Made by a program: the position numbers and the translations under genes
In this document: positions 1-64,000 of the stretch, in pieces
Numbering within the stretch: position 1 is the stretch's first letter
Layout: every line of letters begins with the position of its first letter
Notes under the pieces: model-generated
Database searches by the model: none
What the model was told of the DNA's origin: nothing
What the model saw: only the letters and a program-made list of their open reading frames with translations
NCBI RefSeq assembly: GCF_030463535.1
Contig: NC_132900.1
Location: 28,185,956-28,249,955 of the forward strand
Origin: Salminus brasiliensis
Lineage: Eukaryota; Chordata; Actinopteri; Characiformes; Bryconidae
Length of the DNA stretch: 64,000 nucleotides
Reading direction: 5' to 3'

Positions 1-1840
1 GTGTACCAAGAACCTTCCCGAAGGGTTGCATGGAATTCTTGGTAAAGATCTGCTGACAAACCATGAACTTTACAGGCCAGAACATCTGTATTTTATTTAC
101 AATCCAGACAAATGAATGCATCTGTAGACGGGCCATGTACAGGTCAGTTCAGTAATGCTATCAGTGCTGACCAACATGCAGCGCCGCTGCAGGTAAACAG
201 GTCAGCAGTAATGGAGTAAATGCTGCCGTGCCGCTGGGTTGGTTTCAAGGCGAAATGGTCCGCATTCAGGCCAATGCACACTGGCAGGTATGTGAAGGGT
301 TAATGCAGGGTTTCAGACGGACTGCTATTCAGAGCCTGCTGTTAAATGTGCTGTGGCAGACCACGGGGGGGCTGTGGGTGTGTGGGTGTGTGTGTCTCAG
401 TGTGTTTTGGGGGGGGGAGTTGACGGCTGACTGCTCTTTTCCACCGGGGCGGCTCCTCTTTTGCCTCGGCCCCTCCGGTGAAGCGAGCCGGGCCCCAGCC
501 GGGGCTTCCCACTGGCTCTCATTAAGGGATACCAAATCATTATGGATCTCTTCGCTGTCCGCCAGGTCCGTCCAAAACCTCTGGCGGTTGCGACTGTGGG
601 CGATCATTAGCAGATGACAAACTACATTACCCAGCCCCCCACACTGGACTGAAGTGGATCTGACAAGGCCTCTTTACTTCAACCAGATCAAATACATTAG
701 AAGAAAAAAACACCCACAACACACACACACACACATACGTAGACTCTTGGATATTTAGTTTCACTGTAGGATTTCTCCGGCGAGGCTTCTTCTCCAGCGA
801 GGCTTGTTTGGAATCCTTCATGTTGCAGCTGGTCTGGATAGATGGATAGATGAAACATTGGAAATGACTGGGTTGCTCTGCACATTCTCTGTTCTTCTTT
901 TGCATGAAGTTAGAGGGCTTTTTTGTCATCTGGCTAGACTTTACGGTCCCACCCTTGTAGCCAAAGCCCCTCCACCCAAAACACATTCGCATACACATCT
1001 GTTTTACTGTAGTTATTCTGGAGGGATGGAGGAAACTATGAAAACTACTGGCTCATAGTAAGCCAATATTCAGACTTCTATTCATTTTAGAGTGCATCTG
1101 GTTAGGCGTTGTGGCCCCCAAACGTATAGCCAATGCCCCTTCAAACCCTTCAAGCCATGTGAATAAATGGATACAATTCATGATAAACTAACTGGGCTGT
1201 GATTGACGAGGTCAAAAGGCGGAAACATTGCTCTCTGTCACTTCCATCCGATTGTAGTTGCACAGACGAGCAGACACAACAGACCAATAAGGAGACATAA
1301 CAGACAGGCAGATCCGCAAACATATGGATGGGATGTTGGCATGGGCCGAGAACACCAACCCCTCCAGATAGCACACACTCATACATCTACTTACGTCAAG
1401 TGGACACAGCTCTACTTTCGAGATCTCAGAATCGCTGTATGACGCACCCTACACCATGTTTAACGCCTGACCTGTTGTTTAATGTGGACGTAACGGTGCA
1501 CACACTACATAAGAGCCTGCAGACAAGGCTCATAAATTATGCCAGAGATCCATGATGGAGTGCATCTCACTCATGCATGCTAATCCACCCATTTTGGACA
1601 TTGCCTTTTGGGCTTAATCCCAAAAATAGGCATTAAAAATTGAGCTGTGTTGCCTGATTTGGTCCAAATCTAATCCAAGATGGGCGTCTGCCTCTGACCA
1701 CATTCAGCTCTAATCAATTAATTCATTCAATTTTTTTTTATATTTATATAATTATTATAATTATATTTGTAAATTTGCATCCTTTGCCTTCATGAAAAAT
1801 GTGGTACTTTCTTGCACCTGTATTGGGAATGTCCCAAATT
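1..1840. other. No gene seen
   Basis: Both strands were read. There is a G-rich stretch with (GT) runs at 366-418, a short (CA)n at 718-735, and one copy of the segment duplicated at 2,437-2,520. No exon could be supported. Confidence 0.35.
897..982 (-). repeat. Segment duplicated at 2,437-2,520, copy 1
   Basis: It shares with 2,437-2,520 (same orientation) the blocks gaagttrgaggg, 'catctggct', 'ggtcccaccct' and 'gtagccaaagcccctccacc'. Read on the - strand both give an in-frame peptide beginning GWRGFGY and containing SSQM and PSNF. Length differs by one codon in the middle. Confidence 0.6.
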
Positions 1841-1849
1841 ATAGTGGAA

Positions 1850-2100
1850 TAGCTGTAGTCATGCTGGTGAACCAGCTTGTTCTTGCTAGTCATGTTAGTC
1901 AACCTGCTTAGTCCTACCAGTCATGCTGGTTGACCAGCATGGTCGAGTTTGGTCATACTGGTGGTCAAGCTTGGTCAGGTCAATCATGCTTGTAGACCAG
2001 CTAAACCATCAAACCCAAATGAACCCATACCCTATGCTGGTCAAGAGCTAAGCTGGTCAACCAGCCTAACCAGCTGTTGGCCAGGCCGTTTTTCTTAGCA
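1850..2100. repeat. Degenerate CTGGTC/GACCAG repeat with inverted symmetry
   Basis: Repeated and inverted forms of 'tgctggttgaccagcatg' and 'agctggtcaaccagc' alternate over 250 bp and finish at 'tttttcttagcaggga'. This is a familiar fish repeat type with many internal hairpins. Confidence 0.75.
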
Positions 2101-2436
2101 GGGATGCTAGTCGGATGTTTTTGTTTCTGCCCTCATTTTGCAGATCTACCCGTCGGAAATCACCCCTCTGACTGCTCTGAGACCAACTGTGCCCACTAGG
2201 ACTCCCAGCTAAGACTGGCTGTGGCATCACGGGGGATTCAGCCGAGGACTGATTCTCCTGACAAACGAGCCAGCGCTTAGACGGCTGGACCACTCCAGAC
2301 CCTGTGAGGATATTTGGGTTCTGCTGTTTTCCCCAGTAATGCTTCTTCTCTTCCATTGAACAGTTTTGAAATCCCGTTGGTGGTTTGCCTCTGTATTCTT
2401 GGCGTGGTTCTTTCTTTCTTTCTTTTTTTTTTTTCT

Positions 2437-2520
2437 TGTAGAGCGAAGTTGGAGGGTTTATTCATCTGGCTTGACTTCTTGGTCCCACCCTCGTAGCCAA
2501 AGCCCCTCCACCCAGCGCCG
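2437..2520 (-). repeat. Segment duplicated at 897-982, copy 2
   Basis: See the partner. The - strand peptide reads GWRGFGYEGGTKKSSQMNK then PSNFAL. Differences include synonymous changes and an in-frame 3-bp length difference. Confidence 0.6.
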
Positions 2521-2688
2521 GGTTTTAATTACATCTCTTTGGTTGGGGCCATTAGCTTTACTTTGCACTCCAATCCATGTCTTGCGCACTGGCTAATTTA
2601 AAGGGCTCTCGAAGCCTGCGGGACTTTTTCATATCCTTTCAGGCAAAGCACGCGCAGAACGCCACCACTTTCATGTGGAAAACAGTGA

Positions 2689-2910
2689 GTGTGTGTGTGT
2701 GTGTGTGTGTGACAAAGGCACTTAGCTACTATTAATGTCTGCATCGCTAAGCCTCAGTGAGGTTTTTAAATGGGCTGTCAGGCAGTGCCAGGCTTTGAAC
2801 TCAGCGTCAGGGTTGTGCCGCCTAACCAAGAACCAACAAAGGCTGCGGAGCTTCCTTGGTGTGCGTGCGATTGTGTGTGTGTGTGTGTGTGCATGTGTAT
2901 GTGTGTGTGT
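2689..2910. repeat. Two (GT)n microsatellites
   Basis: Runs lie at 2,689-2,711 and about 2,872-2,910 (interrupted by gcatgtgtat). Confidence 0.85.
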
Positions 2911-3260
2911 TGATAGGCTTAATGCACAGCTGGGGTAAATTCACTCCATTGTGGGCAGCCTGATGTTTCTGAGCGTCCTCTAGAGTGAAGTGCGCGGAGA
3001 GCCAGTGTAATGAAGTGTGCTCCCATTGTCTGGAAGTAGGGCAGTGGCACAATGCACTCGCGCTGGACCAGGCTATCTCGCCCTGGCTGCAGAGAGCCAT
3101 TATGCTACCAGCCAGGTGATTCACACTTAGAGACCCCAGAGTGCTTTCTCAGAAGAAGAAAAAAAAAAGAAAGAAACATCTTAGCGTTTCTTAGGCAGAG
3201 CTGTGCTGGTTTTAGCTAGGTTTTAGCTTCTCAAATGTGTTTCTTAAATAAAAAAGCAAT

Positions 3261-3654
3261 TTAAAGCAACATTATGTAAGAATTTTACCCTAAAATTTAC
3301 CCTCAAGATCATTCTCATGCTCCACTGACTTGAGGAAGAGGGAGAATGGCATTTCTGTCATTGCCACTCCGGGCCGGAGCGCTGCCACTGCACTATGGAC
3401 CTTTGGTGGAGCTGCCCGAGACCTCCCTCCAGAACTGTGTAACGCTGCGTAACCCAAATCATATTTGTTCAAAACCCTCATGCTAGTGCAGTATCTCTCC
3501 ACATGTCAACAAATGCATGTTTAGTACTGTCCATTAGGTGGCGCTCAAAGCACCATTGGTATTTATGGCAGCGGTGTAAAATTTGAATCATGCTCCACAC
3601 CTGTAGGGGGAGCCCAGGAGCACAAATACCAATTCTTACATAATGCTGCTTTAA
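3261..3654. mobile_element. TTAA-flanked non-autonomous DNA transposon, 394 bp
   Basis: It starts TTAA AGCAACATTATGTAAG and ends with the inverse CTTACATAATGCTGCT TTAA. The 20-bp terminal repeats differ at one position, and TTAA is present at both edges, which is the piggyBac target site. It carries no transposase. A diverged relative lies at 54,085-54,480. Confidence 0.85.
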
Positions 3655-3667
3655 TATAACTTAGTCG

Positions 3668-3988
3668 TGTATGTACATGTGAATGCTTGCATGTGGACAC
3701 CCCTTCTAATGAATGCATGCAGTTACTTTAAGTTGCACCCATTGCTGACACAGATGTGCAAATGCACGCACACACACACACACACACACAGCTTGTTTAG
3801 TCCTTGTCGGGACTACTGCTAATAGAATAGGATTCTGTGGAGAGGATAAGCATGAACTTATTGGCACCATGCTGTCTAATGCCAGAGATTGGCTAAGGAG
3901 GTATAAAGCCCCCCCAGTGGGGGTAAGGGTGATGTGGTCTCATGAAGGTTCTTGTTGCTAAATACAGTCAAATCCTCACAGCAATCTG
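3668..3988 (+). mobile_element. Family A non-autonomous element, right end replaced
   Basis: It begins gcatgtggacaccccttcta and continues 'cccattgctgacacagatg', a (CA)n tract at 3,768-3,791, 'actgctaatagaatagga' and 'ggcaccatgctgtctaatgc'. At 'aatcctcacagcaatct' (about 3,986) it switches without a gap into the Tc1-like remnant that follows. Confidence 0.65.
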
Positions 3989-4345
3989 GCACCAAGACTA
4001 ACGTTAGCAGCAGATCCTTTAAGTTCTGTAAGATGTGACGTGGGACCTCCGTGGATCATATCAGTGAGCCTTAAGGGGTCCATGACCCTGTCTCTGGTTC
4101 ACCAGTTGGGAGGTACTGACCACTGCATCTCACAGAACCCAAACAGGACCTGCCTGATGTTTTGGAGATGCTCTGACCCACTCAGGCCTCTAGCCTTCAC
4201 AATTTGGTTTTTGCCAAAGTGGCTCAAAGTGGCTGCTTTTACCACCAACATCACCTTCAAGAACGGACTGTTCACTCGCTGCCTAATATGTAGATCCCAG
4301 CCCTTGACAGAAGAAGCCACTGTAGTGTAGTGGTTGGAAGAACAC
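3986..4345 (-). pseudogene. Deletion derivative of the CCATAACATTA-type Tc1-like element
   Basis: The + strand reads ctggcaccaagactaacgtt, 'ggtactgaccactgcatct', 'ttttggagatgctctgaccc' and 'actgttcactcgctgcctaa'. On the - strand it retains a short transposase N-terminal peptide (HFGKNQIVKARGL). The middle and both clear ends are missing. Confidence 0.6.
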
Positions 4346-6512
4346 TTGCTCACTTGCTAGACATACTGGAGAGACTGGTCTTCCTCCAGGAGAGCCATGG
4401 AAACGGCCAGGCTAACACACATCCAATCACAATGCCTTGTGCCTTTGTATTTGTTTCTGATGCATAAAGCATCATTGTTCAGCTTATCAGTGCTTTCGCT
4501 GGGAGCCTCAGCTCACTTGGACTCATGAGCGTCTCTGAAGCGGCCTTCAGACAGGGTAGCAGAACACACAGCACAGCAGGAGGAAAACTGAGGCACAACC
4601 GCATTAGTTTTACTGCTTTTCTTATCTGTCTCTGTCCACTCGCTCGCTCACTCCCTCTCTCACTCTCTCTCTCCTTATACCTAACCCCTGTCCTCAGACC
4701 ACCCCAGACCTACTTCTACCCAATTCTGCGCAGTAGGGAACTGGCACTGACAGCTGAAAGCATTTTACAAATCTTCCTAAATATACAATTAAAAAGGCCT
4801 GTGAGCATCAAACTGTATTTATCTTGTCATGGTCGAATAGTGAGAGGTCAGGACATTGGAAGTGACAAGCGGTGGACCCCAAACACTGTCCCCAAAATGG
4901 ACATAAACACCAGCGAACTAGCGAAACCCCTCGTCAATGCTAGTCAATGTTGTTGTTACTGAAGACCAGCTCATCACCTCCAGACTCCACTGGTTGCCAG
5001 CCAGACCTCGTGACTGTGGCTTTACCTGTGCCAGTGTCCTCAGAAAGGGGCAAACAGGAATCCGTGCTAGTCTAAACACTAATGCTAATGCTAGTCAACC
5101 GGCTTTTACCATCTCTTCTCTCCATCGTCCTGAACTACCTCAGCTGAACCAAACTGGAGCTAAACTCACATCAGAAGGTCAAATACCGGCTTTGTTCTGG
5201 GGAAATCTGGGGAAGCGAGTGAGGGGCAAGGCTAAAAGCTAACCAGCTACAATCTCCTCAGCTCGTCACGCCGAGGGGACAGCAATACCATCCGGGTTTG
5301 TTATAGGGGTTAAAACTGTGCTAGCTATAATATGTGGGTTCTGTGAGTCTTCCCTTGAAGGAAGATCTGTGTGTGTGTCATTCTGAGGTAAAATAACAGG
5401 GTGGTACATTAGCTTGCAACACTGCATTTAAGCATTTTGCACCTCAACCAAAGTCACGTACTTACTTCTTTTTTTTTTCCACATCCAAGAACATCTTAAA
5501 AACGCAGTAAATATATTCTTTGGCATTCAAGTCTACATCCCTCCAGAGAACCTTCGTTTGTCCCCTTTATCTTTAAGCGTTCAGAGATACGCTTGCTAAT
5601 GTATCCTTCCTAACCTCCATCCGTAGCCCCGCAAATGTGTAGTGACTGCGCGGGTCCATTTTTATCACATTACAACATCTGCCTGGCCAGTGTTCAGTGT
5701 CATTAGATATGTTATTAGCTATCAGACGTGCCTTCAGACCCTGAAGATCAAGCATCTATTATAAAAAAAAAGGCTCATTTTCTGGAATGATCTAAAACGT
5801 GGGCCGACTTTCTGTGCCGAGCTCCGTTCTTTCCTCCACACATTAGCAGCAGGCGTATCTCAAAGTTTCTGCTTAGTTGCATCATCACTGCCAGCCTCAG
5901 TTAAGGCTGTTCCCAGTCTTCAGATAAGCATCCCAGTAGCACCTTTAGCAAGTGGCAGCTGCGTATTCCAGCCAAACCATTTAAGCCCGCAAATGCCTCA
6001 CCAATTATAGAGGCTGAAGGCCGATGTTTGCCAGCCTCAGTGCCTTGAGAAGCCTTCTTTTCAAATTACTCAGCACGTCGCACAGCCCTGGGCCTCGCTG
6101 CACCAAGACGCATTAGAGACAGATTGTGGTCCAATTGGCTCTGAACAGGCCGAACGATATGGACGCAATACTGGCATTTGAAAAACGCATGGCTGAAGCA
6201 ATAACGTAATGAAGGTGTGGTCAGCCACATATGAAACCACATCTAGAGGATAGTTAGCACTGTAATTTCACTGTCAGCGAAATGACCTATCATTATCTTC
6301 TCCCACCAGTGTTCGCTCCTCTGTTTCACCCGCAGAGCTCTTTTGTTAGTCAGACGAACACAGGCCATGAAGCTGGAGCTGTGTACAGCATGTCCTGTGG
6401 CCTTTTACCATGTCATGGAAACTGCAGCAGATTCCAGCGTTCGTTTATTGATCACAACCGCTAACAGTGTGCCAACGCTGAATAAAAGGGCCAGGACAGG
6501 GCCAATCAGCTT
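4346..6512. other. No gene seen
   Basis: Pyrimidine-rich runs near 4,620-4,680 and nothing else recognisable. Open frames of 60-145 codons show no similarity to families I know and no splice-supported extension. Confidence 0.35.
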
Positions 6513-7327
6513 GACCTCATCTGTATAGCGCTATAAGGTTCATACACTGGCTTAAATACAGGCCTAAATACATTTGCATTAATAAATTAATAAATATATA
6601 ATTTGTTTGCATACAAACTAGCAAAAACCCTTAATATTACTAAACTACATCAGATATCCGTACCATTACAACAGTGGCCTTTCCTAGCATCTGAAACACA
6701 CCTCATAGACCCGACAGGTATCTATTGAGGCCTGTTCAAATCAGCGTTTGGTGCCATATTCAGCCACATTGGTCATTTCTGATACGGTGCGCTAATAAAG
6801 GATTCTCTTATCTTATCTTATCATATTCGGCCATATTGGTCAATTCTGGTGTCATTACATATGCTGTGCCTGCATATTATTATTGGAATAAGCCTTTTTC
6901 TAAACGTCTATGCAGGCTGACCTCATCTGTATAGCGCTATCAGGTTCATACATTTGCTTAAATACAGGCCTAAATACATTCGCATTAATAAATTAATAAA
7001 TATATAATTTGTTTGCATACAAACTAGCAAAAACCCTTAATATTACTAAACTACATCAGATAGCCGTGCCATTACAAAAGTGGCCTTTCCTAGCATCTGA
7101 AACACACCCCATAGACCCGACAGGTATCTATTAAGGCCTGTTCAAATCAGCTTTTGGTGCCATGTTCAGCCACATTGGTCATTTCTGATACGGTGCGCTA
7201 ATAAAGGATTCTCTTATCTTATCTTATCTTTTCATATTCGGCCATATTGGTCAATTCTGGTGTCATTAAATACGCTGTGCCTGCATATTATTATTGGAAT
7301 AAGCCTTTTTCTAAACGTCTATGCAGG
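6513..7327 (+). repeat. 406-bp tandem duplication
   Basis: Unit 1 is 6,513-6,918 and unit 2 is 6,919 to about 7,327. Both start gacctcatctgtatagcgct and end at 'taaacgtctatgcaggct'. They differ at only a handful of positions (for example cagcgtttgg/cagcttttgg, and one extra tatct repeat), so the event is recent. No coding potential. Confidence 0.92.
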
Positions 7328-8537
7328 CTTATGTCAGTCATTGCGAAAGGCCTGTTTTAGCCAGTTTCCTGTGTCAAGCTGAGCATGTGAGCGCACCATA
7401 GATCAAGAAACACCCAATTACATTTGAACAGCGTATGCAAAAGCGGCAAACATCCATCATCACTTCTGCTCGCCTGTTAATTGCCAGGTTTAGTAGGCGC
7501 GTTAGAGCAGGGGTATCAGCAAACTGTGCCCACCCCTGCCCCTTTAGACTGACCTACCATGCTATAGCTCACTCTTACACTCATCAGCACTAAGAGAGGG
7601 ACATGCCACCACACACACCACTGAGGGATTCAGTTTAGACTCCCATTTTCTCCATTAATGCCGATTCCCTTCGCCTCTAATAGCACCTAAAGAGGAGCAG
7701 ATGTGCTTAGAATCTCATCGAATGTCAGAGTCTGTTCCATAACACTCTTCCTTTTTTTATCTGGATTTCCAAAATGTTAAACTCGGGGCACGTGTGCTCT
7801 CAGCAAAATAATGTTAGCTTTGTCTTCCCACAAGGACACTGGCCTGTTAGCGGCTTTTCTTTGGTTCAGGTTGGCCGGTTGTCCCTGAATCCCGTTACTC
7901 AAAAGAAAAGCGTAAATGCTCAGAAATGTGTCAGACACACGAGGCCCTCGCCCCTCGTAATCACCTCCCATCAAGAGACAATCTTTTAAGAATGTGTTTG
8001 TTAAAAATTCACAAAAAATTCACAGCTTCTGTTGCCTTGACCTCAGCACTAGTTCAGAACTATGTAGAGCGTTAATTTTAGAACTGTACTACCCCCTGGT
8101 GTCATTGTACAGTAGTGCAGGTTGGGGGGACAGTAGGTTCCTGTAGTTTGGTGCTTTATTTTTTTTTTTAAGTTAAAGTCAATCAATCAAACAATCAATC
8201 AATTAATGTATTAATAAATATTTCAATATTTCTTAATATTTCTAAATATTCAAATGAAAGAAAGTGTCCCATTCAAGGAGACCACACTCAATATATCGCA
8301 CCACTCATTCAGCGTCGCCATCACAATGCGCAACAGTCAGCTCACAGGATCTACAATGTCACACAATGCAAATTTAACCCAATAATAGATTTTTTGCTGC
8401 TTGATGCAAAAGGAAAAGTTGCATCATCATTTTATAGCTGCCTATAATTAGTTATTTTATATAGGTTTATCTGGGATACACTGCATTATTAGCATCATGA
8501 CATATTTATGGATTTTCTGGTGAACATTCCAATGGAA

Positions 8538-8538
<1 letters not shown>
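7328..8538. other. No gene seen
   Basis: Both strands were read without a supportable exon or repeat. AT content rises towards the microsatellite at 8,543. Confidence 0.35.

Positions 8539-8542
<4 letters not shown>

Positions 8543-8619
<77 letters not shown>
8543..8619. repeat. (TA)n microsatellite
   Basis: Uninterrupted TA repeat of about 77 bp, 0.65 kb upstream of the UEV-RBR start codon. Confidence 0.95.
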
Positions 8620-8622
<3 letters not shown>

Positions 8623-8946
8623 CTTTTTCTTCACAATTCCAGCTCCTGGTGCTTGTTTAGTTTCCCTTTACCCCTTAAAAGGCCTAGGGCCCGCCGGTGG
8701 GCCGAAATTTTGAACACAACTCCCTGTAATTACTGAGTAATACGCCTTAGTGTGTAATAAGCCTTGTTATAAGTTAAGGTTATAAGGCTTTACTGGGATA
8801 TTTCCAGTATGTGTCAGAAATGAGGGAGACGTAGCCCAGTCCTTAGTGTGTGTTGTCTTACTGCATATTGGTAGCTAAATCTCACACACCTCAATAGTTC
8901 ACTTCATAAGTGCCCAATAACATCTACACCACAAGTGTGTACTAGC

Positions 8947-9560
8947 TCAAGTGCGCAGATTGGGACTCGCCCCAGTTTCTCTGGCAACCGTGCAGTTTCG
9001 CCGACCCTTATACCATCCGTCCGCCTGAAGCAGTACCGCATTAGCCGCGTGCATGCCGTGTAGATCAGCGCTGCCCGTACTGCAGCCGCTGACGCCAGCG
9101 GCTCGAAAGAAAAGCAAAACTCGCTGCCTGGCGTGTAAACTTTGAGCTATGAGAGAACTTGTGGACATGAAACTACTCCCCGGCTGCACCTGACGGCGGA
9201 CAGCACACTAACACACTGCAGTCGGACTTTCTGGACGGGTTCGGGGGCAAATCCGGCCACTGTTATGTCGCTCGCTCCTGATTTGGAGTATAAAACATTA
9301 GCGGAGGTACGTTTCGCCTGGCGTTGAGCTAGCCTAGCTAATAGCTAACAGCTAGCTGCGCGGCTAACCCGGCTATTTTGCTGCAGAAGGTTGTCGTGCC
9401 TGAGCTTAAAAGCTCCAAAATGGAGCAAACAGTAGCTAAGTAATCAGGCAGGCAGTGGGTTTGGCTGGCACTGTTGGTAGCTAGCTAAATAATTGCGCGT
9501 TTCGAAGGGTAGCGAGCGAGCGAGCGGGCGCCTGTGCTGCTGAGCTGAGTCTGACCGGAA
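8947..9560 (+). promoter_or_regulatory. CpG-rich 5' flank and probable promoter of the UEV-RBR gene
   Basis: The sequence around exon 1 is rich in CG dinucleotides in an otherwise AT-rich, CpG-poor neighbourhood (examples: tcgccgaccc, cggcggac, agcgagcgagcgagcgggcg at 9511-9530). The start codon at 9265 and a GTACGT donor at 9307 lie inside it. No TATA box was identified. The extent is judged by eye and the start site is unknown. Confidence 0.45.
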
Positions 9561-12500
9561 TACTAATAGCCTAACTAGCCGCCACAGCACATGAACGCTG
9601 GCGACGTCTCCTTTCGGTCCATTTAGTCCGTTTGGGACGTCGGACTTTCCCTAACAGAGCCTAATATCCTAATATATAGCTAGCCTAATATCCATAGCCT
9701 AAGGTCCCAGGACCGAGTAAATGAGGGTGTCCTTATTTATCAGCAGCCTGCCAGAGGAGAAGCTGCTGAAGGGGTCCAGCTGCACTCTTTCCTGACACTT
9801 CTGCACGTTAAAATAGCTTAAAAGACAACTCTACAGGTGATGCACTACATGGACAAAAGTATTGGGACACCTGCTCATTGATTGTAGTTAGCTGTCGTCC
9901 ATAATCCAGGGTAATCAGCGACAGGAGCGTTAACTAGATTGTGAGGTCAGGTTGTTGGGTGATCATGATCACCACCTCATCTCATCTCATCCCCAGCTCC
10001 CCATCTCATCCCCAGCTCCCCATCTCATCCCCAGCTCCCCATCTCATCCCCAGCTCCCCATCTCATCCCCAGCTCCCCATCTCATCCCCAGCTCCCCAAC
10101 TCATCCCCAGCTCCCCATCTCATCCCCAGCTCCCCATCTCATCCCCAGCTCCCCAACTCATCCCCATCTCCCCAACTCATCCCCAGCTCCCCAACTCATC
10201 CCCAGCTCCCCATCTCATCCCCAGCTCCCCATCTCATCCCCAGCTCCCCAACTCATCCCCAGCTCCCCATCTCATCCCCAGCTCCCCAACTCATCCCCAG
10301 CTCCCCATCTCATCCCCAGCTCCCCATCTCATCCCCAGCTCCCCAACTCATCCCCAGCTCCCCATCTCATCCCCAGCTCCCCAACTCATCCCCAGCTCCC
10401 CATCACATCCCCACCATCCATCACCATCCAGAGAGCACAGTTCCTCCACTGCTCCACAGCTGGATACTGGAGAGGGGAGGGGGGGAGGGGGGTTGCTTTA
10501 TACCCCTCTAGCTAGGGGTGGGGCGATATGGTAAAAATACTATTTATAGACTACACAATATTTATCACAGTACATGTAATCACCGATCAAATACATCAGT
10601 AGTGACAGATTTTTATAAACGACTATTCAGATCCTCTCCCGTACTAAATACAGAGATTTTAAACCAGTCTAATTACACTGTTAGTAACGAAACCTGCAGC
10701 TCATCCATGTTTATTAAGCACTAACAGTCTCCTCCATATGCTTAGAAAAGCATACTGTGATCACGATCGATAAAATATGCCCAGTCATATTGCCCAGCTC
10801 TGCCTCTAGCCCACGTCTGGCATTAGGCAGCATGGTGCCAATAGGTTCATGCTTATCTGCTCCGGAGAGTCCCATTCTATTCTATTGGCAGTACGCCTCT
10901 ACTTCTAGACAGGCTGTGTGTGTGTGTGTGTGTGTGTGTACATTTGCACATCTATGTCAGCAATGGGTGCAACTTAAAGTAGCTGAATGCATACATTAGA
11001 AATGTCCGCAAACTTTTGGACATCCAGTGCACTTCTGGTTCTGCTTGTGTGACTAGTTTGTAGAAAGCTGAGGTTCATAGCAGGGCTTTGTGAAGAAAGC
11101 ATTGCCCAGGAGACATCCTGAAGTATCCAGACATCCCTTGTCATCAGGGAATCTCTCTACTTTACGTCCGTCTGCAGACGCAGGCCTTCATTCACACAAA
11201 CAGCTTGTAGCTGTGAGCTCCATAGAAATGCGCTGCCAATAAAGTTGCCCATGTCCAATACCAGCATCATCTAGAGGGGTACAAAGCCCTGGTTGTTGGA
11301 GCTGCGATCTCTGGAGTGATGGAGCGCCATCCATCCAGTACCTTTGGGATGAGCTGGAAGAAGCAGTAGCAGAAGCAATCCTCTAACATCAGCAGCTGAC
11401 CTCACTGACGTTTTTGGGGCTGAGTGCAGTCAAATCCTCAAACATCTAGTGGAGTAAAGGCTGCACAGGTAGGGTGGGGGGGGGGGGTCAGTTGATTTCT
11501 GAAGATATGTTAGATGGCAGTGAAGTAGTTTAATAAGGTAGGTGTAGTGGTGGGTTCGCGTTCTGTGTCAAGGCATTTTCCTAGTCTTCAGCATTCACAC
11601 CAGTGTCATTTAAAGCCATGCTGCAGTGTGTGTTGTGTGATCTCAGAGCTTAAAGCATGTATTAAATTGTGTACATCATTGCCTTGTATGGTATATTACA
11701 TCAGGGCAGATTGTATCTGAGGTTATTTACTTCAGGCTGCATTTTTGTTGTTTTTGAGTAAGCATTAAAAGCCGATCAGCATGGTTTTATTCAAGAATGC
11801 ACCAAGATCAGATTTTCAAGTATCTGGTGATACCGAGTACCAGTACCGACACCAACTCTGGCTTAAATACTGAATAGACTGCACTTTTTTATATCTGATC
11901 CCAAATCATATTTAATAAGCTTGAAAGAACAGCGTTTACTGGTTGAGTAACTGCAGGTTTAAAACGTTTCAGAGCTGTGAAACCCAAAAAATTGCCACAA
12001 TGCAGAAACACGTGAAGCTAGGGAAGCAGGTCGAGCTTAACCAGATTATAACTGATTTGTAATTGGTGTTTAAATTCACATTTCAGAGCAGTGACAAAAT
12101 TGCCTGTTAAGAAACAGAAAAGTGCTTATTCAGCCATTTCACATTCAGGTGCACAAGCTGCTAAAACTCAACTTTTGGGTTCAGAACCAAAAAAAAAAAA
12201 CACCACATGGAAACAAAGTGCTGATGTAAAATTTCCATTAAATGTCTGTTTAATGGTCATAATGGTAATAGCTATTTATGACTGGCTTTTACTGGTTATT
12301 TAAACAAAGTATGCAAACAAAAATGTACTAAAACTAAGTGTAGGGTGTCAGTAAGCTTCATGGTATCACTGTTTTCTATTGCAGAGACTGATACTGTGTG
12401 TAAGTGCCGTTTACTTTGTGGGTTAGTTTACTTGCTTGCTTTCACTTCAAGTGTGTTTATTATGTTTATTATTGTCTTTTACAGTGTAACTATGTCTTCC

Positions 12501-15451
12501 CGGCTGACGTTCTGGCTGATGTCAGGGAAGTCACAGCTGCTTTTCCTGATCTGCAACTGCATGAGGAGTATTACTGTAAGTTTAGTTTTTATTACAAGAA
12601 GACCTGCTGACCTGCTGTTACTCACTTCAATATGCCGTATCGCCCATGCTGCTTCCTGTTGTGTTTTGCAGTCTGTTGAGTTTGTTGTGCAAGCAAACTT
12701 TCGACCGTAAATGGTGTCTTTTTGCCTCTGCAGATTATCCGAACAACGACAGGAAGAAGCTGGTTAACTTGCGTGGCACCGTCCCCATTCTTTATGAAGG
12801 TAATAACAAATTCCACAAAAAAAAAAAAAAAAGAAATTCTTCCCCACCATCACATGCATAGCTCAGGAAATGTGTGTTTCACAAGGTAACAAATACAACA
12901 TCCCAGTGTGTATCTGGATTCACGAGACCCACCCACAAAACCCGCCACGGTGCTACGTCTGCCCTGCTCCTTCCATGGTGATTAACAGCAGGAGCAGCAG
13001 TGTGGACGCCCGAGGCCATGTGCGTCTTCATTGTCTCAGCAACTGGAAAACTGTGAGTCAAGCATTCACACCTATCCATATGACAGACTCCGATACCATT
13101 TCCAGTGCGGGATTTTGCAGCTTCTTATTATTTACTTGACAGGGCTGGTCCAACCTGTCCATTGTCCTGGAGGAGATGGTTGCTGCATTTCAACGGGAAA
13201 CACCCCTTTTTGCCACTCGTCCAGTACAAGCTGACAAACTACCTCCTGGCACAAAACATTCACCTGCAGAATGGCACGATCATCCCAGACCTGCTTCGAC
13301 TCATGGCAGGTCAGTAGCACAAGCTGAAACACTAATGGGACTGGAATTTTAGAGGAGTACCCACCCCAGTCTTTAAACACTGGAAAAAAAAACATTTTGA
13401 TAAATATAAGTATAAATACAGTACTAAAACAGTATACATGAAATGATCTGAATAGACCTGATATTATACATTTAATATATTGAAGTGAATTTATTGGTTC
13501 ATATTGCAATTACAGTGTAAATTACTATATATCAGCATGTCAACCCTTGGTGTAATTTGAAGGATTTGCCTGCATTATTGTTGACCAAGATGATTTACAG
13601 TAGAGCTGGGCAATATGACAATATTTTATGGTGATAAATGATGTTATTGTGATACACAATATGCTTTACAAGCATATCGAGGATATTAATATTTTGGGTC
13701 ATGCGTCCTGCCTAATATCAGCAGCCGGAGCCCGAAAGAGCACAAGGGGCCTTGCTCTCTCCGTGTAGGTAGATGTCGCTCTCTCTCTCCCCATATCACT
13801 TCAGTGTGATGCAGTGTGATCATCAGAGCTGGTACCCAGTGCTCATCTCTGAGCGTGTTGGTTGCCCAGTGGTGTTGTATCGGCTGCAGTACGAAAAGAG
13901 CATTACATGTGATGGGGAGAGTAGGTTGTTTAATTGGGTAATTTGAAAAGTATTGGGGGAAAAATATATAGGCTCAAAATTAAGTAAAAAAATCTATATA
14001 TTTTATATAAATATATAAACATATATAAAAATAAGCAGGATAAAGACATATAATAAAATGCCAAATCTTGTAACAGCTTTTGTTTGTTTTGTGTTTTTGC
14101 AGTTGGCCTCACGCTGGCAGTAACTCTGTGCAGAGGAAATCCTCTCACCCTGAGATGTTCCCGTCCTCTATGAGCCATTCTGCCAGCAACAGTAAGCTCT
14201 CCCCTCCCTTCCTAGCGCCTGTTTTGCACAGAATGATTTCCTGAATGAGAATGAGTTCTGTTTAATCATAAAATCATAAACTATTGCGACACTGCAAACT
14301 TTCGTTTTAGTTTTCTTGCTTCTGTCTCTGCTCAGCCCTACCCAAGAGTGCCAAGGGTGCAGATGAAGGGAGCAGTGTGAAGAGATCCTACACACAGGAG
14401 CTGTTAGACTTTGGAATAACATTTGGAGCACCAGACGTCCAAAGCAACCGTGCCACAAACCCATTCATCAGCAGCGGCACTGGTAAAACCTTGTGTTTGT
14501 TTGTTTATTTTTTGTATGTTTTGTATCATGGCAAGGAACAGACAGACCCAATTTCCATTTAGAGACATGCTAGACATGGTAAGGTATTCATCAGGGGTGT
14601 TTCTAGACTCTACTTGTTGGACTGGGTCACACAGAGGATTTAGAGGGGCACAGCTGTACTCTCTGCTTGTCTAATAATATTATTTAGTAATAATAGTCAT
14701 TTTAATAATATGGCAACAACTAGTTAGAAATAACATTCTGGTTATTATTATAGTTATTATATTAGAACTATTACTGTGATACATGCACTAAATAAATATA
14801 CATGTACAATTGTTATTCCCTCTTTGCATCATCTGCCTTTGCTTCAGGGGTCTAATATGTAGCTATTTTTGGTAGGTTATACAGTTAAAAGTGGCCTAAC
14901 CCGAAACATATATCAATGAGCTATTATTACGTTGTCTGTTGCCTGCCAAATGTCAGGGACTTTGACTTATGAACTTTATTGTCATGTAGACTATACAGCA
15001 GGAGCGCACAGCTAAACGGGATTGCGTTTCTACAGACTCCAGTGTGCAAGTATAACACAAAATAATTACGCTAGACAAGTAGACAGATCAGACAGCAGCA
15101 ACAGACATAAAAATATACATTTACATTACATTTAGATTTACGGCATTTACCTGACGCTTATCCAGAGCGGCTTACAAGGTTACTTGTATTACAAGAGGTG
15201 GGCCAATGTAGTGTTGGGAATCTTGTCCAAAGACTCAAAGATTATTGGTGTAGCGCAGCATAGTCACCCAGACCAGGAATCGAACCCCAGTCTCCCACAG
15301 GGTGTGGTAACCCAGTGGCAGGCAGTGGTGTTATCTGTTGCACCACACCAACCATTCTATACACAATATATGGCATACAAAGCATGTGTAGAAAAATATA
15401 TTGCACATAGTTAGAGTATTGCACATTGTTTACAGTGGTACCCACTCTGTG

Positions 15452-15511
<60 letters not shown>

Positions 15512-18500
15512 TGCTGTGGCATTATGGGAAATGTAGTGCCTGGTGGTGGTGAATTTGTGTGACGTGAACTTTAGTTCTGCTCAGCAGTGCAGGGTAAAAT
15601 TGACTTTTTGACGCTGTGATTTTATATATATATATATGTGTGTGTGTGTATGTACAGTATATATAACATGTATGTATAACATATTGTTGTGTCAGTTGTT
15701 TGTTACAGTTCAGATTTCCAGCAGCAAACGTTATTTTTGTTTTATTTAAATAAAAGATTTTGTCTTTTCTAGCGCCAAACACAAATGTCCCTAATCCAGA
15801 TGACCTTGATCACCTGTTTAAAAGCCTTCAGCTGGAGAGAGTTGTCAATATGTACCAGCTTGACCACAGAGACAGAGGTAAGAAGCTGAAAGTGAAGAAT
15901 GCCAAATCACCTAATTTAAACTAATTAAACAAATATTTCCTCTGAAATGTTTATAAGCAGTTATTTGCATATATAAATGCTCCTACAGAGGATAAAATGA
16001 CACAAAATCCACAGATTGTCTTTTATGAATTCCTTAAATAAATATTAATTAATTAATATGAGCTCTTTTGTATTCTTCTTTTATAGATATTCCCCATGCT
16101 TGGAGGCAGAGTCAGGGGCATGAAGACGGTCGCTTTGCACAGCCAGGCTTACTGGATAATCGGCACAGGGTGTTGGTCAGCCATCTCCCCGTAGGGGTCT
16201 CTCCAAACAAAATGAAAAACAAGCTCACTATTTACTTCCAAAGGAAACAGAACGACGGAGGGGAGGTGGTGGCAGTGTTGTACCCTTCTGCCCAACCAGA
16301 TCAGGCTGTGGTCACCTTCAGACACTACAAAGGTACCTGGAATGAAGTGATCTTAAAACTAGGGGTGTTGATCTTTGACCTCATGATTAGTTTGGGTACA
16401 TAGGTCATAAATGCTGATGCTGAAACTCAATGCAGAGGTTTAAATCAGGACAGGTCTAAAATGATTAAGCACTGAGCTTAGTGAAAAACAGTAATTCAAG
16501 CTGTAATTTTCTCAGAAGACGGCTGGGAATTACCAGCGGAACCCATGTAAATTTAATCCCATCTGAATAGGGTTTACAACATATGTCTGAATTATTGACA
16601 TGGAAGTGGAACACTGTAAAAAAAATAAACCCATCTTATGCAGACTATCAAATCATAAACTTGGTTTTATGCCCAAGTCTTCATTAATAAATTAAGATTC
16701 TTTCAAAAGTCTGGGTTTTTTTGGAGTACGCTGTGCCATGCCAACCTAATTTGTGTAAACATTTCATGCAGATGCAGAGCATGTTCTAAGAGAGCCAAAC
16801 CGGGTCATTACGGTGGACGACCAGCAAGTTCTCATCCAGGTGAAAAAGTTTGAGGGCTCTCGGGTAAGTGGACTGTAAGTCAGAGCTCACGGAGTCAAAC
16901 GCCTTCTTCCACATTTCTCCTCTAACTCTGAACCCTTCACCGCCAGGTGCTCATCCCGGAGGGCGTTGGGGGCGAGAAAGCAGAGATGTTCAGGACCATC
17001 CTGAGTCTGGAGGGCTGCAGTTTCAGCTCTGCAGATGTGCTAGAAGCTGTGCAGGCGTGCCGAGACCTCCCGTCCGCACTCAAGTACCTCTCTCATGACT
17101 GCCCCATCTGCCAGGAGCAGATGTCCTTCAGCAAGGTGAGATAACACTAGGCCCTTTCTTCTCAAGGTTAGCAGAGCTGTTCTCAGTCCGAGTCCTGGGG
17201 GAGTTTTGTGTTTCTCCTGCTTTAGCACACCTGATTTAATTCAACTGTCTATACAGGTTTGTTTAGTGTTAAAGAAGTGCTTTGCTTAACCAAAATGCTA
17301 TTCAAAGTGCTAGTCTGCTGCTTTGGAGAAATAGAAACCACAGAGGCAAGTCTATTTAGAGCACTGTATTACTGACACTGTATTCACACTGTCATCTATA
17401 AACATGAACAGAAACCACATAAGTGAATCTACTCTAAACACTAAATGTAAACTCTTGCTACTTTTTCTGTCCTCAGATGATCACCATGACTCACTGCTCT
17501 TGTACGTTCTGCGAAAGCTGCTTCAAGGCCTACTTTTCGTCTGTTATTAAAGAGAAGAGCATCGTCCATGCGGTTTGCCCACTGTGTAACCAGCCCGATG
17601 TACGTGGAGCAGGACGCAGGGAGGAGTCCATGGAGTACTTCAGTCTTCTGGACACGCAGGTCTGCAAGCGAGACAGGGTTTAACATGTTTCATTTGATGC
17701 ATTGTCGTTTTTTTTTTATGTGTCTGAACAGGTGAATGAGACCTGATTTAGAATGTTTTTATTCTATAGCTGTCTTTTCTGCTCCTATCTGCTATCTGCT
17801 GCACACAGATCAGGCATTATCTGGACCCACAGACCCACGAGCTGTTTCAGAGGAAACTGAGGGACCAGGCTTTGCAAGAGATGCCGAACTTCCGCTGGTG
17901 TGCTCATGTAAGCAGTTCTCTGTCTCAGTCCTTCAGCACACCTACAGTTTCAGCAATGCTAATGTTTTAGTGAAGACGAGACGGCATGTGTACATTTGCT
18001 TTTATGTAAATTAACAACCAGTGGTTATACCTCACTACTAGCAATATTCCCTAGAGATTTCCAGATCAATATATATATATTTTTTTACCCCCTATCTGAT
18101 TCGAATCTCTTAATTCTGACTATCGATCGTTACTGATCTTTGTATTTCTATAAATAATACAGCAACGACTGTTTTAAACTCTGGTGTCTGAAGAACCTCC
18201 TCATCGGTTCTGAATGTGCTGTTCAGAGCTGGTTTAGAACCAAAGAAAGGAGCGTGGTTCTCTCGCTGGTAGAACAGAGCGCTTCCACCATACTTTGGGT
18301 TTTAACCAGGCGTAATTCAGGAGTAAAGACTGGATGGGAGGAACGTTAGATCTTCCCAAATGTATGTAATGGACTAAAATATCTTTGTTGCTGCACTACT
18401 ACAGCCAAACTGGGTGTTATTTCGGCAGCGTGGAGAGGAACGGCAGAAAATACGACAGTTAATCTGTCAGAAGAATATCTAAACTCTCCACTCTTCCAGA

Positions 18501-21500
18501 TAATAACACACTCTTTACCTGCTGCTCTGGGAGCAGTCTGCTGTTGCTGTGTCACATTTACAACAAGTTTTTCTCTTCCCCAAACTCTCCGTAACACCAT
18601 AATTAATTAATGCAGCGGTCGTGGTTCTGCTGTTGAAATGTACACTCTGTAACTGCAGCACTATATAAGGTGGAATAAAGAGTTAGTATTAGAGACCAAC
18701 TTTAGCTTTTGTGTTGGCTACTAACTGGTAACAGCACCACACTTATCAGTTCAAATAAAGCTCTGTTTTGTTTTGCTCACCGAAATAAAGTCACAGAATA
18801 TTCCAGGATAGTTTTTGAAAAAATAAGAAGTTTGTCTGCAGCAGCTGAGGATCACGCCTGTTAATTGGGCCTAGACGACAACAAACCTTAAAACCTGATA
18901 CCCAGTCCATTAAAAACGCCTGGATCAGCCACTGATCCTGAGTCACTGGACTGTATCTGGACATCCCTTATATTCACATTTGTGTGTTTGTTTGTGTAAA
19001 TCTCTCTCTTTCTCTCTCTTTTTTGCTCTCTCTTTTGGCAGTGTTCTTTTGGGCTTCTCCACGAGGCTGACAGACTGAGGATGGATTGCCCCAACTGTGG
19101 AAAGAGCACATGCTTTAATTGCAAGAGCCCTGTAAGTAAAGCTTCTACAAGAGGCCATTACAGCTCTATGTCACCATGCTCACAGTGCTAATTTGCAATT
19201 ACATAATGTAAGGACTACTTCCACCGAAACTGAATTACTTTGTTAATGATGAATGAACATGAGTCACTGATTACTATCATGCGTTTAAGAATGTCTATTT
19301 TTCTGATATTGTTAGCATTTTTGAGGGGGGGGGGGGTTGCAAGCTGATCGTTAAAGGTTCTTCTTATTCAGTTATGCTTTTAATTTGGACATCTCTATTC
19401 ATTACTGCATGTCTGTTGCAGTGGGCTTCCCAACATGAGGGACTATCCTGTGAGAAGTTCAAGGAGTGGCAGCAGCTGAATAGCCCAGAATATCAAAACT
19501 CACGTCTGGAACTTCTTCTCAGCAGGAACAAAATAGGTCTGATGCTAAGTACTATAAATACATATAATGTGTAAATACCTAAATAAGCTATGGTAATATC
19601 CCAGGTTATTTAGATTTAGGTTAAGGATGGGCAGTCGAGTATTTCTAAGTGTATTTCCATATTGCCCACCAATAATACATATAGTCCAGCCCACTGTTCT
19701 CTCATACCTGCATCTGTAATAATTCTTTTGTCCTGGGTTATGGTGTCCTTCCCACAGACAAAGCTCTCTGTAAATATACTGCCTTGTTTTTTTTTCACAG
19801 ATTGTCCAAAATGCAAGTTCCGCTTCTTTCTATCTAAAGGTGGCTGTTTACATTTTAAGTGCACTCAGTGCCAGCACGAGTTTTGTGGAGGCTGCAGTCG
19901 TCCATTCAGAAACGGCTCTGTGAGTATTTCCCTCTCTCTCAGCTGTCTCACCAAGCTGTCCTTTTATTGGGCATTCATAGAACACCTGCAGGTATACTGT
20001 GTCCAAATGTTTGTGGACACTTCTTCTAAAATATACAGTCAGCTACTTTAAGTCGTCCCTGTTTCTGACACAGTTGTGCAAACGCACACTCGCACACAGC
20101 TTGTGTAGGCCCCGTAGAGAAGCTTTGCCATGTCTAATAAATTCCAGGTTTGGGCTAGAGGGATATAAAGCCTCCCCTGGAATTGAGCTGGAATGATGAT
20201 GGTGCTCCATCCAATCCTTTTGGGTGTGGTTGAGGACATCCTGAAACTATCACTGAAACAAATCTAATCCTCACAGCAGTGCTCCTCCAAAATCTAGTAG
20301 AAAGCTTTATTCCCTGGACAGTAGAGACAGTTACTCCAGCAAAAGCAGGAAAAGCACTCTTTTAATACATTTGATTCCAGAAGAAATCTTGTGTGCACTT
20401 GTGTGGGTTCGTTCAGGTTTGTCCCATAAGAATCATGACATCACCAGCATTCATGCTATTTTAGTAATGTAGTTATTGAGTTAGTAAGATTTTGTATTTG
20501 AAAAGAGATGTCACACAACCCCTATTAAATACAAAAATAATCTTATTCCTTCAAGCATTTGTGCCACAAACAAGCAAGACTATTTTGGTGTGATTTGGCC
20601 TCTGATGTGGGGCTGAGCTGCAAAACAGGCAATAAAATTTCATTTCTCAAAAATGGTGCCAGCACAAACAGTGAAAACGAAGATCTAATTTTATTTAATT
20701 TCTAATTTGAGGCTAGCAGGGTTCGAGATCTTGCAGGTCTGTACTTATATATTATTATATATAATTATATATTATTATATTATATATGAGTGGCTTTATT
20801 GCTGAGATGCTCCAACCTCTAAAGTATCTAACCCTAAATTACTCACTGTGTGCTGAGGTGGCTGCCCACCATTCCGGTTGTGTGTTCTCACTGTGTAAGT
20901 CACTAGTATGTGTTTACTGCAATAGGTGAGTTAAGTGGCAGTAAAGGTGTACTTAATCTCACTCCTGTAGCTTAATAATATGTTAATGATAAAACTTACA
21001 GCATAATACTGACTTGTTTGTGCATCGTTTGTCATATTTTCACTGTCTTCAGCTGAGGAAATAGAATTTGTATTGTTTGTCTGTGCAGGCATGCGATTTC
21101 TCCGCTGAATGCGGCACTAAAGGGTTACACGCCCACCACCCTAGAGACTGCCTGTATCACCTCAGAGACTGGAATGTGGCCAGACTGCGCAGCCTGCTGC
21201 AGGTGGGTGCTTTCTCTGAGGCTCTCTGTTGGTGAAGTCCCTCTTTTGGTTTCACTGGCTTTGTGACTTACATCTACTTGCTTTTCCAGCACCATGGAGT
21301 CGCGCACCCGCTCATGTACAGACAGAGGGAGGGATCTATTCAGGGTGGTCAGAGAGGTATTTGATTGATTAGAAGCTTTAAAAAAAAAAAAAGGGCATTG
21401 TGTGTAAAACCGCAGTCTGAGATTGTATCTCGTAAAGATTGATGTCTTTGCTGCTCAGTTTGCTCTGTATTAAAATCTGCAACATTTAAAGCATAGTGTA

Positions 21501-22580
21501 ATTCATTTGTAAATAATTATTTTTAATTATTTTATAATTAATTATATTAAATGCTGTAAATCATGATTGCATCTCTTGCAGTTGTGTGTGCCGTGTTGGA
21601 GCACAAAGAGATGGGGAGCATGAGAGAAGAACCCTGTGGGCGGCCGGCGTTACCAGAATACAATAGTTACTGCACGTATGTCACACTTTCACGTTCTACA
21701 CCACTGCCACTCCTAATTATCGATTTCAGCAAATGATCCATTTATATACACCAATCATCCATAACATTAGTACCACTGACTGGTAAAGTAAAAAAAAAAA
21801 CATTAATTATCTTCATCTACAGTGGAATCTGTCAAGGGGTGGGATCTGCATATTAGACAACAAGTAAACAGTCAGTTCTTGAAGGTGATGGGTGTAAAAA
21901 GCAGGAAAAATAGTTAAGCGTAAGAATCTGAGACACTTTGACGTGATCCAAACGGTGATGGCTAGAAGACATCTCCAAAACAACAGGCAGGTCTTGTGGG
22001 TTTTTTTCTGATATGCAGTAGTCAGTATCTACCAAAAGTGGTCAAAGAAAGGACAACCAGCTGGCGACAGGGTCATGGGCACTTAAGGCCCTACCTCACC
22101 ACTTACAGTACAACAACATGATCTTGGAGCCAGAGACCACAGGACACCTTTCGAGGTGTTGTGGAATCCATATTATGGATTATATATGGTATCAATGTTA
22201 TGGCTGATCAATGTATGTCATATATTGTAAACGCAGAACTCTCAGAAACAACTCAGAACAATGGGAAGGGGGATAACGCTATTAAAAGCTCAAAACCTGA
22301 AAAACAGGGAATGGATTGTGGGGAAAATTTAGTGTTTAATAATCTTTAATTCACTCTAGAAGGTATTTAGTAAAAGCAGTAGCGGTTCATCATTGCTGCT
22401 TTTGTCTTCTGTGGCTTGAGCACTTTCCAAAATGATTATATGAATAATTATATGAATACTGTAATACTGTAATAAACTCATACAAACCAGTCTTTAAAGG
22501 TAGAATGTTTAGAGGCTCTGATTAATATCCTTTTGGTGCAAATTGATGAGTTTATATACGTGTGTGTGTGTGTGTGTGTG

Positions 22581-22634
<54 letters not shown>

Positions 22635-23684
22635 CATAACATTGTACAGAACACTGTATCAGAATTGCATGAATAATCTGACTCGTGTTTTTGTGGTTGT
22701 TTGCTGAAGGCTGCATTACAAGGAGTGTTTGGTGGAGCTGATTAAACAGAATGGATTAGACCCAGTGGTGCTGTTCAGTGAGCCAGAACTGCGGGCAGAA
22801 CTGGACCGCTGGAAGGTTCCCATCCCAGAAAAACAGCCTCTCGAATCAGACAGGCTCTACAGCGAACGCCTACGAAAGGTCAGACGGGCTTTGAGTTACT
22901 GTTAACTGAGACAGTGGGGTGACACTGATTTGTGGACGGATTCAGCATTTCTATTTAACTTTTTTTAATCCACTAATGCACTGTAACCCTTGGAAGTCTA
23001 AGGCCAGAGATTCTTTGATCGTTTGGAGTTCATGTTTCTTGTGAAAACATACCTTTACTCGTGTTATAGACGAGCACCTTGACCTGTTGTCATAGCCTTG
23101 TATCTCCAGATGTAAGTTACGCACAATCTGGCAAAGATGCTTTACAGTTGAACCGTATTTCTGTGCTGTATTATAATTGCAAATATGTTAAAAGAAACAT
23201 CAAATTTGATGATCCGCTCCTGTTCGTAGACTCCAGAGGGTTAAACAACACAAACGCACAAAGAGCTGTTACACACCAGAGAAAAGCCAAGGCTTTGTCA
23301 ACAAAAGAATACAATGAGCTTCTAAAACTTACTCATGTACACAACCCATTTTCTAAGTGAGTGACCTGGAATATTGCTATACTGCTTCTTGGCAATGAAA
23401 CCCCATAATTACTACATTTACATTAAAGACTGGACTGTTAACACTTCACACTGATGTACTGCTGATGCTACATTTAAATGAATGTGATGCTCTCACTTCA
23501 GATCCTGATCGAGAGGGTTGCTTTGACTCGTGTTACTGCTCCACGACTAAAGCCTACAGTTCCTCCAACCCCATCACCCTCTCCCTCTACCCCCCCAGCT
23601 GCTGGGGCTCCTTGGTACTCCGTGCTGAACCCAGGCCGAGCCATACCCGAAGACTCTCAGCTGCTGCTGCTACTCAATGACTGA
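9265..23684 (+). CDS. HOIP/RNF31-like RBR E3 ubiquitin ligase with N-terminal UEV and central RRM/NID-like domain (21 coding exons, 877 aa)
   Basis: Coding exons: 9265-9306, 12485-12575, 12734-12799, 12886-13052, 13143-13309, 14103-14191, 14336-14482, 15773-15877, 16087-16332, 16772-16863, 16947-17135, 17477-17659, 17809-17907, 19042-19131, 19422-19536, 19801-19919, 21089-21202, 21290-21356, 21582-21675, 22710-22878, 23502-23684. All introns are GT-AG, phases match throughout, and the sum is 2,634 nt ending in TGA. Domain order by residue: UEV about 15-149, Ser/Pro-rich linker 150-318, RRM/NID-like 319-402, short helical stretch 414-452, RING1 456-504, IBR 559-601, RING2 631-661, LDD-like region to about 820, and a Pro-rich tail. 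The RBR half follows human HOIP almost motif by motif, so a ubiquitin ligase using a RING-HECT hybrid mechanism is expected, possibly making linear chains (inference). The HOIP N-terminal PUB and NZF modules are absent. The ATG was chosen because it opens a short phase-0 exon in a CpG-rich region. Exon 1 is the least certain exon, as only 14 codons support it. Confidence 0.88.
9976..10409. repeat. 19-bp minisatellite, about 23 units
   Basis: The unit is ctcatccccagctccccat, with an 'ccaactcat' variant interspersed. Because 19 is not divisible by 3, all + strand frames stay open and give Pro/Ser-rich peptides with a 19-residue period. The single ancestral unit is visible in other copies of the host element (near 30,360-30,400 and 61,400-61,440), so the array grew inside the element. 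Confidence 0.92.
10513..10800. mobile_element. Small nested element with ATATTGCCC-type ends
   Basis: The left end has gggcgatatggtaaaaata and the right end reads catattgcccagctctg, an imperfect terminal inverted repeat. The same GGGCAATATGA...ATATTTTAT signature recurs at about 13,604 and 62,486. The insertion separates two halves of the family A element around it. Boundaries are approximate and the superfamily is not determined. Confidence 0.5.
11190..11475 (+). mobile_element. Partial family A non-autonomous element
   Basis: It carries the ordered landmarks cagcttgtag, 'ctagaggggtacaaagccc', 'ctggagtgatgga', 'gcagtcaaatcctc' and 'tagtggagtaaaggctgc'. It lies in the opposite orientation to the adjacent copy at 9,848-11,028. 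Its right terminal repeat was not seen. Confidence 0.6.
12485..13309 (+). CDS. UEV (ubiquitin E2 variant) domain, exons 2-5 of the RBR ligase gene
   Basis: These exons encode about residues 15-149 and resemble the TSG101/UEVLD UEV domain. Shared features are NYVF, an [17 protein letters not shown] segment, [12 protein letters not shown], and a C-terminal W-L--VLEEM helix followed by ETPLFATRP. The UEV fold is an E2 without catalysis. In TSG101 it binds ubiquitin and P(T/S)AP motifs (established knowledge). At the position of the E2 catalytic cysteine this protein has Arg113, in the context GHVRLHC. A cysteine, Cys116, lies three residues later and is off-register. It should therefore be catalytically dead as an E2. 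Exon 5 continues into a Pro/His-rich linker. Confidence 0.85.
13600..13720. mobile_element. Fragment of the ATATTGCCC-type element
   Basis: The start gagctgggcaatatgacaat followed by ATATTTTATGG and 'tgtgatacacaatatg' matches the copies near 10,513 and 62,486. It lies in intron 5 of the UEV-RBR gene. The right boundary runs into a different repeat. Confidence 0.45.
13712..13970 (+). repeat. SINE-like dispersed repeat, copy 1
   Basis: It shares ordered blocks with 53,735-54,055: atcagcagccrgagyccrara, 'ttgctctctcc-gtgggtagatg-cgctctctctct', a 'gagcgtgttgg' block, a 'ctgcagtac' block, and a 3' end with a GGGGGA/AAAAT-rich tail. It lies in intron 5 of the UEV-RBR gene. No tRNA-like head was identified. 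Confidence 0.55.
15117..15357 (-). mobile_element. tRNA-derived SINE (copy in intron 7)
   Basis: Read on the - strand it begins ggttggtgtggtgcaacaga (A-box-like), has a box-B-like GGTTCGATTCC near 15,277-15,287, and ends in the teleost SINE tail GATAAGCGTCAGGTAAATGCC...TGTAAATG. A sister copy lies at 33,089-33,318 on the + strand. Such elements are copied by LINE reverse transcriptases that recognise the shared tail (established for the class). Confidence 0.7.
15454..15506. repeat. (TA)n microsatellite
   Basis: Uninterrupted alternating TA of about 53 bp in intron 7 of the UEV-RBR gene. Confidence 0.95.
16087..16863 (+). CDS. RRM/NID-like domain, exons 9-10 of the RBR ligase gene
   Basis: Residues about 319-402 read [12 protein letters not shown], then a K-KLTIYFQ segment, then [11 protein letters not shown], then [15 protein letters not shown] and [13 protein letters not shown]. 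This order (LVS-LP-G beta strand, helix, IYFQ, GGGEV strand, V-F strand, AE-VL helix) is typical of the degenerate RRM-like folds in NMI/IFP35 (NID) and the N-termini of PARP10/PARP14. Those domains mostly act in protein interaction in interferon-linked proteins (established knowledge). That it mediates protein rather than RNA binding here is inferred. The exon join at 16332/16772 is phase 1. Confidence 0.75.
16947..19919 (+). CDS. RBR catalytic module (RING1-IBR-RING2), exons 11-16 of the RBR ligase gene
   Basis: RING1 ligands are C456, C459, C474, C476, C479, C482, C501 and C504. The short C-x-C spacing in THCSC matches HOIP, which has TSCEC at this position. IBR ligands are C559, C562, C577, C580, C585, C588, H596 and C601. 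RING2 begins DCPKC and carries GGCLHF. Its Cys645 aligns with HOIP catalytic Cys885, and His647 follows in the CLH context. RING2 then has C650, C653, C658 and C661. No zinc ligand is missing. Just before RING1, residues 414-452 (MFRTIL...[16 protein letters not shown]) look like a helical pair. This could be a remnant UBA, but it is shorter than the HOIP UBA. Confidence 0.9.
17908..19041 (+). other. Intron 13 of the UEV-RBR gene
   Basis: The 1.1-kb intron has no exon-like segment. A stretch near 18,886-18,970 (gtccattaaaaacgcctgga, then 'tcagccactgatcctg') is a fragment of the element found at 62,840-63,370. The acceptor at 19,041 is preceded by a pyrimidine-rich run. Confidence 0.5.
19997..20390 (+). 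mobile_element. Family A non-autonomous element
   Basis: The left end is gtgtccaaatgtttgtggaca. It is followed by 'cagctactttaag', 'cagttgtgcaaacgcaca', 'ctagagggatataaagcc', 'gatggtgctccatccaat' and 'ctaatcctcacagcagtg'. It lies in intron 16 of the UEV-RBR gene. The right terminal repeat is degraded. Confidence 0.65.
21089..23684 (+). CDS. LDD-like C-terminal region plus proline-rich tail, exons 17-21 of the RBR ligase gene
   Basis: Exon 17 encodes [15 protein letters not shown], which matches the HOIP linear-chain-determining domain (HHPRDCLFYLRDW in human). Exons 19-20 encode a V-EHKE...[16 protein letters not shown] segment and then [11 protein letters not shown], also as in HOIP (VIEQKEV, CGKETPAGYAGLC, HYKEYLVSLI). 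Human HOIP ends soon after the last helix. This protein instead has about 50 extra residues rich in Pro, Thr and Ser from residue 831, ending SQLLLLLND. The stop codon is at 23682-23684. The tail's function is unknown. Confidence 0.85.
21743..22214 (+). pseudogene. Deletion derivative of a Tc1-like transposon with transposase N-terminal remnant
   Basis: Both ends carry the CCATAACATTA-type motif seen in fish Tc1-like elements: atcatccataacatta at 21,755-21,770, and the inverted form 'gttatggctgatcaatgta' at 22,197-22,215. Between them the + strand frame reads KRKNLR-FDV, VMARR and [14 protein letters not shown]. These resemble the helix-turn-helix region of a Tc1 transposase and are interrupted by a stop. 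The catalytic DDE part is missing. It lies in intron 19 of the UEV-RBR gene. Confidence 0.65.
22561..22631. repeat. Compound (GT)n-(TA)n microsatellite
   Basis: About 20 bp of GT repeat is followed by about 45 bp of TA repeat, in intron 19 of the UEV-RBR gene. Confidence 0.93.
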
Positions 23685-23924
23685 GCAGACCACTTCAACC
23701 AAATGCTCACAGCGTATGTGGTCAGCACAGACCAGGTGCTGGAGAGCTGTGTCTTATTCACCAACATTCTGCCTAGGTTGGAGCTTTTTGTTGCAGAGCA
23801 GAAACCATCGCTGCATTCTCTTGTGTACATGTACAGTGAAATCTGTAAGTATTTGCACTTTGACAGTTTTTGTTCTTGTACTCCAGTTTTCCCCCCAATA
23901 TGGAAAAATATGTATGTAGTGCTG

Positions 23925-24245
23925 TAAAAGCAAGCTCGGCCTGATTTAAACTGGCGATCCTCTGATCGTAGTGACAGCGCCTTAGTCCGCCGTCCCACTC
24001 TGGGCCCTGAAATCAGCTTTAAGGAAGGGTGCTGGATGAACTATGTTCGAAAGACATCCTACATGTATGAAGAGCTCAGCCTTTTAGCTTGCTGGCCTGA
24101 TTTGAACTGGCAATCCTCGGCTCATAGTGACCGCGCCTTAATCAACTGGACCACTCAGGCTTCGAAGCCAGATGTGCAAAAGGTCAACTTTGAGGAAGGG
24201 TTCTGGATGAACTATGTTTGAATTACAGCACTACATATATGTAGG
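23925..24245 (-). mobile_element. Two tandem copies of a tRNA-derived SINE in the 3' UTR of the UEV-RBR gene
   Basis: On the - strand each unit shows an A-box-like TGGtccagttgattaaggcg block and a B-box-like GCCAGTTCAAATCAGGCC block. The blocks lie at about 24,090-24,150 and 23,938-24,000. The units are roughly 150 bp apart, and each is flanked by 'ggatgaactatgtt' (24,034 and 24,206). They lie between the stop codon and the candidate poly(A) signal, so they should be transcribed in the mRNA. Confidence 0.6.
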
Positions 24246-24865
24246 ATGTCTAAGCAAGCTCAGCGTTTAGCTTGCTGATAAGTGGGAGGTAGAACAATAT
24301 GGGTTTATGTCATTTTACCATAACCCTGGTGCATGGACATGTAGTAGAAAATTACAATAAGTTTTATAGGATTTGAACTAGAATTCAATTCTCTGATCCT
24401 TTTTTTAAATCCAATGTGGAGTACAGGTCCAAACCCACAAAATACTTACTGTCCTCATACTTACACTTTTTACCATTTTAACAAGTGTTAAAGTGGTTTA
24501 ATATTAAGGACACAGTGAAGCACGCTGATCTGAATCATGACATATTGATTCACACAGGTGCGCTTACTCTGCTTTAGCACTTAAAACCACAGTGAAGCAC
24601 TTATGTTAGAGTAACTCCTAATTTTCCAGATCTGCAGGTGTTTTCTATTAAGCTGTTTTTTTATTTCATCATTTTAGAGAGTAACTGTGCTCTGTTTTAA
24701 TGTAAGTAGTTATTTGTTAAGTCATGTGCATGAATGCAGTTTTAATAAGCACAGGAATGCACTTTTTGATGTGGTGTTATAAAAATAATAATGATGCTGA
24801 GTGCTGCAGTGAAAACCATTTAAAAACAACACTAATATAACTTTAACTTTGTGAATAACTGTGAA

Positions 24866-24880
24866 AATAAAATGTTTATT
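24866..24880. terminator. Bidirectional poly(A) signal of two convergent genes
   Basis: A + strand AATAAA lies at 24,866-24,871. Four bases later comes TTTATT (24,875-24,880), which is AATAAA on the - strand. The first would end the UEV-RBR transcript, giving a 3' UTR of about 1.2 kb. The second would end impa1, giving a 3' UTR of about 0.25 kb. The assignment is inferred from motif and position. Confidence 0.5.
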
Positions 24881-25132
24881 TTTTCTACCATGTGTCTTTC
24901 ACAATGTGCCAAATAAGCTTTCCAAAATGATAAATAACTGGATTCACCTTACAAAATACCAAAAATTCAGACTAGATAGATTCTTCTATGTTTAAAACCT
25001 CTAAACACTGACTTTCCTGTCAAAATGCAAATCAACCCCCGTGTTGTATAAAATTCTTGAACACCTGGTTATTGTTCCTCACGAGCAAAATAACAAGGAC
25101 AGCATTCAGTGAATTAATCACAGAGTCACTGA

Positions 25133-27028
25133 TTAGTCGAGAGGCGCGTCGTCCCGGACAGCAGGATACGGCTCCAGCTCTTTGACAATTCTTGCAGCGA
25201 TTGTCTTGTTGTTGGCTGCAATGATTCTCCTAGACATCAGGTCCATTGGTCCTCCTGCAGCGTGGTCACATTAAGAGCTTTCCTTAAAACAATACTGGTT
25301 GATTCTGACAGTCAGTTTTAGAAGTGCTACCTAGCTGAATCTCCTTAGCCTAAATGTTGTCAATCAGCCAAAACCTGTTAGTTTCTCAAACTACAAACGG
25401 TATCAAACACATAATGGAAGCGAATTAGCACTCAGTACAAGCTCTGTAGGAGTTTTTATGACCCACTCTAAAATGGGTGGCAGTAGGAACCATCCTGAAG
25501 CTTGTATATTTTCTAGACCTTTGTCTCTTACTGATTACATTTTGGGTACAAAGGAACAGATGACTGGATGGACAGATGATACAACCTGACTGCAGACTTT
25601 TTGATCTCACCAGTCCCTCTGGTCCATAAATGGAGACTAGACTGGGAAAACTAAGCAGCCCATTCTGCCAAAGGCTTCACTATCCCTCTGGTCAGTCTAC
25701 AGCATTTTAACTCCACCTATTTATACTGAACTTAGGAGGAGTGTTTCAGTCCGGACTGCACATCCAATCAGAACAACCCATTTCCCCTGGAGAGGGACCT
25801 TCCTGTAGGTTTCCGCTCATCCCATTCAGCCAATCAAGCACTTCAGGAGGCAGTAATTAGTTAGATCAGGTGTGATCAATTAGTGTTGGATCTGTAAGAA
25901 GATCTGCATGAAGGTCACTCTCCAGGAGCAGGGTTAAAGGCCACTGCTCCAAGTCTAAAGGTACAGCCTGTTTAATTCTTAAGGGCTAAAGAGAGGTTGG
26001 ATGGTGGTCATTTAGAGAGGACTGGTGATTAGTTTGGACACATAATCTAATTTCTAATGTGAACCTCGGGAACATTTTAAATGTTAGAATCTGAAAAGCA
26101 AAGGAACACACGCTGAACATTATGACTGAAATAAAATAAGAAGGGAGAGGGAGCTACTCTTGGCATATTCTAGCCTGAACTAATTCTGGATTCAGTTTGG
26201 TTCTTTTTTTAATTGGATTTTAAAACGCTGCACTTAGAAGCCTGTTCTTACCCTCCAAGTCCATGAGGACTCCTCCTGCCTCCTCCACAATGACCGCGGC
26301 AGCTGCGACGTCCCAGCAGTGAATCCCGATCTCGTAGTACGCCTCCACACAGCCAGCAGCAACCAAACACATGTTTATCGCAGCCGAACCGGCACCGCGC
26401 AACCTTAAGAGAGCGAGAGAGGAAAGCGAGAGAAGGATGAGCATGTATTCTGTCTTAATAGCCATATCTGTCATATTTAGTCACTGTTCCATAAAACGTA
26501 GCACTGTTGGCATATGGAAAACCAGACAGTTTCTTTAAGCTCAGCATTAACAGTACATTCTATTACACAGATTCATATTCAGGCCAGATTCCTACATGTA
26601 CTGAAGATTTACAGTGTCATTAAAAGGAAATGGTGTCATAGTAACATGTAAACGAGGATTTTACAGGAGCTTTTACCGCTTCCATAATTCTGCCACTACG
26701 TCTCTTCTCGTTTGCATTCACCACTACAGATTAATAAACCACACAGTCATGCACAAAAAATCCATGTGGATGAACCGGACGGTACATGACCAAAGATGAA
26801 GCCAATGAATCTGCTTCTGAGTATTTTTTCCAGCAATTTGTTAATATTGTGAAAATATGTGGAGGTTACTGTTACATTTAATATGATACTGATTATTATT
26901 TTTAATATAAATTCTGTTTCCTTTTTTTCTTTTATTAAGAATCAGTGGCCTAATGTTCAGCTTGTGTTCCTGTGCTTCTAAGATTTTAAAAAGCGTCATG
27001 CATTCACATGATTTGTTTTTATTAGCTG

Positions 27029-27083
<55 letters not shown>

Positions 27084-29586
27084 CTCAAATATGGTAGCGT
27101 TAAACAGGCAGCACCACACCGATTGCCACACATTTTGCATCCTATAGAACCATTACTACTGCTAAGTTTTAATAATCTGGCCTGTAGTTTATAAAACAGG
27201 CATCTGTGATTCTATATTTCGAGAAAACTGCTCTCCATTATTTCCACTAAAATCATTTGTGGGATTACTGCAGTTTTGTTTTGTTAGCTTCTCTCAAACA
27301 TCCCCTTTAATTAATCAGCCTGTAAGCAAGACTTTGAGTTTGGGCTCAAATGACTCATTTAATTTAGCAGCAGATAGATCTACTGTTGCGTAGCTGCTGC
27401 TAACTACTTCTATCCAGACAAACCGTGTGAGTTAATGGCCAGGCACTGTAATGCTAATGTAAGCACTGTGTGTGTGTGTGTGTATCTGTGTGTTAGTTTG
27501 AGACAGAATGTGTGACACACCCGTGCACTGGCAAACACAGAATCTTCCTCATGTTGGAGAAAATCTTGTCCACCACTTCAGGATCTCTGTTTGAGCCGAA
27601 CTCTGTGGCAATGATTGACTGATTGATCTCTGAAACAAAATAAGGATCATTCAGGTTCAAACTTCTACATCTTTTAAATGGTACCATATAACTGTATTCA
27701 AGTGTACACTAAGAATTACAGCCTTTTTAACACAACCCCTACATTACACAAGATCAAAAGTAATTGGACTGAGTAAATTGACTAAACTGACTGATGACCA
27801 GCAGTTTCATGACCAGGTGTGGCCCATGTTCTTTGGACAGATGACCAGGACTAATTTGTACCAGAATGATGGGAAGAGAAGAACATACTGGGGGCACGAG
27901 CATGGACATGTTTGGCTACCAATTGAACTGGATCACTTGTGTTTATTGATGCTCAGATAAAGTAAAACCCTGAAAAACTGATAGGTCAGCACTTTAGAGT
28001 ACAGACTATGACTCTGACCATGCTGTAAATCCAGCTCAAGAGATTCTGGTTTTAAATCTTTAAAACTCAAAAAAGACTACGAACATAATCCAAATCTTTC
28101 TGCACCCGTTCAGAGAACAGAGCCAACATGACAAAAACTGTGTCTCTGTCCAATTACTTGACCTGACTGTATACGTGTTTCTGTACGCCGCACATTTTGG
28201 AATAAGCACTGACCTTTCTGGTCCGACACCTGGAGAGGTTCTCCATTGCAGAATGCTCCCTTCCCCCGCCGTGCCGTGTACATCTTATCCTCCATACAGC
28301 TGTACACCACACCAAACTCTAACTGCAGGACAAGCACAAACACTGCACTTTAGACCAGCTGAATAACAGCATATATAAAATCAATGCGTAATATACCTAA
28401 TATAGCGTCGCTGTCATGCAAAAACCTCGAATCTCTTTTTTTGGCATTTTTCGCTTTTTGACATTATGCAAATCAGGCAGTTTTTTTACAGTGTATAAAT
28501 ATAAATGTGGACATATTAAAAAGTCTCTTACCTTTTTATCAACAGCAAAGCCAATACAAACAGCAACGAAAGGGTACCTGCAGCAGAAAAGCTCAGTCAG
28601 CTCGTCACACTGTAAAGACAGTCCATGTAAAAACACATGTAACGGCCTCTAAGGCCATGTTGGTGTAGAACTGGGATGATTGCAGCACCCGTGCACAAAA
28701 TTAGTGGTTCCGTCCACCGGGTCAACGATCCAGGTTGGATTGTCTGATAGAACACAAGGCTGCCCAGCAGCCACTGACTCCTCACCAATAAAGCTAAAAC
28801 AGACAGGAGACAGTAGTTAAAATACCAGATGCCATTTAAATACAGTAAAACCAGGTCTGAGTAAACACAGTACAGCAGAAAGCTTCAGTACAGAGTAAGA
28901 GTGGGACTGACGGTCACGATACCCATGATTCGGGAACTTCTCCTTCACAGAAGCAATGATCAGCTGCTCCACTTTCTGGTCAGTTTTAGTGACCAGGTCC
29001 ACCGAGGAGCTTTTGCACATGATCTTCATGTCATTCTGCAGAGCGTCCCTGACAATCTGTGTGTATAAAAATGAAGGAAAGAGCCAAGTGTGCTGATCAA
29101 CCATAACATTAAAGCCCAATATTGCGCAGGTCGCTGTGTCGAAGCATGCGACTCCAGACAACACAGCATTAACTGCATTCACTCCCTATGAGCCTTGGTC
29201 CCGCGAGACCCTCTCACCAGTTCATCGGTTGTTCTTTCTTGAAGCCCTTTTGGCAGGTACTGACCACTGCATTCCTGCCTGATGTTTCTGACCCAGTCAG
29301 TCGTCCAGCCATTAGTCGTATGGCTCTTGTCAAAGTTTTCAGCTTCTAACACCAACATTAACATCCTCTTCAAGAACTGACTGTTCACTTGCTGCCTGAC
29401 ATGTAGATCCCACCCCTTGACAGCTGCCATTGTGACCAGATAATCAGTCCGACCCGATTATTAGTGAAAGGGAAATGATGTTTTATTCTTCTTTAAAGAC
29501 TGTACACAAACAAACACCCCTACCTCTCCCGCCTTCCGGGCCACAGTCACAGCGTGGTCCATGACCTCTTGCCAAAGATCAGGCAT
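25133..29586 (-). CDS. impa1: Inositol monophosphatase 1 (8 coding exons, 279 aa)
   Basis: Coding exons in transcript order: 29586-29524, 29056-28923, 28793-28689, 28577-28532, 28322-28214, 27629-27521, 26403-26252, 25254-25133. All introns are GT-AG and phases match; the total is 840 nt ending TAA. The protein is 279 aa (human 277) and starts [13 protein letters not shown]. Metal and catalytic residues are intact: Glu70 in GEES, Asp90 and Asp93 in [10 protein letters not shown], and Asp220 in HCWDVA. Residue numbers coincide with human IMPA1. The enzyme is cytosolic, Mg-dependent and Li-sensitive. It hydrolyses inositol monophosphates to inositol in the phosphatidylinositol cycle (established for the family). 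A splice acceptor 30 nt upstream of the ATG (exon start 29,616) indicates an untranslated first exon further upstream. Intronic Tc1-like remnants are noted separately. Confidence 0.95.
26405..27520 (-). other. impa1 intron with (TA)n tract
   Basis: The 1.1-kb intron between the sixth and seventh coding exons carries a (TA)n tract at 27,030-27,080. A (GT)n run follows at about 27,468-27,482. No other coding segment was recognised. Confidence 0.55.
27030..27080. repeat. (TA)n microsatellite
   Basis: Uninterrupted alternating AT of about 51 bp in an impa1 intron. Confidence 0.95.
27740..28170 (+). pseudogene. Internally deleted Tc1-like transposon remnant
   Basis: The left end reads gatcaaaagtaattggact, and the inverted counterpart 'tgtccaattacttgacc' lies near 28,147-28,163. 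The + strand between them encodes a short peptide, MFFGQM then [13 protein letters not shown]. It resembles the segment around the second catalytic Asp of a Tc1-like transposase (LF-DET...NDGKRRVW type). The element is too short to encode an enzyme and is frame-broken. It lies in the impa1 intron between coding exons 5 and 6. Confidence 0.55.
29091..29462 (-). pseudogene. Deletion derivative of a CCATAACATTA-type Tc1-like element filling impa1 intron 1
   Basis: The left end has atcaaccataacatta at 29,096-29,111. The body matches the copies at 3,986-4,345, 21,743-22,214 and 59,985-60,400: 'aggtactgaccactgcat', 'cctgatgttt', 'gactgttcacttgctgcctg' and 'tgtagatccca'. It occupies most of the 467-bp intron between the first two coding exons of impa1. 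Confidence 0.6.
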
Positions 29587-30165
29587 CTTGCCCCAAAGCA
29601 GTTTCCCTTTTTAAACCTGTAAAAAAACACAGCAGTTAGACTTAAAGCTTCTCAGCAATGTGAATCAAACACTCCTACCAGCAGCGCCAGCCATCAAACA
29701 TGCCGCAGCTGATCAGCAGCAGAAGCTCATAAATCCATTACCACAAAAGATCAACAGCCCTGAAGGCCAGGCAGTTTTCCCCTCCGTTATTCCTTATAAA
29801 GTGATTTTCCTAAACATACTTCGCTGTGCGTCACCTGCTCGGTCTCTGGGGTCCCTAATGGGCTGAAGTCAGTCAGCCACACACTGCTGGCCTCCACGCT
29901 CCGCTTGCGACCCTCTGCAGCTCATAACCCTGAGCGCAAACGGCACAGCTCGAAGAAATCTGTCCCATCCATTACAGAAAAGCCTCTCCGCTCGCCCTGA
30001 ATCCGAGCTGGCAGCAGTAACGTGAGCCGAGTCAAGTCTAATCTGTATGTGAAAATCAGATCGAGAGTCTGTCTGCCTGCCACTGCTTTATCCCACACGA
30101 CGCGGACAGACGTGGGAGCCGATTCTGTCCAGTGCTGGTCATCCTCTAACAATTATCTGCAAAAT

Positions 30166-30478
30166 GCACCATATGGACCAAAGTATTGGGACACCTGCTC
30201 ATTGACTGATTCTTCTGAAATCAGGCTTCTGCTGGAGTAACTGTCTCTACTGTCCAGGGAAGGCTTTCTGCTAGATTGTGAGGCATTGCTGTGAGGATTT
30301 GATTGCATTCAGCGACAACAGCACTGATCAAGAGTGAGATCAGGCCTCAGGCCTCCACTCCGCCCCACCTCACCCCAAACTCCCCAGCTCATCCCAAAAG
30401 ACAGAGCACATCTAAAATGTCCAAAATGCTGTGAACACTCCTTATTAGGAGTTCCACATACAGGGCTTCTAATGCGCA

Positions 30479-30521
<43 letters not shown>

Positions 30522-30790
30522 CTTATATAGCCTCCATTAAAAAAGCACTGCAACAACAAAGAGACGATGGCATTAGGGGTATAAACTGTGACTGGACTGT
30601 GAATCAGACTAGCATCAGTACCTGAGCTCACTGATGCTCTCTTTTTGGTTGAATGCAGTCAGATCCTCACAGCAATGTTCCAAAATCTTACGTAAAGCCC
30701 AGAAGAGAAGAGTTATTGAAGAACAAGCCCCTTGGATTTTGGAAGAAACATTGTACCAGCATGTGTCTGCAAACCTTTGGCCACATAATG
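30166..30790. mobile_element. Two head-to-head pieces of family A elements
   Basis: The left piece (30,166 to about 30,400) reads inward from atggaccaaagtattgggac in the - orientation. The right piece (about 30,530-30,790) carries 'aaaaaagcactgc', 'gggtataaac', 'gaatgcagtcagatcctcac' and 'gtctgcaaacctttgg' in the + orientation. A (CA)n tract at 30,481-30,520 lies between them. The arrangement could be a nested insertion or a rearranged copy. Confidence 0.5.
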
Positions 30791-30852
30791 AAGAAGCTGG
30801 AGGTACGGAGATGTTCCACTGGGTTCATATTTGCAAGTGATCGTTGTTTGCA

Positions 30853-31072
30853 TCCAGGACAAGCAGCTGCAGGACCTTTTTTCACTGGAAGTGTTTGTCT
30901 GCTGAAAACCGGAGCGTTTGGATTTCCACGGGCTGCAGCAGGAGCTGAGGGGCGTCTACAAAATGCACTACACAGTAAAGATGCAGGAGATGATCAGCAG
31001 GGAGGAAAATCAGTGCACGCTTTATTAAACACAAATTGAGCCTTAAGAGCCACAGTCGTCCTTTTAGCAGCC
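30853..31072 (+). repeat. Right-reading arm of an inverted duplication
   Basis: Beginning at tccaggacaagcagct, this segment is similar to the reverse complement of 32,101-32,272. Shared blocks are 'ctggaagtgtttgtctg', 'gcgtctacaaaatgcact', 'acacagtaaagatgcag', 'aattgagcct' and 'cctttttagca'-like sequence. This arm has about 40 extra bases near 30,995-31,035. It is not a recognised element or exon. Confidence 0.65.
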
Positions 31073-31196
31073 AGGTTTTAATAATTACTGTTCTGCTACA
31101 ACAACAAAAATACTCCAACAGACCAGACAACCAAATTCACCATTAGTGCTGGACACAGATAGATTTTGGCCTCTGCCTTTAACCCATCCGTGCAGT

Positions 31197-31198
<2 letters not shown>

Positions 31199-31247
<49 letters not shown>
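31199..31247. repeat. (CA)n microsatellite
   Basis: Uninterrupted CA repeat of about 49 bp. It sits inside a SINE-like segment (31,145-31,320) whose end resembles the 'ggagcag-gagggttaa' block also seen at 61,020-61,150. Confidence 0.9.
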
Positions 31248-31249
<2 letters not shown>

Positions 31250-31422
31250 GACATGTGAACATGTCCGGAGCAGTGGGCAGCCAATGCTGTGGCACCAGGG
31301 GAGCAGAGAGGGTTAAAAATGTGCCCAAAAATGTGACATTACATACATAACATTAATTACAGTAGTTGGACTCAACAGATTGAATTATTTGAAAGTCATG
31401 TGGTTTCTACGTTTCGCTTAGT

Positions 31423-31717
<295 letters not shown>

Positions 31718-32100
31718 GTAATAACATTATAATATATATTACAGATTATGTGTTACTAACTCACCTGTATTGGTGGACAGTTTATACACACACACACACA
31801 CACACACATACATACATATATTTGTTGGTCTGTCTGTCTATTTATGTTTAATATTGATATGAATTTACAGTAATCCACCACCACACCCTAGAACAGGTTA
31901 AAGTGACCTATGGAAGAGGTGCAGTAGGTCATGTGTGTTGAATCCGATCAAGTACAATTGATTTAGAACAAAAAGTTTTACTGTTTTAAAGTTATTGAAA
32001 TTATTTCAATAATTCTTATGTGGTCTAGGAGTCCAAGAGTAGTCATTGTCAAGTATTTTTGTTAACAAAAAAAATAATAATAATAAAAACTTATCATCTG

Positions 32101-32272
32101 TGCTAAAAGGACTACTGTGACCCATGAGGCTCAATTCTCGCCTCACCTGCGTCTTCACCGTGTACTGCACTTTGTAGACGGTCCCTTAGCTCTCGCTCAG
32201 GTCGCGGCAGCCCGTCTAATCAACAGACAAACACTTCCAGCGTAAAATCACTTGTAGCTGCTTGTCCTGGAA
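32101..32272 (-). repeat. Left-reading arm of an inverted duplication
   Basis: This is the partner of 30,853-31,072 in opposite orientation. Read on the - strand it goes from tccaggacaagcagct to 'agtccttttagca'. About 1 kb separates the arms. Confidence 0.65.
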
Positions 32273-33088
32273 GTGAACCTGCTTAAGAAAGATTCTTCAG
32301 AAGAATCTGCTGAAGAAAGAAATCCGATGTAACGTTTAATGGAGCCGTTACTCCTCACCAATACAAACGCCGCGTTCACGTCAGTGTCGCTTTACGCTGC
32401 TAATTTCCAAAACGTGTGGATGGGCATGAGCGCCGGCCGGCGTGTGGCATAACGCCAATCCGTATACCATAGCGATCATCATAAACTCCACTTCCTGACT
32501 ACAATTAGCTTCTCAGACGCTTAATAACCCAACAGCCGGGCAGCGTAGACACCGCGTAGCGTACACTCATTTACAACACAGCCTGTATAAGAATAACGCC
32601 ATAATAAACAGTTGTTATAACAGCAGGAATCTCATTCACAAACCCAGAAACGAGACTCACTGACCGAGCCGGAGCGTCCTCACCATGAAGAACCAGCTTA
32701 GCAAGCTCTTACTCTGTTCCGCAGTGCAGGAACCAGCGGCAACACACAAATAGCGCATGTCGCCACCTAGTGGACAAGGTGCATATCGTCGCCTATCGCT
32801 TTATGATCTGGCGGTTAGTCTTCAGTGTGTATTACATTTTCAAGATGGACCAACAGAAATGCTCCAAAATGACCTGAAATACAATCTTTTTGCATTGAAT
32901 TCATTGAAAATGTAATTAAAATTAAATACAGTTGGAGATACAAGGTTTGAAGGTTTGTCCAACAATGACAGGATTCAGCTTGCAAATACCAGTACTAAAG
33001 GGTCCGTACAGTAAATTTTCTTATGTAGCTTTTTTGTCCTTAAGGTCACTGTATGATGTTGCTGGGGATTGGGGATTGGTGTGATTGG
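32273..33088. other. Upstream flank of impa1, no coding sequence seen
   Basis: Holds the candidate impa1 first exon (separate entry) and unremarkable sequence. No other feature could be supported. Confidence 0.35.
32640..32760 (-). promoter_or_regulatory. Candidate impa1 promoter and untranslated first exon
   Basis: impa1's first coding exon has an acceptor 30 nt before its ATG, so an upstream exon must exist. On the - strand, 32,684 is followed by a good donor (GTGAGG) after ctggttcttcatg, in a GC-richer stretch at roughly the right distance. If this is the exon, the splice would create the short upstream frame ATG GTT TAA. No transcript evidence is available. Confidence 0.3.
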
Positions 33089-33318
33089 GGATGGTTGGTG
33101 TGGCGCAACAGATAACACCACTACCTGCCACTGAGCTACCACACCATGTGGAAGACTGGGGTTCGATTCCCAGGCTGGGTGACTGTGCTGCGCTACACCA
33201 ATAAGAGTCCTTGGGCAAGAATGATACTCCTAACATTACGTTGGCCCACATCTGTAATAATATGAGTAACCTTGTAAGTCTCTGGATAAGAGCGTCAGCT
33301 TAATGCTGTAAATGTAAA
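33089..33318 (+). mobile_element. tRNA-derived SINE
   Basis: The head is ggttggtgtggcgcaacaga (A-box-like). Box B GGTTCGATTCC lies at 33,161-33,171. The body contains 'ccttgggcaagaatgatact', and the tail is 'tctggataagagcgtcagct' followed by AATGCTGTAAATGTAAATG. It is the + strand sister of 15,117-15,357. Confidence 0.75.
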
Positions 33319-33413
33319 TGATTCATTGGGATTGAGCAAGGCCCTTCACCCTCCCAGCTGCCCACTGTGTGCTCACGGTCACTGTGTGTGCTTGAGCACT
33401 GGTGTGTAGTGTG

Positions 33414-33810
33414 TAGAAACGTAGCCTGGATGGTAGGGTCAGTCTGGTGGGGATGGTTTTCTCTGCACACGTTGGGCCTGTTAATACCGCAGCCTGCTTA
33501 AGCATTGTTGCTGACCATGAGCATCCCTTCCTGGCCATAGATCTTCTAACGGCTACTTCCAGCATGACGATGTACCAAATCACAAAAGCCCAAGCGTGTC
33601 AAACTGGTTCAGTAATGAGTTCAGTGTTCCTCAGTGTTGGTTCTTCCCAGTGACCTGATCTGAATCCAGAAGAACGTCTTAGGGATGGGAACGGGAGAGT
33701 CGGAGCTTGAGAGAATATTGTGGAATCCATGCCATGAAGAACTGAGGGCCACCCAGCATTGCATCGTAAAGTGTTCCTAATAAAGTGCTCGGTGAGCGTT
33801 TATGAACCCA
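33414..33810 (+). pseudogene. 3' end of a degraded Tc1-like transposon
   Basis: Recognisable pieces in order are cagcatgacgatgtaccaaa (encoding a QHD-like DDE segment remnant), 'cagtgacctgatctgaatcc' (the S-P-D-L-N-P motif region), 'gtggaatccatgccatgaag' and the terminal 'cctaataaagtgctcggtga'. This is the familiar end of a fish Tc1-like element. Several frame breaks are present and the 5' part is missing. Confidence 0.6.
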
Positions 33811-34730
33811 CCACGTGGTTCATCCAGACCTATTCAACCCATGATGAATTCATAAGGCATACTTTAGCAGTGACTTTAATGAGACGCAATACAGAGCAAC
33901 CAATCAAAGCAGAGATAATTTACATATTAAAGGTGCAGTAAAGAGTTAGTTTAACTGTAAGGGATGAAGAGTGGTTGGAAGATGGTCAATAAATGAGGAC
34001 TTTTTTGGTACATGGGGCCAAACCAGTCTCATACATCGATCGTGGCTGGATTATTATCTCAGCTAGTAGAGGGAGTGTTGAGTGTGATGCTCGCTTGACC
34101 ATTTGAGAATCTCCTTTGAGCTGAAGCTGAAGAGTGCAGAAAAAACAAGGTCATAGCCCTTTAGTGAAAGGCTGAAAGGCTTTGGTCAGCATTTCCATAA
34201 ACAGTCTTCCTTCGATCAGACTTTAAGTGGCTGTGAGGAATGTTTCTTACTTGCTGGTCGAGTCAGAGGTCAAGTTTAATCTGCCCAGTGTGAGGGCAGA
34301 TTGGTCATTAAGGGTTGGCAGGCTCTGGTAAAGCATAAGACCGGTGAGGGGAAGTTCCTGCCAGGCCACGTCAAAGGAACTGAACAAAGAACCCCTTCAA
34401 GATCATCAGCGCTCATTAGATACAATTAGTCCAGCTTTCGTGAGAAAAAGCAGTGCAAGAAAACCCCTTAAATATTCTAAAGAAAACACACGACACAACA
34501 AGCTCCCTTTGTAATATGGCTTTGACCTTCTTTATTCCACCGTAACGCCCCCCCTTTTCAGAAACCTGAAACAAACTGACCATTACTGACCATTTTTAAG
34601 GTCATATTTGTTGTAGAAAATGGCACTGGTTCATTAATTTCCTTGTTATTTTACAAGTAATATTAATTTTATGTAAAAAACAAAAGTGAAAAATGGACTT
34701 AATGCATCTTTAAAACGATGAACCAGACAT

Positions 34731-35180
34731 ACATTATATAGACAAAAGTATTGGGACACTTACACAGGAGCTTTTGTAACATCTCATTATAAACCCATAG
34801 GCATTCATATGGAGCTGGTCCCCCTTTGCAGCTCTAACAGCAGCAGCAGATCTGGAGCTCTGCAGTTACTGAGTCAGTTGCACTATGAGAAAAGTCTGAG
34901 CTCAGCACTCGGCCCCGACCCCGCTCTGTAACTTTATGTGGTCCGACACTTGGTGGCTGAGTTGCTGTGGGTCGTAAACACCTCCACTTTTAATAATACC
35001 ACTCACAGCTGATGGTGGAAGATCTAAGAGGGAGGAAATTGCCACCCATTCTTTCACTAATGTGTGTAAGAAAGGCAGACTGCATGGCTAGGGGCTCAGT
35101 TTTATACACTTGACTGACTGAAACACCTGAATTCAATGATTAAAAGCTGTGTCCCAATACTTTTGTCCACGTAGTGTAGC
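34731..35180. mobile_element. Non-autonomous element with GACAAAAGTATTGGGACAC terminal inverted repeats
   Basis: The left end is atatagacaaaagtattggg. The right end is its inverse, 'gtcccaatacttttgtccac', finishing 'gtagtgta' at about 35,178. The ~450-bp interior differs from family A although the termini match one end of it, so the two probably used the same transposase (inference). It encodes nothing. Confidence 0.75.
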
Positions 35181-35812
35181 TAACATTCAGCACGGCAAAA
35201 TCACATGTAAACATTGTGTAAAACTGTAGGCTACTGTGGTCAAGAAAGTTGGATAATGTTACATACTGTACAACGGGTCAAATCCAATGTGTTTCTCACC
35301 AGCATTAAGTTTTAATATTATACTTCATTGGTTCTCCCACGTCCAAAATAGACCACAAACTGCACTGCCGGTCATTCGTTCCTTAAAATCCCTTTCAAAA
35401 TAGAATACATACTTCTGTACAGGTTACCGGTAATGTAATCAGGCAAGTGTACAGGGAGGGTATCAGAAAAATACAGACAGAGCGTATATAAATATAGATT
35501 AAAAAACATAAAAACAAGTCCTTGGTAAAATCAGTCATATTAAATGACAGTGGACGTTTCCATCAGTGACACTTAAAGGATGCGATACATTAGGCTGATT
35601 TTGCTCCAAAATTTGGTGACCATTTTGAAGAAACCAGGTGTTTTAATACATACATGACACTGGCTTTAGTTTTTATGCAAACAGATAACTGACCCCAGCT
35701 GGGCAATGCTAGCCAACTGACTAGCAAGCTACTTACGTTAGCTGGCTGGCTAAAGTGTTGATGAGGTAGCTCATATGAACCTTGTTGTTTCAGGGAGGAC
35801 TCACTGTAGTTG

Positions 35813-35817
<5 letters not shown>

Positions 35818-35882
<65 letters not shown>
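35818..35882. repeat. (TA)n microsatellite
   Basis: Uninterrupted TA repeat of about 65 bp just upstream of the Tc1-like transposon. Confidence 0.95.
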
Positions 35883-35887
<5 letters not shown>

Positions 35888-35972
35888 TTGTACTTATGTG
35901 GAACAAGGACACACAGTGGCATTGATGCGAAGCACCAAAAAATGTATGTATATATGTATAAATATATATGTA

Positions 35973-37514
35973 CAGTGGGGTAAAAAAGTATTTAGTCAGT
36001 CACCAATTGTGCAAGTTCTCCCACTTAAAAAGATAAGAGAGGCCTGTAATTGACTATGAGAGACAAAATAAGGAAAAAGAATTCTGAAAATCACATCAGA
36101 TTTTTTAAAGAATTTATTTGCAAATAATGGTGGAAAATAAGTATTTGGTCAATAACAAAAGTTCATCTTAATACTTGTTATATATCCTTTGTTGGCAATG
36201 ACAGAGGTCAAACGTTTTCTGTAAGTCTTCACAAGGTTGGCTCACACTGTTGCTGGTATGTTGGCCCATTCCTCCATGCAGATCTCCTCTAGAGCAGTGA
36301 TGTTTTGGGGCTGTCGACGGGCAACGCGGACTTTCAACTCCCTCCAAAGGTTTTCTATGGGGTTGAGATCTGGAGACTGGCTAGGCCACTCCAGGACCTT
36401 GAAATGCTTCTTACGAAGCCACTCCTTTGTTGCCCTGGCAGTGTGCTTGGGATCATCGTCATGCTGAAAGACCCAGCCACGTTTCATCTTCAATGCCCTT
36501 GCTGATGGAAGGAGGTTTGCACTCAAAATCTCACAATACATGGCCCCATTCATTCTTTCGTGTACACGGACCAGTCGTCCTAGTCCCTTTGCAGAGAAAC
36601 AGCCCCAAAGCATGATGTTGCCACCCCCATGCTTCACAGTTGGTATAGTGTTCTTTGGATGCAACTCAGCATTCACTCTCCTCCAAACACAACACAGTTG
36701 TTTTTGTACGAAACAGTTCTACTTTGGTTTCATTTGACCATAAGACATTCTCCCAAAACTCTTCCGGAACATCCAAATGCTCTCTAGCAAACTTCAGACG
36801 CGCCCGGATCTGTACTGGCTTAAGCAGGGGAACACGTCTGGCACTGCAAGATCTGAGTCCCTGGCGGCGTAGTGTGTTACTGACGGTAGCCTTTGTAACG
36901 TTGGTCCCAGCTTTCTGCAGGTCATTCACTAGGTCCCCCCGTGTGGTTCTGGGATTTTTGCTCACCGTTCTTGTGATCATTTTGACCCCACGGGCTGAGA
37001 TCTTGCGTGGAGCCCCTGATTGAGGGAGATTAGCAGTGGTCTTGTAGGTCTTTCATTTTCTGATTATTGCTCCCACAGTAGATTTCTTCACACCAAGCTG
37101 CTTGCCTATTGCAGTTTCAGTCTTCCCAGCCTGGTGCAGGTCTACAATTTTGTTTCTGGTGTCCTTCAACAGCTCTTTGGTCTTCACCATAGTGGAGTTT
37201 GGAGTGTGACTGTTTGAGGTTGCAGGTGTCTTTTATACTGTTAACGAGTTCAAACAGGTGCCATTAATTCAGGTAATGAGTGGAGGACAGAGAAGCCTCT
37301 TAAAGAAGAAGTTACAGGTCTGTGACAGCCAGAAATCATTTACTTGCAAATAAATTCTTTAAAAATCAGACAATGTGATTTTCAGAATTTGTTTTCTCAT
37401 TTTGTCTCTCATAGTTGAGGTCTACCTATGATGTCAATTACAGGCCTCTCTCATTTTTTTAAGTGGGAGAACTTGCACAATTGGTGACTGACTAAATACC
37501 TTTTTTCCCCACTG
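35973..37514 (-). mobile_element. Nearly complete Tc1-like (IS630-Tc1-mariner) transposon, 1,542 bp
   Basis: Terminal inverted repeats begin CAGTGGGGTAAAAAAGTATT on the left and end with the inverse near 37,514 (some changes, with ccccactg at the edge). Similarity extends over about 80 bp, including 'gtgcaagttctcccactta'. TA dinucleotides at 35,971-35,972 and 37,515-37,516 are the expected target duplication. The transposase lies inside on the - strand and is broken (separate entry). Confidence 0.93.
36242..37190 (-). pseudogene. Broken Tc1-like transposase
   Basis: The frame starts at an ATG at 37,188-37,190 with an HTH-type N-terminus ([15 protein letters not shown], then [11 protein letters not shown]). 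It meets a stop just after the first HTH, where IIRK is followed by TGA. It reopens ([14 protein letters not shown], then [12 protein letters not shown], then [12 protein letters not shown]), shifts frame near 36,690 and continues [18 protein letters not shown], then [11 protein letters not shown], then [12 protein letters not shown]. The DDE(D) motifs are readable (SNET has Asn where Asp is usual: SDET). The first catalytic Asp therefore appears replaced, in addition to the stop and the frameshift, so the gene should be inactive. Confidence 0.9.
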
Positions 37515-37536
37515 TATACATACACACACACACACG

Positions 37537-37569
<33 letters not shown>

Positions 37570-38472
37570 CTATGCTGTCACATTAAAAACCCTGATTCTT
37601 TTTTGCAGCTATATATACTAACAGAGGTTCACAATGAAGGTGCATATATTTGTCACTATATTTTGTACAGCGAAATGTGTCCTGATAGTGAACACACACA
37701 CACTAGTGAACTTGGGCCTGTGAGTCCGGGTATCGAACCCACAACCCTGTCATCAATAGCCCGGAGCTCTAACCGCTGAGCCACCACTGCCCCTGATGAT
37801 GAATAGACCAATAGAAATGCTCCAAAATGACTTGGAATAAAGGTTTTATGACAGCAATGGTATATGTATATATAGGACTATAGTTGATGGTGGATAGATG
37901 AGCTACCTCCCCAACATTTAAGCTCACTAGCTGATTTACGTATTTGTCTATGTAGTTGGCTAACATTCGTCCAAGCTGGGCTTCTTCCACCCAAGCTGAG
38001 ACTTTGACCAGCTTGCTGCTGTTTGTGCGGGACTGCAGCTACATACTACTGTCTGTACATGTGCTGCAGCTCTATCTGAACAATACAAAACACGACCAGA
38101 ATGAAGACTTGCTTCTCATTGCTAATCATTGCTAGTCTTTTGTCTTTGCAGTGTATCATCACATTCAGTGTGCTGCTTTTCTTTAAACATTGTCACAAGA
38201 TTCCCACAAAGATTGTCTTGGCAATTTAGTGTATCAACAAACTTGCTGGAATACCTCAGCCAGAAGTGCTAGTGTTGCTGATAATGAACGGAAACAGGGC
38301 TAGTTAGCACTGTGCAAATGAGATTATGCTAATCCCCATTAGCTTTCATTCACCATAGCAAAATGAGCATTTTCCGCAGACGTATCCCACTAAAAACAGC
38401 CGGTTCTTTCTATGTAACAGCCTTCACGGTAGGAGCCACTGTATCTCCTCATATTTCAACGTCCCTTAGCTT
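37515..38472 (-). other. fbxl7 3' flank or 3' UTR with tRNA-like SINE
   Basis: Immediately 3' of the fbxl7 stop. A tRNA-derived repeat lies at about 37,700-37,795 on the - strand (gtggctcagcggttagagct as A box, GGTTCGATACCC as B box). Microsatellites (CA)n/(TA)n occupy 37,521-37,570. A long fbxl7 3' UTR may cover some or all of this, but no poly(A) site could be assigned. Confidence 0.45.
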
Positions 38473-41400
38473 TCAAAAGAAGGCTGGGTTGGTGTGTTCG
38501 ATGACGCAACGCTTGCAGTGGCGCTTGACGAAACGCAGCGCCTCTAGTGGCACGTCACAGTCTTGCACGTTCAGCAGCTGCAGGTCGAAGCAGTTAGCCG
38601 CCACAACCTGCAGGCCGCGTCCTGTGATGCTCTCGCACGCCTTGACGCTGAGTCTCTTCAGGTTGAAGCAGTTTAACGCCAGCAGCTCCAGGCCTGCGTC
38701 CGACACCAGCGGGCACTTGCCGATGTCCAGTGACTTCAGCTTGAGGCAGCTCTTGGCCAGGTGCTCGATGCCGTGGTCCGTGAGTCCTTCGCAGCCGCGC
38801 GCGTTCAGGTAACGTAGCCGGATACAGTACTTAGCGATGTAGCGCACGCCAACGTCCGTGATGCGGCCGCAATGCGCTATGCTGAGGTAGCGCAGGTGGC
38901 CCTCGAGCTTGGCGATCTCGCGCAGGCCGAAGTCGCTAATAAACCGGCAGTCGCTGACGCTAAGCTCGCGTATGGACGGGCAGTAGATGACGAGGAAGCG
39001 GAGGCCCTCGTCGGTCAGGCGCACGCAGCGGCGCAGATAGAGGTGCGTGAGCTGAGTGCAGTGAGCGGCGATGGTGTGCAGGCCCTCGTCCTCCAGGGCG
39101 AAGCAGTCGGTCATGTCCAGGTAGCGGATGGAGATCTGCTGGCCGTGGAGAGGAGACAGCTTGACGGACGCCTCTTGGGTCAGGCTGATGCAGGTCACCT
39201 TGGAGCACCCTGCAAAGGAAGAAGAGACGGTAAAATTACTTTTCAGAATAAGTACTGCAGGTATGGCAGTAGTGGAATGGTGGAAGAACCTTTGGTTAAT
39301 GATCACAGGGTTGTGGGTTCGATACCCATGTTGGCTAAGCTGCTACTGTCCTGCAGCACCAATAATTTTATTGTCCTGTACAGCTTCTGCATGAATAAAA
39401 GAGGTAAAGAGTTCCACAGGTTTTAAGGATGCTATATCAGCATGTGCCAGCAGAGGGAGCCACACTGCATCATTATCCTCTGGAGGAGCATCAACTGACT
39501 GGAGACTGAAACAGCGTAGTCCAGCAGGAAGTAGTGCAGGAAGTCCGAAATAAAACACCAGGAAAGGGCTTGGTGGAGAAGGAGGAGGATTTTTGGAATT
39601 TCTCACTTGCCAGGCATTTCATATTGTTCCGTCTATAGTGTCCTCCCGGGGGTTCGGATATTGTTTTCAAGGTTGAAGAAGAAAGATGGATGGCTTGGGC
39701 TGGGTGGGGGGGGGGCAGGGGGTCCGTGAGTTGGCTCAAATTCAGTTTACGCAAACCGTGCCGTGACGACAAAGAATAATAAATCAGGGAGAGATAAATC
39801 TGACAGCAGTCCTGCGTAGTTCAAGAAATTCATACTGGAAGCAACGTCTCCAATAAAACAACAGAACAGCCCTCTTCTAATTTACCCTGTATAGAAAAAT
39901 CATTCATCAGCAGTGTCAAATCAGTCAATGCCTTTATCAGTCATTCCCCTAATGAGCGCAGCAGACCATCCCAAAGCACTCTGAAGTCAGAGGTCCTGGT
40001 CCTGCATGGGCTTATTTTCCTCCTGGAAAGTAGAGCGCTTGGACCGAACGCCAGAGCTATTAATACATTTCCCAGCCCCGAGAGGAAGTCGTGGACATTT
40101 CAGAATAATCTATGAGGAAAAAAAAGAGCCCCACAGCTGTCTCCTGTGATGAGCAGTGAGGTGGAGTAGAACCAGCCCCAGCAGTCTGTTCAGGATAGCA
40201 GCGTTGGGTTGCGCTGTGTGTTTAAGGAAACTCCACTTTTACTGTGAATGTAGTCGGGCCGTGACAGAAGTTAGCGCTCTCCTCCAAGCGTGTTCAGCTG
40301 TGTTAGCACAGTCAGTGGGTAGCTTCATGTGACTGTGAGGAAGCACATGCTAGCCTTCCTGCTAACCCTCCCAGCACTCCCAGACTAAATTGGGAATAAA
40401 CGTTTCGTGTTTCGTTTTGCACTGGAGCTGTGAGACTAGTGCTGCTAAAATAGTAGAAGCTTATAACTCACCGATTAGTACGGCGTAAACTGGTTGCCTA
40501 AATCACCACAAGCTTGCCTGAAACTGCACACACTTCCTTTGATCGTAGCAGTTTTTAAGCTGAGCAGTGTTTCTGGAGCGGGCTGTTTTTAGGTTAGGCG
40601 GTGTTTGACTCAGGCTGTGTTTGGGTTGAGCTTAATTTGGGCGGGTTTTTTGGGATATGCTGCGTTTTGGCCGTGCCGCGTTTGCTGTCAGGATTGTTTT
40701 CTTCTAGGAGTGTTGCGGAAAGTTCACATGGTTGTGTGAGGTCAGGGGATTTGAATGATTCATGTTTGAATGAAGCGATGTGGGGGGAGCGCCATCTACC
40801 CATCCCCGATGGCTAGCAGCATGAATATGATGTTTTCGATGATCTGTGAGTTCAGTGAGTCCTGTTCTTTTGGGGCGCATAAGAGACCTGACATGCACTT
40901 GAGTCTCAATGGATGAATATATAGAGGTATATATACACATGCTACATGGAGTGCTAATGGGCGTGCGACAGCAGCCCAGGCTGGGAAAGTGGGAAGCTGA
41001 GGGGGAAAAAACACCATATGACTAATATAAAACAAGCCCAAAAAGACAGTGAGTCATTGGACTCGGGTTAAATGGCTCAAATTAAAGTTAAAGGCGCCGG
41101 GCTTCTTAAAAATAATAATAATAATAAAACAAAAAATGAGTGGTTTGATAACTCTAGACTCTCACTAATACGAGATGTCTACCTGAGATGTCCAGGTGCT
41201 CCAGGTTAGGGCATCGCGAGACCACCTCGAACACGGCCTCGTTGGACACATTGTAGCACCCGGCCATTTCCAAGCGCCGGAGCTCTGGGCAACACTGCGC
41301 CACCGTGTAGAGGCCGCGATCAGTCAGTCTGCGGCAGCCGCTGACCACCACGGTCTCCAGGGTGAGGCAGACGTTAGGTGTGTCCTGGCAGAGGCGGCGT

Positions 41401-41788
41401 GTGAGCACCCTCAGGGCACGGTCCACGTGTAGCACATCGCCCGTCAGCTGCACAGTCCGCCACAGCCTTGGGTCCCAAGCCAGGTTGTACCAGCGGCGGC
41501 ACACGCGTGCACAGCGGCACAGCTGATTGGTAGGCAGGTGGGCGAAGATCTGCAGGAAGGCGTGATCCGGCAGAACGTCGATGGGTGCCCCTTGCTGGTC
41601 CCGAGGCTGCCGCATGCACCGCTGAGGGTGCGTGAGACCGGCAGGAGGCGGCGAGTGCACCATGGCAATCGTCTCTGCGGTGAAGGAGGAAGATGAAGTG
41701 GAGGAGCCATTGAAGAGGGCAGGCGAGGAGCGAGGAAGGATGAGAGCCGGACTGGGCGTGCTCAGCGTCCGCATGCTCACGTCAGAGT
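38473..41788 (-). CDS. fbxl7: F-box and leucine-rich repeat protein 7, last two coding exons
   Basis: Exons are 41788-41183 and 39209-38473 (stop TGA at 38,473), joined in phase 1 across a GT-AG intron (SG|CSKV). They encode about 447 residues. Human FBXL7 has 491, so about 44 N-terminal residues lie in an earlier exon not found here. Visible: the Ser-rich start SMRTLSTPSPALI, then MVHSPPP, then the F-box IDVLPDHAFLQIFAHLPTNQ, then CRCARVCRRWYNLAWDPRLW. About ten cysteine-type LRRs follow (for example CRRLTDRGLYTVAQCCPELR) up to the C-terminus CVIEHTNPAFF. FBXL7 is the substrate receptor of an SCF ubiquitin ligase (SKP1-CUL1). Reported human targets include Aurora A and survivin. No frame break is seen. 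A GTG that opens the long frame at 41,780 is internal, not a start. Confidence 0.95.
39210..41182 (-). other. fbxl7 last intron
   Basis: The 1,973-bp intron between the two visible exons. A tRNA-like SINE fragment lies at about 39,258-39,335 on the + strand (GGGTTCGATACCC-type B box near 39,315-39,327). A (TAA)n run lies near 41,110-41,128. No exon-like sequence otherwise. Confidence 0.6.
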
Positions 41789-41937
41789 CTGAGGAGAAAG
41801 GAAGAGAAAACGTGAGGACAAAAGAGAAGAGGAAAGACTAATTCAACCCTTAGCCCAAATCAGTCAAGAGATTTTTGGGGGTCTTTAGTTTTGCCCTGGA
41901 GCTACAAAGCTAATGTTGCTAATAGGACAGTATGACA

Positions 41938-42300
41938 TTACATTTACATTTACGGCATTTAGCAGACGCTATCATCCAGAGCGACTAACAAAAGTGCTTT
42001 GCTATTCACCCAAGAAAAACCTCAGCTAGTTTGAAAAGGCTAAAAATGTAAAGACACCTCCAAGTTTAGACTCTACTAAACACAAGTCAATAAGGTGACC
42101 CCTCTGCTATTCGTCCAAGTACTCTCAGAAGAGGAGGGTCTTCAGTCTGCGTTTGAAGACAGCGAGTGACTCTGCCGTTCGGACACCCAGGGGAAGCTCG
42201 TTCCACCACTTTGGTGCCAGGACAGAAAAAAAGCCTGGACGCTCGTCCAGTTGACTTCGGTTGAAATGAATGAAGGACGACGGGCTTACTGTTTTCTAAT
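41938..42300 (-). repeat. Repeat with teleost SINE-type tail
   Basis: The segment begins tacatttacatttacggcat, then TTAGCAGACGCTATCATCCAGAGCGACT. On the - strand this is the same tail as in the tRNA-derived SINEs. The rest ('cttcagtctgcgtttgaaga', 'aagctcgttccaccactttg') is a body common in fish genomes that lacks a visible tRNA head. Confidence 0.55.
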
Positions 42301-44340
42301 GATTGTACTGGTGTTTAGAGGCATTATGCAAAAACAGCTAAGGACAAATGGCAGATTTTATGTCAGATGAGTAACAACTGCTGCATCTTCAGATGAGCTA
42401 ATGAGCTAACGGAGCTAACAAAGCCTGGATGCTACAGAGGGCACTTTCCCTCTATAAGGTCAGTGGACTCAGTGGACAATGTGGTAATAGTTGTGTTTGT
42501 CAGAGATATGCGTGGTCGCTCTTTCTTTATTCTCAGCATTAAAATAAGTCGATTGGGACGCCCCTACTCTCCCTTTGATTTAATCTCTCCATATTTTCCC
42601 TTTTAAAATGAACAGGGGTTTCTCAGTAAAGAAACCTTGAACAAAAATTATTTTGCATAGTAAAAAAAAAAGAAAAAACAAATGAGCAGTGATTCTCCAA
42701 AATATCCTGTCCTCTGTTTGTATCTTCGGGTTTATTAATAGCTCATTCATGATTCCTCTGTTTATATCCTTCCATCTTGTTACTGGTCATCCTGTTCCTC
42801 GGCTGTTCCAAGCTGAATTGATTTGCTCTTGTTTTCCCCCCTCCCAGTGAACTGATCATTCTCCTAATGTGTCCAAAATAAGAGCGTCTCGGTTTGGTTA
42901 TCTGGGCATCCAGTGAGAGATGATGATGATGCTTTATCTGATCAAGCATCAAGGATACTGCAAAATCCCAGTGTATTCAAATGAAAAGTGAATTTGTATA
43001 TTTGTTAAATGTTCAGATAATAAAGGGAATAAAATGGTACCCCAGAGCATCAGAACTGAAAAAGGGCTCTAAAGAGAATCAATGAGAAATGGTTAATAAT
43101 GAGACTGCTGTCTTTAGTAGTGTTATTATTTTGGCAAATCTGAGCTCAACATGAGACTTCATTGAGATCTGTACTAAAACTGAACAAGCCTTTATCTCAG
43201 GAGACACATGTGAGCAGCAGGAGACCTATGCTCAAGTCTCCTTTGTCTTTTTTTTTATTATCAGATCTCATTGTTGTCTGAGAGAAACTACAGAGATTAA
43301 GGAGATCTCATTTGTAATTTTTCTTTCCTAGCTCCACCCACAGCGCTCTGAAATTCATTACGCAAAAAAAAAGTAAAGAGACAAGCTGTTGAAAAAGCGT
43401 AAGCCAGTCTACTTCTTGAGTCATTTCCTCAGCAAATCTATTATCTTTCCTCACCTACAACAGGCTGGTCCTCGTCATGCGCTAACTGCTAAGACACACG
43501 GCGTGTTTCAGGAAATTCGACCACTCGGCTGAGGAAGCCATATTAACTGACACTAATCTCCCGCAGCGTTTCCTCAGCTCCGGAGGCCCGTCTGGTCCAC
43601 TCAGATCCCCCTTGACTGGACACATGCACCCGGGCCTCACATCCTTTTTCCGTACAGCCCTGACAGAACTGTGGGCCTAGCAGAGCTTTCCAGGGGACAC
43701 GGTTGTATTTCATCAGGTACACACGCCTCAACTTGGGTCACACGAACCCTACCTTGGCAGCACACTGATCATTTATTTATTCTGCTATGTTAATTGTTCA
43801 TTACATTTAAATTTAAATTATTATTTATTATAAAAAATAAATGATGCCTGTGAATACTGAATTACAGCAGATTATCGTACTTGAACAGTGATCTACTGGA
43901 AACTACTGTAGCTACTACATAAAAATGCCAGTGTAAACGAACCCAATTTAAATCCGATTGGTCAGACCACTTTAGGAGGTGCTCTGATCTGAGACGCATT
44001 TGAGACATGTTATAGCATTGTAACCAAAAGCCCTCCCAGTATAACCCAAACACCAGTATGGTGGTGGTGTACTGCTGCGTACCGAGCGAGTTTGCATATT
44101 CCATCCCACAGCAATCGTATTCAGTCTGACTGACCGGAGACGCATTTGACCGCTGAGTGTATCTTACCCAGATCCGACTCCGAAAATAACCAGGTGTAAA
44201 CGAGGTCACTGACACTGTACCAGTAAAGTCCTACTTGCTACACTTTTACTAACATTTAAAGAAAATAATGTTAAAAGTTCATATTAGCTGTTCTTATGAT
44301 ATCGTGGCTTCGTAAAATGAATGATCGATAAGTACGTCCA
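42300..44340. other. No gene seen; presumed fbxl7 first-intron DNA
   Basis: Both strands were read and no exon, terminal repeat or tRNA-like segment could be supported. Short AT-rich and A-rich runs only. Confidence 0.4.
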
Positions 44341-44747
44341 TATACACCACATCCAAAAGTATCCAGACACCTCTTATTCAAATGATCTGACAAAGGTGTC
44401 CTTAAAAAAGCACTGCCAATAGAATGGGATGCTTTGGTGACCCTAAGATTACCATGCCCAAGTGTCAGCTGGACGGCAATAAAGCCGCCCTGCGTTGGGC
44501 TCTGGAGCAGTGGAACTGTGTTCTCTGGAGTGATGGATTGATCAGTTGGAGTGGCAGAACTAATCATCCAACATCAGTATGCAACCTCACTGTTGTGCTT
44601 GTAGAGCTGAATGCAGTCAAATCCTCCCAGCAATGTTCCAACACCCAGTGGAAAGCATTCTCGGAGGAGTAGAGGCTGCTTATTAATATACTCTTGAATT
44701 CAGACGAAACATTAAATGAGCAGGTGTCTACAAACTTACGGACGTAT
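44341..44747 (+). mobile_element. Family A non-autonomous element, nearly full length
   Basis: The left end is cacatccaaaagtatccaga. It is followed by 'cactgccaatagaatggga', 'gagcagtggaactgtgttct', 'gaatgcagtcaaatcctccc' and 'cccagtggaaagcattctc'. The right end is 'gagcaggtgtctacaaactt' then ACGGACGTATA. Confidence 0.75.
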
Positions 44748-45399
44748 AAGTGTGACTTGGACATTGGTACAGTGATACAGAGCTACATTAAGGAACAGAA
44801 GATACACTTTGTGCAGTGTGGTGTGGAGTTATAGAGGTTTGGACCATGGGAAAAGGGGTTGCCAGGTTCAGGCTTTTAAGTAGCCTCTACTGAATAACAT
44901 CTGATGCTTACGCTGTATGTAATCCATTTACTCAGGATCACGAGCAGCGAGGCTGTTTCTCCCATTGACACGGCCTAACCATGTCCACAGTGTTGTTCTC
45001 TCTGGCAGATGGCTTTTGTTCCCAACAATTCAAAATAATAAAAGTGGGAAGCAGTAGGATTTAGCGGGGAAGCTGTGTTCCTCCCCATATGCCCCCACAG
45101 ATGAGCAATGTTTTCCCATCGTGTGGCAGCATACTGGCAAACTGGTGGCTGGCTTTCCAGTTCAATGCCACCACGTGTCCCCATATGGAAACCACATCAC
45201 AATAAAAACAGCAGCCATCCAAAACAAGTCCAGCCCGGGACGACTTTTAATAAAGCAATAAGTCAAGGGAGGCCATGCATTACAGAGATTTGGGATGTTG
45301 TTAGCTAGAACCCTCTTAATCGCTGTAAAATCGCTGCAACACATGGTCTTAAGTGGCTTATTAAACAGTGACAAAATTCAATTAGAAAAGTACATTTCC

Positions 45400-46270
45400 T
45401 CAAAAACTGCAGGGTGATTGGCCAGCTTGTGCAATTTCCAGGTGGTTGCAATGGGGTTGCTAAGTAGTTGCTGTGCTGTTCAAAGCGGCTGCTAAGATGT
45501 TTAATATAGTATCCCAGGTGGTTTCTGTGCATGGGCTAGGCAGCTGCAATGCTGTTTCATGTGGTTGCTAAGCTGTTGCTAAGCATTTTGCCATGGTATG
45601 CCCAGAGGTTGCAAAGGTAGTTGCTAAGCTGTTACTAGGCAGTTGCTGTGGTGTTCCAAGTGGTTGCTAAGCAGTTGCTATGATGTCCCAGGCTGTTTCT
45701 AAGCATCGGCTAGACAGTTGGCATACTGTTCCAAGTGGTTGCTAAGCTGCTTGATATGGTATCCCAGGTGGTTTCCTTGCATGGGCTAGGCAGTTGCATT
45801 GCTATTTCTTGTAATCGCTAAGCTGTTGTGAAGCAGTTTGCTCCCTAGTGATTGAAATGGTTGTTAGGTAGTTGCTAAGCTGTTACTGATCAATTGCTGT
45901 GGTGTCCCTTGTTGTTTCTATGTGTTGACAAGACAGTTGCTGTGCTAGGAGCTGTTCCTGGCAGTTGCTATGTGGTTGCTAGGCAGTTGCTACGCTGTTC
46001 CAGGTGGTTCCTAAAGCTGGTGCTAAGCAGTTGCCATGGTGTCCCCGGCGGTTGCTATGTGGCCACTAGGCAGTTGCTATGCTGTTCCAGGTGGTTCCAA
46101 GATAAGCGGCTGCTATGGTATCCCTGGTGGTAGCAATGCAGTTAGGACTAAGCTATTGCTAAGTTGTTGCTATAATGTCCCAGGTGGTTTCTCTGCATGG
46201 GCAAGGCAGTTGCAATGCTATTTCAAGTGGTTGCTAAGATGTTGCTAAGCAGTTGCTATGACTACTGGGC
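45400..46270 (+). repeat. Degenerate tandem repeat built on GGTTGCTAAGC-type units
   Basis: About 870 bp of loosely repeated 'ggttgctaagcagttgctatg' and 'gtcccaggtggtt' motifs recur every 30-60 bp with many substitutions and length changes. The unit is typical of fish minisatellites containing TTGCTAGGCA. The open frames across it are repeat artefacts. Confidence 0.85.
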
Positions 46271-48275
46271 AAAACAGTAGTTGGTCTGCTTCATGGCTCC
46301 ACTCACAGCACAACAGCTTTTTACCATACAAAAGTCAACTGACCTGTGCAGTCAAACCTGAAGGCACCTGTACACATACGGCCCGAAATCCAGAAGGCGG
46401 CAATGCCGCTAAGAACAACATGTAGACGTAGTGCGTGTGAAAGGGGCACAGGCCAAACGATGGCCAAAACCATACAGCTTTGGAAATGTGTCCCACATGC
46501 GAACAGATAGAGCCGTATAGTTTGGAGTGTGCGGCCTAAGCTGCCCCGGTGCAGGCCGAGGTGTGCAGCACAGCCAGTGCGTGGGACGGACTCATGCTGT
46601 GCGGACCCACTGGAAGCTGGCAGGGGAAGTTCAGGCCAATTATGCTTTTTAATGTCACCACTGGAGATGGAGCGAGGGAAGTGGCCGTGCTGGCTGGCTT
46701 CGGGCCTTCAGCTCTCACACGCTACAATACCACCCTTTCTGTAAGCACAACCAGCTTCTAAAGAAGCTCCCAGAATGCAATTACAGAGGCTGGACCGAGC
46801 TCCTGCACCCCAGGAGAGCCCAGTTGACTGCGTTTTAGCATGCTAGTCCACAGTCGCGTCTAGGAAACAAACATCAAAGTGAAAAACAAGTCATTAAGTG
46901 AAGGAGAGACGAATTTCGGGAAGCGGATTGTAATCGTGATTTTGAAATGGTGGCCAATCAGCCATAACATTAAGACCACCTCTTTGTTTCTACATTCACT
47001 GTCTTTTCCATCAGCTTCCATATATGAGCACTAAAGTTCTATAGTTCTATAGTTCCAGACTGTATCCATCTGTTTCTCTGCAGACTCCATTATTAGCCTC
47101 CTTTCACCCTGTTCTTCAATGGTCAGGACCCCACAGGACTGACCACCCCAAAGCAGGTAATATTTGGGTGGTGGGTCAATAATGCTAAAGAGTTGTTGTT
47201 ACAGTCTTAAAAGCTATGGTAGGTTAGCTTTTTTTTTCTAGGCTAGCTTGGCTATACTCCTGTGGTCCAATAAATGTAGTATTATAGTTTTTTTTCTGCT
47301 GTTTTGTGAATATTAAGCTACCAAAATCAAAATGTTTTGAAACTTATCACCTTAAATTTAGTTTATAATGCTAGATAAAGTAGGAGCAAGTGATTGGACT
47401 GGACCTCTGTGGAGTTTCTGAAGAGCGTTTCAGGTAAAAACAATAGACTGGACCCACAAAAAAAAAACCCCAAAAAAACATGTGGGTCATAAGACGGATG
47501 CCTAGCACAGCTACAAGGTAACCTGCAACCTTGTATAAACTAGAAGTCTTCAGTCATGGCGCGTTCACTGGTTTCTTTAAGAGGCAGAACTGAACTGAAT
47601 CTTTGTCAAAGGTCAAAGGTTTACACCCCTATTTTGTTCGGTTGGCACTGCAACAGAAGAACCGCTGAAGAATCAGCGCCTTGAGCAATTCTACGATCAC
47701 CTCGCCGGACAGGGCACACGTCAGGATTTGCCCAGCTTAGATCACCTCTATGGAACAGACGCTGTGCCGCGAGTGTGCCAGGCTGCTAAGAAGCAGAAAG
47801 AAGAGAGGGATTAAGAATTCACTAATCTCCTTTCAGTCTTAATCAGAGGCCTATTTGTAAAAACCTCCACCAAGGCTTCTGTTGCCCCCCTACCCACCAA
47901 ATGACCCCGAACACACAGAGCTCTGCCCCGGTTATCTGCCCTGTTTCTTCAAATGAGAGTCTGCAGCTAACAGGCAGCCATAAAAAATACGCCACCATAC
48001 ACATCAGAGCCTTTTCTGGTGTTGGAGATGTATTATAGTAGCTAAGCCTTACAGATCAAGGGAATATTGAGACTAATTACATAGTAATTACACTGTACAT
48101 ATGTAATAAATTACTTGTAGGGAAGTAGCAGGTAGCAATACAGTGAATTGTGTTGTAGGACACCATTCAGCAGTTTGGAGCAAATTAGCTCTGGGCTAGC
48201 AGAGCTACCAATTACCAATTAGCTCGGGATAGGGTCTTAGAAAATAATTTGGCAATGCCCACATTTTTTGCATGA
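46271..48275. other. No gene seen; one Tc1-like terminal fragment
   Basis: A fragment starting caatcagccataacattaag at about 46,955 and running to about 47,180 carries the CCATAACATTA end of the Tc1-like family. The rest has no supported feature. Confidence 0.4.
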
Positions 48276-48632
48276 TGTCAAAAGTTTGGACACACACGGT
48301 GTGTATGAATGTATGTTGGTCATCATCTTAAAAACAGTTGATCCAACTGCTAAGGTGACCATATTTTTGTTTTTAAGAAAAAGAGGACACATGGGTTCAC
48401 ACCGTTGTTAGCATGTGGTGGCTGAGGGTGGGTCAAGTAGGTCTAAGTTGTATGTTGAACTGAAAGGAGGTTATCTGGTCATATATGCTATTAAGCCTAT
48501 TTATTGGTCTTAGTCAATAAGTAAATGAGTAAGTATTAATGCTCACTAACATACTGTAGCTGCATGCTGTTTTTAAGATGATGATCAGCAAACATTAAAC
48601 CAGGTGTGTCCAAACTTTTGACTGATACTGTT
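48276..48632. mobile_element. Palindromic non-autonomous Tc1-like element
   Basis: The left end is gtcaaaagtttggacacaca. The right end is the inverse, 'gtgtgtccaaacttttgact' then GATACTGT. Sub-terminal sequence is also inverted: 'ggtcatcatcttaaaaaca' near 48,319 against 'ctgtttttaagatgatgatc' near 48,569. The element is about 355 bp and has no coding capacity. Confidence 0.75.
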
Positions 48633-48639
48633 CATTCTC

Positions 48640-49905
48640 ATGCAAAAATATGGGCACTGACAAAAGATTAAAAACATGCAAGTCACCTTTCCATAATTAT
48701 TGTTTATTGGCCAAATTTAATGTTACAAAAAAATTAAATACATTTTAAACTCAGTCAATTAATAGGAATTATGTCCAAAATGTGGAGGAAATATTTAGAT
48801 TTAAGTTTGTTTCCAGTGGGTGGTCAAATGACCTCCCAAATTGTCACAGAAGAATGTATTACGTCCTGTCCAGGCCACCACGAAGCTCCATAAGAATCCT
48901 CACTTTCATGACCACTTCATGACCACGGTTTCCACCAACTGCCCAAATTCTAACAACGGTGTTCCTCAGACAACCATTTGTAGCCACTGAGAGACTAATC
49001 TTAGAAAAGCAACAACAATCCCAGCCCAGTTTGTCTAAGCACTTCCCATTAAAGCCTCTTCTTCTGCCTTCCTTTCAGCGCGGGACATGCCTGTCTGCAG
49101 TGCATTATGGGCTGTAAATTGGTATTCCAGACAGGTATGATGAAGAATTCAGACGGGCTGCCCAAGCAGCCTGCGCATTAACCCCTTCCTGCAAAATCTA
49201 CGTTCACAGCAGCGCAGGAGAAAGGAAACAGTTTCCCAGTAAATTTCTCATCACCCAGTAAAGGCCCTTAAGTCTTTCAAGGCCTAAACCTCCACGCTGA
49301 GCGATAAGCTACGTTTCTGCAGCCGTGCACTTAATCCATCACGTCGGGATGAAGCTTTACATTCCTGTTTTGATGTATCTCACATAAAATGGAGCTCGTT
49401 TTGGTGTGGTTCACCTGTTCGGCCTCCTAATACTCCCAAGATCTAGAACAGAAGCTCTCCGAACAGCTAACAGGTTCCATTAAAGGGCCCATAGCCTACT
49501 TTCCTCATGGATTTCTTGGATTTTTTGGGCATGAAGTGCTCTTTTTGTGTGGTTTTATGTATCAAAAACAGCAATAATTCAGTTTTACATGGCAATTTTT
49601 ACACTGCCTTTCTGTATTCCTTAGCATTAAAATGCAACAATGCTAAAATCTGTATTTTTAAAGCCCACTTTAGCACAAGTTTACTTTTTCCATGGAATGT
49701 TTAAGTGTAAGGGAAGACCATTCATTGTGTTTATACTGAACTAGGGTTGAATGGTATTTCTTCATACCTTTATAACAGAGGAAAGGGATGGTTTGGTTGT
49801 AGAGTTATACTGTCTAAAAACTAAAAAGAAAAATTACAACGTTTGCTTGCAGGGTGATAAAGTGAACACTGCACAGTGTTCAATAAATATTAAACCGTCA
49901 ATCTG
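48640..49905. other. No gene seen
   Basis: Presumed fbxl7 first-intron DNA. No exon, RNA gene or recognisable repeat could be supported on either strand. Confidence 0.35.
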
Positions 49906-50080
49906 ACCATTACAAATGTTCAACTGCTCTGAATCAGGAGAGAGAAGCTGGTTAACAGCATTAGCAGCATAACAGCCTCCTCACCACAGAACCAATTCAA
50001 GTCAGTCTGTCTGAAAGCCCACTTATAAACGTCTAGATGAGAAAGACTCGGGCGACTGGTGGCTGACGATCGAGCGGCTG
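49905..50080 (+). repeat. Dispersed repeat, copy 1
   Basis: It matches 58,617-58,793 in the same orientation over about 175 bp. Shared blocks include accattacaaatgttcaact, 'gaatcaggagagaga', 'cctcaccacagaacca', 'gaaagcccacttataaacgt' and 'cgactggtggctgacgatcg'. Neither copy has a recognised class. Confidence 0.75.
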
Positions 50081-50696
50081 CTGCCGAAAGGACAGAAAGG
50101 CTGAATTTGAAGTTTTGTGTCCCTGGTTTTGGATCTGGAGCCACTCACTAAGCTAAGCTTTGCTTAGGTAGCTCAGTTACAGCTCCACTGAGTATCAGAC
50201 AGTCCAGTGCAGCTGCTGTTGACTAACTGCTGAGCTCCCGACACTGAAGTGTTGACCATAAAAACTTGTGTCCGAGAGCGAAGTTGAGCGACTGGTGTTG
50301 GGAGAGACAGAAAAGGGAAATGAGAGGCCGGATCTGCTGTGTTTGGACTGGTAGCCAGTTATCTAGGATTAGATACGTTGACTAGCAGGCTAAACACCAC
50401 AGCACAGGCCATGTTTCAGCTAACTGGGGCTCAAATCACACAAAGCCTCATATCTGAGAGCACAGAGTCGAGTAAATGGTCGTTTTCAGGTACATTCGGT
50501 AGACTGGTTCATCCAGGTTTGCTTGCTGTGCTTGGGCTTGTGTTTATTCCCCACCATTTTTCAAGACCTCACCAATCAGTGAGCTGCCACAGCGCCCCCA
50601 CTCTGTGGCTCTCTTAAATGCACATGGGCGAATGAGCTTATTTAGCCTATCTGACCAAGTACTAATTTTGAAATACCTCGTTTTTTAAATATCACA

Positions 50697-50722
50697 GTAC
50701 TACTACTACTACTACTACTACC
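50697..50722. repeat. (TAC)n microsatellite
   Basis: About eight uninterrupted tac/act triplets. Confidence 0.9.
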
Positions 50723-51449
50723 GTTATACCACCCAAGCCTACACTGAACTGTAGAAACTGAGCAAACTTTAAGAAGTGCAGAGACACGCAAGTACAGCGT
50801 TTTCAGCTTCATAAAGTCAAAGATTGTTTCCGCTCATATTTGGGGCCTCCCCATCCTGCTCCCAGTGCGGAGGATTTGGAGGCATTATAGGATTAAGATT
50901 GTAAAGTAGCCCACTGTCATCCCATCTAATAGGCTCGGGCATGTATTCTCCAGAGTCAAAACAACCGAGTGAAGGTCTTCAACGTGGGCCGGAATGTTAT
51001 TTAAGAAGTGTTACGCCTTTTTCCGGATTAAGGTCCAAACAAGCCAGTTTTCAGAAGCGAAACCAATCATTTTCATAGTAATTCCAAAGGCTGTTGAAGA
51101 TCAGTCCTGAGTCTTTAAGCTTGCTAAGTGCCAGTTAGAGTAGATTTACTCTAATCAGTGCTAATGATTCTAATTACACTGTACTCATTCATGATGAAAT
51201 GAGCACTGAAACATTAACATTTAAGAACACAAAACATTTCACTCTCCGTTCTAAAGCTTACTGGAAATGACAGTGGCAATAATAACAGGCCGCTTGTTAG
51301 TGTTTCAGTTTCAAGAAGCCAAAAGGGGAAAAAAAATAAAAATAAATCGCCAACTCAGTTTAAAACTACAACCAATGAAAGCTTTTGGGGACACCTGATG
51401 CTCTGACCACAGATGTACACAAATGGTCTGAATTTACACTGTATATAAA

Positions 51450-51775
51450 TACGCAGATGGCCCCTTCTAATTAGCGAGCTCAGCTACTTTACGGTACACC
51501 CATTGCCAACCGAAAGGCAGTCTAAGGTCAGAAAGCCCAAAGCAAAGGCCATGAAGCCTGCAAACACTAGGCTGTGAGGCAGCGGAAGTGTGTTCTCTGG
51601 AGTGATGGAGCTCCATCCAATACTATGATGACTAGGATGAGTTGGAGCAGTGTTTCTGATCAAGAACTGAACATCCAACATCGGAATCGAACATCATTCC
51701 TGTGGCTGGATGCAATCAAATCCTTCCAAGATGAGCAGAGGAGTACCTCTATAGTGATTATTCTACAGTAAGTGA
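51450..51775 (+). mobile_element. Partial family A non-autonomous element
   Basis: Landmarks are ccccttctaattagcgagct, 'acacccattgcca', 'gtgttctctggagtgatgga' and 'ggatgcaatcaaatccttcc'. The termini are degraded. Confidence 0.6.
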
Positions 51776-52446
51776 GCCAAAACTGTCAGAATCTCCCTAG
51801 TTATGCTGTGATTGGCTATCAGTTCAACATCACTGGACAGTTCAGTACGCTGGGAGGTGGACACTAGCTGCCAGTTCTGATTCATTAGTTAACCAACGGC
51901 CACGCTGGCTAACATCAGGCTGACTGATGCAGGGACATGGAGGGCCATCCTACCCTGAGAGATGGCTCTCTGGGCCTCCTGATTACGGATGGCTATGGCA
52001 TCTCCGGTGATCAAACTGACACTTTAGACGACTGCAGTACTACAGGATCTCCACGATTTTCCTGCAGATGTCACATTGCGCTACTTGCCCTATGTCCTTC
52101 CCGAGTCATGAAGCAATGGATGCTTTTGAAGAGTCTCTCAACCGTTTACTTGGTCTTGGTGGTAGATTTTTCAATTTAGAAAAGAGAGATCCCGCAGACT
52201 GATTAAAGGGGTGATTATGATGGCATATTCAGTGTTTCAAGTGGTCTCCAACTGCTGAGTTATGGTTTGACTTGATATGTGAACACGTCAAACCGTCTCA
52301 GACGCCTCTAGATGGGCGTACAAAGGACCCAAACTCAGACCCCCCCCCCCCTTCCCCCTTCCAGAGGTGGTCTTAGTCCACTTTTAGCATAGGCAGGTTT
52401 GTCTGAGCTCCTTTTAAAATGGGCATTTTCTCTGCGTTACTTAATA

Positions 52447-52850
52447 CACTACATGTCCAAAAGTTTGTGGACACCCCTTCTAATGAATGCACTGTTAGGT
52501 TGTACCTATTTGCGTGCAAACAAACACTCTCAGCTTGTCCCTGTGGAGAAGTACTGCTAATAGAAAACGACACTCTGTAGAGGATATACCTGAACCTTTT
52601 GGCACCATGCTACTTAATGCTAGCCATGGGCTAGAGGGGTGTAAAGCCCCCCAGCATTGGAACTACATCTGGTTCTCTGGAATGATGGATGGTGCTCCAG
52701 CCAATACTTTTGGGATGAGGTGGAGGGGTGGTGATCAGCCAACAGACAGTTATTCCAACAAAGTCAGGATAAACTCTTTTTAAATACCCTTGATTTCAAA
52801 GGAGGCAACGAATGAGCAGGTGTCCTAATACTTTTGTCCATATATCATTT
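52447..52850 (+). mobile_element. Full-length family A non-autonomous element (reference copy)
   Basis: The left terminus is cactacatgtccaaaagttt, then GTGGACACC. The right terminus is 'gtgtcctaatacttttgtcc', then ATATA. The two are imperfect inverted repeats of about 20 bp. At about 400 bp this is the cleanest copy and defines the internal order used to recognise the others. It has no coding capacity and belongs to a TA-targeting type by its ends (inference). Confidence 0.8.
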
Positions 52851-52859
52851 GCATTTATT

Positions 52860-53489
52860 GAACTTTTGATGGGCAGTGTGTATATATAAACAGATCAGTA
52901 TCAGAGCGATGGGTCCAAGTGCAGTGAAGAACCCTGACACTAAGATAAGCAATGAAAAAGAGGTCTTACTGATGACTCCTTCAAATGACAGAAGGGAATG
53001 TGTGGAATGCCATTTTGCCATTCAGCCCATTTCACAGAGCCCCTGCAAGCACTCAGGTTCAACACTCCTTCAGCGGCTACACTGATAAAGCCTGCTATTA
53101 CTGAGCTTTCTCTGACTAGCAACTGCATTTTTGGTTCAACTGAATATTCCTACATGAATCCAACACAACCTGAAGGACACTCTCCTTGACCAATCTCCTT
53201 GAAAATGTTCCCACGGAGAGTAAATACGCCGCAAATTTGACAACAGAAGTGCTGTTTCATCTCAGGAGAGTTCCAAGAATAATTGCTCTGAAGTACGCAC
53301 GGCGCAGATTGGTGCTTATCTTCAGCCTGGACTTTTAACCACAATCGGAGCAGAAAATCTCCTCCCTTCTGAAGGATGCAAATGAGATGTTTGGCGTACG
53401 AGTGACTTTCCATGTTTTCTGCAGACTCCTGGAGAAGGCCTGGAGTTCAGGTGAACTGGAGGTCACAAACAAATGCTCACGCTTGCACC

Positions 53490-53522
<33 letters not shown>

Positions 53523-53734
53523 TCTCTTGTGTTGTTTAGTTTCACAAAGACATTCGCCCTTAAAGAAGCTGAAAGTTACCCTTTGGCTAGAAAGAAAGAT
53601 GGTGACCATCTGAAATATGGCCAGAATTAGGGTAGACTCCTCAAAACAGCCCCTTCCATCCCCTCCCATCCCTCTTCAGCTGAACCTGACACACTACAAG
53701 GGAGCAGGCAAGCTAGCATCTTTAAACTCAACAT
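52860..53734. other. No gene seen; contains a (CA)n tract
   Basis: A (CA)n microsatellite lies at 53,490-53,520. No exon or repeat could be supported in the remainder. Confidence 0.4.
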
Positions 53735-54055
53735 GCTGCTTTGCCATCAGCAGCCAGAGTCCAAGAGAGCACAACTGGCTATGCTCTTTCCAGGTGGGTA
53801 GATGGTGCTCTCTCTCTTTTTATGCACTCCTAAAGCAATGTTGACCACCAGTTAGTTGGTGCCTTAGAGCTGGGGGTCCGGCACTTTTCTCCAAGCATGT
53901 CGGCTGCCCTGCAGTACCGCCTTAACGACAGTTTGAAAAGAGGTGGTGTGAGACTTGTGTTAAGTCCTTAACCTCCTAGTGTAGGGAGAATTAGTAGCTA
54001 GTACTAGGGGGAGCTACGGATAGGTGGGAGAAATTGAGAGAAAATTAAAAACAAA
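53735..54055 (+). repeat. SINE-like dispersed repeat, copy 2
   Basis: It shares ordered blocks with 13,712-13,970: atcagcagccagagtccaag, 'gtgggtagatggtgctctct', 'ccaagcatgtcggctgccct' and a final A-rich tail (aaaattaaaaacaaacaaaa). Confidence 0.6.
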
Positions 54056-54084
54056 CAAAAAAACACACACGACTGTGGTACACG

Positions 54085-54480
54085 TGGCTTAATGTAGCAT
54101 TATGTAGCATTTTGTTTCTTAAAATAGCAGCCTCAAAATTATGTTGCTTCACTGACTGCAAAATAGGGAGAATAGCATCTCTATAGCTGCTACTCTGCAC
54201 TACGTAACTCTGGTGAAGCGAGCGGGGCAACACTCGCTCAATAAGTCATTGTTATATTTGTCATATTTGTCAAATAAATCATATTTGTGTCAAATCCTGT
54301 AATATGATTATACTACCGCCTTAGTCCACATGCTTCTTTACCTTTTTCACTCTCAATGATGGTTGTGTATCCCTCAGCTTGTACAGAAACACAGATTTAC
54401 ATGCGAATTACACTTCCTGCCTGTAGGGGGAGCCCTGCTCAGCAGCGTCTGCTTAGAAAGACCAGTTCCACAATTTTGCA
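54085..54480 (+). mobile_element. Diverged copy of the TTAA-flanked element
   Basis: It carries the same ordered blocks as 3,261-3,654: agcattatgtagcattttgt, 'gagaatagcat', 'cactacgtaactctggtga', 'catatttgt' and 'cctgtagggggagccc'. The terminal repeat is clear only on the left. Confidence 0.55.
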
Positions 54481-56688
54481 CAAGCAAAACTAGGCTTTGG
54501 AGAGCAGCTGGAGAGCTGATTGCCTGCATAGCTTGATGTTGCTTGTCTAACTTACCAACACATGCTAATGTTGGTTAAATGATCCAGACACAGTATAGCT
54601 ATAGTTCAGAAAATGTTAACAGTATTTGCATGATTGACGTAATTCCTTGCGATGGTTACCATAATGAACCCAGGAAGCCAAAGGTGTTGTTCAGGTGTCC
54701 AGAGGAGGAACCAGTCAGAAAACCGAGCTTTTTAACCTTCAGAATATGAACAGCTCGTGCCACCCACTGAAAGAACAACAGCCTCTGTCTTTTGGGTCAA
54801 GTCCAGTTACGTCGTTCCACAGGCCTAATCAATCACGTTTGCTAAGCGCTGATATTCAAGCTCTTACATGAAATTTCCCTTCAGTCAAAGGGAGCAGGAT
54901 GTGATGTCATGAAGCCCGTCTCCTTCGTTTCGACTTGGGCTTTGACCTCTGGCAGCAGATGGTAACCTGATCTCCCCGTGAGGCCCTGGAAACCTGTCAC
55001 ATTTCGCTGTTCGAGGCCAAAGTACTAAAGCCTTGCTGAATTTTGATGAACTCATTCCACGTCCAGCACGCCAAATCTACTGACTTATGCCATGTACAGA
55101 TCACAGGACCCTCAGAGTCACACTTCGGGACTTGTGGTCCTGGAATCCGTCATCTTTACGTTGTTGTTGCTTGACTGATTAGCGAATGGAGGTCATGGAT
55201 TAAAAGACCTTTTACCAGCAGGAAACCCCAACCAATCTGTCTGGTCTCTAGAAACTCTGGTCTTCAAAACACATGCGAGAAGTTACTCAGGAAATGACAC
55301 AATAACATGCATTGTTTGTGTGCCGATTTGCAGCGGAAAAACAAAGCCCAAGCAGAGCTGCAGGACTTCTTGTACAGCTTGTTGGTGCTGTACAGCCTCA
55401 CCCCATATCTTTTCATTTTCATTGGCTATAGCTCGCCACCGCACTCCCTGCCAGTGACAACCGAGTCTGAACACTTCCCATACTGCTGGACTTGGTCTGG
55501 GGCTGTGGGATCAATCCTTGTTCTGGTCATTGTCAGCTGTCGCTGCAGCGCCCCCTTGTGGCAACATTAAAAATGCATTGTTATTTGAATGCTACATGGG
55601 CCTGGGTTTCTGCATCTTAATTGCACAGTACACACGATACCATAAACTACTATATACTATATATCTTATTATTATTAGTGCAGGTTTGGCAGGTCAGTAC
55701 ACAAAATATTAACATACTAACCCATCTTGTACTAACAGGAAGTTATGAAGTGTTGCTATGCCAACATACAGCACTGCAAGTTTTTCAGCTGCCATCGCTG
55801 CTGCGCTTGCATCGTAATCCGCCATTTTTACGATAAATGTTCCAGACGTGAGTAGCTCCTCCCTTTCCATTTCGCATTGCATTGTGGGATAACAGTGTAA
55901 ACCATAACCACACTCTAAAATAGGCTGGTTCGGAGTGTGCATCTGTGATGTTTGAGTATACTCAACTTTGACACTTAACTATAGTACATACTGCATACTC
56001 AAAAAATAGTATTAGTAATTGGTAAGCAATTTGAACGGACATGTTTGGAACTGGACTTCACTTCCTTATGATGAACTAACAATTATGATTCAGGAGTATT
56101 ACATAAATAGACATTGCATACACAAATTAGACTTACTTACATAGTAATCTGTGTTTACATTGAAAATCAAATGCATTAATGAATTGATTCAAATTTCATT
56201 TGAATTTAATTTCTAATTCATTCATTTCTAAATGGATTGTAATCAATTCTAACACTTTCAGGTCAAAGCTTCAAAGCACTGACGAAGTTTCATCCCCTAC
56301 TCAGGTAAAGCACGGCAGTGAAACAATCCAGCGTGAACCAAAGCTGCTGCATATGAGAGAAACGTCTAGACATAAAATGATTAACTGGGAGGATTTACGT
56401 AGGGATTTTGTCTTTCTTTTTTTTTTTGTTTTGCATGGAGGCAGCATATGGCTGCTTCAGCTCTCACTGGAACTGTTGACAGACCAGGTTCTGTGGGCCT
56501 GGCCGATCCAGCAGTCTGACCACATCCCCACGACAGGCACTGGTCCCGCGAATGCCTGGGCTATGCCCCCTTCCAGCTTCCAGCGGGGCATCTTGCTTTG
56601 ATTAAAATGCCTTCTGCGCTTCTCATGCGAGATTCTTCTGGCTCAGCGGCACTTTGCACTAATGCATTTAGGAGCAGCTGCGCTCGCT

Positions 56689-56732
<44 letters not shown>

Positions 56733-58616
56733 ATCAGCGGGCCCACATGGACAAATCACTCACAGACATCTCGCTACACACTCCTCTGACAATACACCAG
56801 CGATACATATTCAGGCACATGTCAAGATGTGTTTACAGCAGACTAAGTCAAGTGCTGGAGAATGAAAAAGTTGATCGGCACGTAGGAGGAGGCATCAAAA
56901 CCAGGCAAGCGCTCTGTTCTCTCGCAGCAACGCAGTAAATCTTTCAAAGATTATCTTCTTCCCAAAATGTCTAACCGTAAAACATCCAGGCATGCTGGGC
57001 GAAAAATCCAATTTATAGTTATATCCTTAAACCGGTGTTTAGTGGCTAAATTCTCTTTCTTTAAGTTTGTACTGGAGCTACGTGGCTAACGTAGCTAGCC
57101 TACAAGCAATGGAAAGTCCACTTATTAGATGGACACTAAAGATGTCTCTGCTGATAAACTATCAAACTATATAACCTTTAAAAGATAAGCTAATTTATAA
57201 ATGAATGCTAACGCTCCTTCTTAACAACTAACCATTAGTTAGCCCAGAGCTGGACACCAAACATGGCTGATCAACTAGAGGGAAACGATTTTTTTGAAAC
57301 CTTTAATTTAATACATTAATTAAAAAAAACGCTAATGCTGTCCGAACTTTCCCTGGGTGTCCGAGTCGCTCGCTGTCTTCAAAACGCGGACAGAAGATCC
57401 ACCTCTTCTGAGAGTACTTGGGCGAGGTGTAGAGCCTAGTGGACTCCACACTGACCACTGTATTTAGTAGTACCTAAGCTTTCAGAGATCTTTTGGGTCT
57501 TAGCAGATACAAACTAGCTAACCCATTCACATTAAACCACTATAAAACACTATATTCAAAAATACATGTTTTACATATCTGCTAGCTGCTGATAGCTGAA
57601 TGCTAACCTAGCAAGTTGGCATTTTACGGATGAGGTCATGCTAACCGGTCTCGCTGAACTGCATTCATTGTTAGCCACAATAGTATTTTTGGTCAGACCA
57701 GAAGAGCATTGCATGTTGTATCAGGTATCAAAGCAGTGGGAGCTGGAGAACAGGGTGGGACGGGCTGGAGGAGAAAAAGCCCTAGTTTGTTATTCTGTTC
57801 TCTCTCTCTCTCTTTCTCGTCCGTCATTTGTTCATTACGGCATGTCCAGGGGTCAGAAGCCCCTCCCTGCCTCATCCTTGATGTCGCCATGCTCTAATTA
57901 TCATAAAACGGAGCAGAGTAATCGGTCACTGTAAATATCACAGGGTCCCCTGACAGACCTTGCTTCTGCAATGACTCATTCCTACGAGCACAGGATCTGT
58001 TTTATTAAATCAAAAACATCATAGAGGAAATATTCAAACATCTGGTCTATAAACGAGGGCTTTGCCACAGTAAAGGAGGCAGAAAGAAAGGGGGTTTCAT
58101 GTCCCTAACTATTCCGCTTTGCCCTCTCTCTCCCCTCCCCGAGTTTGGGGGAGAACCACTGATGATGCAGAAAGCAGAAAGGGTCTGGAGAAGCATTCTG
58201 AGAGTCGGATCACTCCGTGGCCCGGCCTGGGCCCACATGCTCTCAAATTAACTCCACGCACACACACACACATACACACACACACACACAAATGCTAGCG
58301 AATTACAAAACTCAAAATGAGCAAATGAAACAGGCAGAGCAAGGAGGAGAGGAATAATTATTTTTATAATTATTAGTTACACTGATATTAATGATATTCT
58401 CATACTCATGTAACGATGCCATCCTACCATCTCTTAAAGTGATATTTTGGACAAAGATCTAAAGTTAAAGAGACACTTTGACCAAATATAAATTTTTTAC
58501 AACCTCTTCACCTATTAAAACCATGGCTACTTGCTGCCTACAGTGGTGGTGCAGTGGGTGGAGTAAGATTTTACAGTGTAAAGCCTAGGACTCCATTCTG
58601 ATGGCAAATCTTAAAA
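54481..58616. other. No gene seen; scattered simple repeats
   Basis: (CA)n tracts lie at 56,692-56,730 and 58,258-58,289. About 55,700-55,960 contains a 'gcattgtgggataa' motif common at the edges of fish non-autonomous elements, but no partner end was found. No exon could be supported. Confidence 0.35.
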
Positions 58617-58793
58617 GGTGACCATTACAAATGTTCAACTGCTATGAATCAGGAGAGAGAGGGTGGTTAGCATTACCTTAGTTAGCAGCATAACAACCGC
58701 CTCACCACAGAACCAGTTCAATCTGTGTGACTGAAAGCCCACTTATAAACGTCTAGACGAGAAAGGCTCTAGCGACTGGTGGCTGACGATCGA
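58617..58793 (+). repeat. Dispersed repeat, copy 2
   Basis: Sister of 49,905-50,080. It is immediately followed at 58,794 by a family A element. Confidence 0.75.
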
Positions 58794-59130
58794 CGTTACT
58801 AACACCCACTGCTGACACAGATGTGCACATGCATAAATACAGCTTGTCTAGTTCCTGTAGAGAAGTATTACCAATAGAATATGACTCTCTAGAGCAGATG
58901 TTGGCCAGACATGGACTAGAGGGGTATAAAGCCCCCAGCATTGAGCTGTGGAGCAGTGGAACCGTGGCCTCTGAGATGATGGACGGTGCTCCATCCAATA
59001 CTTTTGGAGGTGGAGTAATGATCATCAAACTGATCATCAAACCCCCCTGCCGTTTTTGTCGCTGAATGCAATCAAATCCTCTCAGCACTGCTTGAAAATC
59101 TAGTACTAAGCCTTGCTTCAAACCATGCCA
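58794..59130 (+). mobile_element. Family A non-autonomous element lacking its left terminus
   Basis: It begins abruptly at aacacccactgctgacacag and continues 'tagagaagtattaccaatag', 'ctagaggggtataaagcccc', 'gatggacggtgctccatcca' and 'gaatgcaatcaaatcctctc'. It abuts the repeat ending at 58,793. Confidence 0.65.
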
Positions 59131-59979
59131 AGTTGTTAAGTAATCTTATATAAACTTACTAATGTGGTTTCAGACATAGTAATCCAGAAAAATGGACAGA
59201 AATACACTGCAGAATCAAAACACGCTTGACAAGTGTATTTGGTAACTCTTGGCTGCCAAGCTAAGCATACAGCGGGGTTTTACAGAGGGGATGACAACAC
59301 ACCCAGGCCCCCTCCACCCATTTATTAAGCCAGAACAGCCATGTGCACCAAGCTCATTATTCAAGGCCCTCATTGGTCTTACAGAGACCTAATCTCCAGC
59401 ACTGAAGGCTAATCTGCAGGTTGGGCTGCAACTGTGCTTGGACAGACATGTTGTTGATCCAGGGCTCCAGGGCTCCTGTGATCATGAGCTCAATGTGGCT
59501 AAATGCTACAGCTAACACTGCCATCCCACCTTACTGGAATCTGTGGCGGCCAGTAAACATCTTGAATAAACCTACTCTCACTCTCACACATTGAATTTCA
59601 TGGACATCGTGCCATAGCAATGATGGTGACAATTAGCTATCTAGCATTACTTTAATATATATAAAAACGATCAGGCCCATCACCTGCTGAAAATAATCCT
59701 ATTATAGCTTGACATCAAAGACAGCAAGCAGCTTATGATGCAGCGCAGTGCAGTGACGACCTCCTGAAAGGAAGAAGTGACCTCACTGGATTCATTTGGG
59801 CACAAAGGAAATAGCTGCCCACTGACTTCCTGTACTCTCCTTTCTGTTCTCTTATACAGGAAGCCAGTGCAGGGACAAAGATGTCTATATTGACCATGAA
59901 GGCGCAGAGTGTGTCCAAGTGTAGTGGTCTACGGCAACTGGTCTAAATACAGTGCAGTACTGACTTAGAGTTTTGCTTT

Positions 59980-60400
59980 ATAGAATTCCAACAAATTGGA
60001 CCAACATGGTCCAATACTGTGGATAATACTGTGTAGGTCTACGTTGTGCCAGCTCAGACCCATCGAGACATCAAGACCTCTGAAGGTGTCCTGTGGCATC
60101 TGGCACCAAGACATTAGCAGAAGATGCTTCAAGTCCTGTAAGTTGTGAGGTGGGGCCTCCATGGATTGCATTCGCAACTGCATCCAGTTCACCGGTTGTC
60201 CTTCCTTGCAGCACTTTTGGTAGGTACTGACCACTGCATACTGGGAACACCCCACAATACCTTCCTGATGTTTAAGAGATGCTGTAAACCACCACATATT
60301 GGTTCTTGGACATCGGAATGGCTAAGATTCTTACGCATGTCCATACTGAGAAGTGACTGTTCACTTGCTGACTAAAAAGAATATTCCACCCCACAGTGTA
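59980..60400 (-). pseudogene. Deletion derivative of the CCATAACATTA-type Tc1-like element
   Basis: Landmarks on the + strand are gtgtaggtctacgttgtgcc, 'acctctgaaggtgtcctgtg', 'ctggcaccaagacattagca', 'gtcctgtaagttgtgaggtg' and 'ggtaggtactgaccactgca'. On the - strand it retains a transposase N-terminal piece (YAVVSTYQKCCKEGQPVN). The middle of the element is deleted. Confidence 0.65.
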
Positions 60401-61180
60401 ATGCAATCTCAGGCAATGCTTAATCGTGTCTGGGAGGTGGTTCTGCCCACTCAGCTGATTATCACTGTGTGAACTTGAAAAAGAAAAAGAAGGAACAGAG
60501 TTGAATGGAAACATTAAGCTGTAACTACACCAAGGCCCAAATCCCTACCGCACGGCTATTGTGCTACACATTCCAAGGCCAAAAAGCTCCTTAGCCCCAG
60601 GCTCTGATCCCCCACCCAGCTATAGGACCTTATGATGGAGCGCTCCACGTGCCCTTGAGAGAGCACTCTTCATCTTGCTCCAGCGGGAGGGCATGCGGGG
60701 TCTTGTTTACTTTGTCCTCCCCACATGAGAAGGGCGCCCATCCCCCTCTCTGAACCAGCCCGATGTTACATCTCACTAAGCAACCCGGCGGCACCATATG
60801 GCGAAAATGCTAATATTGAGATTACACTCCTACATGCGTTATGCTTTTCGGTATATTAAAAACACTTTAGGCTCAGTCTCAGGAAGCAGCCTCAAACCAT
60901 GTGCATGAATAATCATGCCGATAAACTTTATTCTTCATTAATGCAATTGTTACTTATATGTATGTATTTTATTGCTTTTTTAATTATTACAAAAAAGTCT
61001 GCATCACTTCTAATTGCTGAATCCCTTAACCCAGCGTGGAACACTGGGTTCAGAGCGCAGGGTCAGCCATGCTACGGTGCTCCAGGAGCCGAGAGGGTTG
61101 AGTGCCTTACTCCAGGGCCCGACAGACAAACTTCAATAGCCATCATTGGGCCAGATTCTTTAAACATGGAGGTAATGAAG
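60401..61180. other. No gene seen; SINE-like fragment
   Basis: About 61,010-61,150 carries the 'tgctccaggagccgagaggg' and 'ttgagtgccttactccaggg' block seen in tRNA-type fish SINEs. Nothing else could be supported. Confidence 0.35.
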
Positions 61181-61185
61181 CTTCA

Positions 61186-61678
61186 CTATATGGACAAAAA
61201 TATCAAGACCTGCTTATTCACTGTGTCTTCTGAAATCAATGGTATTAAAGGTGAGTTTATTCTATTTTTGTTGGAATAACTGTCTCTACTGTCCAGGGCA
61301 GTAGGCTTTTTACCAGATTTTGGAGCATTGCTGTGAGGATTTAACTGCAATCAGCAACAGTGTGTTGAAAGTGTTGTGAGGTCAGGATGTTGGACCATCA
61401 CCACCCCACCTCTTCCCCAACTTCCCGCTCATCCTCATCAAAAGTACTGGAACGAGCACCATCCATCATTCCACAGAACACAGCTCCACAGCTCAACGCT
61501 GGGGGGCTTTATACCCCCCTAGCCCACACCTGGAGTCCTATTCTATTGGCAGTACTTCTCTACAGACACTAGACAAGCTGTGTGCTTGTGTGCATTTGCA
61601 CAGCTGTGCAATTAGGTGCAATCTAAAAAAGCTGAATGCATTCATTAGAAGGAGTGTCCACAAACATTTGGACATTTA
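61186..61678 (-). mobile_element. Family A non-autonomous element, near full length
   Basis: The left edge is cactatatggacaaaaatat. Inside, in the reverse orientation, are 'actgtctctactgtccaggg', 'catcctcatcaaaagtactg', 'gggctttatacccccctagc' and 'cctattctattggcagtact'. The right edge is 'gtccacaaacatttggacat'. It holds the single ancestral unit of the minisatellite at 9,976-10,409. Confidence 0.75.
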
Positions 61679-64000
61679 GAAAATAAAAGAAACTGAAAAT
61701 GAATGAAAGATTATGGGGCTCCCAATACTATTGTTCAGGCAAGTGTATGAAAAGAAGGATGTATACTTTATTTTCCAGTGTCCCTTAAAATGATGATAAA
61801 ATGTCAGCATTTGCTGTGAATAGGAAAGTCGCTCCTCATTGTGAGCGTGACACAAACAGCTATGAAGCAACAGGGTCAGTAAAGCCGCAGTAGATATACA
61901 CCTCAATAAAAGGGACTCTAGCATAAATTGTAGAAAACAACTATAATTTGCTGCATTTCAGGATAAACATTCCTGAAAGAAACTTGCTTGATGTACCTTA
62001 CAATTTTCTCATGGGAAATGCAGTTGAGAAATCAGTTAGAGTCCTGGCTTCCGAAACCTGCCTGTCTGCAGCATCGTCACTATCCACTCACAGCTTTGGG
62101 ATGCCTAGAGCTCACTGGAAAGAAAAACAGTGTGGTTGAGTGTGGGCCCCTCTTTAAATGCAATGTTCTGGCAAGCGTCTCCAGACATCAAAAGCTTGTT
62201 GCCTTTATAAAACCTCCATCAGGAATCACTGCAGCCAACCAGCTAGTTTTGCTGAAGTTGTGCTTCAACAAAAGAGCTTTCAACCTGGAATAATACTCCA
62301 ACACTCCTATCACTAAAATGTACTTTTGGTCCCTAAAAGAACCTTATTTGAAAAAGAGATAAGATGAGATATAAGAGTGAAGAACCTTTTAATAGGTCTA
62401 AAGAACCTTCACATAATGTAAAGGTTTTATAGCGATGTACCAATACAAGGGTTCCTCCTTGAACCTTTACATTATGTGGAAGTAGAGGTGAGCAATATGA
62501 TGATATTTTATCGAAACTGTAATAGATTTTGTTGCTGTAATATACACAATATAATTTTATATATATCTATGTATATCGTCAGAATGGTCAGTCGAAAAGA
62601 ATGACACATTTCATTACAGAGAGTATAATTGGCACCGTTTCATTAGATGCAGTGCAGCAGAATATAAATTACTGTGCTCAGTACGTGAGAAGAGTATCTG
62701 AACAGCAGTTTTGAGAATCTGCCACTACGAACTTCCCCTATGTGGAAGTTCTTTTAACCTTAAGGGGCTGATGTCACAGACTTCCCATCTAAATAAACGT
62801 TTCAGTAGGACCTGATAATGTTCTTCAAGTAGTTAATAAGTAGGAATATCCCCATCTGATATGGGGGGCCGGTATCAGCTATTTTAATCCCAATCCGGTT
62901 CCGAGTCAGTTCCAGTGTTCAAAGTGCCATCTGGTGTCCTCAAGGTGCCATTAACTGACATTATTGCTCAGCCGGCAACAGTAAGGACGTTCTCAGAATG
63001 TAAATAAAAGAGTTTGGAGTCTATATAAAGGATAATATATAATATATAGCGGAACATAAAAACAGTGCTGGTCAAAAAACAAGAAAAAGGTGTGTAGTTC
63101 TCCTGCTAGTAAAAATACAGTATTCCAGCAATAGTTTTGATTCTAGTCACCTGCAAAATTTAAGATAAAAAAGTGGTGGGAGTGAGGGCAAAAATCTACT
63201 AGGCTTGGGAATAATGTCTGTTATTGATACCTCTGAGGATGTCAGAGCACAGTGGTAAAAACAAAGGTTCGGAACTGGATAAGGTTTAAAATAGCCAAGA
63301 CCCAATCCATTTAAATAGACCTGGATCAGCCCCAATCTTGATCCACTGGATTACATTGGGACGTTCCTACAAGAAATAAAGCACTGTTTACACTTCAAAT
63401 AAACTTCAGCCTTCAAACAGCAAGAATATTAATAACTCATCATCATCCATTTCCTGCAAAGTTTGCAGCCCCCATCCTGTTTCACAGTCCTATCTCTCTT
63501 TGTCAAGGACCAAGGACACCCAGAAACACCGAGAATTTCTCAAAGCAGAGAAAGCAATACCTCCTCAAACAGCCATAGGCTAAAAATCTTGGTCCAGACC
63601 AGAATATTAATATTAATAAGAACCAACGGCAGTATAAGAAAGTTAATTCTCAGAAGGCAACCTAGACGTTCCTACACTGTTCCAGAGCAGGCAATTCTCA
63701 CCTCAGCTTTAGCCAGCTCTTCCACCTGTTTCCTCTCGGAAGCCGCAGAGATTTGTTAACTTGTCACAATGGGTCAGGCGACAGCTTCCACCTGAAAACC
63801 CACGCCCGGAGGAAAGCGGAACACAGGGCCGAGTCCATCCAAAGTGTGGTTGGTTTAAACAGGCAAAAGCAGTGTCAGGAGGCGCTGTAACACAAACACC
63901 TGCTGAACGTTTCCCTTTGAAAACAGCTTGGTTTCCTTCTGCAGCTGGACGGCTTTCAACACTCCTGGTGTACAGACTGAATGGAGAGACAAGGAAAATC
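61679..64000. other. No gene seen; two small elements
   Basis: A fragment of the ATATTGCCC-type element lies at about 62,484-62,600 (gaggtgagcaatatgatgat, then 'attttatcga'). An element at 62,840-63,370 has termini GTAGGAATATCCC and the inverse GGGACGTTCCTAC, with interior 'gatatggggggccggtatca' typical of fish hAT-like non-autonomous elements. The remainder shows no exon. Confidence 0.45.

Follow-up and report, generated by a model that had tools for sequence, protein, structure and literature searches.

The window, a 64,000-nucleotide stretch of the Salminus brasiliensis genome, holds on its forward strand a gene in which a UEV domain, an RRM/NID domain and a HOIP-type RBR ligase half are joined (hereafter the UEV-NID-RBR gene). 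A single open frame runs from the ATG at 9265 to the TGA at 23684, 877 codons being spliced from 21 exons, and all 20 introns begin with GT and end with AG. Its features, in window coordinates and with the evidence for each in brackets, are:

9265..23684, + strand: whole coding span, 21 exons, 877 aa (open frame, GT-AG introns, orthologues)
9265..13309, + strand: exons 1-5 (9265-9306, 12485-12575, 12734-12799, 12886-13052, 13143-13309), UEV domain, residues 24-144 (Pfam, TSG101 match, introns shared with a tsg101-like gene)
14103-14191, 14336-14482, 15773-15877, + strand: exons 6, 7 and 8
14386..14424, + strand: conserved linker motif of 13 residues (225-237) in exon 7 (family alignment)
16087..16332, + strand: exon 9, RRM/NID core (gene model, isoform comparison, structure search)
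16772..16863, + strand: exon 10, end of the RRM/NID (gene model, Pfam)
16947..17135, + strand: exon 11, putative UBA-like helical segment adjoining RING1, and the first RING1 Cys pair (tblastn, hhalign, exon end)
17477..17659, + strand: exon 12, remainder of RING1 (HOIP structure match, Cys/His alignment)
17809..19536, + strand: exons 13-15 (17809-17907, 19042-19131, 19422-19536), IBR and the helices linking RING1 to it (Pfam, structure match, alignment)
19801..19919, + strand: exon 16, RING2 with the predicted catalytic Cys645 (19845-19847) and His647 (alignment, family count)
21089..22878, + strand: exons 17-20 (21089-21202, 21290-21356, 21582-21675, 22710-22878), LDD with Arg695-Asp696 (21164-21169) (Pfam, alignment, family count)
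23502..23684, + strand: exon 21, last part of the RBR-LDD match and a proline-rich tail ending in LLLLLND (gene model, structure match, isoform comparison)

This architecture is not a product of chance, since close full-length homologues exist, such as that of Astyanax (89% identity across 100% of the length). Furthermore, two 'lgn' contigs (P0020, 3011 nt; P0022, 2887 nt), which are probably RNA-derived, carry complete relatives of 879 and 867 aa with no room for introns, and therefore support one continuous UEV-to-RBR product. In the product itself, UEV, NID, RRM_PARP14, IBR and E3_UbLigase_RBR all exceed their Pfam cut-offs, so that frame, domains and Astyanax orthologue together bear out the proposal of an earlier note, made from the letters alone, that the three parts belong to a single 21-exon gene. 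The linker motif of exon 7 has a mean column identity of 0.84 among rows with letters; for Amia, Polypterus and Latimeria it is either lacking or left unaligned. Judged by sequence, the si:dkey-181m9.8 and "RNF31(-like)" annotations of other fishes are orthologues; the gene is thus already annotated in many fishes, as far as found without a function, and a text search of the literature found neither a functional description of it nor a paper using the name dkey-181m9.8.

The first half of the protein is of the TSG101 type, both by Pfam (UEV, 24-144, E 5.8e-36, above the curated cut-off) and against solved structures (TSG101, 88 bits). The groove residues that touch the native peptide in the TSG101 UEV (PMC7650771) are kept in most of 43 chosen rows (T58 in 42, Y63 in 36, Y68 in 43, N69 in 39, I70 in 41, M95 in 41), and less uniformly across all 156 entries, counted where a letter is present (T58 131/140, Y63 106/140, Y68 139/142, N69 127/142, M95 126/146); the position of the TSG101 groove Ser143 is Ala in 28 of the 43 rows, and much of the groove is gone in three members from frogs. 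The ubiquitin hairpin (V43-D46) is less conserved than the groove, V43 and N45 being replaced in the 43 rows and F44 and D46 being mostly Y/F and N. Of the ubiquitin/PTAP-type reader suggested earlier, the PTAP part is therefore supported by conserved residues, with binding of P(T/S)AP peptides predicted from the groove residues present, and ubiquitin reading of the TSG101 type is less supported. E2 activity of the UEV was rejected, the position of TSG101 Tyr110, which we take to be the vestigial catalytic site, being Arg here and variable in the family. That site has been placed in T99-H115 of the TSG101 UEV (PMC9944984). Self-binding through an internal P(T/S)AP motif was dropped as well, the motif occurring in 1 of the 156 family entries and not in the window protein.

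The middle domain matches RRM_PARP14_1 (330-397, 2e-10) and RRM_PARP14_3 (7.5e-6), both above curated cut-offs, together with a single NID stretch (317-352, E 7e-8, 33.3 bits against a cut-off of 25); Pfam found no second, tandem NID in the 877-aa product. Among solved structures NMI comes first (1.3e-14), followed by IFP35 (2.2e-6) and PARP10 (2.2e-4), the nearest relatives being NIDs, as expected of the interferon-protein-type interaction module proposed earlier, and the NID fold was found in 12 of 12 segments chosen from NID-bearing members. Exon 9 can be skipped in frame, because it comprises 246 nt (82 codons) in phase 1-1, and it is lacking in some database isoforms, of which eight pairs were compared for cassette use. 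The NID is absent from acanthomorph fishes and from five frog entries, which, with the decay of the groove in three frogs, indicates that some family members can do without these targeting parts. The role in innate immunity or ESCRT-linked signalling suggested in the earlier note is putative. Upstream control by interferon or NF-kB was dropped, as the scan of 8265-9400 for ISRE, GAS and kB sites gave near-matches only: no exact ISRE, no GAS and no kB site, nothing convincing, and four sites within one mismatch of the ISRE core against about two expected.

In the last part of the protein, Pfam places IBR (541-601), IBR_1 (627-670) and the HOIP LDD model E3_UbLigase_RBR (PF18091, 701-794, E 2.9e-21) above curated cut-offs, RING1 being covered by RING models only, all below theirs. 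Against solved structures the RBR-LDD part matches human HOIP at 322 bits, while ARIH2, second among the RBRs, reaches 33 bits. The 27 Cys/His positions of the HOIP RBR-LDD that we take to be ligand positions show no change in any of the 15 sequences checked, in line with the zinc ligands read in the earlier note. Cys645, His647, Arg695 and Asp696 align to HOIP C885, H887, R935 and D936, each being conserved in 150 of the 151-152 entries of the family that have a residue at that site (156 entries fetched, isoforms included, which are thus not independent); the LDD model is absent from only 3 (P0015, P0040, P0046) of the 120 homologues listed. In HOIP, alanine mutants of R935 and D936 lose linear activity (PMC7125101), and H887 is the proposed base (PMC5135002). 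By its sequence, the protein is of the RBR E3 type, RING1-IBR-RING2 with the RING2 Cys present, and RING2 is followed by a HOIP-type LDD with a predicted acceptor-binding Arg-Asp pair.

Just before RING1, exon 11 ends at the same point as the equivalent exon in both canonical rnf31 copies, and resembles those exons weakly by tblastn (9.6e-5 and 4.7e-4, no composition correction). By hhalign the segment gives P 2.2e-5 and a probability of 76.5% over 33 columns, and Pfam UBA_RNF31 does not match it, save weakly in Latimeria (0.073).

Besides the UEV-NID-RBR gene, the same genome contains two other LDD loci, whose HOIP-UBA, PUB and zinc-finger exons identify them as canonical rnf31, and the gene is for this reason a paralogue. 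All four genome matches to UBA_HOIP lie at these two loci; PUB is above its cut-off at one (C26) and just below at the other (C27), and both have RanBP zinc fingers, the three matches being below cut-off. The Pfam scan of the 877-aa product found no UBA_HOIP and, at E up to 1, neither PUB nor RanBP-type NZF. In the tree, canonical rnf31 and the UEV-NID-RBR type split with 100/100 support, and the side of the latter includes sharks, coelacanth, frogs and ray-finned fish; amniotes do not appear among the named entries in the 120 matches listed of 283, several listed entries being unnamed. Readings of the gene as 'fish-specific' or 'lost in tetrapods' were dropped, since sharks and frogs carry relatives. 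The paralogue with an exchanged N-terminus that the earlier note envisaged is what loci and tree support.

The introns of the UEV half (exons 1-5) share positions and phases with a tsg101-like gene of the same genome; in the RBR half the introns agree with those of the two rnf31 copies, all 10 of the 10 compared between the pre-RING exon and the LDD being shared. This points to an intron-keeping fusion of a TSG101-type 5′ half with a HOIP-type 3′ half, which, from tree and introns, would have originated before the split of sharks and bony fish.

If we accept these homologies, the gene probably encodes a single-chain Met1 (linear) ubiquitin ligase, independent of LUBAC and provided with its own targeting modules. 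RING1 would accept ubiquitin from an E2, Cys645 would bind it through a thioester, and, by means of Arg695/Asp696, the LDD would position the acceptor ubiquitin for use of its Met1, with His647 as the base. As the HOIP-UBA, to which the UBL of HOIL-1/SHARPIN binds, is missing, HOIL-1 and SHARPIN would be unneeded, and, as PUB is missing, there would be no tether to OTULIN or SPATA2-CYLD. The UEV could recruit the ligase to P(T/S)AP-type motifs, whether of ESCRT-linked proteins or at sites of viral assembly. The NID, kept or skipped through the splicing of exon 9, could add partner binding of the NMI/IFP35 type. A broader picture can be offered only tentatively, as somewhat short of an even chance: a second Met1 writer outside LUBAC, present in jawed vertebrates since before the shark split, which would direct linear chains to P(T/S)AP/ESCRT sites and, in forms that retain exon 9, also to NMI/IFP35 complexes, free of OTULIN/CYLD tethering for want of PUB.

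Other explanations have to be weighed against the single-chain ligase. It is scarcely credible that neighbouring UEV-RRM and RBR genes were merged, or a canonical rnf31 given a misjoined N-terminus, because the identical joined architecture recurs in chondrichthyans, coelacanth, holosteans and teleosts, the contigs of 2.9-3.0 kb carry complete products, and the two canonical rnf31 loci elsewhere have each their own N-terminal exons. A HOIP-type E3 of altered linkage or activity, that is, one making another chain type, mono-ubiquitinating, or serving as a weak pseudo-ligase scaffold, is less remote, although improbable: none of the 15 sequences retains HOIP H889, and 11 of the 15 have Glu in place of D983, the branch between the two types is long (1.02 to either side of the root), and identity to human HOIP is 40% over 373 aligned positions; against it stand the near-constant equivalents of C885, H887, R935 and D936, the invariant Cys/His positions and the rarity of entries without the LDD model.

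The UEV might, in addition, serve chiefly to regulate its own ligase in cis, releasing autoinhibition as an inactive lid resembling an E2 or as a holder of ubiquitin, instead of reading PTAP motifs. The interaction of the TSG101 UEV with the Nedd4 HECT relieves autoinhibition of that E3 (PMC11512315), and the HOIP-UBA, which autoinhibits HOIP (PMC5135002), is absent here; nevertheless, the groove is more conserved than the ubiquitin hairpin, and we consider this role unlikely, if less so than altered catalysis.

Comparison with known systems places the ligase half with HOIP (RNF31, the catalytic subunit of LUBAC), with which it shares RING1-IBR-RING2-LDD, the catalytic Cys/His, the LDD Arg-Asp and the ten introns, and from which it differs in having UEV and NID in place of PUB, RanBP-type NZF and UBA_HOIP matches, and in lying across the 100/100 branch. 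TSG101 and UEVLD, the latter presumably a UEV family member, resemble it in their UEV domain, PTAP-groove residues and UEV introns, whereas, by Pfam, it has no ESCRT-I part, and its ubiquitin hairpin is altered. The middle domain is like NMI/IFP35 and the RRMs of PARP14/PARP10, by the NID and PARP14 RRM models and the NMI NID match in the PDB; in NMI and in IFP35, however, two NIDs have been studied, and these form the NMI-IFP35 complex (PMC8698480), in contrast to one NID fused to an E3. LUBEL, the Drosophila orthologue of HOIP, is, as described, similar in its HOIP-type RBR-LDD and perhaps in its UBA unit adjoining RING1, and works without HOIL-1/SHARPIN and without a PUB, its RBR-C producing linear chains and the full-length protein requiring no partner; unlike the UEV-NID-RBR protein, it has a B-box, NZF and two UBAs, with no UEV or NID in the figure legend (PMC5090701).

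LUBAC has been described as the only known builder of Met1 chains in vertebrates (PMC10445738), and HOIP as the sole ligase known to make them (PMC5135002). Linear-chain signalling may nonetheless have a second, independent maker, with relatives from sharks to frogs; if the paralogue is active, fish and frogs would own a second Met1 writer, and knock-down of rnf31 in fish would leave some linear ubiquitin. The gene would also be a natural test of the design of HOIP, its catalytic half having been kept, presumably for more than 400 million years, without PUB, NZF or HOIP-UBA while the targeting parts come and go. The 'RNF31-like' of two fish studies, as named there, may be either this gene or a canonical copy (PMC12575339, PMC6723134). 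The target of the rnf31 morpholino encodes MASLTD, unlike the MSLAPD with which the UEV-NID-RBR gene starts and the MSRV of those cyprinid relatives whose sequences were compared.

The window gene is an open frame of 877 codons on the forward strand (9265-23684), spliced from exons in the raw sequence with GT-AG at 20/20 introns, and a Pfam search of its product returns, in order, a UEV, an NID/PARP14-type RRM, IBR domains and the HOIP LDD. The top solved structure is TSG101 for residues 27-146 and, by far, human HOIP for residues 454-827 (322 bits versus 33 bits for ARIH2), and the middle domain lies closest to the NID of NMI (1.3e-14), followed by IFP35 (2.2e-6) and the PARP10 RRM (2.2e-4). 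The frame and these matches bear out the earlier note, which had read UEV, RRM/NID and HOIP-type RBR in one gene, had proposed this HMM search, and had called the middle module interferon-protein-type. In many fishes its orthologue carries the annotation si:dkey-181m9.8; the closest protein, from Astyanax mexicanus, shows 89% identity along the entire length (among the best 120 of 168 matches). The window also holds:

9985-10420, tandem repeat seen by eye in intron 1 of the window gene, unit length about 20 bases
28820-29185, minus strand, inositol monophosphatase match in an open frame (1.5e-7)
36245-37052, minus strand, pieces of a Tc1/mariner-type transposase in two open frames
38476-41837, minus strand, opposite to the window gene, FBXL-type gene with F-box and leucine-rich repeats in open frames

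The genome that contains the window spans 1.07 Gb in 103 contigs. In it the LDD is matched at three places, the window gene, contig C27 at 27.388 Mb (the window gene's own contig, some 0.8 Mb from it) and contig C26 at 27.463 Mb, and 18/18 exon-level RBR-LDD matches (E <= 0.01) fall within them; the HOIP-UBA family gives four genome matches, all at the C26 and C27 loci and none at the window gene. When ten open reading frames of these two loci were put through a domain scan (eight with a match, two without), UBA_HOIP was found at both, UBA_RNF31 at C27 (the equivalent C26 exon lay outside the scan), PUB at both (above the cut-off at C26, below it at C27), and RanBP zinc fingers three times, all below the cut-off. 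Therefore, the window gene coexists with two canonical rnf31 copies, one each on contigs C27 and C26 (loci L015-L020):

G000:C27:27370000-27399999, canonical rnf31 copy
G000:C26:27455000-27484999, canonical rnf31 copy

An open reading frame in the C26 stretch contains MASLSTQ, resembling MASLTD, which is encoded by the target of the zebrafish rnf31 morpholino.

The tree of the RBR-LDD half comprised 40 rows, three of them canonical (human HOIP and both fish copies) and 37 of this family (the window gene and 36 picked from 156 fetched entries, including Rhinophrynus P0142, which has no UEV match); a 100/100 branch splits the 37 from the three, the root being set by the choice of outgroup because no invertebrate HOIP is among the rows. 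The window gene is a paralogue rather than a rearranged rnf31, and the split, together with the coexisting canonical copies, upholds the earlier view of a HOIP paralogue with an exchanged N-terminus.

Across the stretch that starts with the pre-RING exon and ends with the final exon of the LDD, 10/10 introns share position and phase with both canonical copies, seven checked from both sides and three from one side, because the canonical exons compared did not include the counterparts of exons 18 and 21; the exon 17 acceptor at C26 is ambiguous, the same phase being permitted. UEV introns 2/3, 3/4 and 4/5 share place and phase with a tsg101-like gene of the same genome (contig C2, 17.697 Mb), and the exon 2 acceptor is equal in phase and within one codon in position. 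Such retention of introns in both halves argues that two intron-bearing genes would have been joined by DNA rearrangement, and not by way of retroposition. Pre-RING exon 11 weakly resembles its counterpart in the canonical copies (tblastn 9.6e-5 and 4.7e-4; hhalign P 2.2e-5, yet a probability of just 76.5%), a likeness that would place the fusion break immediately 5′ of it. Outside the window, an NID search of the genome gave eight matches in six regions (L030-L037), several of them carrying a core of the NGGGE type; the eight do not include the NID exon of the window gene itself.

The complete UEV-NID-RBR architecture is present in sharks and rays, in coelacanth, in holosteans and in many teleosts outside the acanthomorphs. 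Among 123 proteins from the first two homologue searches, an NID-region profile matches 56 at E < 1e-10 (one of them, P0048, through the exon-10 part only), and another 7 weakly; the other 60 give no match and comprise 54 entries which, from their names, we take to be acanthomorph fishes, five without taxon label and one truncated gar entry (P0061). A later search (best 120 of 283 proteins) added chondrichthyans and at least five frogs (Ascaphus, Discoglossus, Hyperolius, Rhinophrynus and Mantella among the matches listed), with a UEV match in 3/5 and an NID match in 0/5 of the frog proteins checked. The survey of other vertebrates that the earlier note had suggested thus found the family in other fishes and in frogs, with canonical rnf31 alongside it in the window's own genome. 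Mapped by hand-assigned states on the tree (24 rows with NID, 10 without, the canonical rows being set aside, as were three rows whose evidence is partial or confined to isoforms), NID presence changes twice within the family, which we read as probable losses, one in acanthomorphs and one in frogs. Members in chondrichthyans and the tree split, with human HOIP and the two fish copies as the canonical rows, suggest that the divergence from canonical HOIP would predate that of sharks and bony fishes. The predicted Mantella aurantiaca protein P0124 seemingly has at least three copies of the pre-RING/RING1 unit and lacks a Pfam hit to UEV; it may be an artefact of annotation.

Exon 9, 82 codons long and of phase 1-1, encodes the core of the NID, and this block or its equivalent is missing from one database entry in each of eight pairs compared, paired within the genus (Astyanax, Scleropages, Anguilla, Conger, Amia) or with another genus (gar, bichir, Hemiscyllium). 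These entries, mostly labelled isoforms and apparently predicted, with additional gaps in bichir and Hemiscyllium and a cut C-terminus in Astyanax, make it probable that a single gene yields ligases both with and without NID. Between UEV and NID, the linker motif SYTxEL..GI.F (14386-14424) shows, where present, a level of conservation similar to that of the RING domains.

Of the TSG101 residues reported to contact the native peptide (PMC7650771), T58 is kept in 42, Y63 in 36, Y68 in 43, N69 in 39, I70 in 41 and M95 in 41 of 43 rows picked from the first 123 proteins. S143, however, is Ala in 28/43, and hairpin residues V43 and N45 are altered. Among those of the 156 entries with a letter at the site, the counts are T58 131/140, Y63 106/140, Y68 139/142, N69 127/142 and M95 126/146. 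Because peptide-contact residues are kept and hairpin residues changed, a PTAP-type peptide reader seems to us more likely than a reader of ubiquitin in the manner of TSG101; of the ubiquitin/PTAP-type reader proposed earlier, the second part is thus the better supported.

In the catalytic half, C645, H647, R695 and D696 correspond to HOIP C885, H887, R935 and D936, of which H887 is the proposed base for Met1 attack (PMC5135002), and alanine at R935 or D936 is described as abolishing linear activity (PMC7125101). Each is retained in 150/156 fetched entries, isoforms included; of the other six per site, four or five are gapped, and a different residue stands in one or two (at each of the four sites in P0123, at H647 in P0092). 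Since frogs keep the catalytic residues (four proteins inspected) while losing the NID and, in the three with a UEV match, several groove residues, the ligase half seems to be the part longest preserved by selection, although HOIP H889 is substituted in 15/15 sequences compared and D983 is Glu in 11/15.

We propose that the product would act as a self-contained Met1-chain ligase, because it is without both HOIP-UBA and PUB, whereas HOIP carries both, the former as the route of activation by HOIL-1/SHARPIN and the latter as the binding site for OTULIN and SPATA2-CYLD (PMC5135002). LUBEL is described as a HOIP-type ligase able to act without such partners (PMC5090701). Alternatively, the UEV might itself free the ligase from autoinhibition in cis, for which TSG101-Nedd4 offers a template (PMC11512315). 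The open-access literature searched yielded no mention of dkey-181m9.8 and, among the papers listed, no description, functional or otherwise, of a UEV-RBR/HOIP-type fusion, in keeping with the earlier note. Two salmonid virus studies name an RNF31-like protein or gene, by which either paralogue could be meant (PMC12575339, PMC6723134): one reports by ubiquitin proteomics a protein 2.2-fold up with ISAV and down with IPNV, the other a gene 378 kb from a SNP for IPNV survival. At the C-terminus (23649-23684), a ten-letter protein motif or a near variant recurs in many of the first 60 relatives.
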